Assembly: GCF_004193775.1 (NCBI RefSeq) | Contig: NC_041005.1 | Coordinates: forward strand, 16,587,865-16,651,864 | From: Glycine soja | Taxonomy: Eukaryota > Streptophyta > Magnoliopsida > Fabales > Fabaceae | Reading direction: 5' to 3' | Length of the DNA stretch: 64,000 bases | Translations under genes and position numbers: made by a program | Notes under the pieces: generated by a model | What the model saw: the letters and a program-made list of their open reading frames with translations, nothing else | Databases searched by the model: none | Told to the model about the DNA's origin: nothing | Shown: positions 1 through 64,000 of the stretch, piece after piece | Layout of the letters: every line of letters starts with the position of its first letter | How positions within the stretch are numbered: position 1 is the stretch's first letter

Positions 1-223
1 CACGGGAGACCATGCACGCCACTTGCAGTGATTGATAGATGAAGCGTCTAGAAGTAGCTACCTCTCCTAATCTCTTTGCCCGCGATGGCCCCTCCTCTTC
101 GATGGCGTTCATGCTAGCCCCTCCATGACTAGCTAGCGGGTTGGTTTTAACATTTGGGCCTTCCTCTTGAAACGATAGCCAACCGGCACTGATTAGGTGT
201 CGTACCTTATATTTGAACGGGAG
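1..223 (-). pseudogene. Element D: distal gag/early pro fragment
   Basis: Read on the minus strand, this stretch is open in one frame (about 65 residues) and aligns with the post-zinc-knuckle part of gag in element A (near 21930-22110), with shared landmarks such as AGWL-FQE, NPLA-HGG and TSRRF. It is the continuation of element D, whose 5' part lies at 54282-58600; element A sits between the two. The D gag between its first ~65 residues and this point is missing, so a deletion accompanied or followed the A insertion. The rest of D should lie to the left of the window. The homology is read directly; the assignment to D rests on strand and order. Confidence 0.75.
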
Positions 224-2073
224 TGTCATACCCTAATTTCGTCCGGGGACCTTTGCTTGATGACATGCGACCTTTCTTTGGTCCTTGTGAGGTGCTTGGC
301 ACCCATCATTAGGCAATTTGTGAAATTCCAGGACATGCCGGAAAACCAAAAAATATTGATGCACAATCCGTAAGTTTCCGTGACACACCGGAAATCAAAT
401 GGAAGCATCATTGCATAATTAAGTGAGATTCCGTAACATTCCGTAAGTCAAAAAGGGGATGATTATGTAATCCGCAAGGTTCCGTAACATTACGGAAAGA
501 AAACAAGTATCGTTACGAGATTCGTAAGTTTCCGTAACTTTACGAAAAAAGAATCACCAAAAAAGGTAAGGGGGTGAACTTATCAAGATAGGGGTGTAAA
601 TAGCAATTCAAATCTAGGCCCTTCCAGAACATTTTGGAAGTTGGGTTGCTTAAGGAGGAAGCAACTGGGCGGCAAGCTCCTCCACGTTTTTGAAAAATGG
701 TTTTCGGGGCTTCCGCGGCTTCCGTAATACTTCCGTAAAATTTCCGAAAACCTTGGATAAGCATATTCCACTTAACATTGGTAAAAGAGAAAAGAAAAAA
801 GATGAAAATCAAATTCGAAAACAGTTCCGTAAGGCTTCCGTAACTTTTCCGTAAAATACGAAAAGGGGGGTGAACTTAGTAATTCGGGTGCGCTTAGAAA
901 TCTTCTTCATTAAGTCTTTGGGCGGCAAGCACCTCCTTTTTTTTTCTATAAATAGGGGAGGGGGGAGCTGTTTCAAAATGTTCAAGACCCCTTTGGGTAT
1001 GCATTTCGGCTATTTTGGGCAAAAACACGTTTTCGTGAAAAAAAATCAAGTCGAAGTACTTCCGTAACGCTTTCGTAAGCGATTCTGTGGAAATTCTTCA
1101 TCGTTCTTCGTCGTTCTTCACCGTTCTTCGTTCTTCAACGGGTAAGTTTTCGAATTCGAGACTTTCAATTCATTTCTTGTTTTGTGTACTTTCACTTTAA
1201 TTTCGTTTACTTTCAGTTTTCTTTTCTTCCGTTTTTAACGTGCTTTAACCATTTATTTAAGCCGTTTTCTCGTCTAATAAATGATAAAATGAATTTCAAC
1301 CGATCATTTGTGTTGTAATCTCGTTTAATCACTGTTAAAACGAAATCTAACCGATCGTTCACGCTATAACCTCGGTTAAACCAAAAAAAGTAAAATAATA
1401 ATAAAATAATCAAAATATCTTGAAAAATAATAATAAAATAATCAAAATATCTTTGAATAAAATAATAAAAAAAATCAATCGGACGTTTTTCTTTGGAAGT
1501 TTCCTTGAATGAATTGATTAATAACCAAAGTGAAACTAAGACTAAAATCAACTCACAAATCAAGTTTTTTTTTCCGAAAAACCGTTTTAAGGTCCAACGC
1601 CTTAAATGGTCCTCTTTGCTTTTATCGGTTAACATGGACCGTTCAAAAGAATAAAATCAACATGTGACTTTACCGCTTTTGCAAGAACTACGTAGGTCTG
1701 ATTTTCTCATCCCAATTGAGGAATACGTAGGAGCAAAGGGAAACACCCTTGTCGACCACAAAAAGAGAAAAAATATAAAAAGGGTATAAAGGATATAAGG
1801 ACATAAAAGGGAACGTAAAAATCAAAGTCATGTTTGCACATTCGATTAAAGGCTGTCGTCCCTTGTGACGGACGTGTGGGGTGCTAATACCTTCCCCGCG
1901 CGTAAATACAACTCCCGAACCTTTCACTTAAAAGTTCGTAGATCGCGTCTTTTCCGGTTTTTCCGACGTTTTCCTCAAATAAACGTTGGTGGCGACTCCG
2001 CGCGTATTCCTTTCGTGGAACACGCATCCCGCGAGTCTCGCGTCGCCCTCCCGCCGAAGGGTAGGTTGCGACA
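224..2073 (+). repeat. Element A 5' LTR
   Basis: The LTR is 1850 bp and begins TGTCATACCC and ends GGTTGCGACA (TG...CA). U3 is rich in CCGTAA/TTACGG words and a TATA box lies at 947. The U5 end contains the block with two TACGTAG words (about 1687-1762) that is also found in the 3' regions of these elements. A primer binding site follows after two bases. The first 629 bp recur at 53653-54281 with six substitutions. Confidence 0.95.
947..954 (+). promoter_or_regulatory. TATA box of A 5' LTR
   Basis: TATAAATA followed by GGGGAGG, about 720 bp into the LTR. By the usual plant spacing, transcription and the U3/R border would fall near 975-985. The same word stands in the equivalent place in all the LTRs of this window. 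Confidence 0.8.
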
Positions 2074-2075
2074 GT

Positions 2076-2093
2076 TGGCGACTCCACTGGGGA
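2076..2093 (+). other. Primer binding site, element A
   Basis: TGGCGACTCCACTGGGGA starts two bases after the LTR. It begins with TGG, the complement of a tRNA CCA end, and is identical in position in B, C and D. Ogre elements are reported to use tRNA-Arg; the match to a particular tRNA is not tested here. Confidence 0.8.
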
Positions 2094-2938
2094 CATTTTT
2101 TAGAGAGTTAGGCCATTTAATCTTGTGCAAATGCTTTACCATGACTTACTCCTTTGTTGTTTTCCTTCATTATGTTCTTGTGTATATAAACTCTTTATTG
2201 CTTTTAGTGTGTTTTAAAATGTATGCATGAGGTAAATATTTATTCATTTGATGCACACAAACACCAACACTATTTGCACACACTGTGAGTGAAAAAGGGC
2301 CCTATACCCGGGTTCATGGGAGCATAAGGAGTGGAGGTGAATCTGTGATCATGCTAGGTCTCCGACTTGCTTGATTACAGTGAACCCTCATCTAGAGCTT
2401 TTCTCTTTGAAAACCTATTGTTGCTAGTAGTCCCTACTGCTACAATATGTTCTTCGAAGGGGATGATACCTCTAGAAACCATCAAGAGAGATATAACTAC
2501 CTTGGGGATTATTGCTAAAAGCCTAGTTAGTTCTCTCCCTTATAGGTCCCTTAAATAGGGGCACGGAGCAAACACGCTACGTGCCATTTTTCACACTGCC
2601 ATGCATGAGTATAATATACCCTTTTGCTTATGTTCGGTAAATATTGTCATACTGTGTACATCCCCGCATTGTGTCTTTTGCATAGGCATTGCATATGGGT
2701 TCTGTCTTGATCCCTACTGTAAACAAACTAACGGAGGGTCCGTGTCGCCTTCTTAAAAACGTGCGTTGGGGCATTTTGCTACCCCTAGACGTCGTATCTA
2801 AGAAGGGGACAAATTCCCCGGACCCCCGCATTCCTAGATTGCATCTGTGTCATATGCATTCCATCATGCATTCATCCATCCCACCCATGAGACATCGGAG
2901 TTTTGATTTGCACCAGCTTTTGTCTCACTTTAGTAAGC
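2094..2938 (+). other. Leader between primer site and ORF1, element A
   Basis: This is a non-coding leader of about 850 bp, conserved in B (8316-9165), C (44297-45140, minus) and D (56281-56977, minus). It contains GGGCCCTATACCCGGGTTCATGG near 2300 in interrupted form across the copies and a pyrimidine-rich stretch ending CACTTTAG just before the ORF1 start, which could be a splice acceptor. I see no protein. Confidence 0.6.
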
Positions 2939-4595
2939 ATGGGAACAAATCAAACCGGCAAGAGGTTCTACCAAGTCAAGGTCAAAAGCCTAGATACCAC
3001 CAGCATCAAGGAATTAGGGCGGCTGATGGAACCCCTCCAAATGCAAGCCTTCCGCAAGACTTACGGAAAGATCTTAGAGTTAACCATAGCAGAGGTGTCC
3101 ATAGAAGCCATTGTATCACTTACCCAATACTACGACCAGCCTTTGAGGTGCTTCACATTCGGAGACTTCCAATTAGTACCAACCATTGAAGAATTTGAGG
3201 AAATTCTAGGATGTCCTCTCGGGGGAAGAAAACCATATCTTTCCTCCGGGTGTCTCCCCTCTTTGAGCAGAATTGCAACTGTGGTCAAGGATTCAGCAAG
3301 AGGTTTGGACCGCATAAAACAGACTCGGAACGGCATAGCGGGCCTACCACAGAAGTACCTAGAAGACAAGGCGAGGGGTATGGCCAATCAAGGAGACTGG
3401 GTCCCGTTCATGGATGTGTTAGCTTTGCTAATTTTTGGGGTCGTCCTCTTTCCAAACGTGGATGGTTTGGTGGACCTAGCAGCAATCGACGCTTTCCTTG
3501 CCTACCACCATAGCAAGGAAAGTCCGGTGGTAGCTGTCTTGGCAGATCTATTGGACACATTTGACCGAAGGTGCGAAAAGAGTGGCGCACGGATCATCTG
3601 TTGCTTACCCGCCCTCTATAGGAACGAGGGGTTGTATTAACTACAATCCCGCGCTCGCTATAAGACAACTAGGGTACCCCATGAGGGGAGCACCGACGGA
3701 AGAAAGCATGTCTCCTTTCCTTGTGAGGGATCTCGGCGCACAAAATTCCAAGACTATACAAAGAATCCATAAGGCATGGGAAACCCCGTTAAGGAAAGAT
3801 CAAGAGCTTAGAGGCATTCGTAATGGCATCATTGGTGGGTACCACGAATGGCTGAAAGTTCATATACGAGGTTTAGATTGGCTCGCCAAGTTAAAAGTCG
3901 TCAGCGAAGAGAGTTTTGAAGCACCGGAAGAGGACGAAGAAGTCCAAGCTCTCAAAAGCGAGTTAGGAAAGGCAAAACTTGCCAAGGAGAAGTTCAAGTT
4001 GGCCGCTACACACGTTCGGAAGGAGTGTGCCGGGTTACGGGAAGAGAATGCAATTACCGCAAGAGCCCTTGAACAAGAGACCAAGAGGGCTCGCAAGGAA
4101 GAGTACGGCCGGAACAAATTTCGCGGAGCTCTATGGGGTAGCAATAGTGAACTCAAGTTGCGAAGGGAAGAAAGAGACCAATCGCGAGCACGTAGCATGG
4201 TTCTGAAAGAGGAGTTAATTGCTTGTTCAAGGTCCAAAAGAAGCTTGTCTCAGCGTTTATGCGAGACGGAGACCAACATGCTAGCTATCATCGCCAAGTA
4301 CCAAGAAGAGTTAGGTCTAGCCACGGCCCACGAGCATAGAATCGTGGATGAGTATGCTCAAGTATATGCGAAAAAAGAGGCTAGAGGAAGGGTGATCGAC
4401 TCTTTACACCAAGAGGCAACCATGTGGATGGACCGGTTTGCTCTTACCTTGAATGGGAGTCAAGAACTTCCCCGCTTGTTAGCCAAGGCCAAGGCGATGG
4501 CAGACACCTACTCCACCCCCGAAGAGATTCATGGGCTTCTCGGCTATTGTCAGCATATGATAGACTTAATGGCCCACATAATTAGAAATCGTTAG
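2939..4595 (+). pseudogene. Element A ORF1 (DUF7745-like, coiled coil), frameshifted
   Basis: Starts ATG GGA ACA at 2939, the start shared with B and C. The first 233 codons are close to identical to ORF1 of C, including the YYDQPLRCFTF and LGCPLGGRKPY motifs that I associate with the plant DUF7745 family (assignment from memory). After codon ~230 about 210 bp present in C are missing (near 3622), the frame shifts and a stop follows at 3640. The remainder, from about 3623 to the TAG at 4595, continues in another frame and encodes the charged coiled-coil region and conserved C terminus. ORF1 upstream of gag is a mark of Ogre-type elements; its function is unknown. Confidence 0.88.
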
Positions 4596-4830
4596 GAAAC
4601 TTGTATGGTCTCTCAGACCTTGACTGGATATGACTTCCTTTTGAAATAAAATGAGTTGGTCCCATGTTTCTACTCCAAAAAGCTTGTGCAAATCAAATCA
4701 CTCCTACATTTCATCTCTAGCATGCATTTTCTTTCTTTACCCACTCCTCACGTTTGGTTTTTTAGGGAAAAACACCATAACTAAACGCGCCGCAAGGGAT
4801 CCCTATCGCACCAGATCCAAATCTAGAACG

Positions 4831-6415
4831 ATGGGTGATCAAGAGGAGACGCAGGAACAGATGAAAGCCGACATGTCGGCTCTGAAAGAACAAATGGCCT
4901 CCATGATGGAGGCCATGTTAAGTATGAAGCAGCTCATAGAGAAGAACGCGGCCACCGCCGCCGCTGTCAGTTCGGCTGCTGAAGCAGACCCGACTCTCTT
5001 GGCAACTACGCACCATCCTCCCTCAAACATAGTAGGACGGGGAAGGGACACACTGGGGCACGATGGCAGCCCTCACCTGGGATACAACCGAGCGGCTTAC
5101 CCTTATGGATTGCCGCCCAACTATTCGCCACCCGTCTTGCAAGAAGATGCGGGCCACATTGCCTCTCCCGTCCATGAAAGAGAGCCTCCTCAGCAGCCCG
5201 ACGAAGTCCATAAAGACCCTCAAGATTATGCTCGAAGGGATGTCGAGTTCTATCCCCCGATCCCCGAAGGGCCGGCACCAGGCACGTTGCCTCAACCCAA
5301 CATCGCAGCATCACCAATAGTTTTGTCCATGGAAGGGCCGCCCCCAGCAACTGAAGAAAGGAGGAAGCTCGATCTCCTTGAGGAAAGATTGAGGGCTGTG
5401 GAAGGATTTGGGGACTATCCGTTTGCAGACATGACGGATCTTTGTTTAGTACCCGATGTTGTTATTCCCCCGAAGTTCAAAGTGCCGGACTTCGACAAGT
5501 ATAAAGGGACGACTTGTCCCAAAAACCATCTCAAAATGTACTGCCGTAAGATGGGCGCCCACTCTAAAGATGAAAAGCTATTGATACACTTCTTTCAGGA
5601 TAGCTTGGCCGGAGCTGCGGTAGTGTGGTACACTAATTTGGAAGCTTCCCGTATCCGTACTTGGAAGGATCTGATTACCGCCTTCCTAAGGCAGTATCAG
5701 TACAATTCTGATATGGCTCCTGACCGTACTCAACTGCAGAATATGTTCAAGAAAGAAGGTGAGACCTTTAAAGAATATGCGCAGCGATGGAGGGATTTGG
5801 CGGCACAAGTAGCTCCTCCCATGGTTGAGAGAGAGATGATCACCATGATGGTAGACACTCTGCCAGTGTTCTACTATGAGAAGCTAGTGGGTTACATGCC
5901 GTCCAGCTTTGCGGATCTGGTGTTTGCCGGGGAAAGAATCGAGGTTGGATTGAAAAGAGGAAAGTTTGATTACGTTTCCTCCACAAACGCGAATGCCAAA
6001 AGAATCGGGGCAACAGGGGCAAAAAGGAAGGAAGGAGATGCCCATGCCGTCTCTTCAACACCCGCGTGGGTCAAACCCCAGCAAACACCTCATGGTACCC
6101 ATCAGTACGCGCAACATCACCCAAGCTTCTCGGCTCATGCTGGGAACGCCTCTAGTTCAACACCCGTGCAGCCTAAGGCACCCACCCAGAGGGAAGCTCC
6201 CCAAGTTCCAACTCCGAACACGACTCGACCAGCCGGTAATTCCAACACGACAAGGAACTTCCCTCCGAGGCCATTGCCGGAATTCACCCCGCTCCCAATG
6301 ACGTACGAAGATCTTCTACCATCCCTCATCGCCAATCATTTGGCCGTGGTAACTCCCGGAAGGGTCCTCGAACCCCCTTTCCCAAAGTGGTATGACCCTA
6401 ACGCAACTTGCAAGT
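4831..6415 (+). pseudogene. Element A gag, N-terminal part (interrupted by B)
   Basis: The start at 4831 (MGDQEE) follows a stop-free but unconserved leader; B and D have the equivalent start. Residues ~1-45 form a Met- and Glu-rich heptad helix, ~60-180 are Pro-rich, and ~200-400 are the retrotransposon gag domain with the DKYKGTTCPK and YQYNSDMAPDR motifs. A Pro/Thr-rich linker leads to the zinc knuckle, whose first Cys and Lys are the last complete codons before element B. The knuckle continues at 21879 in the correct phase, giving the pattern C-x2-H-x5-H-x4-C. The uninterrupted gag-pro frame would have been about 1200 codons. Confidence 0.92.
6411..6415. repeat. Target site duplication of element B, left (CAAGT)
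   Basis: CAAGT lies directly before the B 5' LTR and again directly after its 3' LTR at 21874-21878. Five-base duplications are usual for gypsy integrases. The duplication sits in gag of element A. Confidence 0.95.
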
Positions 6416-8295
6416 TGTCATACCCTAATTTCGTCCGGGGACCTTTGCTTGATGACATGCGACCTTTCTTTGGTCCTTGTGAGGTGCTTGGCATCCATCA
6501 TTGGGCAATTTGTGAAATTCCAGGACATGCCGAAAAACCAAAAAAAATATATTGATGCACAATCCGTAAGTTTCCGTGACACACCGGAAATCAAATGGAA
6601 GCATCGTTGCATAATTAAGTGAGGTTCCGTAACATTCCGTATGTCAAAAGGGGGATGATTATGTAATCCGCAAGGTTCCGTAACATTACGGAAAGAAAAC
6701 AAGTATCGTTATGAGATTCGTAAATTTCCGTAACTTTACGAAAAAAGAATCACCAAAAAAGGTAAGGGGGTGAACTTATCAAGATAGGGGTGTAAATAGA
6801 AATTCAAATCTAGGCCCTTCTAGAACATTTTGGAAGTTGGGTTGCTTAAGGAGGAAGCAACTGGGCGGCAAGCTCCTCCACGTTTTTGAAAAATGGTTTT
6901 CGGGGCTTCCGCGGCTTCCGTAATACTTCCGTAAAATTTCCGAAAACCTTGGGTAAGCATATTCCACTTAACATTGGTGAAAGGGAAGAGAAAAAAGATG
7001 AAAATCAAATTCGAAAACAGTTCCGTAAGGCTTCCGTAACTTTTCCGTAAAATACGAAAAGGGGGGTGAACTTAGTAATTCGGGTGCGCTTAGAAATCTT
7101 CTTCATTAAGTCTTTGGGCGGCAAGCACCTCCCTTTTTTCTATAAATAGGGGAGGGGGGGAGCTGTTTCAAAATGTTCAGCCCCTTTGGCACTTCTCTCT
7201 CTTTCGAATTTGCTTGGAAAAATCGTTTCCGTGAAGAAAATCTAAGCCGAGGCGCTTCCGAAACGTTTTCGTAACGTTTTCCGTGAAGAATTTCGCAAAG
7301 GTTTCAACCGTTCTTCGACGTTCTTCATTCGTTCTTCATCGTTCTTCGATCTTCAACGGGTAAGTACCTCGAACCAAGCTTTTCGATTCATTCTATGTAC
7401 CCGTAGTGGTCCACATTGTGTTTCGTGCATTTTTATTCTCGTTTTGTTTACTTTTTATACCCCCTGTTGACGTGCTTAAGCCATTTTACTTAAGTCATTT
7501 CTCGCTTAACTTAAAAATAAAATAAATTTCCACCGAACGTTTGAATTGTATTATCCATTAACTTCGGTTAAAATAAATTTCGACCGTTCGGTCGTGCCGT
7601 AACCACGTTGGAAATCAAAAAGAGGTAAAAAATAATATAATAATCAAAAAGACATCTTTTAGTAAAATAAAGCGGAAAATCAATCGGACGTTTTCTCTGT
7701 GGGATTTCTCATTCTTAATCGAATTGATTAATAACTAAAGTGAAACTAAAGGCTAAAATCAATTCGCCTAGTCAAGCTCGTCCATAAAAATAGGCTTTTG
7801 AAGTTTGTCATTTCATTTTCTCACTAAGTAAAATGGATCATTTTTAAGGTCCAACGCCTTAAAATGATCACCTCTTAAAGTAAAAAAGAATCACTTGATA
7901 AAAAAGAACTACGTAGGTCTGATTTTCTCATCCCAAATTGAGGAATACGTAGGAGCAAAGGGAAACACCCTTGTCGACCACAAAAAGAGAAAATATAAAA
8001 AGGGTATGAAGGATATAGAGACATAAAAAGGGAACATAAAAAATCAAAGTCATGTTTGCACATTCGATTAAAGGCTGCCGTCCCTTGGGGCGGACGTGTG
8101 GGGTGCTAATACCTTCCCCGTGCGTAAATACAACTCCCGAACCTTTCACTTAAAAGTTCGTAGATCGCGTCTTTTCCGGTTTTTCCGACGTTTTCCTCAA
8201 ATAAACGTTGGTGGCGACTCCGCGCGTATTCCTTTCGTGGAACACGCATCCCGCGAGTCACGCGTCGCCCTCCCGCCGAAGGGTAGGTTGCGACA
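6416..8295 (+). repeat. Element B 5' LTR
   Basis: 1880 bp, TGTCATACCC to GGTTGCGACA. The U3 part, to about 7180, is nearly identical to the A LTR. From about 7180 onward (CAGCCCCTTTGGCACTTC) it instead follows the C LTR, including the CCGTAGTGGTCCAC stretch absent from A. The switch is within about 45 bp of the TATA box. Confidence 0.95.
7141..7148 (+). promoter_or_regulatory. TATA box of B 5' LTR
   Basis: TATAAATA followed by a G-rich run, in the same place as in A. Confidence 0.8.
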
Positions 8296-8297
8296 GT

Positions 8298-8315
8298 TGG
8301 CGACTCCACTGGGGA
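8298..8315 (+). other. Primer binding site, element B
   Basis: TGGCGACTCCACTGGGGA, two bases after the LTR, identical to the site in A. Confidence 0.8.
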
Positions 8316-9165
8316 CTGTTTTTAGAGAGTTAGGCCATTTAATTTTGTGCAATGTTTTACCGTGACTTACCCCTTTGTTGGTTTCCTTTCATTATGTTCT
8401 TGTGTATATAAACTCTTTGTTGCTTTTAGTGCATTTTAAATGTATGCATGAAGTAAATATTTATTCATTTGATGCATACAAACACTAACACTCTTTGCAC
8501 ACACTGTGAGTTGAAAAAGGGCCCTATACCCGGGTTCATGGGAACATAAGGAGTGGAGGTGAATTTGTGATCATGCTAGGTCTCCGACTTGCTTGATTAC
8601 AGTGAACCCTCATCTAGAGTTTTTCTCTTTGAAAACATATTGGTGCTAGTAGTCCCTACTGCTGCAGTATGTTCTTCGAAGGGGATGATACCTCTAGAAA
8701 CCATCAAGAGAGATATGACTACCTTGGGGGTTATCACTAAAAGCCTAGTTAGCTCTCTCCCTTATAGGTCCCTTAAATAGGGGCACGGAGCAAACACGTT
8801 GCGTGCCATTTTTCACACTGCCATGCATAAGTATCATATACCCTTTTGCTTATATTTGTTTGTGAATATTGTCGTACTATGTACATCCCCGTGTTGTGCC
8901 TTTCGCATATGCATCGCACATGGGTTCTGTCTTGATCCCCTCTATAAACAAACCAACGAAGGGTCCGTGTCACCGTTTTAAATACATACGTTGGGGCACT
9001 TTGCTACCCCTAGACGTTGTATCTAAGAAGGAGACAGTTTCTCGGGCTCCCGTATTCGTAAATTGCATCTGTGTCATATGCATTTCTTCATGCATTCATC
9101 CATTCCACCCATGATAGATGTCAGAGTTTTGATTCGCACTAGATTTTATTTCACTTTAGTAAAAC
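8316..9165 (+). other. Leader before ORF1, element B
   Basis: Homologous to the A leader (2094-2938) along its whole length with scattered substitutions. No coding potential recognised. Confidence 0.6.
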
Positions 9166-10146
9166 ATGGGATCAAGTCAAAAGCCTTCGCTTAAAAAGAG
9201 GTTCTATCAAGTCAAAATCAAGAGCTTAGAGGTCACTAGTTTACGAGAGTTGGGGCAATTAATGGGTCAACTTCAACAGCAAGCCTTCCGCAAAGCCTAT
9301 GGTAAGATTTGGGACCTAGCTAGGGTAGAAGTCTCCATGGAACCGATTGCATCCCTTTCCCAGTATTATGACCAGCCCCTAAGGTGCTTCACATTCGAGG
9401 ACTTCCAGCTAGTGCCGACTGTGAAAGAGTTTAAAGAAATCCTGGGATGCCCACTGGGAGGAAGGAAGCCATATCTTTTCTCTGGGTTCTATCCCTCCAC
9501 GACAAGAGTTGCCAAGGTAGTGAAAATCTCAGCACAAGAGTTGAACCAGGTAAAGCAAAATAGGAATGGGGTAGTCGGAGTATCAAGGAAGTGTTTGGAG
9601 GAAAGGGCAAAGGCCTTGGAAAATCAAGGCGAATGGGCTTTCTTTTATTGACATCTTGGCGCTTTTGATCTTTGGAGTTGTCCTCTTTCCGAATATGGAG
9701 GGGTTAGTGGACCTAGCAGCGATTGACGCTTTCCTCGCCTTTCATCATGGCAAGGAAAGCCCGGTCGTCGCCATTTTGGCCATGTATGACACGTTCGACC
9801 GGGGATGTGAAAAGAGCAGCGCAAGAATTGTTTGTTGTGCACTGGCTCTCTATGTGTGGCTGGTTTCACACCTTTTTTCTCCAAGAAGGTAGGCCCGTCT
9901 ATCCGCTACAAGGTCACCGCTCGTGCGTCGAAAAGGGAAAGGGTAATTGATTCATTGCACCAAGAGGCAACAATGTGGACGGACTGATTTGCTCTTACTT
10001 TGAATAGGAGTCAAGAACTTCCCCGATTGCTAGCCAAGGCCAAAGCAGTGGCGGACACCTACTCCGCCCCCGAGGAGATCCACGGACTTCTCAGCTATTG
10101 TCAGCATATGATAGACTTAATGGACCATATGATTGGAAACCGCTAG
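9166..10146 (+). pseudogene. Element B ORF1 (DUF7745-like), frameshifted and internally deleted
   Basis: Starts MGSSQ at 9166 and keeps the YYDQPLRCFTF and LGCPLGGRKPY motifs. A frameshift near 9640 separates the first 161 codons from a second block (9656-9892) that carries the FGVVLFPN and DLAAIDAFLA motifs. After about 9945 some 900 bp relative to A and C are missing, including the whole coiled coil. The last ~65 codons, ending TAG at 10146, match the C terminus of ORF1. It diverges from A and C much more than they do from each other, so B's interior is an older lineage than its LTRs suggest. Confidence 0.85.
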
Positions 10147-11276
10147 GAAGTTTGTATTGTCGCTCAGATCTTGACTAGTTATAACTTTTTGAATAAGATG
10201 AGTTTATCCCACGTTTTTACTCCAAAAATCAGTGCGAATCAAGTCACTCCCGCATTTTATCTCTAGCATGCATTGTATGTTGGTCTCGTCCTTTGTCACG
10301 GGAAGCCGGAAGGTCCATATCACCTTCTTAATTGTACATATGGGGCACTGCGCCCCCAAATGCGCGAGTAAGAAGAGATAATTTTCCGGGCTCTCGTGTC
10401 CGTAAAATGCATTCATATCATGCACCGCATAAACATCTCTTCAGCATCATAATGAACATATCGTTCCTGCATTTGTCCGTTATCACATTCCCATTTTGCA
10501 TGAGTCATTGCATCATCATATGCGTTCCACATACTTTTTGTTTGCTCATACATGATCCTTGTATTTTCCTCTACAAAACAAAAACAAAAAAAAGGGAAGT
10601 ACGAAAATTCACGCAGCATTCTTAGTTGCATATATTCCGTACCATGAGCCAACCATGTTGGGATCATAAACCCATTTCACTTAAAAACAAAATGATTGAA
10701 CATGGTACCTGATGCATGTTTAACTAAGAAAGGATGTTTCTTCGGGCATCTCAATCTCATAATTACATTTTCCATGCATAGCATGCGTATTCTCGAGTCT
10801 TTCATCCCTATGAAATGTTGTTGAAGTATTGGCGATCAGAATTGCCATTCCTTGGATTATAGGGTTGAACCAAGCTCATGCTTTTACAAAAAGGTTCATC
10901 AAGTCAAGTTGAAATATGGAAGTAACCGTCTTGCAAAATTGGGGCAAAAGATGAATCGAGTCACATCACTACTTCATCTACTGCCAAACATATTTAGGAT
11001 TGTTGATGTCCTTGTTACTTCCAGTTTCACCTTGACAAAGATGTCATGGACCATGTTGAAAATCTAAATTGATTCAACCCCATATCCTGCGTAAAAATTC
11101 GCAATACTTCAATTGTACATCATTCGCATACATCCATGCTTTTCATTGGTTGCATTGCTCATTACATTCTTTCCTTGAAAAATAAAATAAAATAAAATAA
11201 AATGAACTTAATCATTGTTATAAAAAAAAAACATGCTTTACGGCGTCCTCACCGAACTTGTGCTAGAGCTAGAGTA
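10147..11276 (+). other. Spacer between ORF1 and gag in B, with a duplicated leader segment
   Basis: The spacer is about 1.1 kb, against about 235 bp in A. The first ~120 bp match the A spacer. Around 10300-10450 the sequence resembles the pre-ORF1 leader (compare 2740-2880: CACCTTCTTAA, ATTTTCCGGGCTC). The rest is AT-rich with no recognised coding function and ends in an AAAAT repeat near 11180. Confidence 0.5.
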
Positions 11277-13023
11277 ATGGGTGAAGTAGAGGAGATACAA
11301 GAGAAGATGAAGGCCGACATGGAGGCCATTAAAGAGCAAATGGCCACAATGATGGAGGCCATGATGAGCGTGAAGAAGATAATGGAAGCCAATGTGGTTG
11401 CAATTGCCGCTACCAGCGTTGTTGCTAAGGTGAACCTGATGTCCCCATCCGGCATCAACCAAATGAATCATCCAACCTCAGATATGGTAGGCAAAGATTT
11501 GGGAAGTACGGGCAGCCCCCATAATGTACAAATTCAAAACGAGCACGCCTTCCCGCCATATGGCTTGCCTCTCAACTATACGCCACCCAAAGTGGCGTAC
11601 ACTCCCAATAAGAATGTCAATAACTCCACTCCTATACCCATTGAGGGCCAACAACCCCAAACTGATCATGCACATGTCTCTTAAACCGTGGGGGGGACAC
11701 ATGAAATTCCCCACCACAATCTAGCCGACTTCGAGCCTTGCCTCGGATATGCCACGGAAGGGCAACCAGTTGGTGGTATACCCCTACAAAACCCTTTGGA
11801 AGGCCCTCAGTGTCACCCACAACCACAACCCTCACATTCCACAGCGGTTAAAAACCCTCATGCTATGGCAGAAATGGGAAAGTTGGATCATCTAGAGGAA
11901 AGGCTCAGGGCCATTGAAGGAGGTGAAGATTATGCCTTTGCTAACCTAGAAGAGTTGTTCCTAGTACCTAATATCATCACCCCTCCCAAGTTCAAGGTGC
12001 TGGACTTTGACAAGTACAAGGGGACTACTTGTCCCAAGAACCATCTAAAGATGTATTGTCAGAAGATGGGGGAATACGCAAAAGATGAGGAATTACTGAT
12101 ACATTCCTTCCAAGAAAGTCTTACTGGGGTAGCTGTTACCTGGTACACTAACTTGGAATCTTCCCGAGTCCATTCTTGGAAGGACCTAATGGTTGCCTTT
12201 GTTAGGCAGTATCAGTACAATTTTGATATGGTTCCGGATAGGATGCAACTACAGAACATTTGCAAAAAGGGGGACGGATCTTTCAAAGAACACGCCCAAA
12301 AGGTGGAGGGATCTGGCGGCCCAGGTGGTACCCCCAATGATGGAAAGGGAGACGATGATCGTGATGGTAGACACATTATCGATACTCTACTATGAAAAGA
12401 TGGTGGGCTACACACCTTCAAAGCTTTGAGGATTTGGTCTTTGCCAGTGAAAGGATCAATGTGGGTCTGAAAAAAGGCAAATTTAGTCATCCTGCTTGGA
12501 CGAATGAGAAAACTGGGGCAAATGAAGAGGGTGAGAAAGAGGGAGAAACCCATGCTGTGACTGCTATTCCTATACGGCCAAGTTTCCCACCAACCCAAAA
12601 ATGTCATTACTCAGCCAATAACAAACCTCCTTACCCACCACCCAGTTATCCACAAAGGCCATCCCTAAATCAACCACAAAGCCTGTCTACCGCACTTCCA
12701 ATGACGAAGACCACCTTTAGCACAAACAAAAAAAAACACCAACCAAGAAATGAATTTTGCAGCGAAAAGCCTGTAGGATTCACCCCAAATTCCGGTGTCA
12801 TATGCTAACTTGCTCCCATATCTACTTGATAATGCAATGGTAGCCATAACCCCTGCTAGGTTCCCTCAAACCCCCATTTTTCTGAGGATATGACTCGAAC
12901 GCAACATGTGCATATCGTGGGGGAGCCCTGGGGCATTCCATTGAGCACTGTATGACCCTCAGGCGTAAGGTGCAAGGTCTAATTGATGCGGGCTGGCTGA
13001 AATTTAAGGAGAATCGCGTGTAA
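11277..13023 (+). pseudogene. Element B gag, decayed
   Basis: The start MGEVEE at 11277 is homologous to MGDQEE of A. The gag domain is recognisable, with DKYKGTTCPK and YQYNFDMVPDR motifs. A nonsense codon follows codon ~135 (TAA near 11682), and frameshifts occur near 12300, 12395-12430 and after 12780. The zinc knuckle near 12905-12950 is altered, with an Arg where A and C have the first His. Past the AGWLKF motif the frame ends at a TAA near 13021, and no protease follows. Confidence 0.85.
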
Positions 13024-14935
13024 ATCCTGACATTGACAAGAGATGCCACACAGGGGGCAATTTTGAAAACTGTTGTTAGATGTCTCTAATGACTCATCAG
13101 GATTTTCAAGTGCAAGCCATTGGTCAGTTTGCTCAAGCGACCTGTGCTCTTGAGTTTGGACTTCCAAGACCGTTCAATCAGAGATTACTCGTCTTGCACG
13201 TTGGTGGGGTTGCCGTAAAACAACGAGTAAAGTTCAAAACAAATAAGTTTCAAAATAAAAAATAAAAAGGCATTTGGTTGACTGTGTTTTCAAGTAAAAA
13301 TATAGATGTTCATGTGACCTCATTTTGTCTTTTTAGAAAGAAGTGAGTTATCAAGAATAAGATGTTGGACAAATGGCCTCAGTTACCTTAAGAAAAAGGG
13401 GGGTTGAATTAAGATGCAAAGACTATTCCCCAATTGAACTATCACTCTTTCTTTTTGGATTAACAATGCACATAGGGACAACCCTTCCCTTGTGTTCAAG
13501 AATCCTCTACAACAAGAGACTCTCAGTCTCTTAATCCCTTTTCAGAAGTAAGAAGAAGAGAAGAAGAAATCTCTCTTAAAAGGGATAGATTGTACAATGA
13601 AGACCAATCAAAATTCCTTATTGAATATGCAAGTGGTTGACCAAGGAACCTTTTTGAGAGGATAAGACATTTCAGTTCATAAATACTCTTGATCTTTCGA
13701 GAGGATAAAACTGTTTGGGCAATAAAAACTCTCTTTAAAACATTTGAATGGCCGTTCATAAAACATTTGAATAGATATGTCTCTTGGAAATTATTTTCTG
13801 AAAATCCCCTCTGGTAATCAATTACAAGACTTATGTAATCGATTACAGGTTTTAAAAATTTGAATTAAAATATTTTTAACTACTGGTAATCGATTACCAG
13901 AGAGCAAATCTCAAATTGAAATGATAGAATTCTTTGGTCAAACCTTTGTTTGTTTCAATTTGGAAACTTCTTCCTAAAGATTCTAAAGAGATCAAACTTG
14001 ATCATATATCTTGATTTTCTTGGATTCTTGTCTTGAATAAAACTTAGAAGCATTTGATCCTTTAGCATCATCAAGACATCAAAACATCTTGCTTCTACAT
14101 AGGAGTCATTTGACTTAATCCATCAACTGAAAGATCCTTCAACTATTTCCCGTCCTTGGAAAATTCTTTTTGCAAGAATCAACTGCTTCTTTCATTCTTC
14201 CTCACTACGAGGTCGTGAAAACAAGACAACACTTGGTACCTCTAAGCCCTACACTGGGGCAACGAAAGGCACCATGCAAAAACCTCAAGCGAACCTAGGG
14301 GCAGATTAGAAGTTCTCACCCAATAGGTTCCCTCCTACAAGGTCATGACGAAAGGCAACGATTGGTACCTCAAAGCCTTACACTGGGGCAATGAGGGGCA
14401 CCGTCCATGAGCCTCAAGTTAACATAGGGGCCGATCAAAAGTTCTCACCCATCGATGTTTTCAACAAAAAAAGGGGGGACAAACCTTAGGATTTCGATGG
14501 ATTGATTAAACATCAAATGGCTCCATTGCCGTCACTCCAAAATGGTCAAGTGACTAAATCAAAAAGAACATACACTTTGAGGGAGTTCCCGGAGAGATTT
14601 GCAAAAGATAGGATAAGGTCGCATGAATTATCACCTCTTTCAAAAGGACAGTCAATCTATGTTTTCCAAAAAAAATCAAATCAAAATCAAAATCACAAAA
14701 TAGGGAAAGAATGTCATTGTACAACTTTCCATTACATTGCATTGTTTCATATGAAGTCCGCATTTACCAAATTTCACGACAAAGGTTGCATGCATCTGCA
14801 TCCCTAAAAATCATGTTAACTGCATAGATTTCCTACATCTAATGTCCAAATCTTGTGGATTTGGGATGACCAGCCCTCTCGATGAGTCGATCTCTTGCTT
14901 TCTCATAAGGGTGGACCCTTGGGTACTTGTACCTA
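13024..14935. other. Unrelated AT-rich sequence replacing pro-pol in B
   Basis: Where A and C have about 5.5 kb of pro and pol, B has about 1.9 kb without homology to them. It includes a GGGGGGTTGAATTAAG word near 13396 and two palindromes of the TAATCGATTAC type (near 13834 and 13890), which I recognise as frequent in soybean repeats. Two 129-bp direct copies follow at 14235-14460. I see no ORF with a recognisable product. It looks like captured or inserted repeat DNA, identity unknown. Confidence 0.5.
14235..14460. repeat. Two direct copies of a ~129-bp unit
   Basis: GGTACCTC-AAGCC-TACACTGGGGCAA recurs at 14235 and 14364 with the downstream parts also alike (AAGTTCTCACCC). About 85% identity by eye. 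Confidence 0.7.
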
Positions 14936-14943
14936 TCACTTTT

Positions 14944-15376
14944 AGAGGACTACATGTCCTCGCCAACAGAGGGCTGCACGCCCTCACCTTCAGAGGACTA
15001 CATGTCCTCGCCTTGAGAGGGCTACACGCCCTCATCTTGGGTACTAGTTACCCTCACCGTTGAGAGGACTACACGTCCTCGCCTTGAGAGGACTACACGT
15101 CCTCACCATCAGAGGGCTGCACGCCCTCACCTCTAGAGGACTACATGTCCTCGCCTTGAGAGGGCTACACGCCCTCACCTTGGGTACTAGTTACCCTCAC
15201 CGTTGAGAGGACTACACGTCCTCGCCTTGAGAGGACTACACGTCCTCACCATCAGAGGGCTGCACGCCCTCACCTTGAGAGGACTACACACCCTCACCTC
15301 CAGAGGACTATACATCCTCGCCTTGAGAGGGTTGCACGCCCTCACCTTTAGAGGGCTACGTGTCCTCATTTTCAGT
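14944..15376. repeat. 24-bp hairpin tandem array
   Basis: About 16 units of roughly 24 bp, broken by two longer units. Each unit is a short inverted repeat: either GAGGAC-loop-GTCCTC or GAGGGC-loop-GCCCTC with a five-base loop such as TACAC, TACAT or TGCAC, joined by CNCC plus a short linker. The longer units add GGGTA-CTAGT-TACCC, also an inverted repeat. Nearly all units keep matching arms. Found only in element B. Confidence 0.85.
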
Positions 15377-15479
15377 GTGCTCCACATCCGCACCTTAAGA
15401 GAATTTAAGGTCCTCTATCCTTAAATGCTTAACCAAGACTTGCACTCCCGGTTAAGGGACCAGTAGTTTCCTTTTAACG

Positions 15480-16194
15480 GTTCCTGGGCCACCCCCTAAT
15501 ATTGGAGGAGGGCCAACTGTGCAAGCACAACCAGAAAGGGAGGCTATCACACAGCTACTATGCATACCGGGGCAAGATTTCACCCGTGCCGCTGCAAAGA
15601 GACGAGTGCGGATCATGCGCACCAACATGACCACTCTTACACAGATATAGATGACATTGCTACTTAGCAACATTCTGCCCAGCGACCGCAATGCCAATCT
15701 CCCCCTGCAAAAGTATCAGTTGGTCTGTGTCGTCCCGACGTGGGTAAGTATGCATATGGTTCAACTGATTTCTGATACCATCTATTGTTTGCAGGGATCG
15801 CACCCACAAAGACACCCAGTGGACCCGAAAAAGTCAAACAGGGCCCTGGGGTTTTCAGCTCTGGTTACGGGCCTCTATCAGTCCTACAGGGTGCTCGTAC
15901 CCCCCCGACAAGGTCACATCATCATAGGTAAGTATGCACATCGCTCAACTGATTTCTGATTTCATCTATTGTTTGCAGGGATCGCGCCTGCAAGACACCC
16001 AGTGGACCCGAAGAAGTCCAACAGGGTCTTGGAGTTGTCAAGCTCTAATCACGGGTCTCTGTCAGTTCTACGGAGTATCTGTCACCTCCAGCAAGGGCAT
16101 CAGGCCCCCTACTAATCGAGCTTTCATCAAGAAGTACTGCGTCTCCAGGCAGGCGCAGGGCGAAACACCACAGCAGCCTGGGGATGGTCGGTAG
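15480..16194 (+). pseudogene. Element B aORF remnant (PF20167-like) with internal duplication
   Basis: Codons from about 15530 match aORF of A (49188-50429), for example LLCIPGQDF, RVRIMRTNMTTLTQ and SNRALGF. A TAG replaces the Trp after TLTQI, and the N-terminal ~150 codons are gone. A 185-bp segment is duplicated in tandem: copies start GGTAAGTATGCA at 15742 and 15927, and each runs through TGTTTGCAGGGATCGC into the CCAGTGGACCCGAA stretch. The copies have diverged, so the duplication is not very recent. Not functional. Confidence 0.8.
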
Positions 16195-16499
16195 CGAGCA
16201 ATAGACACACCGCCACCACCTCTAGAGTTAACCTCAGCTCATCCGCAAAAAGGTTAGAGCGTTGCCTACGACACATGGCCGACCAGCAGGCGACCAAATC
16301 CAAAGCCAAAGGTAAGCAAAGTACTAGGTCCGTGACCTACAAGCCATCATGCGTCCAGCTAAAGACGTTAAAGAAGCGCTACTAGGAGGCAACCCAGTAC
16401 CTTTTGAATCTGTGCTTGTTATTTGATCACTTTTCATAGTAAGACACACCTAGTTGCTCATGATCCTAGGAATTTAAATAAAACGAGCACAAGCTCGGA

Positions 16500-16835
16500 A
16501 GGTAGTCATACCTCACAAAATATATATATGTATGTTTAGGTAGAAAGATACCTTAGATATGCATGTATGTAAACAAAAACACACTTCACAAAATATATAT
16601 ATGTATGTTTAGGTAGCAAGATACCTTAGATATGCATGTATGTAGCAAAAAGATACCTCACAAAATATATATATGTATGTTTAGGTAGCAAGATACCTTG
16701 GATATGCATGTATACAACAAAAATACCTTACAAAACATATATATGTATGTTTAGGTAGCAAGATACCTTGGATATGCATGTATATAGCAAAAATACCTCG
16801 CAAAAATATACACATGTTTAGGTAGCAAAATACCT
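16500..16835. repeat. AT-rich tandem repeat, ~75-85-bp units
   Basis: Four to five copies of a unit containing TATATATGTATGTTTAGGTA, GATACCTTAGATATGCATGT and ACCTCACAAAA. The same units occur, inverted, in C at 32060-32400. Confidence 0.8.
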
Positions 16836-18236
16836 CATGAAAAAAAAGGGAAAAAAAACAAACAAGAAAAAGAAATAAACAAATGATAATGATAAAAAAA
16901 AAAGAAGGAGAAAAAAGAAAAAATAAGTTGTCAAGCTGAAAAACCAACATGCTTTTGAAAAGAGATGACTTCCAACTTTTCTTTAAAGAAAATTCGCTGA
17001 TCATAGCTAGTTTTTGAAAAAAATGTGTCTACACCTGAAGGGTGAATACTGTGAAATTTCCCCGGACGCCCGAAATGGACTCGGATGAATGCACAAATTG
17101 ATAAAAGAACATATTTTGGAAACATTGGGTTGATTTAAAATAGAGGAAATGAATCCTGAGCCCTAGCATCACATGACCATAAAAGTTTGACACTTGAGTG
17201 TCCACATAGGTGCATGCATGACCAATTTTGCATAAAATTTCCAAATCATCATTTTTGCATTTGTGTCATGGAAATAATGTGGGGCATCCCTTTTTATCCT
17301 TGAACCAAACCAAACCCTGACATGTATCATGCCTAGCCATTCTACAAGTCTTGAGCCAAAATCCTGACTCACCATAAACCTTGACCCAGGGTGAGAATGT
17401 CAATCCTTACCCTCGGAAGCAAAAAAGAAGAGAAGGAAAATTTCCAATCAAAGAAAAAGAGAAGGAAAATTTCCAATCAAAGAGAAAGCAAAAAGAAAAG
17501 AAAGAAAAGTCCCAACCAAAGAATGGGAGAAAGTAAAGAAAAAAAAAAGAGAAGAAAGCTCCTGGTCAAAGAAACCAGAAGGAATATGCAGAGAGGTCTT
17601 TGGACCGGACAATATCTGAACAATACAGAATTGTCACCAAATGAACGAAAAAAGAAGGAAAGGGAACCACGACCTAAAATAGTCTTCTCCCTTTGATTAC
17701 CAACCAAAATCCCGTGCGCTAGCGACTTTTTTTTTTTCTCGCCCCGCACTAAACAAAAACAGAAAAAGAAAAAAGCCAGAAAAATCAAAAGCCAAAAACA
17801 CACAAAAGCCGAAAGAAGAAACCACCAAAAGAACCCATTCCCAAGGGAAGCCCTATTGATCCATGATCACGCGTGTAATTTTTGATTTGATAGGAAATAA
17901 TTTGCAAAGTCAAGTCATGACATATCTATGGTTCGGAATTAGGATGAAACACTTACCTGTGCGAGATTGATACACTTTGAGTGGATTTCTTCTATTTTTG
18001 TCGAACCCAGTGTTTCCTCTAAATGATCATTTAGAAACGAAATGCTAACATCCAAAATCTCATTTATGGTTATGGGAGATTTCATCAGCAGACTCTCCTT
18101 CCCCGGTAGACGCATTGTTTTTCACTCAAAAAAGCATATGCTGCTCTAAATCAGTTGGAATATTTATCTCCTTGCTAAAGCATGTTTGCATTTTAGTGGA
18201 GAAAACACTGAGACTTTTTCAAATCTCACAAGTTAT

Positions 18237-18560
18237 CCAGAACTACGTAGGTCTGAGTTCCTCATTGGAGGATACGTAGGAGCAAGAGCCTCGCTTTTGT
18301 CGACCACACCGCCTTTTGTTGCCATGACTCAAGAGCTGGTAGCCCGCGGAGACACCTTACGGTTATCCGCACCTCGTCATTCAGTGACCCCAAGTGTGAT
18401 TCACGAGCAGAGACCAATATGGTCATCTGCGCCCTTTCCGGAGATGTCAGCATTTTCCGATGGAGACTTTTCAAGTCTCACAAGTTATCAAGAACTACGT
18501 AGGTCTGAATTCCTCATTGGAGGATACGTAGGAGCAAGAGCCTTGCTTTTGTCGGCCGCC
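18237..18560 (+). repeat. Two copies of the LTR-like TACGTAG hairpin block
   Basis: GAACTACGTAGGTCTGA, TCCTCATTGGAGGA, TACGTAGGAGCAAGAGCC and TTTTGTCG occur in that order at 18239 and 18492. The U5 part of the LTRs has the same block (1687-1762 in A). Equivalent pairs are at 52010 and 52243 (A) and 30353 and 30600 (C, inverted). Confidence 0.8.
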
Positions 18561-18601
18561 CCATAATCTTTGTCATACTGACCCTGAGGTCATGTGACAT
18601 G

Positions 18602-19411
18602 CACCCTTGTATCATCCAGAGGCGGCGGGCCCGATGATACGCGGAGATACCTTACGGTTATCCGCACCCTTTTGTCATCCAGAGGCGGCGGGCCCGATGA
18701 CAAGCAGAGACCAAGTTTGGTCATTCTGCACCCTTGTATCATCCAGAGGCGGCGGGCCCGATGATACGCGGAGATACCTTACGGTTATCCGCACCCTTTT
18801 GTCATCCAGAGGCGGCGGGCCCGATGACAAGCAGAGACCAAGTTTGGTCATTCTGCACCCTTGTATCATCCAGAGGCGGCGGGCCCGATGATACGCGGAG
18901 ATACCTTACGGTTATCCGCACCCTTTTGTCATCCAGAGGCGGCGGGCCCGATGACAAGCAGAGACCAAATTTGGTCATTCTGCACCCTTGTATCATCCAG
19001 AGGCGGCGGGCCCGATGATACGCGGAGATACCTTACGGTTATCCGCACCCTTTTGTCATCCAGAGGCGGCGGGCCCGATGACAAGCAGAGACCAAGTTTG
19101 GTCATTCTGCACCCTTGTATCATCCAGAGGCGGCGGGCCCGATGATACGCGGAGATACCTTACGGTTATCCGCACCCTTTTGTCATCCAGAGGCGGCGGG
19201 CCCGATGACAAGCAGAGACCAAGTTTGGTCATTCTGCACCCTTGTATCATCCAGAGGCGGCGGGCCCGATGATACGCGGAGATACCTTACGGTTATCCGC
19301 ACCCTTTTGTCATCCAGAGGCGGCGGGCCCGATGACAAGCAGAGACCAAATTTGGTCATTCTGCACCCTTGTATCATCCAGAGGCGGCGGTCCCGATGAT
19401 ACGCGGAAATA
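18602..19411 (+). repeat. 127-bp hairpin minisatellite, element B
   Basis: About 6.4 units of 127 bp. Each unit is a dimer of two ~63-bp halves, and each half contains two inverted repeats: GTATCATC or TTGTCATC arms around a constant CAGAGGCGGCGGGCCC loop, then GCGGA/TCCGC or GCAGA/TCTGC arms. Units differ by very few substitutions. The open frames through it repeat every 127 bp and are not genes. Confidence 0.93.
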
Positions 19412-19588
19412 CCCGAGTGGTTATCCGTATAAACATTCTTTTGCTATCTGTAAGACAGAACGCTTGATAGCATGCAGAGGCTGACATAGTCTTCTGCACC
19501 TTTTGTTCCTCCGGGAACAACAAGTCATTTACATGCGGAAATTTCATGGTCACCCGCGACTCTCATCAACCGAGAGGAGCGAAATTAG

Positions 19589-19975
19589 TGTCATACACTA
19601 ATTTTCGTCCGGGTACCTTTGCTTGATGACATGCGACCTTTCTTTGGTCCTTGTGAGGTGCTTGGCACCCATCGTTAGGCAATTTGTGAAAATCCGGGAA
19701 CGACAAGTCATGGTCACCCGCGACTCTCGTCAACCGAGAGGAGCGAAATTAGTGTCATACACTAATTTTCGTCCGGGTACCTTTGCTTGATGACATGCGA
19801 CCTTTCTTTGGTCCTTGTGAGGTGCTTGGCACCCATCATTAGGCAATTTGTGAAAATCCAGGAACAACAAGTCATTTGCATGTGGAGATTTTATGGTCAC
19901 CCGCGACTCTCGTCAAATCGAGAGGAACGAAATTAGTGTCTTATCTTTACTTTCCTTTTATCTCCAATAAAAGAC
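19589..19975 (+). repeat. Reiterated LTR starts before the B 3' LTR
   Basis: Two direct copies (19589 and 19753, period 164) of roughly the first 105 bp of the LTR, TGTCATAC to TTTGTGAAAATCC, are each followed by ~60 bp with CACCCGCGACTCTCGTCAAC and GAGAGGAGCGAAATTAG. The true LTR begins at 19993. Confidence 0.85.
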
Positions 19976-19979
19976 AAGT

Positions 19980-19988
19980 AAAGAGGGG
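19980..19988 (+). other. Polypurine tract, element B
   Basis: AAAGAGGGG, four bases before the 3' LTR, the usual site for plus-strand priming. Identical tracts precede the LTR in A and C. Confidence 0.75.
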
Positions 19989-19992
19989 CAAC

Positions 19993-21873
19993 TGTCATAC
20001 CCTAATTTCGTCCGGGGACCTTTGCTTGATGACATGCGACCTTTCTTTGGTCCTTGTGAGGTGCTTGGCATCCATCATTGGGCAATTTGTGAAATTCCAG
20101 GACATGCCGAAAAACCAAAAAAAATATATTGATGCACAATCCGTAAGTTTCCGTGACACACCGGAAATCAAATGGAAGCATCGTTGCATAATTAAGTGAG
20201 GTTCCGTAACATTCCGTATGTCAAAAGGGGGATGATTATGTAATCCGCAAGGTTCCGTAACATTACGGAAAGAAAACAAGTATCGTTACGAGATTCGTAA
20301 ATTTCCGTAACTTTACGAAAAAAGAATCACCAAAAAAGGTAAGGGGGTGAACTTATCAAGATAGGGGTGTAAATAGCAATTCAAATCTAGGCCCTTCTAG
20401 AACATTTTGGAAGTTGGGTTGCTTAAGGAGGAAGCAACTGGGCGGCAAGCTCCTCCACGTTTTTGAAAAATGGTTTTCGGGGCTTCCGCGGCTTCCGTAA
20501 TACTTCCGTAAAATTTCCGAAAACCTTGGGTAAGCATATTCCACTTAACATTGGTGAAAGGGAAGAGAAAAAAGATGAAAATCAAATTCGAAAACAGTTC
20601 TGTAAGGCTTCCGTAACTTTTCCGTAAAATACGAAAAGGGGGGTGAACTTAGTAATTCGGGTGCGCTTAGAAATCTTCTTCATTAAGTCTTTGGGCGGCA
20701 AGCACCTCCCTTTTTTCTATAAATAGGGGAGGGGGGGAGCTGTTTCAAAATGTGTCAGCCCCTTTGGCACTTCTCTCTCTTTCGAATTTGCTTGGAAAAA
20801 TCGTTTCCGTGAAGAAAATCTAAGCCGAGGCGCTTCCGAAACGTTTTCGTAACGTTTTCCGTGAAGAATTTCGCAAAGGTTTCAACCGTTCTTCGACGTT
20901 CTTCATTCGTTCTTCATCGTTCTTCGATCTTCAACGGGTAAGTACCTCGAACCAAGCTTTTCGATTCATTCTATGTACCCGTAGTGGTCCACATTGTGTT
21001 TCGTGCATTTTTATTCTCGTTTTGTTTACTTTTTATACCCCCTGTTGACGTGCTTAAGCCATTTTACTTAAGTCATTTCTCGCTTAACTTAAAAATAAAA
21101 TAAATTTCCACCGAACGTTTGAATTGTATTATCCATTAACTTCGGTTAAAATAAATTTCGACCGTTCGGTCGTGCCGTAACCACGTTGGAAATCAAAAAG
21201 AGGTAAAAAATAATATAATAATCAAAAAGACATCTTTTAGTAAAATAAAGCGGAAAATCAATCGGACGTTTTCTCTGTGGGATTTCTCATTCTTAATCGA
21301 ATTGATTAATAACTAAAGTGAAACTAAAGGCTAAAATCAATTCGCCTAGTCAAGCTCGTCCATAAAAATAGGCTTTTGAAGTTTGTCATTTCATTTTCTC
21401 ACTAAGTAAAATGGATCATTTTTAAGGTCCAACGCCTTAAAATGATCACCTCTTAAAGCAAAAAAGAATCACTTGATAAAAAAGAACTACGTAGGTCTGA
21501 TTTTCTCATCCCAAATTGAGGAATACGTAGGAGCAAAGGGAAACACCCTTGTCGACCACAAAAAGAGAAAATATAAAAAGGGTATGAAGGATATAGAGAC
21601 ATAAAAAGGGAACATAAAAAATCAAAGTCATGTTTGCACATTCGATTAAAGGCTGCCGTCCCTTGGGGCGGACGTGTGGGGTGCTAATACCTTCCCCGTG
21701 CGTAAATACAACTCCCGAACCTTTCACTTAAAAGTTCGTAGATCGCGTCTTTTCCGGTTTTTCCGACGTTTTCCTCAAATAAACGTTGGTGGCGACTCCG
21801 CGCGTATTCCTTTCATGGAACACGCATCCCGCGAGTCACGCGTCGCCCTCCCGCCGAAGGGTAGGTTGCGACA
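19993..21873 (+). repeat. Element B 3' LTR
   Basis: 1881 bp, TG...CA, TATA box at 20718-20725. Differences seen from the 5' copy: five substitutions (near 20288, 20374, 20600, 21460 and 21815) and one extra base near 20754. CAAGT follows as the target duplication. Confidence 0.95.
20718..20725 (+). promoter_or_regulatory. TATA box of B 3' LTR
   Basis: TATAAATA as in the 5' copy. It could drive read-through into the gag-pro part of A, but nothing in the sequence shows that it does. Confidence 0.7.
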
Positions 21874-21878
21874 CAAGT
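21874..21878. repeat. Target site duplication of element B, right (CAAGT)
   Basis: Matches 6411-6415. Confidence 0.95.
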
Positions 21879-23896
21879 ACCATGGGGGTGCCCCGGGGCA
21901 TTCCGTCAAAAAATGCTTGGCCCTTAAATACAAGGTCCAACATTTAATGGATGCCGGATGGCTGACTTTCCAAGAGGATCGGCCCAATGTGAGAACCAAC
22001 CCGCTCGCCAATCATGGAGGGGGAGCGGTTAATGCAGTTGAGTCCGATAGGCCGCACAGGTCTAAACCTTTAAGGGATGTGGCAACCCCTAGGAGGTTTA
22101 TCTTTAAGGCCCTACAAAAAGGAGGTGTGATTCCCCATAGTGGGTGTAAGGAGGATTCCTGTCTGCTACACTCCGGCGAGATGCATGACATGGAGACGTG
22201 TTTGGAAGTAGAGGAATTATTACAGCGGATGATAGATCAAGGTCGATTGGAAGTCGGCATTGAAGGAAAAGAAGAGCAGCATATATGCATGCAATCAACG
22301 GAGGGGAGCGGTGTTGTGAAGCCCAAACCCTTGGTGATATACTTCACTAAGAGTGCAGCTTTGCAAAAGCCCGGACACCCCTTGATAGCCAAACCTATTC
22401 CTTTCCCGTACCAAAACAGCCACGCGGTCCCGTGGAGATATACACCTCCGGGAGAGAAGGAAGAAGAAGTCACTGACGTCAGCTCGCTGTCAGCTAAAGT
22501 AACAAATATCACGGGACTGAGTGGTGTGACCCGTAGTGGTCGTGTGTTCGCACCTCCGGACCTACCAGTCCAACCCGCCGACGTCAAAGGAAAAGGAAAA
22601 GTGGTGGAGGAACAAGATGGCGAAGCACCCCACGCTTCGAATAAAGATATTCCAGCAAAGGGGCCCCCGGAGAAAAAAGATGGTAGAAAGGAGGTGTCGC
22701 TAGAGGAAGCCAGCGAGTTCCTTCGGATAATTCAGCAGAGCGAATTCAAGGTTATCGAACAGCTCAACAAAACCCCGGCTAGGGTCTCGCTGTTGGAGTT
22801 ACTTATGAGCTCCGAGCCTCATCGGGCTCTGCTAGTAAAAGTGCTGAACGAGGCTCACGTGGCCCAAGATATCTCGGTAGAAGGTTTCGGAGGGCTGGTC
22901 AACAATATCACTGCCAACAACTATCTTGCCTTCGCCGAAGAAGAAATCCCCGCCGAGGGGAGAGGGCATAATAAGGCTTTACACGTATCAGTCAAGTGTA
23001 TGGACCATATCGTAGCCAAGGTGTTCATCGATAATGGTTCCAGTTTAAACGTGATGCCTAAGAGCACTTTGGAGAAGTTACCATTCAATGCTTCCCACTT
23101 TAAACCAAGTTCAATGGTGGTTCGGGCCTTCGATGGCACTCGCCGAGAGGTTAGGGGAGAGATCGATCTCCCAGTACAGATAGGCCCTCACACCTGTCAA
23201 GTCACCTTCCAAATAATGGATATTAACCCCCCCTACAGCTGCCTGTTGGGGCGCCCGTGGATCCACTCAGTGGGAGTTGTGCCTTCTACACTCCACCAAA
23301 AGCTGAAATTCGTAGTGGAGGGGCACTTGGTCATCGTGTCAGGCGAGGAAGATATCTTGGTAAGCTGCCCATCCTCCATGCCTTATGTGGAAGCCGCAGA
23401 AGAATCGTTAGAAACCGCTTTCCAGTCTTTTGAGGTGGTCAGCATTTCCTCCGTGGACTCCCTCTTTGGGCAACCTTGTCTGTCCGATGCAGCGGTAATG
23501 ATGGCCCGAGTTATGTTGGGGAACGGTTATGAACCCGGGATGGGTTTAGGCAAAGACAACGGCGGCATAACTAGCCTGATAAATACCCAAGGAAATCGTG
23601 GGAAGTATGGTTTAGGCTATAAGCCCACTCAGGCGGACATGAAAAGAAGCATCGTGGGAAGGAAGAACAGTGGTCAGAGCTCGCGTTGGAGACAAGAAAG
23701 CGAAGGAAGCCCGCCCTGCCACATAAGTAGAAGCTTTATAAGCGCGGGTCTGGGAGACAAAGGTCAAGTGTTCGCGATATGCGAAGATGATGTTCCGAGT
23801 ACCTTGGATTTGGTACGACCATGCTCTCCTGATTTCCAGCTGGGAAATTGGCGAGTGGAGGAACGCTCCGGCATTTACGCAACGAGCATAATGTAA
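21879..23896 (+). pseudogene. Element A gag C terminus and protease with G-patch
   Basis: Continues gag of A after element B in the same phase; the open frame that begins inside the B LTR at 21674 is an artefact of the insertion. It holds the rest of the zinc knuckle (H-x5-H-x4-C), a linker, the retroviral-type aspartic protease with DNGSS active site (23030-23044) and the LLGRPW motif (23248-23265), then a G-patch-like segment near 23506-23590 (MLGNGYEPGMGLG). A G-patch behind the protease is known in Ogre-type elements. The frame has no stop until TAA at 23894-23896, which lies just inside the intron donor. Without element B this frame would be intact. Confidence 0.92.
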
Positions 23897-24071
23897 ACCT
23901 TTACGGTTTTAAAAGCTCTATAGTTGGGCCTAGGCTTTAGAGTTTTTCCTTTTGTTAAGGCTTTGTGTCTTTTGTTTTTGAATTTATAATACAAGGATCT
24001 TTCTTCATCTGTTCCTGGTCTCTACCCATTCTCATTCATTTGCATGTTTACTTCTTTTTCTGAAACGGCAG
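23893..24071 (+). other. Pro-RT intron, element A
   Basis: GTAAAC donor at 23893 overlaps the pro stop codon; ACGGCAG acceptor ends at 24071 after a pyrimidine-rich stretch. Removal of 179 bp joins the pro frame to the RT frame exactly (AT plus A, then TCC GAT GAC) with no stop. C has an intron of the same length at the same place. Such an intron is a described mark of Ogre elements and would control the ratio of Gag-Pro to Gag-Pro-Pol. Confidence 0.88.
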
Positions 24072-26094
24072 ATCCGATGACGAGTCCCCCGAAGGTACTA
24101 ATACCTGGGACCCGCCTATCGACTTCGAGCGAGAAATGAATCAAACGGAAGATGAAGGAAATGAGGATGTGGGACTTCCCCCAGAACTAGAAAGAATGGT
24201 CGCCCATGAGGACCAAGAAACGGGGCCTCATCAAGAAGAAACAGAGCTAGTAGACTTAGGAATTGGCAGTGGAAAGAGGGAAGTAAAGATAGGTACAGGT
24301 ATTACCGCACCTATCCGTGAAGAATTAATAATCCTGCTAAAAGACTACCAAGACATCTTTGCTTGGTCATACCAAGATATGCCCGGTTTGAGTTCTGACA
24401 TTGTACAGCACCGATTACCTCTAAATCCCGAGTGTTCCCTAGTGAAACAGAAACTGAGAAGGATGAAGCCCGAAACATCCTTGAAGATAAAAGAAGAAGT
24501 GAAAAAGCAATTTGACGCTGGATTTCTGGCCGTCGCTCGGTATCCAGAATGGGTTGCCAACATCGTACCAGTTCCTAAAAAAGATGGGAAAGTACGAATG
24601 TGTGTAGATTATCGGGACCTGAATCGGGCCAGTCCCAAGGACAATTTTCCTTTACCACACATTGATATCCTCGTAGATAACACGGCCAATTTCGCTTTAT
24701 TTTCCTTCATGGACGGTTTCTCTGGTTACAATCAGATAAAGATGGCGCCCGAGGATATGGAAAAGACTACTTTCGTCACCCTGTGGGGAACATTCTGTTA
24801 CAAGGTGATGTCCTTTGGACTCAAGAACGCCGGGGCAACTTATCAACGGGCCATGGTAGCTTTGTTCCATGATATGATGCATCAAGAGATCGAGGTCTAC
24901 GTGGACGACATAATTGCTAAATCTAAATCCGAGGAAGAACACCTTGTCAACCTGCGGAAATTGTTCGAAAGGCTTAAGAAATATCAATTAAGGTTGAACC
25001 CCGCTAAGTGTACCTTCGGGGTCAAATCAGGGAAATTGCTTGGTTTCATTGTAAGCCAGAAAGGGATAGAGGTAGACCCCGAAAAAGTGAAGGCTATCCT
25101 TGAGATGCCAGAACCCCGTACAGAGAGGCAAGTCCGAGGTTTCCTGGGGCGCTTGAATTATATTGCCAGATTCATATTGCAGCTCACCGCCATTTGTGAG
25201 CCGTTGTTTAAACTCTTGCGCAAAAACCAAACTGATCGGTGGAATGAGGATTGCCAAGAGGCTTTTGGAAGGATCAAAAAGTGCCTAATGAATCCTCCCG
25301 TGCTTATGCCGCCAGTACCTGGAAGGCCTCTCATTTTGTACATGACAATCTTGGACGAGTCAATGGGGTGTATGCTGGGGCAACATGACGAATCCGGGAA
25401 GAAAGAGCGCGCTGTTTACTACCTAAGTAAGAAGTTCACGACCTGTGAGATGAATTACTCCTTGCTCGAAAGAACGTGTTGTGCTTTAGTATGGGCATCC
25501 CATCGCCTAAGGCAGTACATGCTGAGCCATACTACCTGGTTGATATCCAAAATGGACCCGGTTAAGTACATCTTTGAAAAGCCAACTCTCACGGGATGAA
25601 TCGCCCGGTGGCAAGTCCTGCTATCTGAGTTTGATATAGTCTACGTCACCCAAAAGGCGATAAAAGGAAGCGCTTTGGCAGATTATTTGGCTCAACAGCC
25701 TCTTAACGACTACCAGCCCATGCTTCCTGAATTCCCGGATGAGGACATCATGGCCTTGTTCGAGGAAAAATTGGACGAAGATCGGGACAAATGGACTATA
25801 TGGTTTGACGGAGCGTCAAACATTCTAGGTCATGGCGTTGGGGCAATGTTGGTCTCTCCGGACAATCAATATGTACCTTTCACAGCCAGGCTAGGATTCG
25901 ACTGCACCAACAACATGGCCGAATATGAAGCATGTGCCCTAGCCGTCCAGGCAGCAATTGACTCCAATGTCAAACTACTCAAGGTGTACGGCGACTCAGC
26001 GTTGGTAATCCATCAGCTGAGAGGGGAATGGGAAACTTGAGATCCCAAGCTGATACCCTACAAAGCCTATATCAAGGAATTGGCTAAGACCTTC
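24072..26094 (+). pseudogene. Element A pol: RT and start of RNase H, with two nonsense codons
   Basis: Exon 2 opens at 24072; the first Met is at 24136. The reverse transcriptase contains CVDYRDLN and the catalytic YVDD (24898-24909), followed by the connection domain and RNase H with WFDGAS near 25800. Two stops break it: TGA at 25597 (C has CGA, a CpG-type change) and TGA at 26038 (C has AGA). At 26094 element C interrupts the frame; the sequence resumes in phase at 46835. Otherwise protein identity to C is very high. Confidence 0.93.
26090..26094. repeat. Target site duplication of element C, left (CCTTC)
   Basis: CCTTC precedes element C and recurs at 46830-46834. Confidence 0.95.
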
Positions 26095-27763
26095 TGTCGC
26101 AACCTACCCTTCGGCGGGAGGGCGACGCGTGACTCGCGGGATGCGTGTTCCACGAAAGGAATACGCGCGGAGTCGCCACCAACGTTTATTTGAGGAAAAC
26201 GTTGGAAAAACCGGAAAAGACGCGATCTACGAACTTTTTAGTGAAAAGGTTCGGGAGTTGTATTTACGCACGGGGAAGGTATTAGCACCCCACACGTCCG
26301 TCCCAAGGGACGACAGCCTTTAATCGAATGTGCAAACATGACTTTGATTTTTATGTTCCCTTTTTTACATTTCTATGTCCTTCGTACCTTTTTATATTTT
26401 TCTCTTTTTTGTGGTCGACAAGGGTGTTTCCCTTTGCTCCTACGTATTCCTCAATTTGGGATGAGAAAATCAGACCTACGTAGTTCTTTCTTATCAAGTG
26501 ATTCTTTTTACTTAAGACGTGATCATTTTAAGGCGTTGGACCTTAAAAATGATCCATTTTACTTAGTGAGAAATTGAAATGACAAACTTCCAAAGCCTAT
26601 TTTTGTGGACGAGCTTGACTAGGCGAGTTGATTTTAGCCTTAGTTTCACTTTAGTTATTAATCAATTCGATTAAGAATGAGAAAACCCAAAGAGAAAACG
26701 TCTGATTGATTTTCCGCCTTATTTTACTAAAAGATGTTTTTTTGATTATTATATTATTTTTTACCTCTTTTTGATTTCCAACGTGGTTACGGCACGACCG
26801 AACGGTCGGAATTCATTTTAACCAAAATTAACGGATAAGACAATTCAAACGTTCGGTGGAAATTGATTTTATTTTTAAGTTAAGCGAGAAATGACTTAAG
26901 TAAAATGGCTTAAGCACGTCAACAGGGGGTATAAAAAGTAAACAAAACGAGAATAAAAATGCACGAAACACAATGTGGACCACTACGGGTACATAGAATG
27001 GATCGAAAAGCTTGGTTCGAGGTACTTACCCGTTGAAGATCGAAGAACGATGAAGAACGAATGAAGAACGTCGAAGAACGGTTGAAACCTTTGCGAGATT
27101 CCTCACGGAAAACGTTACGAAAACGTTTCGGAAGCGCCTCGGCTTAGATTTTCTTCACGGAAACAATTTTCCCAAGCAAATTCGAAAGAGAGAGAAGTGC
27201 CAAAGGGGCTGGACCCCTTCCTTCTTGCCTTCCTCCCCTATTTATAGCAAAATAGGGGAGGTGGTTGCCGCCCAGCTCGCCCAGGCGAGCTCAGCTCGCC
27301 CAGGCGAGCAGGGTTGCTTCCTCCAGAAGCAACCGCCTTCTGGAGGAATATTCCGGAGGGCCCAAGTGGGCCTGGGTGCTATTTGCACCCCCATTTTTAC
27401 TAAGTACACCCCCCTCTGCTGTTTTTTGGTGATTCTTTTTTCGTAAAGTTACGGAAACTTACGAATTTCGTAACGATACTTGTTTTCTTTCCGTAATGTT
27501 ACGGAACCTTGCGGATTACATAATCATCCCCTTTTTGACTTACGGAATGTTACGGAACCTCACTTAATTATGCAACGATGCTTCCATTTGATTTCCGGTG
27601 TGTCACGGAAACTTACGGATTGTGCATCAATATTTTTTTGGTTTTTCGGCATGTCCTGGAATTTCACAAATTGCCTAATGATGGGTGCCAAGCACCTCAC
27701 GAGGACCAAAGAATGGTCGCACGTCATCGAGCAAAGGTCCCCGGACGAAATTAGGGTATGACA
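26095..27763 (-). repeat. Element C 3' LTR
   Basis: 1669 bp, TGTCATACCC to GGTTGCGACA on the minus strand. The U3 ends match A, but the middle differs and holds two GCTCGCCCAGGCGAGC-type palindromes (27286-27310) just upstream of the TATA box; R-U5 is like B. The D LTR has a related U3. Confidence 0.95.
27239..27246 (-). promoter_or_regulatory. TATA box of C 3' LTR
   Basis: TATAAATAGGGGAGG on the minus strand, placed as in the other LTRs. Confidence 0.8.
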
Positions 27764-27767
27764 GTTG

Positions 27768-27776
27768 CCCCTCTTT
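27768..27776 (-). other. Polypurine tract, element C
   Basis: AAAGAGGGG on the minus strand, four bases from the 3' LTR. Confidence 0.75.
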
Positions 27777-27892
27777 ACTTGTCTTTTATTGGAGATAAAA
27801 GGAAAGTAAAGATAAGACACTAATTTCGTTCCTCTCGATTTGACGAGAGTCGCAGGTGACCATAAAATCTCCACATGCAAATGACTTGTTGT

Positions 27893-28159
27893 TCCCAAAA
27901 TTTCACAAATTGCCTAATGATGGGTGCCAAGCACCTCACAAGGACCAAAGAATGGTCGCTTGTCATCAAGCAAAGGTGCCCGAAAATCAGTGTATGACAC
28001 TAATTTCGTTCCTCTCGGTTGACGAGAGTCGCGGGTGACCATGACTTGTCGCTCCTAGAATTTCACAAATTGCCTAATGATGGATGCCAAGCACCTCACA
28101 AGGACCAAAGAATGGTCGCATGTCATCAAGCAAAGGTCCCCGAAAATCAGTGTATGACA
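27893..28159 (-). repeat. Reiterated LTR starts before the C 3' LTR
   Basis: Two copies of the first ~105 bp of the LTR (their TGTCATAC ends at 27999 and 28159, period 160), separated by the CGCGACTCTCGTCAAC hairpin segment, as in A and B. Confidence 0.85.
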
Positions 28160-28341
28160 CTAATTTCGCTCCTCTCGGTTGACGAGAGTCGCGGGCGACC
28201 ATGAAATTTCCGCATGTAAATGACTTGTTGTTCCCGGAGGAACAAAAGGTGCAGAAGACTATGTCAGCCTCTGCATGCTATCAAGCGTTCTGTCTTACAG
28301 ATAGCAAAAGAATGTTTATACGGATAACCACTCGGGTATTT

Positions 28342-30293
28342 CCGCGTATCATCGGGCCCGCCGACTCTGGATGATACAAGGGTGCAGAATGACCAAACTT
28401 GGTCTCTGCTTGTCATCGGGCCCACCGCCTCTGGATGACAAATGGGTGCGAATAACCGTAAGGTATCTCCGCGTATCATCGGGCCCGCCGCCTCTGGATG
28501 ATACAAGGGTGCAGAATGACCAAACTTGGTCTCTGCTTGTCATCGGGCCCGCCGCCTCTGGATGACAAAAGGGTGCGAATAACCGTAAGGTATCTCCGCG
28601 TATCATCGGGCCCGCCGCCTCTGGATGATACAAGGGTGCAGAATGACCAAACTTGGTCTCTGCTTGTCATCGGGCCCGCCGCCTCTGGATGACAAAAGGG
28701 TGCGAATAACCGTAAGGTATCTCCGCGTATCATCGGGCCCGCCGCCTCTGGATGATACAAGGGTGCAGAATGACCAAACTTGGTCTCTGCTTGTCATCGG
28801 GCCCGCCGCCTCTGGATGACAAAAGGCTGCGAATAACCGTAAGGTATCTCCGCGTATCATCGGGCCCGCCGCCTCTGGATGATACAAGGGTGCAGAATGA
28901 CCAAACTTGGTCTCTGCTTGTCATCGGGCCCGCCGCCTCTGGATGACAAAAGGGTGCGGATAACCGTAAGGTATCTCCGCATATCATCGGGCCTGCCGCC
29001 TCTGGATGATACAAGGGTGCAGAATGACCAAACTTGGTCTCTGCTTGTCATCGGGCCCGCCGCCTCTGGATGACAAAAGGGTGCGAATAACTGTAAGGTA
29101 TCTCTGCGTATCATCGGGCCCGCCGCCTCTGGATGATACAAGGGTGCAGAATGACCAAACTTGGTCTCTGCTTGTCATCGGGCCCGCCGCCTCTGGATGA
29201 CAAAAGGGTGCGAATAACCGTAAGGTATCTCCGCGTATCATCGGGCCCGCCGCCTCTGGATGATACAAGGGTGCAGAATGACCAAACTTGGTCTCTGCTT
29301 GTCATCGGGCCCGCCGCCTCTGGATGACAAAAGGGTGCGAATAACCGTAAGGTATCTCCGCGTATCATCGGGCCCGCCGCCTCTGGATGATACAAGGGTG
29401 CAGAATGACCAAACTTGGTCTCTGCTTGTCATCGGGCCCGCCGCCTCTGGATGACAAAAGGCTGCGAATAACCGTAAGGTATCTCCGCGTATCATCGGGC
29501 CCGCCGCCTCTGGATGATACAAGGGTGCAGAATGACCAAACTTGGTCTCTGCTTGTCATCGGGCCCGCCGCCTCTGGATGACAAAAGGGTGCGGATAACC
29601 GTAAGGTATCTCCGCGTATCATCGGGCCCGCCGCCTTTGGATGATACAAGGGTGCAGAATGACCAAACTTGGTCTCTGCTTGTCATCGGGCCCGCCGCCT
29701 CTGGATGACAAAAAGGGTGTGGATAACCGTTAGGTATCTCCGCGTATCATCGGGCCCGCCGCCTCTGGATGATACAAGTGTGCAGAATGACCAAACTTGG
29801 TCTCTGCTCGTCATCGGGCCCGCCGCCTCTGGATGACAAAAAGGGTGCGGATAACCGTAAGGTATCTCCGCGTATCATCGGGCCCGCCGCCTCTGGATGA
29901 TACAAGGGTGCAGAATGACCAAACTTGGTCTCTGCTTGTCATCGGGCCCGCCGCCTCTGGATGACAAAAGGGTACGGATAACCGTTAGGTATCTCCGCGT
30001 ATCATCGGGCCCGCCGCCTCTGGATGATACAAGGGTGCAGAATGACCAAATTTGGTCTCTGCTTGTCATCGGGCCCGCCGCCTCTGGGTGACAAAAGGGT
30101 GCGGATAACCGTAAGGTATATCCGCGTATCATCGGGCCCGCCGCCTCTGGATGATACAAGGGTGCAGAATGACCAAACTTGGTCTCTGCTTGTCATCGGG
30201 CCCGCCGCCTCTGGATGACAAAAGGGTGCGGATAACCGTAAGGTATCTCCGCGTATCATCGGGCCCGCCGCCTCTGGACTATACAAGGGTGCA
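28342..30293 (-). repeat. 127-bp hairpin minisatellite, element C
   Basis: About 15.4 units, same sequence and two-hairpin-per-half design as in B and A. Single-base insertions near 29710 and 29840 shift the spacing of two units. Variants recur five units apart: the two neighbouring units that carry GGCTGCGAATAACC and GGGTGCGGATAACC around 28820-28960 recur 635 bp later at 29455-29595, so a block of five units was duplicated. Confidence 0.93.
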
Positions 30294-31070
30294 CGTCACA
30301 TGACCTCAGGGTCAGTATGACAAAGATTATGGGGCGGCCGACAAAAGCAAGGCTCTTGCTCCTACGTATCCTCCAATGAGGAATTCAGACCTACGTAGTT
30401 CTTGATAACTTGTGAGACTTGAAAAGTCTCCATCGGAAAATGCTGACATCTCCGGAAAGGGCGCAGATGACCATATTGGTCTCTGCTCGTGAATCACACT
30501 TGGGGTCACTGAATGACGAGGTGCGGATAACCGTAAGGTGTCTCCGCGGGCTACCAGCTCTTGAGTCATGGCAACAAAAGGCGGTGTGGTCGACAAAAGC
30601 GAGGCTCTTGCTCCTACGTATCCTCCAATGAGGAACTCAGACCTACGTAGTTCTGGATAGCTTGTGAGACTTGAAAAAAGTCTCGGTGTTTTCTTCGCTA
30701 AAAATGCAAACATGCTTTAGTAAAGAGATAAATATTCCAACTGATTAGAGCAGCATATGCTTTTTTGAGTGACAAACAATGCGTCTATCAGGGAAGGAGA
30801 GTCTGCTGATGGGATCCCCCATAACCATAAATGAGATTTTGAATGTTAGCATTTCGTTTCTAAATGACCATTTAGAGGAAACACCGGGTTCGACAAAAAT
30901 AGAAGAAATCCACTCAAAGTGTATCAATCTCGCACAGGTAAGTGTTTCATCCTAATTCCGAACCATAGATATGTCATGACTTGACTTTGCAAATTATTTC
31001 CTATCAAATCAAAAATTACATGCGTGATCCTGGATCAATAGGGCTTCCCTTGGGAATGGGTTCTTTTGGT

Positions 31071-31107
<37 letters not shown>

Positions 31108-32510
31108 TTTAGTGCGGGGCGAGAAAAAAAAGGTCGCTAGCGCACGGGATTTTGGTTGGTAATTAAAGGGAGAAGACCATTTTAGGTCGTGGTTTCCTTT
31201 CCTTCCTTTTTTGTTCATTTGGTGACAATTCTGTATTGTTCAGATATTGTCCGGTCCAAAGACCTCTCTGCACATTTCTTCTGTTTTCTTTCGATCCTTG
31301 ATCAGGAGCTTTCTTTCCTTCTTTTCTCTTTTCTTTTCTTTCTCCCATTCTTTGATTGGGAATTTTCTTTCTTTTCTTTTTTCTTTCTCCCACTCTTTGA
31401 TTGGGAATTTCCTTTCTTTTCTTTTTTTGCTTTCCCTTTGATTGGAAATTTTCCTTCTTTTCCTTTTTGCTTCCGAGGGTAAGGATTGACATTCTCACCC
31501 TAGGTCAAGGTTTATGGTGAGTCAGGATTTTGGCTCAAGGTTTGTAGAATGGCTAGACATGATACATGTCGGGGTTTGGTTTGGTTCAAGGATAAAAGGG
31601 ATGCCCCACATTATTTCCATGACACAAATGCAAAACTGATGATTTAGAAACTTTATGCAAAACTGGCCACGCATGCACCTATGTGGACACTCAAGTGTCA
31701 AACTTTTATGGTCATGTGATGCTAGGGCTCAGGATTCATTTCCTCTATTTTAGTCAACCCAACGTTTCCAAAATATGTTCTTTTATCAATTTGTGCATTC
31801 ATCCGAGTCCATTTTGGGCGTCTGGGAAAATCTTCACAGCATTCACCCTTCAGGTGTATACACATTTTTTCAAAAACTAGTTATGATCAGTGAATTTTTC
31901 CAAAGAAAAGTTGGAAGTCATCTCTTTTCAAAAGCATGTTGGTTTTTCAGCTTGACAACTTATTTTTCTTTTTTCTCCTTCTCTTTTTTTTTTATCATTA
32001 TCATTTGTTTATTTCTTTTTCTTGTTTGTTTTTTTTTTCTTCCTTTTTTTTTCATGAGGTATTTTGCTACCTAAACATGTGCATATTTTTGTGAGGTATT
32101 TTTGCTATATACATGCATATCCAAGGTATCTTGCCACCTAAACATACATATATATGTTTTGCGAGGTATTTTTTTGCTACATACACGCACATCTAAGGTA
32201 TCTCTCTACCTAAACATACAAATATATATTTTGTGAGGTATCTTTTTGCTACATACATGCATATCTAAGGTATCTTGCTACCTAAACATACATATATATA
32301 TTTTGTGAAGTATTTTTTTTGTTTACATGCATGCATATCTAAGGTATTTTCACTACCTAAACATACATATATATATATTGTGAGGTATGACTACCTTCCG
32401 AGCTTGCGCTTGTTTTATTTAAATCCCCAGGATCATGAGCAACTAGGTGCGTCCTACTATAAAAAGTGATCAAATAACAAGCATAGATTCAGAAGGTACT
32501 AGGTTGCCTC
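30294..32510 (-). other. 3' region of C between aORF remnant and minisatellite
   Basis: Contains two TACGTAG hairpin blocks (30353 and 30600), a T run of about 35 (31071-31106), a pyrimidine-rich stretch with direct repeats of TTTGATTGGGAATTTTCTTT (31350-31470), AT-rich tandem units (32060-32400) and the GTTGCCTCCTAGTAGCGCTT word near 32503. Homologous to 16350-18600 of B and 50580-52350 of A. No gene seen. Confidence 0.6.
32060..32400. repeat. AT-rich tandem repeat, ~75-80-bp units, element C
   Basis: About four units with GTGAGGTATCTTTTTGCTAC, ATGCATATCTAAGGTATCTT and ACCTAAACATACATATATAT; the inverted counterpart of 16500-16835. Confidence 0.8.
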
Positions 32511-32702
32511 CTAGTAGCGCTTCTTTAACGTCTTTAGCTGGACGCGTCGCTCCCGGAGAAACGACCACCCCTTGATGGCTTCGAAGCGCTGCTGGTGTAC
32601 CGCGCTCCTAAAGCGGTGACTATCATACTCCGGAGCGGAACTAGTTCCTTCTGCTGCCTTGTCCTTCCTGGACCTCTTTGAGGCAAGCTTCCTCGGGGCC
32701 AT
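32511..32702 (-). pseudogene. Element C aORF, 3'-truncated
   Basis: Starts MAPRKL at 32702 and is nearly identical to the first ~58 codons of the intact aORF in A, including the basic KRSRKDK run. After the RVQL codons it jumps into 3' non-coding sequence (CGTTAAAGAAGCGCTACTAG) and stops at 32511. About 350 codons are therefore missing; the same downstream junction word occurs in B at 16369. Its first exon boundary is preserved (see the intron at 32706-33923). Confidence 0.85.
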
Positions 32703-32705
32703 TTC

Positions 32706-33923
32706 CTGCGAAGGCAAACATTTGGAAAGTTAGTTTTACCAGTGGGATACTATTCTTAAAACAAAAATGACATACAACCTCCTCCCATAAATACAAACAT
32801 CAATGTAAATTTAGAGCAAGCTTATGCGCATATTTCCTTACAAACGTTCTCTTGCACAAGACATTCTATTAACCGAAGAAAAATGCACCCATATACAATC
32901 AAGGCAGCTTCGTTACCTAGATTATTTACACGTACTTCCAAGGTGTATTTGTTACTTACATCACACACCTCCTTGGCTAAATTCACATACATGCATACTC
33001 AAAGCATTTTGGGGTACCAAAAATTGCACATGTGCACATCTTGGTATTTCTAATACCTATACATACACAAACTTCATGATGAATCTTGACTATCTACACA
33101 ATAAGGTGCTACATTTTATGCTCTTTTCAAGTTTTTGCTACCTAAAGCCGCATGCAAATTCAAGTATATTTTCCTTTGCTGACTAAAATTGTATTCAAAT
33201 TAAAAGGTATACATTTTTTGGTAATGTATCTTCTTTACATAACATGCAACATATTTATGTATATTTTTTTGTGAGACATTTTGACTACCAAAAATTATAT
33301 GTACATACATCCAAGTATTTTGCTATCATACCCAAAGTGTAAATTGCCAAAGGTATTTTGCTACCTATTCTAAACCTACACATTTATGATGAGCAAAATT
33401 CCTAACCATCTAGGCATAGGGAAAATATTGTAGCGTGGCCCATAGCTGATTGCTGGCCAAAAAAGGGTAACTTTACCCAATATGCACCTCCTTTTGTGCT
33501 CTTTTTGCATAAAATTTCAGTTTCTAGGACTAGGATATATGTGGGGCAATTACTCTAGCCTTTTTCGGGAATGAATACATATTCCAAAAAAATAGAAAAT
33601 ATGCACAAACCAAAATACCCCATGGGTTGTCTCCTTACAAAAGTCACACGCTAATGCCATTGAGGCATTTCACCGAACACTTGGTGGGCGCGCGTTTAGG
33701 CATCAATAGCAAGAGAACGGGGACAATGTGGCATGTCCTATTGTTTCAAAATGCATTATAGGCCTAGGGCCATCTCATACCAACCCCTAATTCAACCTAA
33801 TCAAGCAAGAAAACAAATCAAAATTGCCCCACATATTTGAGCACACTCCCACAATTTAGAGCACCAAAAGGAGATCAAAATACCCCAATGAAAAGCTAGA
33901 AAGCTTAGGGATGGAATACTTAC
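32706..33923 (-). other. Intron in the aORF leader, element C (1218 bp)
   Basis: On the minus strand the donor is AA|GTAAGT at 33923 and the acceptor TTCGCAG|G at 32706, with a CTAAC branch-type word at 32733-32729, about 23 bases from the acceptor. Joining the flanks yields exactly the contiguous sequence in A at 49175-49195 (CCAACAA then GAAATGG). The interior is AT-rich and non-coding, with degenerate GGTATTTTGCTACC words like those of the 32060-32400 repeats. It lies four bases before the aORF start codon. Confidence 0.85.
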
Positions 33924-34865
33924 TTGTTGGTGATGAACAAAAGCGCAAAACGGAATCAAAAAATGCGACAAAGGATGACCCTAGGGCTGCAAATTCGTCA
34001 ATCCCGTGGGTATGGCTTTTGAAAGGGGGAAAAGAAGTTTTTGAATGTAAAAACGCGCCCCCTTTCGTCATTTTTATAATTTGGTGCAGGGGTGGCTCGC
34101 CCAGGCGAGCCCAGCTCGCCCAGGCGAGCTAACCTGCACTTTTTTTTTTTTTTTTTTTTTGAGGGGAACATTAACCATGTCCCCTCCCTTCTCATGGATT
34201 AGCATTTTGCCTAACTTGAACTTACTTAGGTTAGAATTAGGCGTTGATTACTTATTTTATTATTACTCTTTTCCTTTTTAAAACAAACAAATAGTAAAAG
34301 AAAGCTGCAAAATACAAAGGATACGGGGCTGCCTTGTAGCGACATTCCCTGCTTGTTTCGCACAGAGAAGGGCAACGATCGGTCGGTCGTGACCCCATCC
34401 CCGCTTGCGTTCATCCTTAAGTACCTGCAAGTAATAAACAACCAGGTATGGCCAATCTTGGCCGCATCATTACCCTACCTTGATTGGTTTCTGCCGTTCA
34501 TGTTTTGTCTTCACTCCAGAAGGTAGCCCAAGGTGATCCTGCCCCTGTTTTACCACAACAATATACATGCGTATGCGTATGCGTATGCATGAATGTTTTC
34601 AAACGCAGAAAATTTAGGGAAAGTTGGTTCAGGTTCAATTCTAATTAAGCGCTTGGGGGATCCCATGAACTGAGCGGAAGGGCTCAGGCGATCACAAATT
34701 AACGCAAGGTTTGAAACTAACGTGAGGACTAAAAGCCTCAAATCCATGTTCATTTCTTTGAAAGATCGTAACAAGAGATACAACGGACCGGAAATCCCTG
34801 GGGGGAAATCTAGAAAACGCATAAAGATAGAGAACATGCAGCGACATCCTTAATTGCCCCAGCTT
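33924..34865 (-). other. Region between pol and aORF, element C
   Basis: About 940 bp, homologous to 48260-49180 of A. It carries a TACGCA hexamer repeat (34565-34588), a T run (34140-34160) and two GCTCGCCCAGGCGAGC palindromes (34097-34130), where A has only one. No conserved ORF. Confidence 0.6.
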
Positions 34866-37800
34866 CTAAGCATAATATTGTTTGACGACATCAGAGTTCA
34901 CGGGTGAAGGTAGCTCTTCGCCATCCATGTTGGTAAGCACCAGGGCTCCTCCGGAGAAAGCCCTCTTCACAACAAAAGGCCCTTCGTAGTTCGGGGCCCA
35001 TTTCCCTCGATGGTCCTTGACAGCATGGGACATTTTCTTTAGCACAAGGTCTCCCTCATGGAACTTGCGTAAGCGTACTTTCTTGTCGAACGCGCTCTTC
35101 ATTCTTTGCTGGTACAAGCGCCCATGACTCATGGCCGTTAAGCGCTTACCCTCAATGAGGTTGAGCTGATCGTAGCGTGTTTGAGCCCACTCTGATTCCT
35201 TTAATCCGGATTCTGCCAAGATCCTTAATGATGGGACTTCTACCTCAAATGGTAACACCGCCTCCATCCCATATACCAATGAGAACGGCGTTGCCCCAGT
35301 TGACGTTCGCACTGAAGTCCGGTAACCGTGTAATGCGAATGGGAGCATCTCGTGCCAATCCTTGTATGACACGGTCATCTTTTGGATAATCTTTTTGATA
35401 TTCTTATTGGCTGCTTCCACGGCTCCATTCATCTTTGGCCGGTAGGGTGTGGAATTGTGATGCTGGATTTTAAACTCCTCGCACATTTCCCCCATCATCT
35501 TGTTATTCAGGTTGGTGCCGTTGTCCGTGATAATCTTTCTTGGCAAACCATATCGGCAGATGATCTCCTTCTCAATGAACCTGACCACCACATTCCTCGT
35601 GACATTGGTATATGAAGCCGCCTCGACCCACTTGGTGAAATAATCTATTGCTACGAGGATGAAGCGATGACCATTCGAGGCCTTGGGCTCAATGGCCCCG
35701 ATGACATCTATTCCCCACATGGAGAAAGGCCAAGGGGCGGACATGACATTCAGGGGATGCGGTGGGGCATTGACATTATCCGCGAATGCTTGACATTTGT
35801 GGCACTTCCTCACATGGACACAACAATCACTTTCCATGGTAAGCCAGTAATAACCTGCTCTTAAGATCTTCCTGGCCATAGCATGCCCGTTGGCGTGCGT
35901 TCCAAACGAGCCCTCATGGACTTCCTCGATCATGTGATTTGCCTCCTTGGCATCCACACATCGCAGGAGTGTCATGTCGTGATTTCTCTTATACAGTGTG
36001 CCTCCGCTCATGAAGAAACTGGCTGCCAACCTCCTCAATATCCTTTTATCGTTGTCGGCAATCTCTGGCGGGTATTCTTTGCTTACGACATATCGCTTGA
36101 TGTCGTAATACCAAGGCTTTCCGTCCCGTTCCTCTTCCACTTGGCAACAATGTGCGGGTTTGCCACGACACTGAAATTCAATGTAGGGTAGGTCCCCGTG
36201 CGGTGTTAGCTGGAACATAGATGCCAACGTAGCAAGTGCATCCGCCATTTGATTTTCCTCGCGGGGAACATGATGGAAGGAGATCTCATCGAAAGTCTTA
36301 GCCAATTCCTTGATGTAGGCTTTGTAGGGTATCAGCTTGGGATCTCTAGTTTCCCATTCTCCTCTCAGCTGATGGATTACCAATGCTGAGTCGCCGTACA
36401 CCTTGAGTAGTTTGACATCGGAGTCAATTGCTGCCTGGACGGCTAGGGCACATGCTTCATATTCGGCCATGTTGTTGGTGCAGTCGAATCCTAGCCTGGC
36501 TGTGAAAGGTACACATTGATTGTCCGGAGAGATCAACACTGCCCCAACGCCATGACCTAGAATGTTTGACGCTCCGTCAAACCATACAGTCCATTTGTCC
36601 CGATCTTCGTCCAACTTTTCCTCGAACAAGGCCATGATGTCCTCATCCGGGAATTCCGGATGCATGGGCTGGTAGTCGTTAAGAGGCTGTTGGGCCAAAT
36701 AATCTGCCAAAGCGCTTCCTTTTATCGCCTTTTGGGTGACGTAGACTATATCAAACTCAGATAGCAAGACTTGCCACCGGGCGATTCGTCCTGTGAGAGC
36801 TGGCTTTTCAAAGATGTACTTGACCGGGTCCATTTTGGATATCAACCAGGTAGTATGGCTCAGCATGTACTGCCTTAAGCGATGGGACGCCCATACTAAA
36901 GCACAACACGTTCTTTCGAGCAAGGAGTAATTCATCTCACAGGTCGTGAACTTCTTACTTAGGTAGTAAACAGCGCGCTCTTTCTTCCCGGATTCGTCAT
37001 GTTGCCCCAGCATACACCCCATTGATTCGTCCAAGATTGTCATGTACAAAATGAGAGGCCTTCCAGGTACTGGTGGCATAAGCACGGGAGGATTCATTAG
37101 GCACTTTTTGATCCTTCCAAAAGCCTCTTGGCAATCCTCATTCCACCGATCAGTTTGGTTTTTGCGCAAGAGTTTAAACAACGGCTCACAAATGGCGGTG
37201 AGCTGCGATATGAATCTGGCAATATAATTCAAACGCCCCAGGAAACCTCGGACTTGCCTCTCTGTACGGGGTTCCGGCATCTCAAGGATAGCCTTCACTT
37301 TTTCGGGGTCTACCTCTATCCCTTTCTGGCTTACAACGAAACCAAGCAATTTCCCTGATTTGACCCCAAAGGTACACTTAGCGGGGTTCAACCTTAATTG
37401 ATATTTCTTAAGCCTTTCGAACAACTTCCGCAGGTTGACAAGGTGTTCTTCCTCAGATTTAGATTTAGCAATTATGTCGTCCACGTAGACCTCGATCTCT
37501 TGATGCATCATATCAAGGAACAAAGCTACCATGGCCCTTTGATAAGTTGCCCCGGCATTCTTGAGTCCAAAGGACATCACCTTGTAACAGAACGTTCCCC
37601 ACAGGGTGACGAAAGTAGTCTTTTCCATATCCTCGGGCGCCATCTTTATCTGATTGTAACCAGAGAAACCGTCCATGAAGGAAAATAAAGCGAAATTGGC
37701 CGTGTTATCTACGAGGATATCGATGTGTGGTAAAGGAAAATTGTCCTTGGGACTGGCCCGATTCAGGTCCCGATAATCTACACACATTCGTACTTTCCCA

Positions 37801-38313
37801 TCTTTTTTAGGAACTGGTACGATGTTGGCAACCCATTCTGGATACCGAGCGACGGCCAGAAATCCAGCGTCAAATTGCTTCTTCACTTCTTCTTTTATCT
37901 TCAAGGATGTTTCGGGCTTCATCCTCCTCAATTTCTGTTTTACCGGGGAACACCCGGGATTTAGAGGTAATCGGTGCTGCACAATGTCAGAACTCAAACC
38001 GGGCATATCTTGGTATGACCAAGCAAAGATGTCTTGGTAGTCTTTTAGCAGGATTATTAATTCTTCACGGATAGGTGCGGTAATACCTGTACCTATCTTT
38101 ACTTCCCTCTTTCCACTGCCAATTCCTAAGTCTACCAGCTCTGTTTCTTCTTGATGAGGCCCCGTTTCTTGGTCCTCATGAGCGACCATTCTTTCTAGTT
38201 CTGGGGGAAGTCCCACATCCTCATTTCCTTCATCTTCCGTTTGATTCATTTCTTGCTCGAAGTCGATAGGCGGGTCCCAGGTATTAATACCTTCGGGGGA
38301 CTCGTCATCGGAT
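34866..38313 (-). CDS. pol: Element C pol: RT, RNase H, integrase (intact)
   Basis: Exon 2 begins at 38313 after the intron acceptor; the first Met is at 38249, giving 1127 codons without a stop. Domains, counted from that Met: reverse transcriptase ~130-340 with CVDYRDLN and catalytic YVDD at 255-258; RNase H with WFDGAS (Asp 558); integrase with an H-x-H/C-x2-C type zinc region (KCHKCQ) near 810-820, and catalytic Asp 848, Asp 909 and Glu 945 (the last pair spaced D-x35-E). No chromodomain follows; it ends near KQYYA. RT before RNase H before integrase places it in Ty3/gypsy. It copies element RNA into DNA and integrates it. All key residues are present. Confidence 0.95.
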
Positions 38314-38492
38314 CTGCCGTTTCAGAAAAAGAAGTAAACATGCAAATGAATGAGAATGGGTAGAGACCAGGAACAGATGAAGAAAGATCCTTGTATTATA
38401 AATTCAAAAACAAAAGACACAAAGCCTTAACAAAAGGAAAAACTCTAAAGCCTAGGCCCAACTATAGAGCTTTTAAAACCGTAAAGGTTTAC
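38314..38492 (-). other. Pro-RT intron, element C
   Basis: GTAAAC donor at 38492, overlapping the pro TAA, and GGCAG acceptor at 38314; 179 bp, the same length and frame effect as in A. It is almost identical in sequence to the A intron. Confidence 0.88.
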
Positions 38493-41400
38493 ATTATGCT
38501 CGTCGCGTAAATGCCGGAGCGTTCCTCCACTCGCCAATTTCCCAGCTGGAAATCAGGAGGGCATGGTCGTACCAAATCCAAGGTACTCGGAACATCATCT
38601 TCGCATATCGCGAACACTTGACCTTTGTCTCCCAGACCCGCGCTTATAAAGCTTCTACTTATGTGGCAGGGCGGGCTTCCTTCACTTTCTTGTCTCCAAC
38701 GCGAGCTCTGACCACTGTTCTTCCTTCCCGCGATGCTTCTTTTCATGTCCGCCTGAGTGGGCTTATAGCCTAAACCATACTTCCCACGATTTCCTTGGGT
38801 TTTTATCAGGCTAGTTATGCCGCCGTTGTCTTTGCCTAAACCCATCCCGGGTTCATAACCGTTCCCCAACATAACTCGGGCCATCATTACCGCTGCATCG
38901 GACAGACAAGGTTGCCCAAAGAGGGAGTCCACGGAGGAAATGCTGACCACCTCAAAAGACTGGAAAGCGGTTTCTAACGATTCTTCTGCGGCTTCCACAT
39001 AAGGCATGGAGGATGGGCAGCTTACCAAGATATCTTCCTCGCCTGACACGATGACCAAGTGCCCCTCCACTACGAATTTCAGCTTTTGGTGGAGTGTAGA
39101 AGGCACAACTCCCACTGAGTGGATCCATGGGCGCCCCAACAGGCAGCTGTAGGGGGGGTTAATGTCCATTATTTGGAAAGTGACTTGACAGGTGTGAGGG
39201 CCTATTTGTACAGGGAGATCGATCTCTCCCCTAACCTCTAGGCGAGTGCCGTCGAAGGCCCGAACCACCATTGAACTTGGTTTTAAGTGGGAAGCATTGA
39301 ATGGTAACTTCTCCAAAGTGCTCTTAGGCATCACGTTTAAACTGGAACCATTATCGATGAGCACCTTGGCTATGATATGGTCCATACACTTGACTGATAC
39401 GTGTAAAGCCTTATTATGCCCTCTCCCTCGGCGGGGATTTCTTCTTCGGCGAAGGCAAGATAGTTGTTGGCAGTGATATTGTTGACCAGCCCTCCGAAAC
39501 CTTCTACCGAGATATCTTGGGCCACGTGAGCCTCGTTCAGCACTTTTACTAGCAGAGCCCGATGAGGCTCGGAGCTCATAAGTAACTCCAGCAGCGAGAC
39601 CCTAGCCGGGGTTTTGTTGAGCTGTTCGATAACCTTGAATTTGCTCTGCTGAATTATGCGAAGGAACTCGCTGGCTTCCTCTAGCGACACCTCCTTTCTA
39701 CCATCCTTTTTCTCTGGGGGCCCCTTTGCTGGAATATCTTTATTCGAAGCGTGGGGTGCTTCGCCATCTTGTTCCTCCACCACTTTTCCTTTTCCTTTGA
39801 CGTCGGCGGGTTGGACTGGTAGGTCCGGAGGTGCGAACACACGACCACTACGGGTCACACCACTCAGCCCCGTGATATTTGTTACTTTAGCTGACAGCGA
39901 GCTGACGTCAGTGACTTCTTCTTCCTTCTTCCCCGGAGGTGTATATCTCCACGGGACCGCGTGACTATTTTGATACGGGAAAGGAACAGGTTTGGCCATT
40001 AAGGGGTGCCCGGGCTTTTGCGAGGCTGCACTTTTAGTGAAGTATATCCACAAGGGTTTGGGCTTCGCAACACCGCTCCCCTCCGTAGATTGCATGCATA
40101 TTGCTGCTCTTCTTTTCCTTCAATGCCGACTTCTAGTCGACCTTGGTCTATCATCTGCTGTAACAATTCCTCTACTTCCAAACACGTCTCCATGTCATGC
40201 ATCTCGCCGGAATGTAGCAGACAGGAATCCTCCTTACACCCACTATGGGGAATTACACCTCCCTTTTGTAGGGCCTCAAACATAAACCTCCTAGGGGTTG
40301 CCACATCTCTTAAAGGTTTAGACCTGTGGGGCCTATCGGATTCAACTGCATTAACTGCTCCCCCTCCATGATTGGCGAGCGGGTTGGTCCTCACATTGGG
40401 CCGATCCTCTTGGAAAGTCAGCCATCCGGCATCCATTAAATGTTTGGACCTTGTATTTAAGGGCCAAGCATTTTTCGACGGAATGCCCCGGGACACCCCC
40501 ATGGTACTTGCAAGTTGCATTAGGGTCCATACCACTTTCGGGAAAGGGGGTTCGAGGACCCTTCCGGGAGTTACCACGGCCAAATGATTGGCGATGAGGG
40601 ATGGTAGAAGATCTTCGTACGTCATTGGGAGCGGGGTGAATTCCGGCAATGGCCTCGGAGGGAAGTTCCTTTGTCGTGTTGGAATTACCGGCCGGTCGAG
40701 CGTGTTCGGAGTTGGAACTTGGGAGCTTCCCTCTGGGTGGGTGCCTTAGGCTGCACGGGTGTTGAACTAGAGGCGTTCCCAGCATGAGCCGAGAAGCTTG
40801 GGTGATGTTGCGCGTACTGATGGGTACCATGAGGTGTTTGCTGGGGTTTGACCCACGCGTGGGTGTTGAAGAGACGGCATGGGCATCTCCTTCCTTCCTT
40901 TTTGCCCCTGTTGCCCGATTCTTTTGGCGTTCACGTTTGTGGAGGAAACGTAATCAAACTTTCCTCTCTTCAATCCAACCTCGATTCTTTTCCCCGGCAA
41001 ACACCAGATCTGCAAAGCTGGACGGCATGTAACCCACTAGCTTCTCATAGTAGAACACTGGCAGAGTGTCTACCATCATGGTGATCATCTCTCTCTCAAC
41101 CATGGGGAGGAGCTACTTGTGCCGCCAAATCCCTCCATCGCTGCGCATATTCTTTAAAGGTTTCACCCTCTTTCTTGAACATATTCTGCAGTTGAGTACG
41201 GTCAGGAGCCATATCAGAATTGTACTGATACTGCCTAAGGAAGGCGGTAATCAGATCCTTCCAAGCACGGATACGGGAAGCTTCCAAATTAGTGTACCAC
41301 ACTACCGCAGCTCCGGCCAAGCTATCCTGAAAGAAGTGTATCAACAACTTTTCATCTTTAGAGTGGGCGCCCATCTTACGGCAGTACATTTGAGATGGTT

Positions 41401-42193
41401 TTTGGGACAAGTCGTCCCTTTATACTTGTCGAAGTCCGGCACTTTGAACTTCGGGGGAATAACAACATCGGGTACTAAGCAAAGATCCGTCATGTCTGCA
41501 AATGGATAGTCCCCAAATCCTTCCACAGCCCTCAATCTTTCCTCAAGGAGATCGAGCTTCCTCCTTTCTTCAGTTGCCGGGGGCGGCCCTTCCATGGACA
41601 AAACTATTGGCGATGATGCGATGTTGGGTTGAGGCAATGTGCCTGGTGCCGGCCCTTCGGGGATCGGGGGATAGAACTCGACATCCCTTCGAGCATAATC
41701 TTGAGGGTCTTTATGGACTTCGTCGGGCTGCTGAGGAGGCTCTCTTTCATGGACGGGAGAGGCAATGTGGCCCGCATCTTCTTGCAAGACGGGTGGTGAA
41801 AAGTTGGGCGGCAATCCATAAGGGTAAGCCGCTCGGTTGTATCCCAGGTGAGGGCTGCCATCGTGCCCCAGTGTGTCCCTTCCCCGTCCTACTATGTTTG
41901 AGGGAGGATGGTGCGTAGTTGCCAAGAGAGTCGGGTCTGCTTCGGCAGCCGAACTGACAGCGGCGGCGGTGGCCGCGTTCTTCTCTNNNNNNNNNNNNNN
42001 NNNNNNNNNNNNNNNNNNNNNNNNNNNNNNNNNNNNNNNNNNNNNNNNNNNNNNNNNNNNNNNNNNNNNNNNNNNNNNNNNNNNNNATGAGCTGCTTCAT
42101 ACTTAACATGGCCTCCATCATGGAGGCCATTTGTTCTTTCAGAGCCGACATGTCGGCTTTCATCTGTTCCTGCGTCTCCTCTTGATCACCCAT
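38489..42193 (-). pseudogene. Element C gag-pro, with many single-base indels and an N gap
   Basis: Begins MGDQEE at 42193 and ends at the TAA at 38489. Same layout as in A: N-terminal helix, Pro-rich part, gag domain, zinc knuckle, DNGSS protease (near 39350) and G-patch. Compared with A, I count about a dozen 1-2-base indels between 39415 and 41400, mostly in runs of one base, for example near 41395, 41103, 41000, 40913, 40850, 40710, 40676, 40540, 40445, 40100 and 39430. ORF1 and pol on either side have none. The breaks may be sequencing or assembly errors rather than real mutations. Confidence 0.85.
41987..42086. other. Assembly gap (100 Ns)
   Basis: Exactly 100 Ns in gag of element C. 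The flanking bases, read on the minus strand (AGCTCAT and AGAGAAGAAC), are directly adjacent in A at 4933-4949, so little or nothing may be missing. A run of 100 is a common placeholder for unknown length. Confidence 0.97.
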
Positions 42194-42430
42194 CGTTCTA
42201 GATTTGGATCTGGTGCGATAGGGATCCCTTGCGGCGCGTTTAGTTATGGTGTTTTTCCCTAAAAAACCAAACGTGAGGAGTGGGTAAAGAAAGAAAATGC
42301 ATGCTAGAGATGAAATGTAGGAGTGATTTGATTTGCACAAGCTTTTTTGGAGTAGAAACATGGGACCAACTCATTTTATTTCAAAAAGGAAGTCGTATCC
42401 AGTCAAGGTCTGAGAGACCATACAAGTTTC

Positions 42431-44296
42431 CTAACGATTTCTAATTATGTGGGCCATTAAGTCTATCATATGCTGACAATAGCCGAGAAGCCCATGAATC
42501 TCTTCGGGGGTGGAGTAGGTGTCTGCCATTGCCTTGGCTTTGGCTAACAAGCGGGGAAGTTCTTGACTCCCGTTCAAGGTAAGAGCAAACCAGTCCATCC
42601 ACATGGTTGCCTCTTGGTGTAAAGAGTCGATCACCCTTCCTCTAGCCTCTTTTTCCGCATACACTTGAGCATACTCATCCGCGATTCTATGCTCGTGGGC
42701 CGTGGCTAGACCTAACTCTTCTTGGTACTTGGCGATGATAGCTAGCATGTTGGTCTCTGTCTCGCATAAACGCTGAGACAAGCTTCTTTTGGACTTTGAA
42801 CAAGCAATCAACTCCTCTTTCAGAACCATGCTATGTGCTCGCGACTGGTCTCTTTCTTCCCTTCGCAACTTGAGTTCACTATTGCTACCCCATAGAGCTC
42901 CGCGAAATTTGTTCCGGCCATACTCTTCCTTGCGAGCCCTCTTGGTCTCTTGTTCAAGGGCTCTTGCGGTAATTGCATTCTCTTCCCGTAACCCGGCACA
43001 CTCCTTCCGAACGTGTGTAGCGGCCAACTTGAACTTCTCCTTGGCAAGTTTTGCCTTTCCTAACTCGCTTTTGAGAGCTTGGACTTCTTCGTCCTCTTCC
43101 GGTGCTTCAAAACTCTCTTCGCTGACGACTTTTAACTTGGCGAGCCAATCTAAACCTCGTATATGAACTTTCAGCCATTCGCGGTACCCACCAATGATGC
43201 CATTACGAATGCCTCTAAGCTCTTGATCTTTCCTTAACGGGGTTTCCCATGCCTTATGGATTCTTTGTATAGTCTTGGAACTTTGTGCGCCGAGATCCCT
43301 CACAAAGAAAGGAGACATGCTTTCTTCCGTCGGTGCTCCCCTCATGGGGTACCCTAGTTGTCTTATAGCGAGCGCGGGATTGTAGTTAATACAACCCCTC
43401 GTTCCTACCAGCGGAATGTTTGGGTATCTTCCACATGAGAAAAGGACTCCTTCTTTTCCTTCCTTCCATTGGGGGAACCAACTGATTGTTCTACCTCCTA
43501 TCCCGACCAAGAGCTGGTCCCAATCTATTCTCCTCTTTTCAGTACACGAGCGATGGCTCAGGAGCGGACATGGATGTCTTGTGTCTTGTTGAAACAAGTG
43601 CGAAACCAACCAAACACAGAGGGCGGGTAAGCAACAGATGATCCATGCGCTACTCTTTTCGCACCTTCGGTCAAATGTGTCAAATAGATCTGCCAAGACA
43701 GCTACCACCGGACTTTCCTTGCTATGGTGGTAGGCAAGGAAAGCGTCGATTGCTGCTAGGTCTACCAAACCATCCACGTTTGGAAAGAGGACGACCCCGA
43801 AAATTAGCAAAGCTAACACATCCATAAACGGGACCCAGTCTCCTTGATTGGCCATACCCCTTGCCTTGTCTTCTAGGTACTTCCGTGGTAGGCCCGCTAT
43901 GCCGTTCCGAGTCTGTTTTATGCGGTCCAAACCTCTTGCTGAATCCTTGACCACAGTTGCAATTCTGCTCAAAGAGGGGAGACACCCGGAGGAAAGATAT
44001 GGTTTTCTTCCCCCGAGAGGACATCCTAGAATTTCCTCAAATTCTTCAATGGTTGGTACTAATTGGAAGTCCCCGAATGTGAAGCACCTCAAAGGCTGGT
44101 CGTAGTATTGGGTAAGTGATACAATGGCTTCTATGGAGACCTCTGCTATGGTTAACTCTAAGATCTTTCCGTAAGTCTTGCGGAAGGCTTGCATTTGGAG
44201 GGGTTCCATCAACCGCCCTAATTCCTTGATGCTGGTGGTATCTAGGCTTTTGACCTTGACTTGGTAGAACCTCTTGCCGGTTTGATTTGTTCCCAT
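42431..44296 (-). CDS. Element C ORF1 (DUF7745-like with coiled coil), intact
   Basis: 621 codons from ATG at 44296 (MGTNQTG), the start shared with A, B and D; an upstream in-frame Met at 44332 is not conserved in B. Residues ~1-260 carry YYDQPLRCFTF, LGCPLGGRKPY, FGVVLFPN and DLAAIDAFLA, which I assign from memory to plant DUF7745. Residues ~260-380 contain NYNPALAIRQLGYPMRG. Residues ~390-540 are rich in Lys, Glu and Arg with heptad spacing (coiled coil). The C terminus is short and conserved. Such an ORF before gag is a defining part of Ogre elements. Function unknown; possibly RNA binding or particle assembly. Confidence 0.92.
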   Translation of the reverse strand: MGTNQTGKRFYQVKVKSLDTTSIKELGRLMEPLQMQAFRKTYGKILELTIAEVSIEAIVSLTQYYDQPLRCFTFGDFQLVPTIEEFEEILGCPLGGRKPYLSSGCLPSLSRIATVVKDSARGLDRIKQTRNGIAGLPRKYLEDKARGMANQGDWVPFMDVLALLIFGVVLFPNVDGLVDLAAIDAFLAYHHSKESPVVAVLADLFDTFDRRCEKSSAWIICCLPALCVWLVSHLFQQDTRHPCPLLSHRSCTEKRRIDWDQLLVGIGGRTISWFPQWKEGKEGVLFSCGRYPNIPLVGTRGCINYNPALAIRQLGYPMRGAPTEESMSPFFVRDLGAQSSKTIQRIHKAWETPLRKDQELRGIRNGIIGGYREWLKVHIRGLDWLAKLKVVSEESFEAPEEDEEVQALKSELGKAKLAKEKFKLAATHVRKECAGLREENAITARALEQETKRARKEEYGRNKFRGALWGSNSELKLRREERDQSRAHSMVLKEELIACSKSKRSLSQRLCETETNMLAIIAKYQEELGLATAHEHRIADEYAQVYAEKEARGRVIDSLHQEATMWMDWFALTLNGSQELPRLLAKAKAMADTYSTPEEIHGLLGYCQHMIDLMAHIIRNR

Positions 44297-45140
44297 GCTT
44301 ACTAAAGTGAGACAAAAGATGGTGCAAATCAAAACTCCGATATCTCATGGGTGGGATGGATGAATGCATGATGGAATGCATATGACACAGATGCAATCTA
44401 GGAATGCGGGGGTCCGGGGAATTTGTCCCCTTCTTAGATACGACGTCTAGGGGTAGCAAAATGCCCCAACGCACGTTTTTAAGAAGGCGACACGGACCCT
44501 CCGTTGGTTTGTTTACAGTAGGGATCAAGACAGAACCCATATGCAATGCCTATGCAAAAGACGCAATGCGGGAATGTACACAGTATGACAATATTTACCG
44601 AACATAAGCAAAAGGGTATATGATACTCATGCATGGCAGTGTGAAAAATGGCACGCAGCGTGTTTGCTCCGTGCCCCTATTTAAGGGACCTATAAGGGAG
44701 AGAACTAACTAGGCTTTTAGCAATAATCCCCAAGGTAGTTATATCTCTCTTGATGGTTTCTAGAGGTATCATCCCCTTCGAAGAACATATTGTAGCAGTA
44801 GGGACTACTAGCAACAATAGGTTTTCAAAGAGAAAAGCTCTAGATGAGGGTTCACTGTAATCAAGCAAGTCGGAGACCTAGCATGATCACAGATTCACCT
44901 CCACTCCTTATGCTCCCATGAACCCGGGTATAGGGCCCTTTTTCACTCACAGTGTGTGCAAATAGTGTTGGTGTTTGTGTGCATTAAATGAATAAGTATT
45001 TACTTCATGCACACATTTAAAACGCACTAAAAGCAACGAAGAGTTTATATACACAAGAACATAATGAAAGGAAACCAACAAAGGGGTAAGTCACGGTAAA
45101 ACATTGCACAAAATTAAATGGCCTAACTCTCTAAAAACAA
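44297..45140 (-). other. Leader between primer site and ORF1, element C
   Basis: Homologous to the A leader (2094-2938) nearly base for base. No gene. Confidence 0.6.
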
Positions 45141-45158
45141 TCCCCAGTGGAGTCGCCA
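45141..45158 (-). other. Primer binding site, element C
   Basis: TGGCGACTCCACTGGGGA on the minus strand, two bases inside the 5' LTR boundary. Confidence 0.8.
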
Positions 45159-45160
45159 AC

Positions 45161-46829
45161 TGTCGCAACCTACCCTTCGGCAGGAGGGCGACGCGTGACT
45201 CGCGGGATGCGTGTTCCACGAAAGGAATACGCGCGGAGTCGCCACCAACGTTTATTTGAGGAAAACGTTGGAAAAACCGGAAAAGACGCGATCTACGAAC
45301 TTTTTAGTGAAAAGGTTCGGGAGTTGTATTTACGCACGGGGAAGGTATTAGCACCCCACACGTCCGTCCCAAGGGACGACAGCCTTTAATCGAATGTGCA
45401 AACATGACTTTGATTTTTATGTTCCCTTTTTTACATTTCTATGTCCTTCGTACCTTTTTATATTTTTCTCTTTTTTGTGGTCGACAAGGGTGTTTCCCTT
45501 TGCTCCTACGTATTCCTCAATTTGGGATGAGAAAATCAGACCTACGTAGTTCTTTCTTATCAAGTGATTCTTTTTACTTAAGACGTGATCATTTTAAGGC
45601 GTTGGACCTTAAAAATGATCCATTTTACTTAGTGAGAAATTGAAATGACAAACTTCCAAAGCCTATTTTTGTGGACGAGCTTGACTAGGCGAGTTGATTT
45701 TAGCCTTAGTTTCACTTTAGTTATTAATCAATTCGATTAAGAATGAGAAAACCCAAAGAGAAAACGTCTGATTGATTTTCCGCCTTATTTTACTAAAAGA
45801 TGTTTTTTTGATTATTATATTATTTTTTACCTCTTTTTGATTTCCAACGTGGTTACGGCACGACCGAACGGTCGGAATTCATTTTAACCAAAATTAACGG
45901 ATAAGACAATTCAAACGTTCGGTGGAAATTGATTTTATTTTTAAGTTAAGCGAGAAATGACTTAAGTAAAATGGCTTAAGCACGTCAACAGGGGGTATAA
46001 AAAGTAAACAAAACGAGAATAAAAATGCACGAAACACAATGTGGACCACTACGGGTACATAGAATGGATCGAAAAGCTTGGTTCGAGGTACTTACCCATT
46101 GAAGATCGAAGAACGATGAAGAACGAATGAAGAACGTCGAAGAACGGTTGAAACCTTTGCGAGATTCCTCACGGAAAACGTTACGGAAAAGTTTCGGAAG
46201 CACCTCGGCTTAGATTTTCTTCACGGAAACAATTTTCCCAAGCAAATTCGAAAGAGAGAGAAGTGCCAAAGGGGCTGGACCCCTTCCTTCTTGCCTTCCT
46301 CCCCTATTTATAGCAAAATAGGGGAGGTGGTTGCCGCCCAGCTCGCCCAGGCGAGCTCAGCTCGCCCAGGCGAGCAGGGTTGCTTCCTCCAGAAGCAACC
46401 GCCTTCTGGAGGAATATTCCGGAGGGCCCAAGTGGGCCTGGGTGCTATTTGCACCCCCATTTTTACTAAGTACACCCCCCTCTGCTGTTTTTTGGTGATT
46501 CTTTTTTCGTAAAGTTACGGAAACTTACGAATTTCGTAACGATACTTGTTTTCTTTCCGTAATGTTACGGAACCTTGCGGATTACATAATCATCCCCTTT
46601 TTGACTTACGGAATGTTACGGAACCTCACTTAATTATGCAACGATGCTTCCATTTGATTTCCGGTGTGTCACGGAAACTTACGGATTGTGCATCAATATT
46701 TTTTTGGTTTTTCGGCATGTCCTGGAATTTCACAAATTGCCTAATGATGGGTGCCAAGCACCTCACGAGGACCAAAGAATGGTCGCACGTCATCGAGCAA
46801 AGGTCCCCGGACGAAATTAGGGTATGACA
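45161..46829 (-). repeat. Element C 5' LTR
   Basis: 1669 bp. It differs from the 26095-27763 copy at five places that I could find (near 45185, 46097, 46184, 46188 and 46202). Two GCTCGCCCAGGCGAGC-type palindromes at about 46339-46376 lie upstream of the TATA box. Confidence 0.95.
46305..46312 (-). promoter_or_regulatory. TATA box of C 5' LTR
   Basis: TATAAATAGGGG-type word reading out of the LTR toward ORF1 on the minus strand; the likely promoter of the full-length transcript of element C. Confidence 0.8.
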
Positions 46830-46834
46830 CCTTC
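46830..46834. repeat. Target site duplication of element C, right (CCTTC)
   Basis: Matches 26090-26094. Confidence 0.95.
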
Positions 46835-48259
46835 GATGAGATCTCCTTCCATCATGTTCCCCGCGAGGAAAATCAAATGGCGGATGCACTTGCTACGTTG
46901 GCGTCTATGTTCCAGCTAACACCACACGGGGATCTACCCTACATTGAATTTTGGTGTCGTGGCAAACCCGCGCATTGTTGCCAAGTGGAAGAGGAACGGG
47001 ACGGAAAGCCTTGGTATTTCGACATCAAGCGATATGTCGTAAGCAAAGAATACCCGCCAGAGATTGCCGACAATGATAAAAGGACATTGAGGAGGTTGGC
47101 AGCCAGTTTCTTCATGAGCGGAAGCACACTGTATAAGAGAAATCACGACATGACACTCCTGTGGTGTGTGGATGCCAAGGAGGCAAATCACATGATCGAG
47201 GAAGTCCATGAGGGCTCGTTTGGAACGCACGCCAACGGGCATGCTATGGCCAGGAAGATCTTAAGAGCAGGTTATTACTGGCTTACCATGGAAAGTGATT
47301 GTTGTGTCCATGTGAGGAAGTGCCACAAATGTCAAGCATTCGCAGATAATGTCAATGCCCCACCACATCCTCTGAATGTCATGTCCGCCCCTTGGCCTTT
47401 CTCCATGTGGGGAATAGATGTCATCGGGGCCATTGAGCCCAAGGCCTCGAATGGTCATCGCTTCATCCTCGTAGCGATAGATTATTTCACCAAGTGGGTC
47501 GAGGCGGCTTCATATACCAATGTCACGAGGAATGTGGTGGTCAGGTTCATTAAGAAGGAGATCATCTGCCGATATGGTTTGCCAAGGAAGATTATCACGG
47601 ACAACGGCACCAACCTGAATAACAAGATGATGGGGGAAATGTGCGAGGAGTTTAAAATCCAGCATCACAATTCCACACCCTACCGGCCAAAGATGAATGG
47701 AGCCGTGGAAGCAGCCAATAAGAATATCAAAAAGATTATCCAAAAGATGACCGTGTCATACAAGGATTGGCACGAGATGCTCCCATTCGCGTTACACGGT
47801 TACCGGACTTCAGTGCGAACGTCAACTGGGGCAACGCCGTTCTCATTGGTATATGGGATGGAGGCGGTGTTACCGTTTGAGGTAGAAGTCCCGTCATTAA
47901 GGATCTTGGCAGAATCCGGATTAAAGGAATCAGAGTGGGCTCAAACACGCTATGATCAGCTCAACCTCATTGAGGGTAAGCGCTTAACGGCCATGAGTCA
48001 TGGGCGCTTATACCAGCAAAGAATGAAGAGTGCATTCGACAAGAAAGTTCGCTTACGCAAGTTCCATGAGGGAGACCTTGTGCTAAAGAAAATGTCCCAT
48101 GCTGTCAAGGACCATCGAGGGAAATGGGCCCCGAACTACGAAGGGCCTTTTGTTGTGAAGAGGGCTTTTTCCGGAGGAGCCCTGGTGCTTACCAACATGG
48201 ATGGCGAAGAGCTACCTTCACCCGTGAACTCTGATGTCGTCAAACAATATTATGCTTAG
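46835..48259 (+). pseudogene. Element A pol: end of RNase H and integrase
   Basis: Resumes the A pol frame exactly after element C. It carries the last RNase H motif (REENQMADAL), the integrase zinc region (KCHKCQ), the catalytic Asp in WGIDVIG and in TDNG, and the Glu in GAVEAA, and ends at TAG 48257-48259. No stop lies inside this part. The apparent start upstream at 46751 lies in the LTR of C and is an artefact. Nearly identical to integrase of C. Confidence 0.93.
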
Positions 48260-49187
48260 AAGCTGGGGCAATTAAGGATGTCGCTGCATGTTCTTTATCT
48301 TTATGCGTTTTCTGGATTTCCCCCAGGGATTTCCTGTCTGTTGTATCTCTCGTTACAATCTTTCAAAGAAATGAATGTGGATTCGAGGCTTTTAGTCCTC
48401 ATGTTAGTTTCACACCTTGCGTTAATCTGTGATCACCTGAGCCCTTCCGCTCAGTTCATGGGATCCCCCAAGCGCTTAATTAGAATTGAACCTGAACCAA
48501 CTTTCCCTAAATTTTCTGCGTTTGAAAACATTCATGCATACGCATACGCATACGCATGTATATTGTTGTGGTAAAACAGAGGCAGGATCACCTTGGGCTA
48601 CCTTCTGGAGTAGAGACAAAACATGAATGGCAGAAACCAATCAAGGTAGGGTAATGACGCGGTCAAGATTGGCCATACCTGGTTGTTTATTACTTGCAGG
48701 TACTTAAGGACGAACGCAAGTGGGGATGGGGTCACGACCGACCGATCGTTGCCCTTCTCTGTGCGAAACAAGCAGAGAATGTCGCTGCAAGGCAGCCCCG
48801 TATCCTTTGTATTTTGCAGCTTTCTTTTACTATTTGTTTGTTTTAAAAAGAAAAAAAAATAATAATAAAATAAGTAATCAACGCCTAATTCTAACCTAAG
48901 TAAGTTCAAGTTAGGCAAAATGCCAATCCATGAGAAGGGAGGGGACATGGTTAATGTTCCCCTCAAAAAAAAAAAATAAAAAAAATGTGCAGGTTAGCTC
49001 GCCTGGGCGAGCCACCCCTGCACCAAATTATAAGAATGACGAAAGGGGGGGCGTTTTTACATTCAAAAACTTCTTTTCCCCCCTTTCAAAAGCCATACCC
49101 ACGGGATTGACGAGTTTGCAGCCCTAGGGTCATCCTTTTTCGCATTTTTTGATTCCGTTTTGCGCTTTTGTTCATCACCAACAAGAA
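48260..49187 (+). other. Region between pol and aORF, element A
   Basis: Holds a TACGCA hexamer repeat (48537-48558), an A-rich run (48965-48985) and one GCTCGCCTGGGCGAGC palindrome (48995-49013). The leader up to CCAACAAG at 49186 matches C up to its intron donor and then continues directly into the aORF start, so the 1218-bp intron of C is absent here. Confidence 0.7.
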
Positions 49188-50429
49188 ATGGCCCCGAGGA
49201 AGCTTGCCTCAAAGAGGTCCAGGAAGGACAAGGCAGCCGAAGGAACTAGTTCCGCTCCGGAGTATGACAGTCACCGCTTTAGGAGCGCTGTACACCAGCA
49301 GCGCTTCGAGGCCATCAAGGGATGGTCGTTTCTCCGGGAGCGACGTGTCCAGCTCAGGGACGACGAGTATACTGATTTCCAGGAGGAAATAGGGCGCCGA
49401 CGGTGGGCATCACTGGTTACTCCCATGGCCAAGTTTGATCCAGAAATAGTCCTTGAGTTTTATGCCAATGCTTGGCCAACAGAGGAGGGCGTGCGTGACA
49501 TGAGATCCTGGGTAAGGGGTCAGTGGATCCCATTTGATGCCGACGCTATCGGCCAACTCCTAGGATATCCGTTGGTGTTGGAAGAGGGCCAGGAATGTGA
49601 GTATGGCCAGAGGAGGAACCGGTCTGATGGGTTCGATGAGGAGGCCATCGCCCAGCTGCTATGTATACCGGGGCAGGATTTTGCCCAGACTGCTGCAGGG
49701 AGGCGAGTGCGAATCATGCGCACCAACATGACCACCCTGACCCAGATATGGATGACGTTGCTCCTCAGCAACGTCCTGCCCACCGATCATAATTCCGACC
49801 TTCCCATGCCGAAGTGTCAGCTGGTGTACGCCATCCTGACACGGATGAGCATCCATGTGGCTCAGTTGATCGCTGATGCCATCTATATTTTTGCAGGTAT
49901 GGCGCCCACTAGGCACCCTTTGGACCCAGATAAGTCCAACAGGGCCCTGGGATTCCCCGCACTGATCACAGGACTCTGCCAGTCGTTCGGAGTCCCCGTT
50001 GCACCTACCAAGGTGATTCGGCCGCCCATCACCCGGGCTTTTATTGAGAAGTATTGTACCCAGAGACAGGCTCAGGGTGATGCTCCACAGGCCGCAGGCG
50101 CGCCCCCACCACCTCATCAGGCTGGGGCATTTGATATGGAGCATTATTTACGGCATTTGGTTCGCCAGCAGGCGGCCAATCACCGAGCACATGTACGGAC
50201 CCATGATTGTCTGTACCAGATGAGCCTTAGCATGCAGAGCCAGGGCTTCGCTTCTTTTTCATGCCCTACTCCATACCAGTTCAGGGCAGAGGTTGCATGG
50301 CCCGGAGATTGGCCCGAGGCCCAAGCAGGAGAGGCACCCCCAGAAGCTCCCGGCGACGGAGAAGAGGCCCACGAGGATGAGGAGATGGCCGATTTGCTTG
50401 ACTTCTTGGGAGGGAGTGGAGATACGTGA
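49188..50429 (+). CDS. Element A aORF (PF20167-like plant transposon protein), intact
   Basis: 413 codons from MAPRKL at 49188; an in-frame Met at 49149 lies in what is leader exon in C, so I prefer 49188. The N terminus is basic (KRSRKDK, possible nuclear signal). Residues ~40-300 match my memory of the putative plant transposon protein family PF20167 (FYANAW, LLGYPL, RTNMTTLTQIW, RALGFPALITGLC). After a Pro/Gln linker the C terminus is acidic (EDEEMADLLDFLGG). It is in the same sense as pol. Tat elements are known to carry additional ORFs after pol, of unknown role. It is the only complete copy here; B and C have broken ones. Confidence 0.85.
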   Translation: MAPRKLASKRSRKDKAAEGTSSAPEYDSHRFRSAVHQQRFEAIKGWSFLRERRVQLRDDEYTDFQEEIGRRRWASLVTPMAKFDPEIVLEFYANAWPTEEGVRDMRSWVRGQWIPFDADAIGQLLGYPLVLEEGQECEYGQRRNRSDGFDEEAIAQLLCIPGQDFAQTAAGRRVRIMRTNMTTLTQIWMTLLLSNVLPTDHNSDLPMPKCQLVYAILTRMSIHVAQLIADAIYIFAGMAPTRHPLDPDKSNRALGFPALITGLCQSFGVPVAPTKVIRPPITRAFIEKYCTQRQAQGDAPQAAGAPPPPHQAGAFDMEHYLRHLVRQQAANHRAHVRTHDCLYQMSLSMQSQGFASFSCPTPYQFRAEVAWPGDWPEAQAGEAPPEAPGDGEEAHEDEEMADLLDFLGGSGDT

Positions 50430-52351
50430 CTGGGAGATCCCCAGATTCATGTTTTCTTTCATATTTCTTTTGTCATTTTTATTCTATGTTATTGTTTTGA
50501 CTTGAGAGACTAATGTTTGTTTTTGTGGTTTCGATTGTCATTGGTATAGCGCATACATTTTTTTTAGATTGTTGCGTTAGTATTTATATATCATTACTAT
50601 CGATGATGTTTGAAATTCTGGAACTGTGTAGAGTTCTTCGTTTAGGAACATCGTCCAAAAGTATATATGTAAAATAAACAAAAAATCATGATAAAAATAA
50701 AAATACAAAAGAAAAGAAAATGAAATGGAAAGAAGAGAGCAAGTAAAAAAAAGGAGGGCAAGTAAAGAAAAAGAGAGCAAATAAGAAAAAAGAAGAAAGC
50801 AAGTAAGGAAAAAGGTGGAAAAAGAGAAAATAAGTTGTCTAGCTAAAAACCGACATGCTTTTGAAAAGAGATGATTTCCAACTTTCCTTTGAAAAAAATT
50901 CATTGATCATAACCGATTTTTGAAGAGAAAAAAACGTGTCTACACCTGAAGGGTGAATGCTGTGAAATTTCCCCGGACGCCCGAAATGGACCCGGATGAA
51001 TGCACAAATTGATAAAAGAACATATTCTGGAAACATTGGTTTGCCACATAGGTGCATGCATGACCAGTTTTGCATAAAGTTTCCAAATCATCATTTTTTG
51101 CATTTGTATCATGGAAATAATGTGGGGCATCCCTTTTTATCCTTGAACCAAACCAAACCCTGACATGTATCATGCCTAGCCATTCTACAAGTTTTGAGCC
51201 AAAATCCTGACTCACCGTAAACCTTGACCCAGGGTGAGAATGTCAATCCTTACCCTCGGAAGTAAAAGAGAAAAGAAAGAAAATTCCCAATCAAAGAATG
51301 GGAGAAAGTAAAAAAAAAAAAAAAAGAAGAAGAAGAAGAGGAAGGAAAGAAAGTTCTTGATCAAAGAAACTAGAAGAAATGTGCAGAAAGGTCTTTTGAC
51401 CAGACAATATCTGAACAATACAGAATTGTCACCAAATGAACAAAAGAAAGAAAAGGAAACCATGACCTAAAGTGGTCTTCTCCCTTTGATTACCAACCAA
51501 AATCCTGTGCGTCGGTGACTTGTTCGCCTCGCGCAAAACCAAAACAGAAAAGGAAAAGGGGCAAAAACACACAAAAGCCGTAAAACCCACCAAAAGAACC
51601 CATTCCCAAGGGAAGCCCTATTGATCCATGATCACGCATGTAATTTTTTATTTGATAGGAAATAATTTGCAAAGTCAAGTCATGACATATCTATGGTTCA
51701 GAATTAGGATGAAACACTTACCTGTGCGAGATTGATACACTTTGAGTGATTTTCTTGTATTTTTGTCGAACCCAGTGTTTCCTCTAAATGGTCATTTAGA
51801 AACGAAATGCTAACATCCAAAATCTCATTTATGTTTATGAGAAAATTTCATCAGCATACTCTCCTTCCCCGGTAGACGCATTGTTTTTCACTCAAAAAGG
51901 CATATGCTGCTCTAATCAGTTGGAATATTTATCTCTTTACTAAAGCATGTTTGCATTTTAGCGAAGAAAACACCGAGACTTTTTCAAGTCTCACAAGTTA
52001 TCAAGAACTACGTAGGTCTGAGTTCCTCATGGGAGGATACGTAGGAGCAAAAGCCTCGCTTTTGTCGACCGCACCGCTTTCTGTTACCATGACCCAAGAG
52101 CTGGTAGCCCGCGGAGACACCTTACGGTTATCCGCACCTCGAGTGTGATTGATAAGCAGAGGCCAATATGGTCATCTGCGCCCTTTCCGGAGATGTAGGC
52201 ATCTTCTGGTGGAGACTTTTTCAAGTCTCACAAGTTATCCAGAACTACGTAGGTCTGAGTTCCTCATTGGAGGATACGTAGGAGCAAGAGCCTTGCTTTT
52301 TTCGGCCGCCCCATAATCTTTGTCATACTGACCCTGAGGTCATGTGACGTG
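50430..52351 (+). other. 3' region of A before the minisatellite
   Basis: Purine-rich runs with direct AAGAGAGCAA-type repeats (50720-50830) and AGAAGAAGAAG (51325-51345), then sequence homologous to B 16920-18600 and C 30300-32000, with TACGTAG hairpin blocks at 52010 and 52243. The AT-rich tandem units seen in B and C are missing. No gene recognised. Confidence 0.6.
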
Positions 52352-52908
52352 CACCCTTGTATCATCCAGAGGCGGCGGGCCCGATGATACGCGGAGATAC
52401 CTTACGGTTATCCGCACCCTTTTGTCATCCAGAGGCGGCGGGCCCGATGACAAGCAGAGACCAAGTTTGGTCATTCTGCACCCTTGTATCATCCAGAGGC
52501 GGCGGGCCCGATGATACGCGGAGATACCTTACGGTTATCCGCACCCTTTTGTCATCCAGAGGCAGCGGGCCCGATGACAAGCAGAGACCAAGTTTGGTCA
52601 TTCTGCACCCTTGTATCATCCAGAGGCGACGGGCCCGATGATACGCGGAGATACCTTACGGTTATCCGCACCCTTTTGTCATCCAGAGGCGGCGGGCCCG
52701 ATGACAAGCAGAGACCAAATTTGGTCATTCTGCACCCTTGTATCATCCAGAGGCGGCGGGCCCGATGATACGCGGAGATACCTTACGGTTATCCGCACCC
52801 TTTTGTCATCCAGAGGCGGCGGGCCCGATGACAAGCAGAGACAAAATTTGGTCATTCTGCACCCTTGTGTCATCCAGAGGCGGCGGGCCCGATGATACGC
52901 GGAAATAC
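52352..52908 (+). repeat. 127-bp hairpin minisatellite, element A
   Basis: About 4.4 units with the same two-half, four-hairpin unit as in B and C. A few private substitutions (for example near 52563 and 52628). Confidence 0.93.
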
Positions 52909-53084
52909 CCGAGTGGTTATCCGTATAAACATTCTTTTGCTAGCTGTAAGACAGAACGCTTGATAGCATGCAGAGACTGACATAGTCTTCTGCACCTTTT
53001 GTTCCTCCGGGAACAACAAGTTATTTACATGCGGAAATTTTATGGTCACCCGCGACTCTCGTCAACCGAGAGGAGCGAAATTAG

Positions 53085-53520
53085 TGTCATACCCTAATTT
53101 TCGTCCGGGGACCTTTGCTTGATGACATGCGACCTTTCTTTGGTCCTTGTGAGGTGCTTGGCACCCATCATTAGGCGATTTGTGAAATTCCGGGAATGAC
53201 AAGTCATGGTCACCCGCGACTCTCGTTAACCGAGAGGAGCGAAATTAGTGTCATACCCTAATTTTCGTCCGGGGACCTTTGCTTGATGACATGCGACCTT
53301 TCTTTGGTCCGTGTGAGGTGCTTGGCACCCATCATTAGGCGATTTGTGAAATTCCGGGAACGACAAGTCATGGTCACCCGCGACTCCCGTCAACCGAGAG
53401 GAGCGAAATTAGTGTCATACACCAATTTTCGTCCGGGGACCTTTGCTTGATGACATGCGACCTTTCTTTGGTCCTTGTGAGGTGCTTGGCACCCATCATT
53501 AGGCAATTTGTGAAAATCCG
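53085..53520 (+). repeat. Reiterated LTR starts before the A 3' LTR
   Basis: Three copies of the first ~105 bp of the LTR at 53085, 53249 and 53413, an exact 164-bp period, each followed by the CACCCGCGACTC hairpin segment. B and C have two. Confidence 0.88.
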
Positions 53521-53639
53521 GGAACAACAAGTCATTTGCATGTGGAGATTTTACGGTCACCCGCGACTCTCGTCAAATCGAGAGGAACGAAATTAGTGTC
53601 TTATCTTTACTTTCCTTTTATCTCCAATAAAAGACAAGT

Positions 53640-53648
53640 AAAGAGGGG
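53640..53648 (+). other. Polypurine tract, element A
   Basis: AAAGAGGGG, four bases before the 3' LTR. Confidence 0.75.
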
Positions 53649-53652
53649 CAAC

Positions 53653-54281
53653 TGTCATACCCTAATTTCGTCCGGGGACCTTTGCTTGATGACATGCGAC
53701 CTTTCTTTGGTCCTTGTGAGGTGCTTGGCACCCATCATTAGGCAATTTGTGAAATTCCAGGACATGCCGGAAAACCAAAAAATATTGATGCACAATCCGT
53801 AAGTTTCCGTGACACACCGGAAATCAAATGGAAGCATCGTTGCATAATTAAGTGAGATTCTGTAACATTCCGTAAGTCAAAAAGGGGATGATTATGTAAT
53901 CCGCAAGGTTCCGTAACATTACGGAAAGAAAACAAGTATCGTTACGAGATTCGTAAGTTTCCGTAACTTTACGAAAAAAGAATCACCAAAAAAGGTAAGG
54001 GGGTGAACTTATCAAGATAGGGGTGTAAATAGCAATTCAAATCTAGGCCCTTCCAGAACATTTTGGAAGTTGGGTTGCTTAAGGAGGAAGCAACTGGGCG
54101 GCAAGCTCCTCCACGTTTTTGAAAAATGGTTTTCGGGGCTCCCGCGGCTTCCGTAATACTTCCGTAAAATTTCCGAAAACCTTGGGTAAGCATATTCCAC
54201 TTAACATTGGTAAAAGGGAAAAGAAAAAAGATGAAAATCAAATTCGAAAACAGTTCCGAAAGGCTTCCGTAACTTTTCCGT
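53653..54281 (+). repeat. Element A 3' LTR, truncated
   Basis: First 629 bp of the LTR, six substitutions from the 5' copy. It stops after ACTTTTCCGT and continues without a break into gag of element D on the other strand, so about 1.2 kb of LTR, with the TATA box and U5, is gone. Confidence 0.93.
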
Positions 54282-54479
54282 GTTTCTGTCTCAGCCCGGA
54301 TTTAAGGCAGGCTGCAGCACCGGCTCTGCTTCCCTCACTATACTGGAGGCGGTTGCCGTGGCTTTATCCTCTATAGTTTTCTGGAGTTTTAACATGACCT
54401 CCGAGATGGAAGCCATTTGATCTTTTAAAGCCGATAGATTGGCCTTCATCTGTTCCTGCACGCCCTCTTCATTATCCAT
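54282..54479 (-). pseudogene. Element D gag, N-terminal fragment
   Basis: ATG at 54479 (MDNEEG). The first ~65 residues are the Met/Lys/Glu-rich helix homologous to A gag (VQEQMKA-LSALK-QMAS). The frame runs into element A sequence near 54282, where the gag domain is missing. Confidence 0.82.
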
Positions 54480-54677
54480 TTTTCTGGATCGAGTGTTATA
54501 GGGGTGCCTTGGTGTTTTCTTAGTTATGATGAAATTCCTAAAGAAATAAACAATGGTGAGTATGCCACCAAAACATGAATATGCAAATGAATGATCGGAG
54601 CACTCGGATCCACCCCAAGGTTTTTTAGATAACATGATGAGTTCAGAACTTCTCATTTTATAAAAAGAACAAAGCTT

Positions 54678-56280
54678 TCATCCAGACTGGTTCAACTCTT
54701 CCTTGTATCGCCCTATGATAGCTAGCATGCTTTGCTCCGTAGCTTCCAAGTGTTGAGCCAAACTCCTTTTGGACCTCGCGCAAGCAACTAACTTTTCTTT
54801 TAAGATCATGCCATGCACCCGTGACCGATCTCTTTCCTCTCTTCGGAGCTTGAGCTCATTGTTGCTACCCCACAATGCTCCTCGGAATTTCTCTCGGCCA
54901 TATTCCTCCTTGCGGGCCCTTTTGGTTTCTTGTTCCAGGGCTCTTGCAGTGGCCGCGTTTTCCTCTTGTAACTTGGTGCACTCTTTCCGGATGTGTGCAG
55001 CAGCTGATTTGAACTTCTCCTTGGCGAGTCTTGCCTTCCCTAGCTCTAATTTTAGAGCTCGGACTTCTTCATCTTCCTCCGGAGCTTCGAAGTTCTCCTC
55101 ATCGATAACTTTCAACTTGGAGAGCCAATCTAACCCTCGCATGTGAATTCTTAGCCATCCATGATAACCTCCGATGACGCCATTACAGATGCCCCTAAGC
55201 TCCTTGTCTTTCCTCGACGGACTCCTCCACGCCTTGTGGATCCTTTGTATAACCTTGAGACCTTGCGCGCCTAAATCTTTCACAAGGAAAGGTGAGAGAC
55301 TCCCTTCCGTTGGTGCTCCCCTCATGGGGTACCCTAGCTGTCTTATGGTGAGTGCGGGATTATAATTAATACACCCCCTAGTTCCTATCAATGGAACATT
55401 AGGGTAGTCCCCACACGAGAAAAGAACTCCTTCCTTGCCTTCCTTCCAACGAGGAAACCAATTGATTGCGCTGCCCCCTATCCCCGCCAAATGTTGGTCC
55501 CAATCGACTCTTCCTTTTTCGGTGCATGAGCGATAACTTTGAAGCGGACACGGGTGTCTTGTGTCTTGTTGGAATAGGTGTGAAATCAACCACACACAGA
55601 GAACGGGTAAACAACAGACAATCCGTGCACTGTTTTTCTCACACCTCCGGTCAAAGGTGTGAAACAAATCTGCCAAGATAGCCACCACTGGACTTTCCTT
55701 GCTATGGTGATATGCGAGGAAGGCATCAATGGCGGCTAAGTCTACCAAACCGTCAACATTCGGAAAGAGGACAACCCCAAAAAGTCAACAAAGCTAATAT
55801 ATTCGCAAACGGGCCCCACTTCTCTTGGCTCGCCATATCCCTTACCTTGCCTTCCAAGTATTTCCGAGGCAGGCCCACTACGCCGTTCCGAGTTTGCTTC
55901 ATGCGATCCAACTCTTTTGCTGAATCTCCAACCACAGCTGCAATCTTGCTCAAGGAAGGAAGAAATCCAGAGAAAAGATACGGTTTTCTCCCCCCAAGAG
56001 GGCATCCTAATATTTCCTCAAACTCTTCAATAGTCGGTACCATTTGGAAGTCCCCAAACGTGAAACACCTCAACGGCTGGTCATAGTATTGGGCGAGGGA
56101 TACGACAGCTTCCATAAATACCTCCGCTGCAGTCAAATCTAGAATCTTCCCATACACTTTGCGGAAGGCTTGCCTTTGGAGAGGTCCCATCAATTGTCCC
56201 AATTCCTTGAGGCTCGTGACATCTAGACTTTTAACCTTGACTTGATAAAACCTTTTGCCGTTTTGATTTGTCCCCATCAT
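54678..56280 (-). pseudogene. Element D ORF1 (DUF7745-like), frameshifted and short
   Basis: Starts MMGTNQ at 56280 and shows the same motifs as ORF1 of C (YYDQPLRCFTF, LGCPLGGRKPY). A one-base insertion in a T run near 55780 shifts the frame; the rest (55748-54678) continues through NYNPALTIRQLGYPMRG and the coiled coil. It ends at YKEELNQ, about 85 codons before the end of ORF1 in C, by a stop or deletion. Confidence 0.87.
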
Positions 56281-56977
56281 TTACCTAAAAAAGGGGTGGA
56301 TCAAGACTCCGACATGAATGATGCAATGCGTATGCATGAAACAGAAAGAAAACAACACAAAGGGGTAATTCATACATACGAGACCACATAGATCCAATTT
56401 TAATGCTACGTTAGGGCATGATGGCGCCTCGACGTAGCATTAAAAAGGTTACGTATTACTCTTAAAGAAACCAAACACCACTAGCAAAAAAACTGTAAAC
56501 TAGTGTTATTTATCAAAAGATGCATGAGAACAAATGGCACGGAGCGTGTTTGCTCTTTGCCCCTATTTGGGAACCTATAGGACAATATCTAGGGGTCTCT
56601 AATAACTACTCCCCAACAATTCATAACTCACACGACTATTTTCTAGAGGTATCATCACTCAAGATAATAATATTGTGGCGGTATGGAATACCAGCGACAA
56701 CACATTATAAAGAGAGAAAGCTCTAGATGAGGTTTCACTATTATCAACCAAGTCGGAGACCTAGCATGATGATAGATTCACCTTCACTCCTTAAATTCCC
56801 ATGAACCTGGGTATAGTGCCCCCTTTTTTTTTTTACTCAAACCCGTGGGTGCTTAGAATGCAGTGTAAAGAATGCGAAATAGACAACAGTTATTTACATT
56901 TTACATAGTTCAACAAATTCACACACAAAGTTTCACAATTCCACAATTCCTTAAAATAAGCCTAACTCACAAAAAGA
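56281..56977 (-). other. Leader before ORF1, element D
   Basis: Divergent but recognisable relative of the A/C leader (GGTCTCCGACTTG, TAGAGCTTTCTCTCTTT, CTATACCCAGGTTCATGG). No gene. Confidence 0.55.
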
Positions 56978-56995
56978 TCCCCAGTGGAGTCGCCA
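56978..56995 (-). other. Primer binding site, element D
   Basis: TGGCGACTCCACTGGGGA on the minus strand, identical to A, B and C. Confidence 0.8.
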
Positions 56996-56997
56996 AC

Positions 56998-58600
56998 TGT
57001 CGTGACGTGCCCTTTTGAGGGCAAGCGAAGGCGAGGCTCACGGGTGCGCTTTCCAAAGGAGGAAAGATGCGCGGAGTCGCCACCAACGTTTATTTGTGGA
57101 AAACGTCGGAAAAACCGAAGGAAACCGGTCAAAATGAAAATTCTAAGTTCGAGAGTTGTATTTACGCTTGAGGAAGGTATTAGCACCTCTCACGTTTGTC
57201 TCAAAGGACAACAGCCTATTTTTTAGAATCGTGGAAATTGTATTACCTTAACTTTTATTTTTTTTTTATTTTTTGAGGTCGACAAAAGCGGGGCTTTTGC
57301 TCCTACGTACCCTCCATCGAAGAGGAAATCAGACCTACGTAGTTCTTTCTTATGCGTGAATCAAGTGATTCTTTTTACTCGAAAGGTGATCATTTTAAGG
57401 CGTTGGACCTTAAAAATGATCCATTTTACTTGGTAAGAAACTGAAATGATAAACTTTCAAAACCCTATTTTTTGTGGACGAGCTTGACTAGGCGAGTTGA
57501 TTTTAGCCTTAGTTTCACTTTAGTTATTAGTCAATTCAATTAAGAATGAGAAATACCAAAGAGAAAACGTCCGATTGATTTTTCGCTTTATTTTACTAAA
57601 AGGTATTTTTTGATTATTATATTATTATTTTACCTCTTTTTTGATTTCCAACGTGGTTACCGCACAACCGAACGGTCGGAATTCATTTTAAACGAAATTA
57701 ACGGATGATACAATTCAAACGATCGGTGGAAATTTATTTTATTTTTAGATTAGGCGAGAAATGACTTAAATAAATGACTTAAGCACGTCAAAAGGGGGTA
57801 TAAAAAGCGAATGAAAACGAGAATAAAAATACATGAAACAAAATGTGGACCACTACGGGTACATAGAATGAATTGAAAAGCTCGGTTCAAGGTACTTACC
57901 CGTTGAAGACTGAAGAAAACGAAGAACGAACGATGAATGTTGAAGAACGGTCGAGAATCTTCGCGTAATTACTCATAGAAACGTTACGGAAGCGCCTCAG
58001 CTTGGATTTTCTTCACGGAAATAATTTTTCTCAGCAATTTCGAGAGAATGAGAAGTGCCAAGAAGGCTGAACCCCTTTTCCCTTCACTCCTCCCCCTATT
58101 TATAGCAAAATAGGGGAGGAGCTTGCCACCCAGCTCGCCCAGGCGAGCAAGGTTGCTTCCTCCAGAAGCAATAGCCTTCTGGAGGAAGAATCTGGAAGGC
58201 CCAGGTGGGCCTGATTGCTATGTGTACCCCCCTTTTTACTAAATGCACCCCCTCTACCTTTTTTGGTAATCTTTTTCCGTAACGTTACGAAAGTTTACGA
58301 ATTTCGTAACGATACTTATTTTCCTTCCGCAAGGTTACGAGTCCTTACGGATTATGTATTTACTCTTTTTTTAGCTTTTGAAGAAGTTACGAAAACTCAC
58401 GGATTGCGAAAAATACCTCCTTTCGATTTCCGTCACATCACGGAATTTTCACGGATCGCGTAAGCCTGCTTCCTTTTGATTTTCGGCACGTCTCGGGACT
58501 TCACATATTGTGCAACAAAGGGTGCCAAATATCTCGAAGCGGCCAGTCAATGGTTGTATATCATCAAATTATAATCCCCGGACGAAATTAGGGTATGACA
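56998..58600 (-). repeat. Element D 5' LTR
   Basis: 1603 bp, TGTCATACCC to CGTCACGACA on the minus strand. TATA box at 58097-58104 and one GCTCGCCTGGGCGAGC palindrome near 58130-58150, as in C. The terminal GTCACGACA differs from the GTTGCGACA of the other copies. Confidence 0.92.
58097..58104 (-). promoter_or_regulatory. TATA box of D 5' LTR
   Basis: TATAAATAGGGGG on the minus strand. Confidence 0.75.
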
Positions 58601-59230
58601 GTAGGTACTTGATGTAAATATATTTCTATCTATGTAATGATGTTTTGTGTGTTCTCTATGCTATTTGCTTTTCATTGCAGTGTGCTTTTACCTTGATCAT
58701 GTAGATGCATGCTTTGTTAAGGTCATTCAACAGTGGGAACTGGTCTGATTCTAAAGTCCTTGGTAGTACGGGACTAAGTTGTTGTGCTATCACGAGGGAT
58801 CGGGGTACAAGAACTTAGTTGTGTATGTGTGTCTTAATGCGGTCTTGGTTTAGTTTAGTCTTACAAGAGGGATTTGCGGATGAGGCTTGATCAAGAGTGG
58901 GCTAGGCTATCATGAGGAATCTGGGTCTAGCAGTCCAGGAGACAACATAGGAACGCATGAGCATTGTTAAATAGAGAACATCCATTTTAGCATCAGGAAC
59001 CTATCAGGAAGACCAACGCTTCCTCTACTTGTTTTTACATAGTATTTCTCTTGCGTGATTTTCTTTCTTTTTGCCTAGATAGTTTAAATACCTGTCCGTA
59101 ACCACAATTATATTTTCATAAAAGACGTCTATTTATCGAAATAGCTTGCCAGATAACACAAGTTCCCCGAGAGTTCGATACTTGGTTCTTACCGTTTTAT
59201 ACTACTTGTGCGATTTGGTGCACTTGCTGG
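58601..59230. repeat. Repeat R1, copy a (other LTR element)
   Basis: About 630 bp, ~85-90% similar by eye to 62234-62870. Shared words include TGATGTTTTGTGTGTTCTCT, TGTGTGTCTTAATGCGGTC and CCGTTTTATACTACTTGTGC. The last of these resembles the end of the LTR or leader in other plant gypsy elements; that link is from memory. No gene. Confidence 0.7.
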
Positions 59231-59407
59231 CCGCGAACAAGAAACAACTCCCGAACCCTCATTTTCAAAATTCACAGACCTTCGTCTTTTTGGTTTTTCT
59301 AATGTTTTTCTCGAATAAACGTTGGTAGCGACTCCATGCATTTTCTTCATGAGAAGATGCTCCATTTTGTTTCGCCTCGCCCTCCCGCCGAAGGGTAGGT
59401 TGCGACA
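59231..59407 (+). repeat. 3'-terminal fragment of a diverged Ogre/Tat LTR
   Basis: About 175 bp ending GCCGAAGGGTAGGTTGCGACA, interrupted here only for length, preceded by CAACTCCCGAACC and AATAAACGTTGGT, all in the order of the LTR end in A (1906-2073). Plus strand, more decayed than the other copies. It abuts R1 copy a with no visible LTR start. Confidence 0.75.
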
Positions 59408-61460
59408 AGTAATATTATTAAATAGATAGGAAGATAAAATGACATCAAAAGTAGTTGGTTATCAAGTTCCCAACAAAAGGGGGGTTTAGCCTCTCATTGT
59501 CATGAAGGCTTTACAATTGCTAGAGGGGGGAATATTTAGTAAAAGGGGGAATAGATAAGAAATAGAATTGAGGGAAGGAATGGCTCCCAATGCTTGCTTC
59601 TCCTTCTTCTAGCCTTTTCCTTATATAAGGAATTGTATTCTCTTGAATTTTCTGTGTGGTTTTTCCTTCTTCTTTCTACTTCTTTTATAGGTGCAGCTTA
59701 GTTTTTACACAACCTTCGCACTGAGCGCGCTTGTCGCACTTAGTGAGCATGTTGGCAATGTCTCGCGCTTAGCGTGTGGGCTGTGCTAAGCGCGACTCTT
59801 TCCTGATTTAGCCTTCTCTCCTCAATTAGCCCTACTTTCCTGAATTATCCTGTTGGCGCTATGCGTGTTGTTTCCGCTAAGCCTGAGCCTCGTGCTAAGT
59901 GCCCTAAACGTGCTAAGTTCGCCTCTTTAGAATTCCAATTTTATGTTACTCACTAAGCATCAAAAGTTTATCGACTTTTAATATTCTCTACGCAAAAACT
60001 TAAATGATGTTAAATTAACAATTGTTTGCTCAAAAGAGAAGAATTAGGAGAGAAAAATTACAAGTTCCTATATAATTTAACCCCAAAATATACTCATAAT
60101 TAGCAGTTATCAAACTCTCCCAAATTTAAAGCTTTGCTTGTTTTCAAGCAAAAGGAAAAGTTTGAGTTTACAAATCACATTTCATGAGATAACTACATGC
60201 ATTCAAAAAAGCTTCATTAGTCAATTCTCGAGTTCACAATTGTCATAAGTTCATGAAAGAAGCAGAACAAGATGCATTTCAAATGAAAGGATAGCAAGAA
60301 TGAAAGATCACAAGGAATAATCACCAAACTTCAGTCCTTTAAAGGCTAGTGTTTCTCTCAATCCCACAAGTGTCTTGGTAAAAGTTTTTCAAATATAACA
60401 ACTGAATAGTAAAATTCCTAACTTTGAACATCATCTAAATCAAATGGAATCATACATGCACAATATGGATCGCTAAAGACTTTATTAGACTTATAACGTG
60501 GCTGGGCTAACAAAGAAATTATGGTTTTTCTTGGATTCAAAACTTAGGATCTAGGAGAGCATTCATTCCCCCAAATTATTGACAAACCACAACTTAGAAT
60601 TTTTCTACAAAACCAACCTTATTACTTTGCTACTCTTTTCAGCACATACATTTTCTTTGATAATGGTTTACACCAGCTTTTATTCTTTAAAGTAATGTTT
60701 GTTTTTCCAATGTAATAACATTCATACTAGGCTGGAGTAAAACCACATTTTGTGACTCAATGTAACTAGTGTTGTTTATTCATTTTCCTGCAATAGAAAT
60801 TCACCCAAAACATTCCCCCAAATTTGGGACAAATTTGTCTGGATCCATGAGTATAAAATGTGGTTTTACTTGTCCTACAACCTAAGAAAGGGTAGTTAGT
60901 CAATATTAACTTTTTAGGCTTGGGTTCCAATGACAAAAATTTACATTAGGCTCAAAAAGGGTGCAAGGGATACATTCATTCACAGGATGGCTTTTTGACT
61001 AAGTAGCTAAAATAACAAACAAGGCCTTGATCATTTCCACATCATACATGCATTTCAAGAAATCCAAGAATCATGCAAAATCAGGAAATTAAAACCATTC
61101 ATTCTCTCACAATTTAAAGTTCACACAACTTACCGAGTTTCATTGAAGTATAAATGTTCTCATTCCATGCTTTTTTGTCAGAAATACCAGCTTTTTCACT
61201 CTTGTACTGTTATTTCACACTCCAGTACTTACACTGACGCCTACTAGCATGAGAATCAGTAATTCACACGATGTAGTCATCGTCAGCTCTGGCCATGGTG
61301 CCTAAGATCCCTACGTAGCAGTGATGTCCACGATGTAGTCATCGTCAACTCTGGTCTTAGCGGCATCATTGTTACCCACGTCAGAGGTGTCACCTCCCTA
61401 CAGAAGAGGGTTGGACTCCTGGTCAACAACCGACTGCAGAAAAGCCTATGGCATCATTGT
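59408..61460. other. AT-rich non-coding repeat-derived DNA
   Basis: No recognisable gene. A cluster of GCGCTTAGCG and GCTAAGCGCG words lies at 59730-59900, a known flavour of soybean LTR sequence. Two 26-bp copies containing CACGATGTAGTCATCGTCA lie at 61267 and 61331. The rest (59950-61250) is AT-rich and looks like the internal region of a degenerate LTR element. Confidence 0.5.
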
Positions 61461-62233
61461 TAGTCGGTGAAAACGACTAACTTTTGTGTATAACACTTGT
61501 ATAAATTGTATCAAACTCTCCCAATTTATGGTTATTTTGTAATGTTATAAGTATTTTCTGTTAAGTATAGGTAATAAATACTTAGTATTTCCATTTTGTG
61601 TGTTTAATAATCATTTTCTCTCAATTTCAGGTTAATTAGGTAAGCTTTGGAAAAGGTTGTTTTCACCTTCTCGCTAAGCCAATCTGCTGGCTTAGCGAGC
61701 ATCCGCTAAGCGTAACATTCCTGGTCTAAGCACGAGGAAGAATCCAGAAGAAGATGAGTTGTACAGGTTTGCTAAGCGCACCGCTTCATCTCTCTAAGCG
61801 CACCGCTTCAGTTCATCCGCTAAGCGAGAAAGGCACGCTAAGCCAAAAATCACTAACGTGCACTAAGCGGTCCATACGTGCGCTAAGCGCACGAGCATGA
61901 ACAAGGCCACCTATTTAAGCCTGAAATCAGATTTTGTTAAGGGAGTTTGGACTGGGATTCAAAGCTTTGCATGTCTAGGGTTTCTAGAGAGAGAAAGGTC
62001 CAAGTTCCAGAGAGTTTTGAGAGATTTTGCTGTGTGAAGATCTGCAAAGATCGGAGCTCGAAGTAGGAGCCGGTTTGAGAGCTTGAGATGAGTTTGTGAG
62101 TGATTGTAAGATCCTAGAGGTGCAGGAGACATCCTCACCACTTGTAGTTTTGCAATCTTTCATCTTGTTTTTCTCTTTGTTGTTAAGAAGGCTTCTTGGT
62201 ATGGAAAGCTAAATCCTCTGTTGGATCTTCCCT
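61461..62233. repeat. Probable LTR portion upstream of R1 copy b
   Basis: Begins near a TGTTAGTCGGTGAAAACGAC word that is itself an inverted repeat (GTTAGTCG/CGACTAAC). It contains many CGCTAAGCG-type words (61670-61880) and runs straight into R1 copy b. No ORF. The element identity is unknown. Confidence 0.45.
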
Positions 62234-62870
62234 GTAGGTACCTGATGTAAATATATGTTTATCTATTTAATGATGTTTTGTGTGTTCTCTGTGCTATCTA
62301 CTTTTCATCCCAGTATGCCTTTACCTTGATCACATAAATGCATGCTTTGTTAGGGTCATTCAACAGTGGAAATTGGTCTGACTCTAAATTCCTTGATAGT
62401 GCAGGGCTGAGTTGTCGTGCTTTCAAGAGGAATCGGGGTGTGATAAGTTAGTTGAGTATGTGTGTCTTAATGCGGTCCTGGTTGAGTTAAGTCTTACAAA
62501 AGGAATCTGTGGACGATGCTTGATCAGGATTAGGCTAAGCTATCATGATGAACTGGGGTTTAGTATTTCAGGAGACACCATAAGAACACATGAGCATTGT
62601 TAGATAGAGAATATCATTTTAGCATCAGGCACCTATTAGGAAGACCAACGTGTTCTCTACTTGTTTTTACACATCATTTCTCTCACGTGGTTTTCTTTCT
62701 TTTTGCACAGATATTTTATACACTTGTTCATATTCACACTTACTTTTACACAATAGACGCCTATTTGCTGAAATAGCTTACCAAGTAACACAAGTTCCCC
62801 GAGTGTTCGATACTCGGTTCTTACCGTTTTATACTACTTGTGCGATCCGGTGCACTTGCCGGAAGCCCGA
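62234..62870. repeat. Repeat R1, copy b
   Basis: Homologous to 58601-59230. The match starts at GTAGGTAC, exactly where element D ends at the other copy, which shows that D inserted into an R1-type element. Downstream (62871-63082) is a purine-rich stretch without a recognised product. Confidence 0.7.
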
Positions 62871-63082
62871 ACAATCATTAGGGGAGGCTCCATAGAATGG
62901 TGGAGGAAGAACTGATGCAGGTTCTGGATGATGAGGCGCTGACCATGATAGAGGCTCTGCATCATCTAGAAGAGATGCTCCTACTAGGAAGAGGAGGAAG
63001 AAGAAGGGCAGGTAGAAGTAGATGTGGCAGAAGGCAGGACGACCGATGGTGGTGGTGCGCCTTGAGTAGCTCAGACCTGGGC

Positions 63083-63986
63083 CTACCTTGGCCCTAGAAA
63101 TCTAATAGAAGAATCTGTCAGATTCCAACAATTCTTCTTAATGTAGGCCAAGTTAATCACTAGGCTAAGGGACTCGTACGTCAATGTATCAGAGTCAACT
63201 CCCTGAGCATCACATAAAGCAGTAATCAGTGTGGGGAAGCCAAGTCTGGACGTATTGGAGTGGGTGATCTGTGTAATCTATTATGAAATCATACCGCCCA
63301 CATCCATGCCCATCTTTATCACAAGCCCATATATCAAGCAAGCCTAGTCCATGTTAATGTCTGACGTGTGGGAGGTCTGAGCGAAGTTGGAGTAGGACAA
63401 CACGCTCTAGGTCTAGGCCAAGGTGGTGAAGTCCTTTCGCAGAATCTTCCATGAAACTCCCTCGGCGTTCAACATGAATCGCCCCTGGTGTGCATAGCTC
63501 GACTGCAATGGCCTCACGATTAGGATACGTGTGGAGGTACTGGGGGTAGGAGGTAAGATGCTCCTTCTCCAGCACGATGACTGGGGTCCCAAGAAACTCA
63601 TGCAATGCCTCAGTGTTGAATCGGATGGTTTGCCCCTGCAGCCTTTACTACTTCGGTGAACCGTCCTCTAGATCATAGATGTTGGAGTAGAACTCCTTCA
63701 CCAGAGTGATGTCAATCTGCTTCTTTGGCAGGTGGGTGAGTCGTTGGTGCCACTAACGCCTCTAGAGCTCGCCATAAAACTCATCGTACATGCTCGAGGC
63801 GACCTCCACGTTCCTCGCCGGAGAATGTTTTAGAGATGAACGTTCACCTAGTACCGGACCCATGTGGTCTCTAAAGCGAACCAGAAGGAATCCCAGGTGG
63901 AATACCCTCCCAGTGGTTGGCCGGGTCCAGTGCAACATTTCCTTGAAGCCATCTACAAAAGAAAAATAAGAAAATATTAGAAACAA
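63083..63986 (-). pseudogene. PF20167-like gene remnant of another element
   Basis: Antisense frames with several stops and shifts align to the aORF of A in order: LVKEFYSNIYD (A: FYANAW), LHEFLGTP, then LIYGLVIKMGMDVGGMI (A: LVYAILTRMSIHVAQLI) and RLGFPTLITALC (A: RALGFPALITGLC). The identity is low, so it is a distant homologue and not a copy of the A aORF. It probably belongs to the R1-type element. Not functional. Confidence 0.7.
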
Positions 63987-64000
63987 AAATAAGAAACAAG

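Follow-up and report, generated by a model that had tools for sequence, protein, structure and literature searches.

The soybean retrotransposon Gmr9/GmOgre is described as an LTR element of more than 20 kb, present in more than 3,200 intact copies, in which an intron divides gag-pol into two exons, pol is followed by a further ORF, and minisatellites are interleaved ahead of the 3′ LTR; the published scheme marks one intron, in gag-pol, and the word itself appears once in the paper (PMC3305785). The Ogre elements of pea and Medicago carry an intron between pro and RT, which is partially spliced (PMC6317226). BARE of barley produces both unspliced and spliced RNAs, and the spliced RNA, for which no amplifiable genomic copies are reported, seems to be excluded from replication (PMC3735527). 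In the laboratory, removal of an intron is the classic reporter of retrotransposition (PMC12786077).

The stretch of Glycine soja DNA analysed here (64,000 nucleotides; the window) contains elements A, B and C, the latter two nested in A, with the following layout:

224..54281, plus strand: element A, interrupted by B and C and made up of the pieces 224-6415, 21874-26094 and 46830-54281, with a provisional 3′ boundary
6416-21873: element B, nested in A, TSD CAAGT
26095..46829, minus strand: element C, about 20.7 kb, with LTRs at 26095-27763 and 45161-46829 that are 99.7% alike
23893..24071, plus strand: pro-RT intron of A, 179 bp, retained
38314..38492, minus strand: pro-RT intron of C, 179 bp, retained

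The exons around the 179-bp intron are named pro and RT from their position and from an earlier note on this DNA. The TSD CCTTC at 26090-26094 and 46830-46834, together with the near-identical LTRs of C, indicates that C was inserted into an A already present; C is thus a young insertion and A the older element. Judged against the published description, the host element appears to be a Gmr9/GmOgre-like Ty3/gypsy element, and the Ogre-type features found here are the pro-RT intron, the length of C with minisatellite arrays before the 3′ LTR, and an ORF after pol. Arrays of a 127-bp unit occur in A, B and C. A run of 100 N (41987-42086) lies inside C between stretches matching the gag-side region of A.

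The ORF after pol, termed the aORF, is preceded in C by a 1218-bp segment that is missing from A:

32706..33923, minus strand: 1218-bp intron of C, GTAAGT...GCAG, read from the sequence
32729..32733, minus strand: branch-type word CTAAC, 23 nt before the intron end
33924..34080, minus strand: upstream exon, from the sequence and an alignment of 12 copies
49180..49190, plus strand: empty junction AACAA/GAAATG of A, read from the sequence

On the minus strand, the borders in C read AACAA/GTAAGT (intron start at 33923) and GCCTTCGCAG/GAAATGG (intron end at 32706), with the aORF start codon 3 bases beyond the intron end. On the plus strand of A, AACAA (49180-49184) is fused base for base to GAAATGG (from 49185), the sequence across 49184/49185 being AACAAGAAATGG. 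The earlier note had described an intron of this length in C, with these borders and a CTAAC word 23 nt from its end, and its exact absence from A; coordinates, sequence and length all proved correct. The join is ambiguous by one base, a G at both borders, so that GT-AG is one of two equivalent placings. The features of a spliceosomal intron that can be read on DNA are present, namely GT-AG ends, a branch word and a composition that is AT-rich relative to the exons (36% GC in the intron vs. 57% in the aORF and 43-45% in the upstream exon). As a separate matter, four weak Rfam matches were considered as possible structured RNA in the segment and rejected, none lying inside the intron and none reaching the gathering score. 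Upstream of the exon, most of the 12 aligned copies have one or two palindromic AGCTCGCCTGGGCGAGC units (34093-34130), placed some 170-200 nt ahead of the donor.

Intron-bearing copies were sampled in two ways, as 28 of the 40 best matches of C (1537 candidates, 40 scored) and as 25 hand-picked places spread over contigs C1-C6, chosen from 100 listed among 1158 donor places. All 28 copies of the first set conserve donor and acceptor, and CTAAC is present in 28/28 of their introns. An acceptor was located for 21 of the 25 hand-picked sites; among the other four, one is masked (L091), two run into unrelated sequence (L098, L102), and one (L104) has a shortened intron and a sequence starting inside the aORF.

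The aORF itself is preserved to very different degrees in the two elements:

49188..50429, plus strand: aORF of A, 413 codons and stop, with a PF20167 domain
32536..32702, minus strand: truncated aORF of C, with its start codon at 32702 and the cut at the 10-nt repeat GCGTCCAGCT (32536-32545)

A Pfam search matched PF20167 to A at 49188-50423 (E 7e-43), whereas the aORF of C ends after 56 codons; of A and C, only A has the whole ORF. It lies after pol, in sense orientation and before the minisatellite array, and by position only it is taken as the published Gmr9/GmOgre ORF3. In pairwise comparisons (Nei-Gojobori, 12 pairs, stops skipped, dS above 1 in the widest pairs), dN/dS was 0.05-0.09 between A and 8 other copies, 0.06-0.10 in 3 further cross-subfamily pairs and 0.23 within the old subfamily introduced below. 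The aORF is under purifying selection, and its expression therefore matters to the element; with an intron in its leader, it may be expressed from spliced RNA. In B, the aORF region (near 15478-16221) is diverged and broken, and the 10-nt repeat GCGTCCAGCT also occurs in the 3′ region of B (16351-16360). The C-type join at GCGTCCAGCT recurs with small differences in L010, L020, L036 and L075, in intron-bearing and intronless copies alike, as would be expected of repeat-mediated template switching.

To set this single pair of elements in context, the genome of the window (1.01 Gb, 1119 contigs) was surveyed for both junction types. With up to 2 mismatches over the whole genome, the donor junction was found at 1158 places and the empty junction at 74, of which 28 are exact, while the reversed-pattern controls for both gave 0 places each; 74 vs. 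1158 is a rough ratio, the two patterns allowing different mismatches. The earlier note had held that multiple copies of both types would support its reading, and both types do occur in multiple copies. It had also argued that a random deletion would be unlikely to strike both splice borders, and that ragged intronless copies would speak against splicing. When both flanks had to match exactly and the gap between them could be any 0-30 bases, 28 places were found, all of them at the splice point (control 0). Twenty-two of these have the 14-base gap of an exact splice, including one AAAATGG and three CCACCAAG, and the remaining six have 13 bases. The 13-base joins (GAATGG) are the product expected from intron copies ending CAG/GAATGG, an acceptor subgroup seen in 8/28 of the closest intron-bearing copies and in 4/21 of the others. 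Ragged joins numbered 0/28 within the range covered (exact 12-base flanks, gaps 0-30; longer deletions fall outside it). Fifty of the 74 empty places were fetched, and 12 of the 24 others are identical 2-mismatch sites (TTCATCCCCAACAAGAGATGGC) on one strand of contig C10 (10574168-11922474, 1.35 Mb), which are probably a locally amplified block and are not independent of one another.

The intron is not confined to close relatives of C. A diverged (old) subfamily reading TTCATCTCC also carries the donor, and five of the six fetched copies hold a homologous intron, 907-1136 bp long, whose CGCAG end directly precedes the ATG context, with CTAAC or TTAAC in 5/5 (the sixth, L109, has no acceptor and was left out). 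Between the subfamilies, the first ~280 and the last ~50 nt of the intron are conserved, while the middle is mostly ~50% alike. The far better conserved intron positions 1-280 correspond to 33923-33644 of the window, and this 5′ part is perhaps an enhancing or regulatory stretch. The shared intron indicates that it predates the split of the subfamilies, unless it was moved across by recombination, and its presence in the diverged subfamily implies that absence is loss.

A final tree of 92 copies (41 intronless, 51 intron-bearing) was built on the 560-bp downstream flank; many of its forks have weak support, and the bootstrap had yet to converge. Copies with broken or odd downstream flanks were dropped from the later trees (L001, which is C, L010, L016, L020, L029, L036, L063, L071, L072 and L075), and L095 and L103 additionally from this one. 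At least 15 changes of intron state are needed on it (10 in young and 5 in old copies), 8 of them forced by supported branches; these are state changes rather than splicing events, and recombination during reverse transcription could transfer the state between lineages. A tree that unites all intronless copies in one clade is rejected (p-AU 0.0004). At one weakly supported fork (84/70), A and 11 further intronless copies arise next to the intron-bearing L090 and a clade of 34 copies, 31 of them intron-bearing; A's lineage may well have kept transposing without the intron. Overall, the 1218-bp intron appears to be ancestral to at least two subfamilies and to have been repeatedly lost thereafter.

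The most recent losses bear on which RNA was copied. Three intronless copies (L019, L021 and L034) are 98.0-100% identical to some intron-bearing copy in each of 8 flank windows, covering ~1.4 kb per side, with another intronless copy equally near in a few of these windows. The 179-bp GT-AG pro-RT intron is retained in A, C and all three recent losers, that of L019 being read via L111, which matches 43/60 bases of the 3′ flank. The retention that the earlier note had pointed out in intronless A is thus repeated in three further copies. Loss of the pro-RT intron also occurs: the exact exon join was found at 18 places genome-wide (up to 2 mismatches, 2 exact, control 0), including C2:20326166 and C19:10656675, and for at least two of these (C4:35305983 and C1030:7873) an aORF intron is still present ~4.4 kb downstream. 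When the 18 places were compared with the 80 empty aORF junctions listed (74 + 6), no pair had the expected spacing of ~4.4 kb; one of the 18 lies 9.8 kb from such a junction. The lack of 4.4-kb pairing and the losers that keep the pro-RT intron indicate that each intron was lost separately in the copies seen.

Exact GT-AG joins without repeats in many lineages imply that spliced RNA was copied into DNA. We therefore hold it very probable that the segment is a spliceosomal leader intron of the aORF, repeatedly lost by reverse transcription of RNA spliced there, with the pro-RT intron kept. Element RNA would sometimes be spliced at the leader intron with the pro-RT intron left in; this RNA would then be reverse transcribed and integrated, giving, many times over, copies with an exactly joined leader, and A's intronless lineage perhaps continued transposing. 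The central proposal of the earlier note, that an ancestor of A was copied from RNA spliced at the aORF intron while keeping the pro-RT intron, is upheld by the exact joins and the repeated loss. That splicing occurs at this intron, and that the template was a packaged, near-genomic and partly spliced RNA, is what we infer from the DNA.

Splicing at one intron only can mean either a partly spliced long RNA or a subgenomic aORF mRNA combined with template switching. In the latter case, the template would be a spliced mRNA made from its own internal promoter to the 3′ end of the element; after copying it, the reverse transcriptase would move on to an unspliced genomic RNA packaged with it. This would explain naturally why the pro-RT intron is retained, and it fits with several old copies aligning to C only over the last ~190 nt before the donor, a stretch where a TATA-like word is found in several of the 12 aligned copies (AAATTATAAAAA at 34071-34082, ~150 nt upstream of the donor), as well as with the conserved first ~280 nt of the intron. 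The word is a putative internal promoter; however, the promoter is a motif guess, and only 1/6 aligned old-subfamily copies has a TATA-like word. The 18 exact pro-RT losses, at least two upstream of retained aORF introns, are harder to accommodate, as a long RNA spliced at one intron seems to have been copied there. They favour the partly spliced long RNA, and leave the subgenomic template as a possible but less likely source.

Recombination among the RNAs of LTR elements is common. In a family this large, true losses could be few, with the intronless state spread by recombination of co-packaged RNAs during reverse transcription, and the 15 changes do depend on the 560-bp flank. However, at least two 3′-exon variants, GAAATGG and GAATGG, are found both after the intron and in empty form (AAAATGG, at one empty place, is possibly a third), the three youngest losers match intron-bearing copies on both flanks up to the junction, and both diverged subfamilies have empty copies, all of which makes this account improbable. 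Gain of the intron in the lineage of C, with A ancestral, was suggested by a first tree that included only the 28 intron-bearing copies nearest C, in which the intronless copies formed a basal grade resembling one recent gain. Intron-bearing copies chosen regardless of their likeness to C are, however, scattered all over the tree, as are intronless copies, and the old subfamily has the intron; with these less biased copies in the tree, gain was rejected, and the earlier note's view of it as less likely than loss can be put far more strongly. An ordinary deletion, of which the family has repeat-mediated cases such as the aORF of C, or the insertion into C of a mobile element that A lacks, is scarcely credible given the 28/28 joins at the splice point and, at the borders of the segment (both ends inspected), no target duplication, no inverted or terminal repeats and no border repeat longer than one base, which also rules out the separate transposon that the earlier note had named as a refuting outcome.

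More tentatively, the element could run the aORF as a gene of its own, driven by an internal promoter and enhanced by the first ~280 nt of a 5′-UTR intron. RNAs of different splice states would then be packaged, the presence or absence of introns would be a countable record of which RNAs were reverse transcribed, and intronless lineages like A's might have become masters; we regard this wider picture as conceivable rather than likely.

The earlier note rested on one case, A vs. C, and many losses have now been found genome-wide. In this natural element with two introns, the many copies that a single genome contains differ in splice state, so that the DNA lets one count the copying of spliced RNA. 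Its leader intron also suggests a way in which the aORF protein, conserved yet obscure, might be expressed. The pro-RT intron of Ogre and its partial splicing were known before; what is added here is a second intron with a rich DNA record of loss. Within the Ogre/Gmr9 literature searched, a scope outside which the main Ogre splicing papers (2003, 2008) lie, we found nothing on another intron ahead of the aORF, and such an intron is apparently undescribed in an Ogre-type element.

We note four comparisons with the described systems. First, the elements resemble Gmr9/GmOgre in their length, LTRs, gag-pol intron, ORF after pol, minisatellites and high copy number (1158 donor places here), whereas the published Gmr9/GmOgre scheme has one intron and a second is present here before the aORF (PMC3305785). 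Second, unlike the pro-RT intron of Ogre (PMC6317226), this intron measures ~1.2 kb, is found downstream of pol within the leader of the aORF, and is the one that A has lost. Third, as with the spliced env-like messages of elements such as Bagy-2 (PMC7264820, PMC3735527), a sense ORF after pol may depend on splicing for its expression, whereas here the donor is a short way upstream, within the leader of the aORF itself, and the product is a PF20167 protein with no env evidence here. Fourth, BARE is likewise an LTR element, and its spliced RNA seems to be shut out of replication (PMC3735527), in contrast to the present family, in which 74 empty junctions stand beside 1158 donor junctions.
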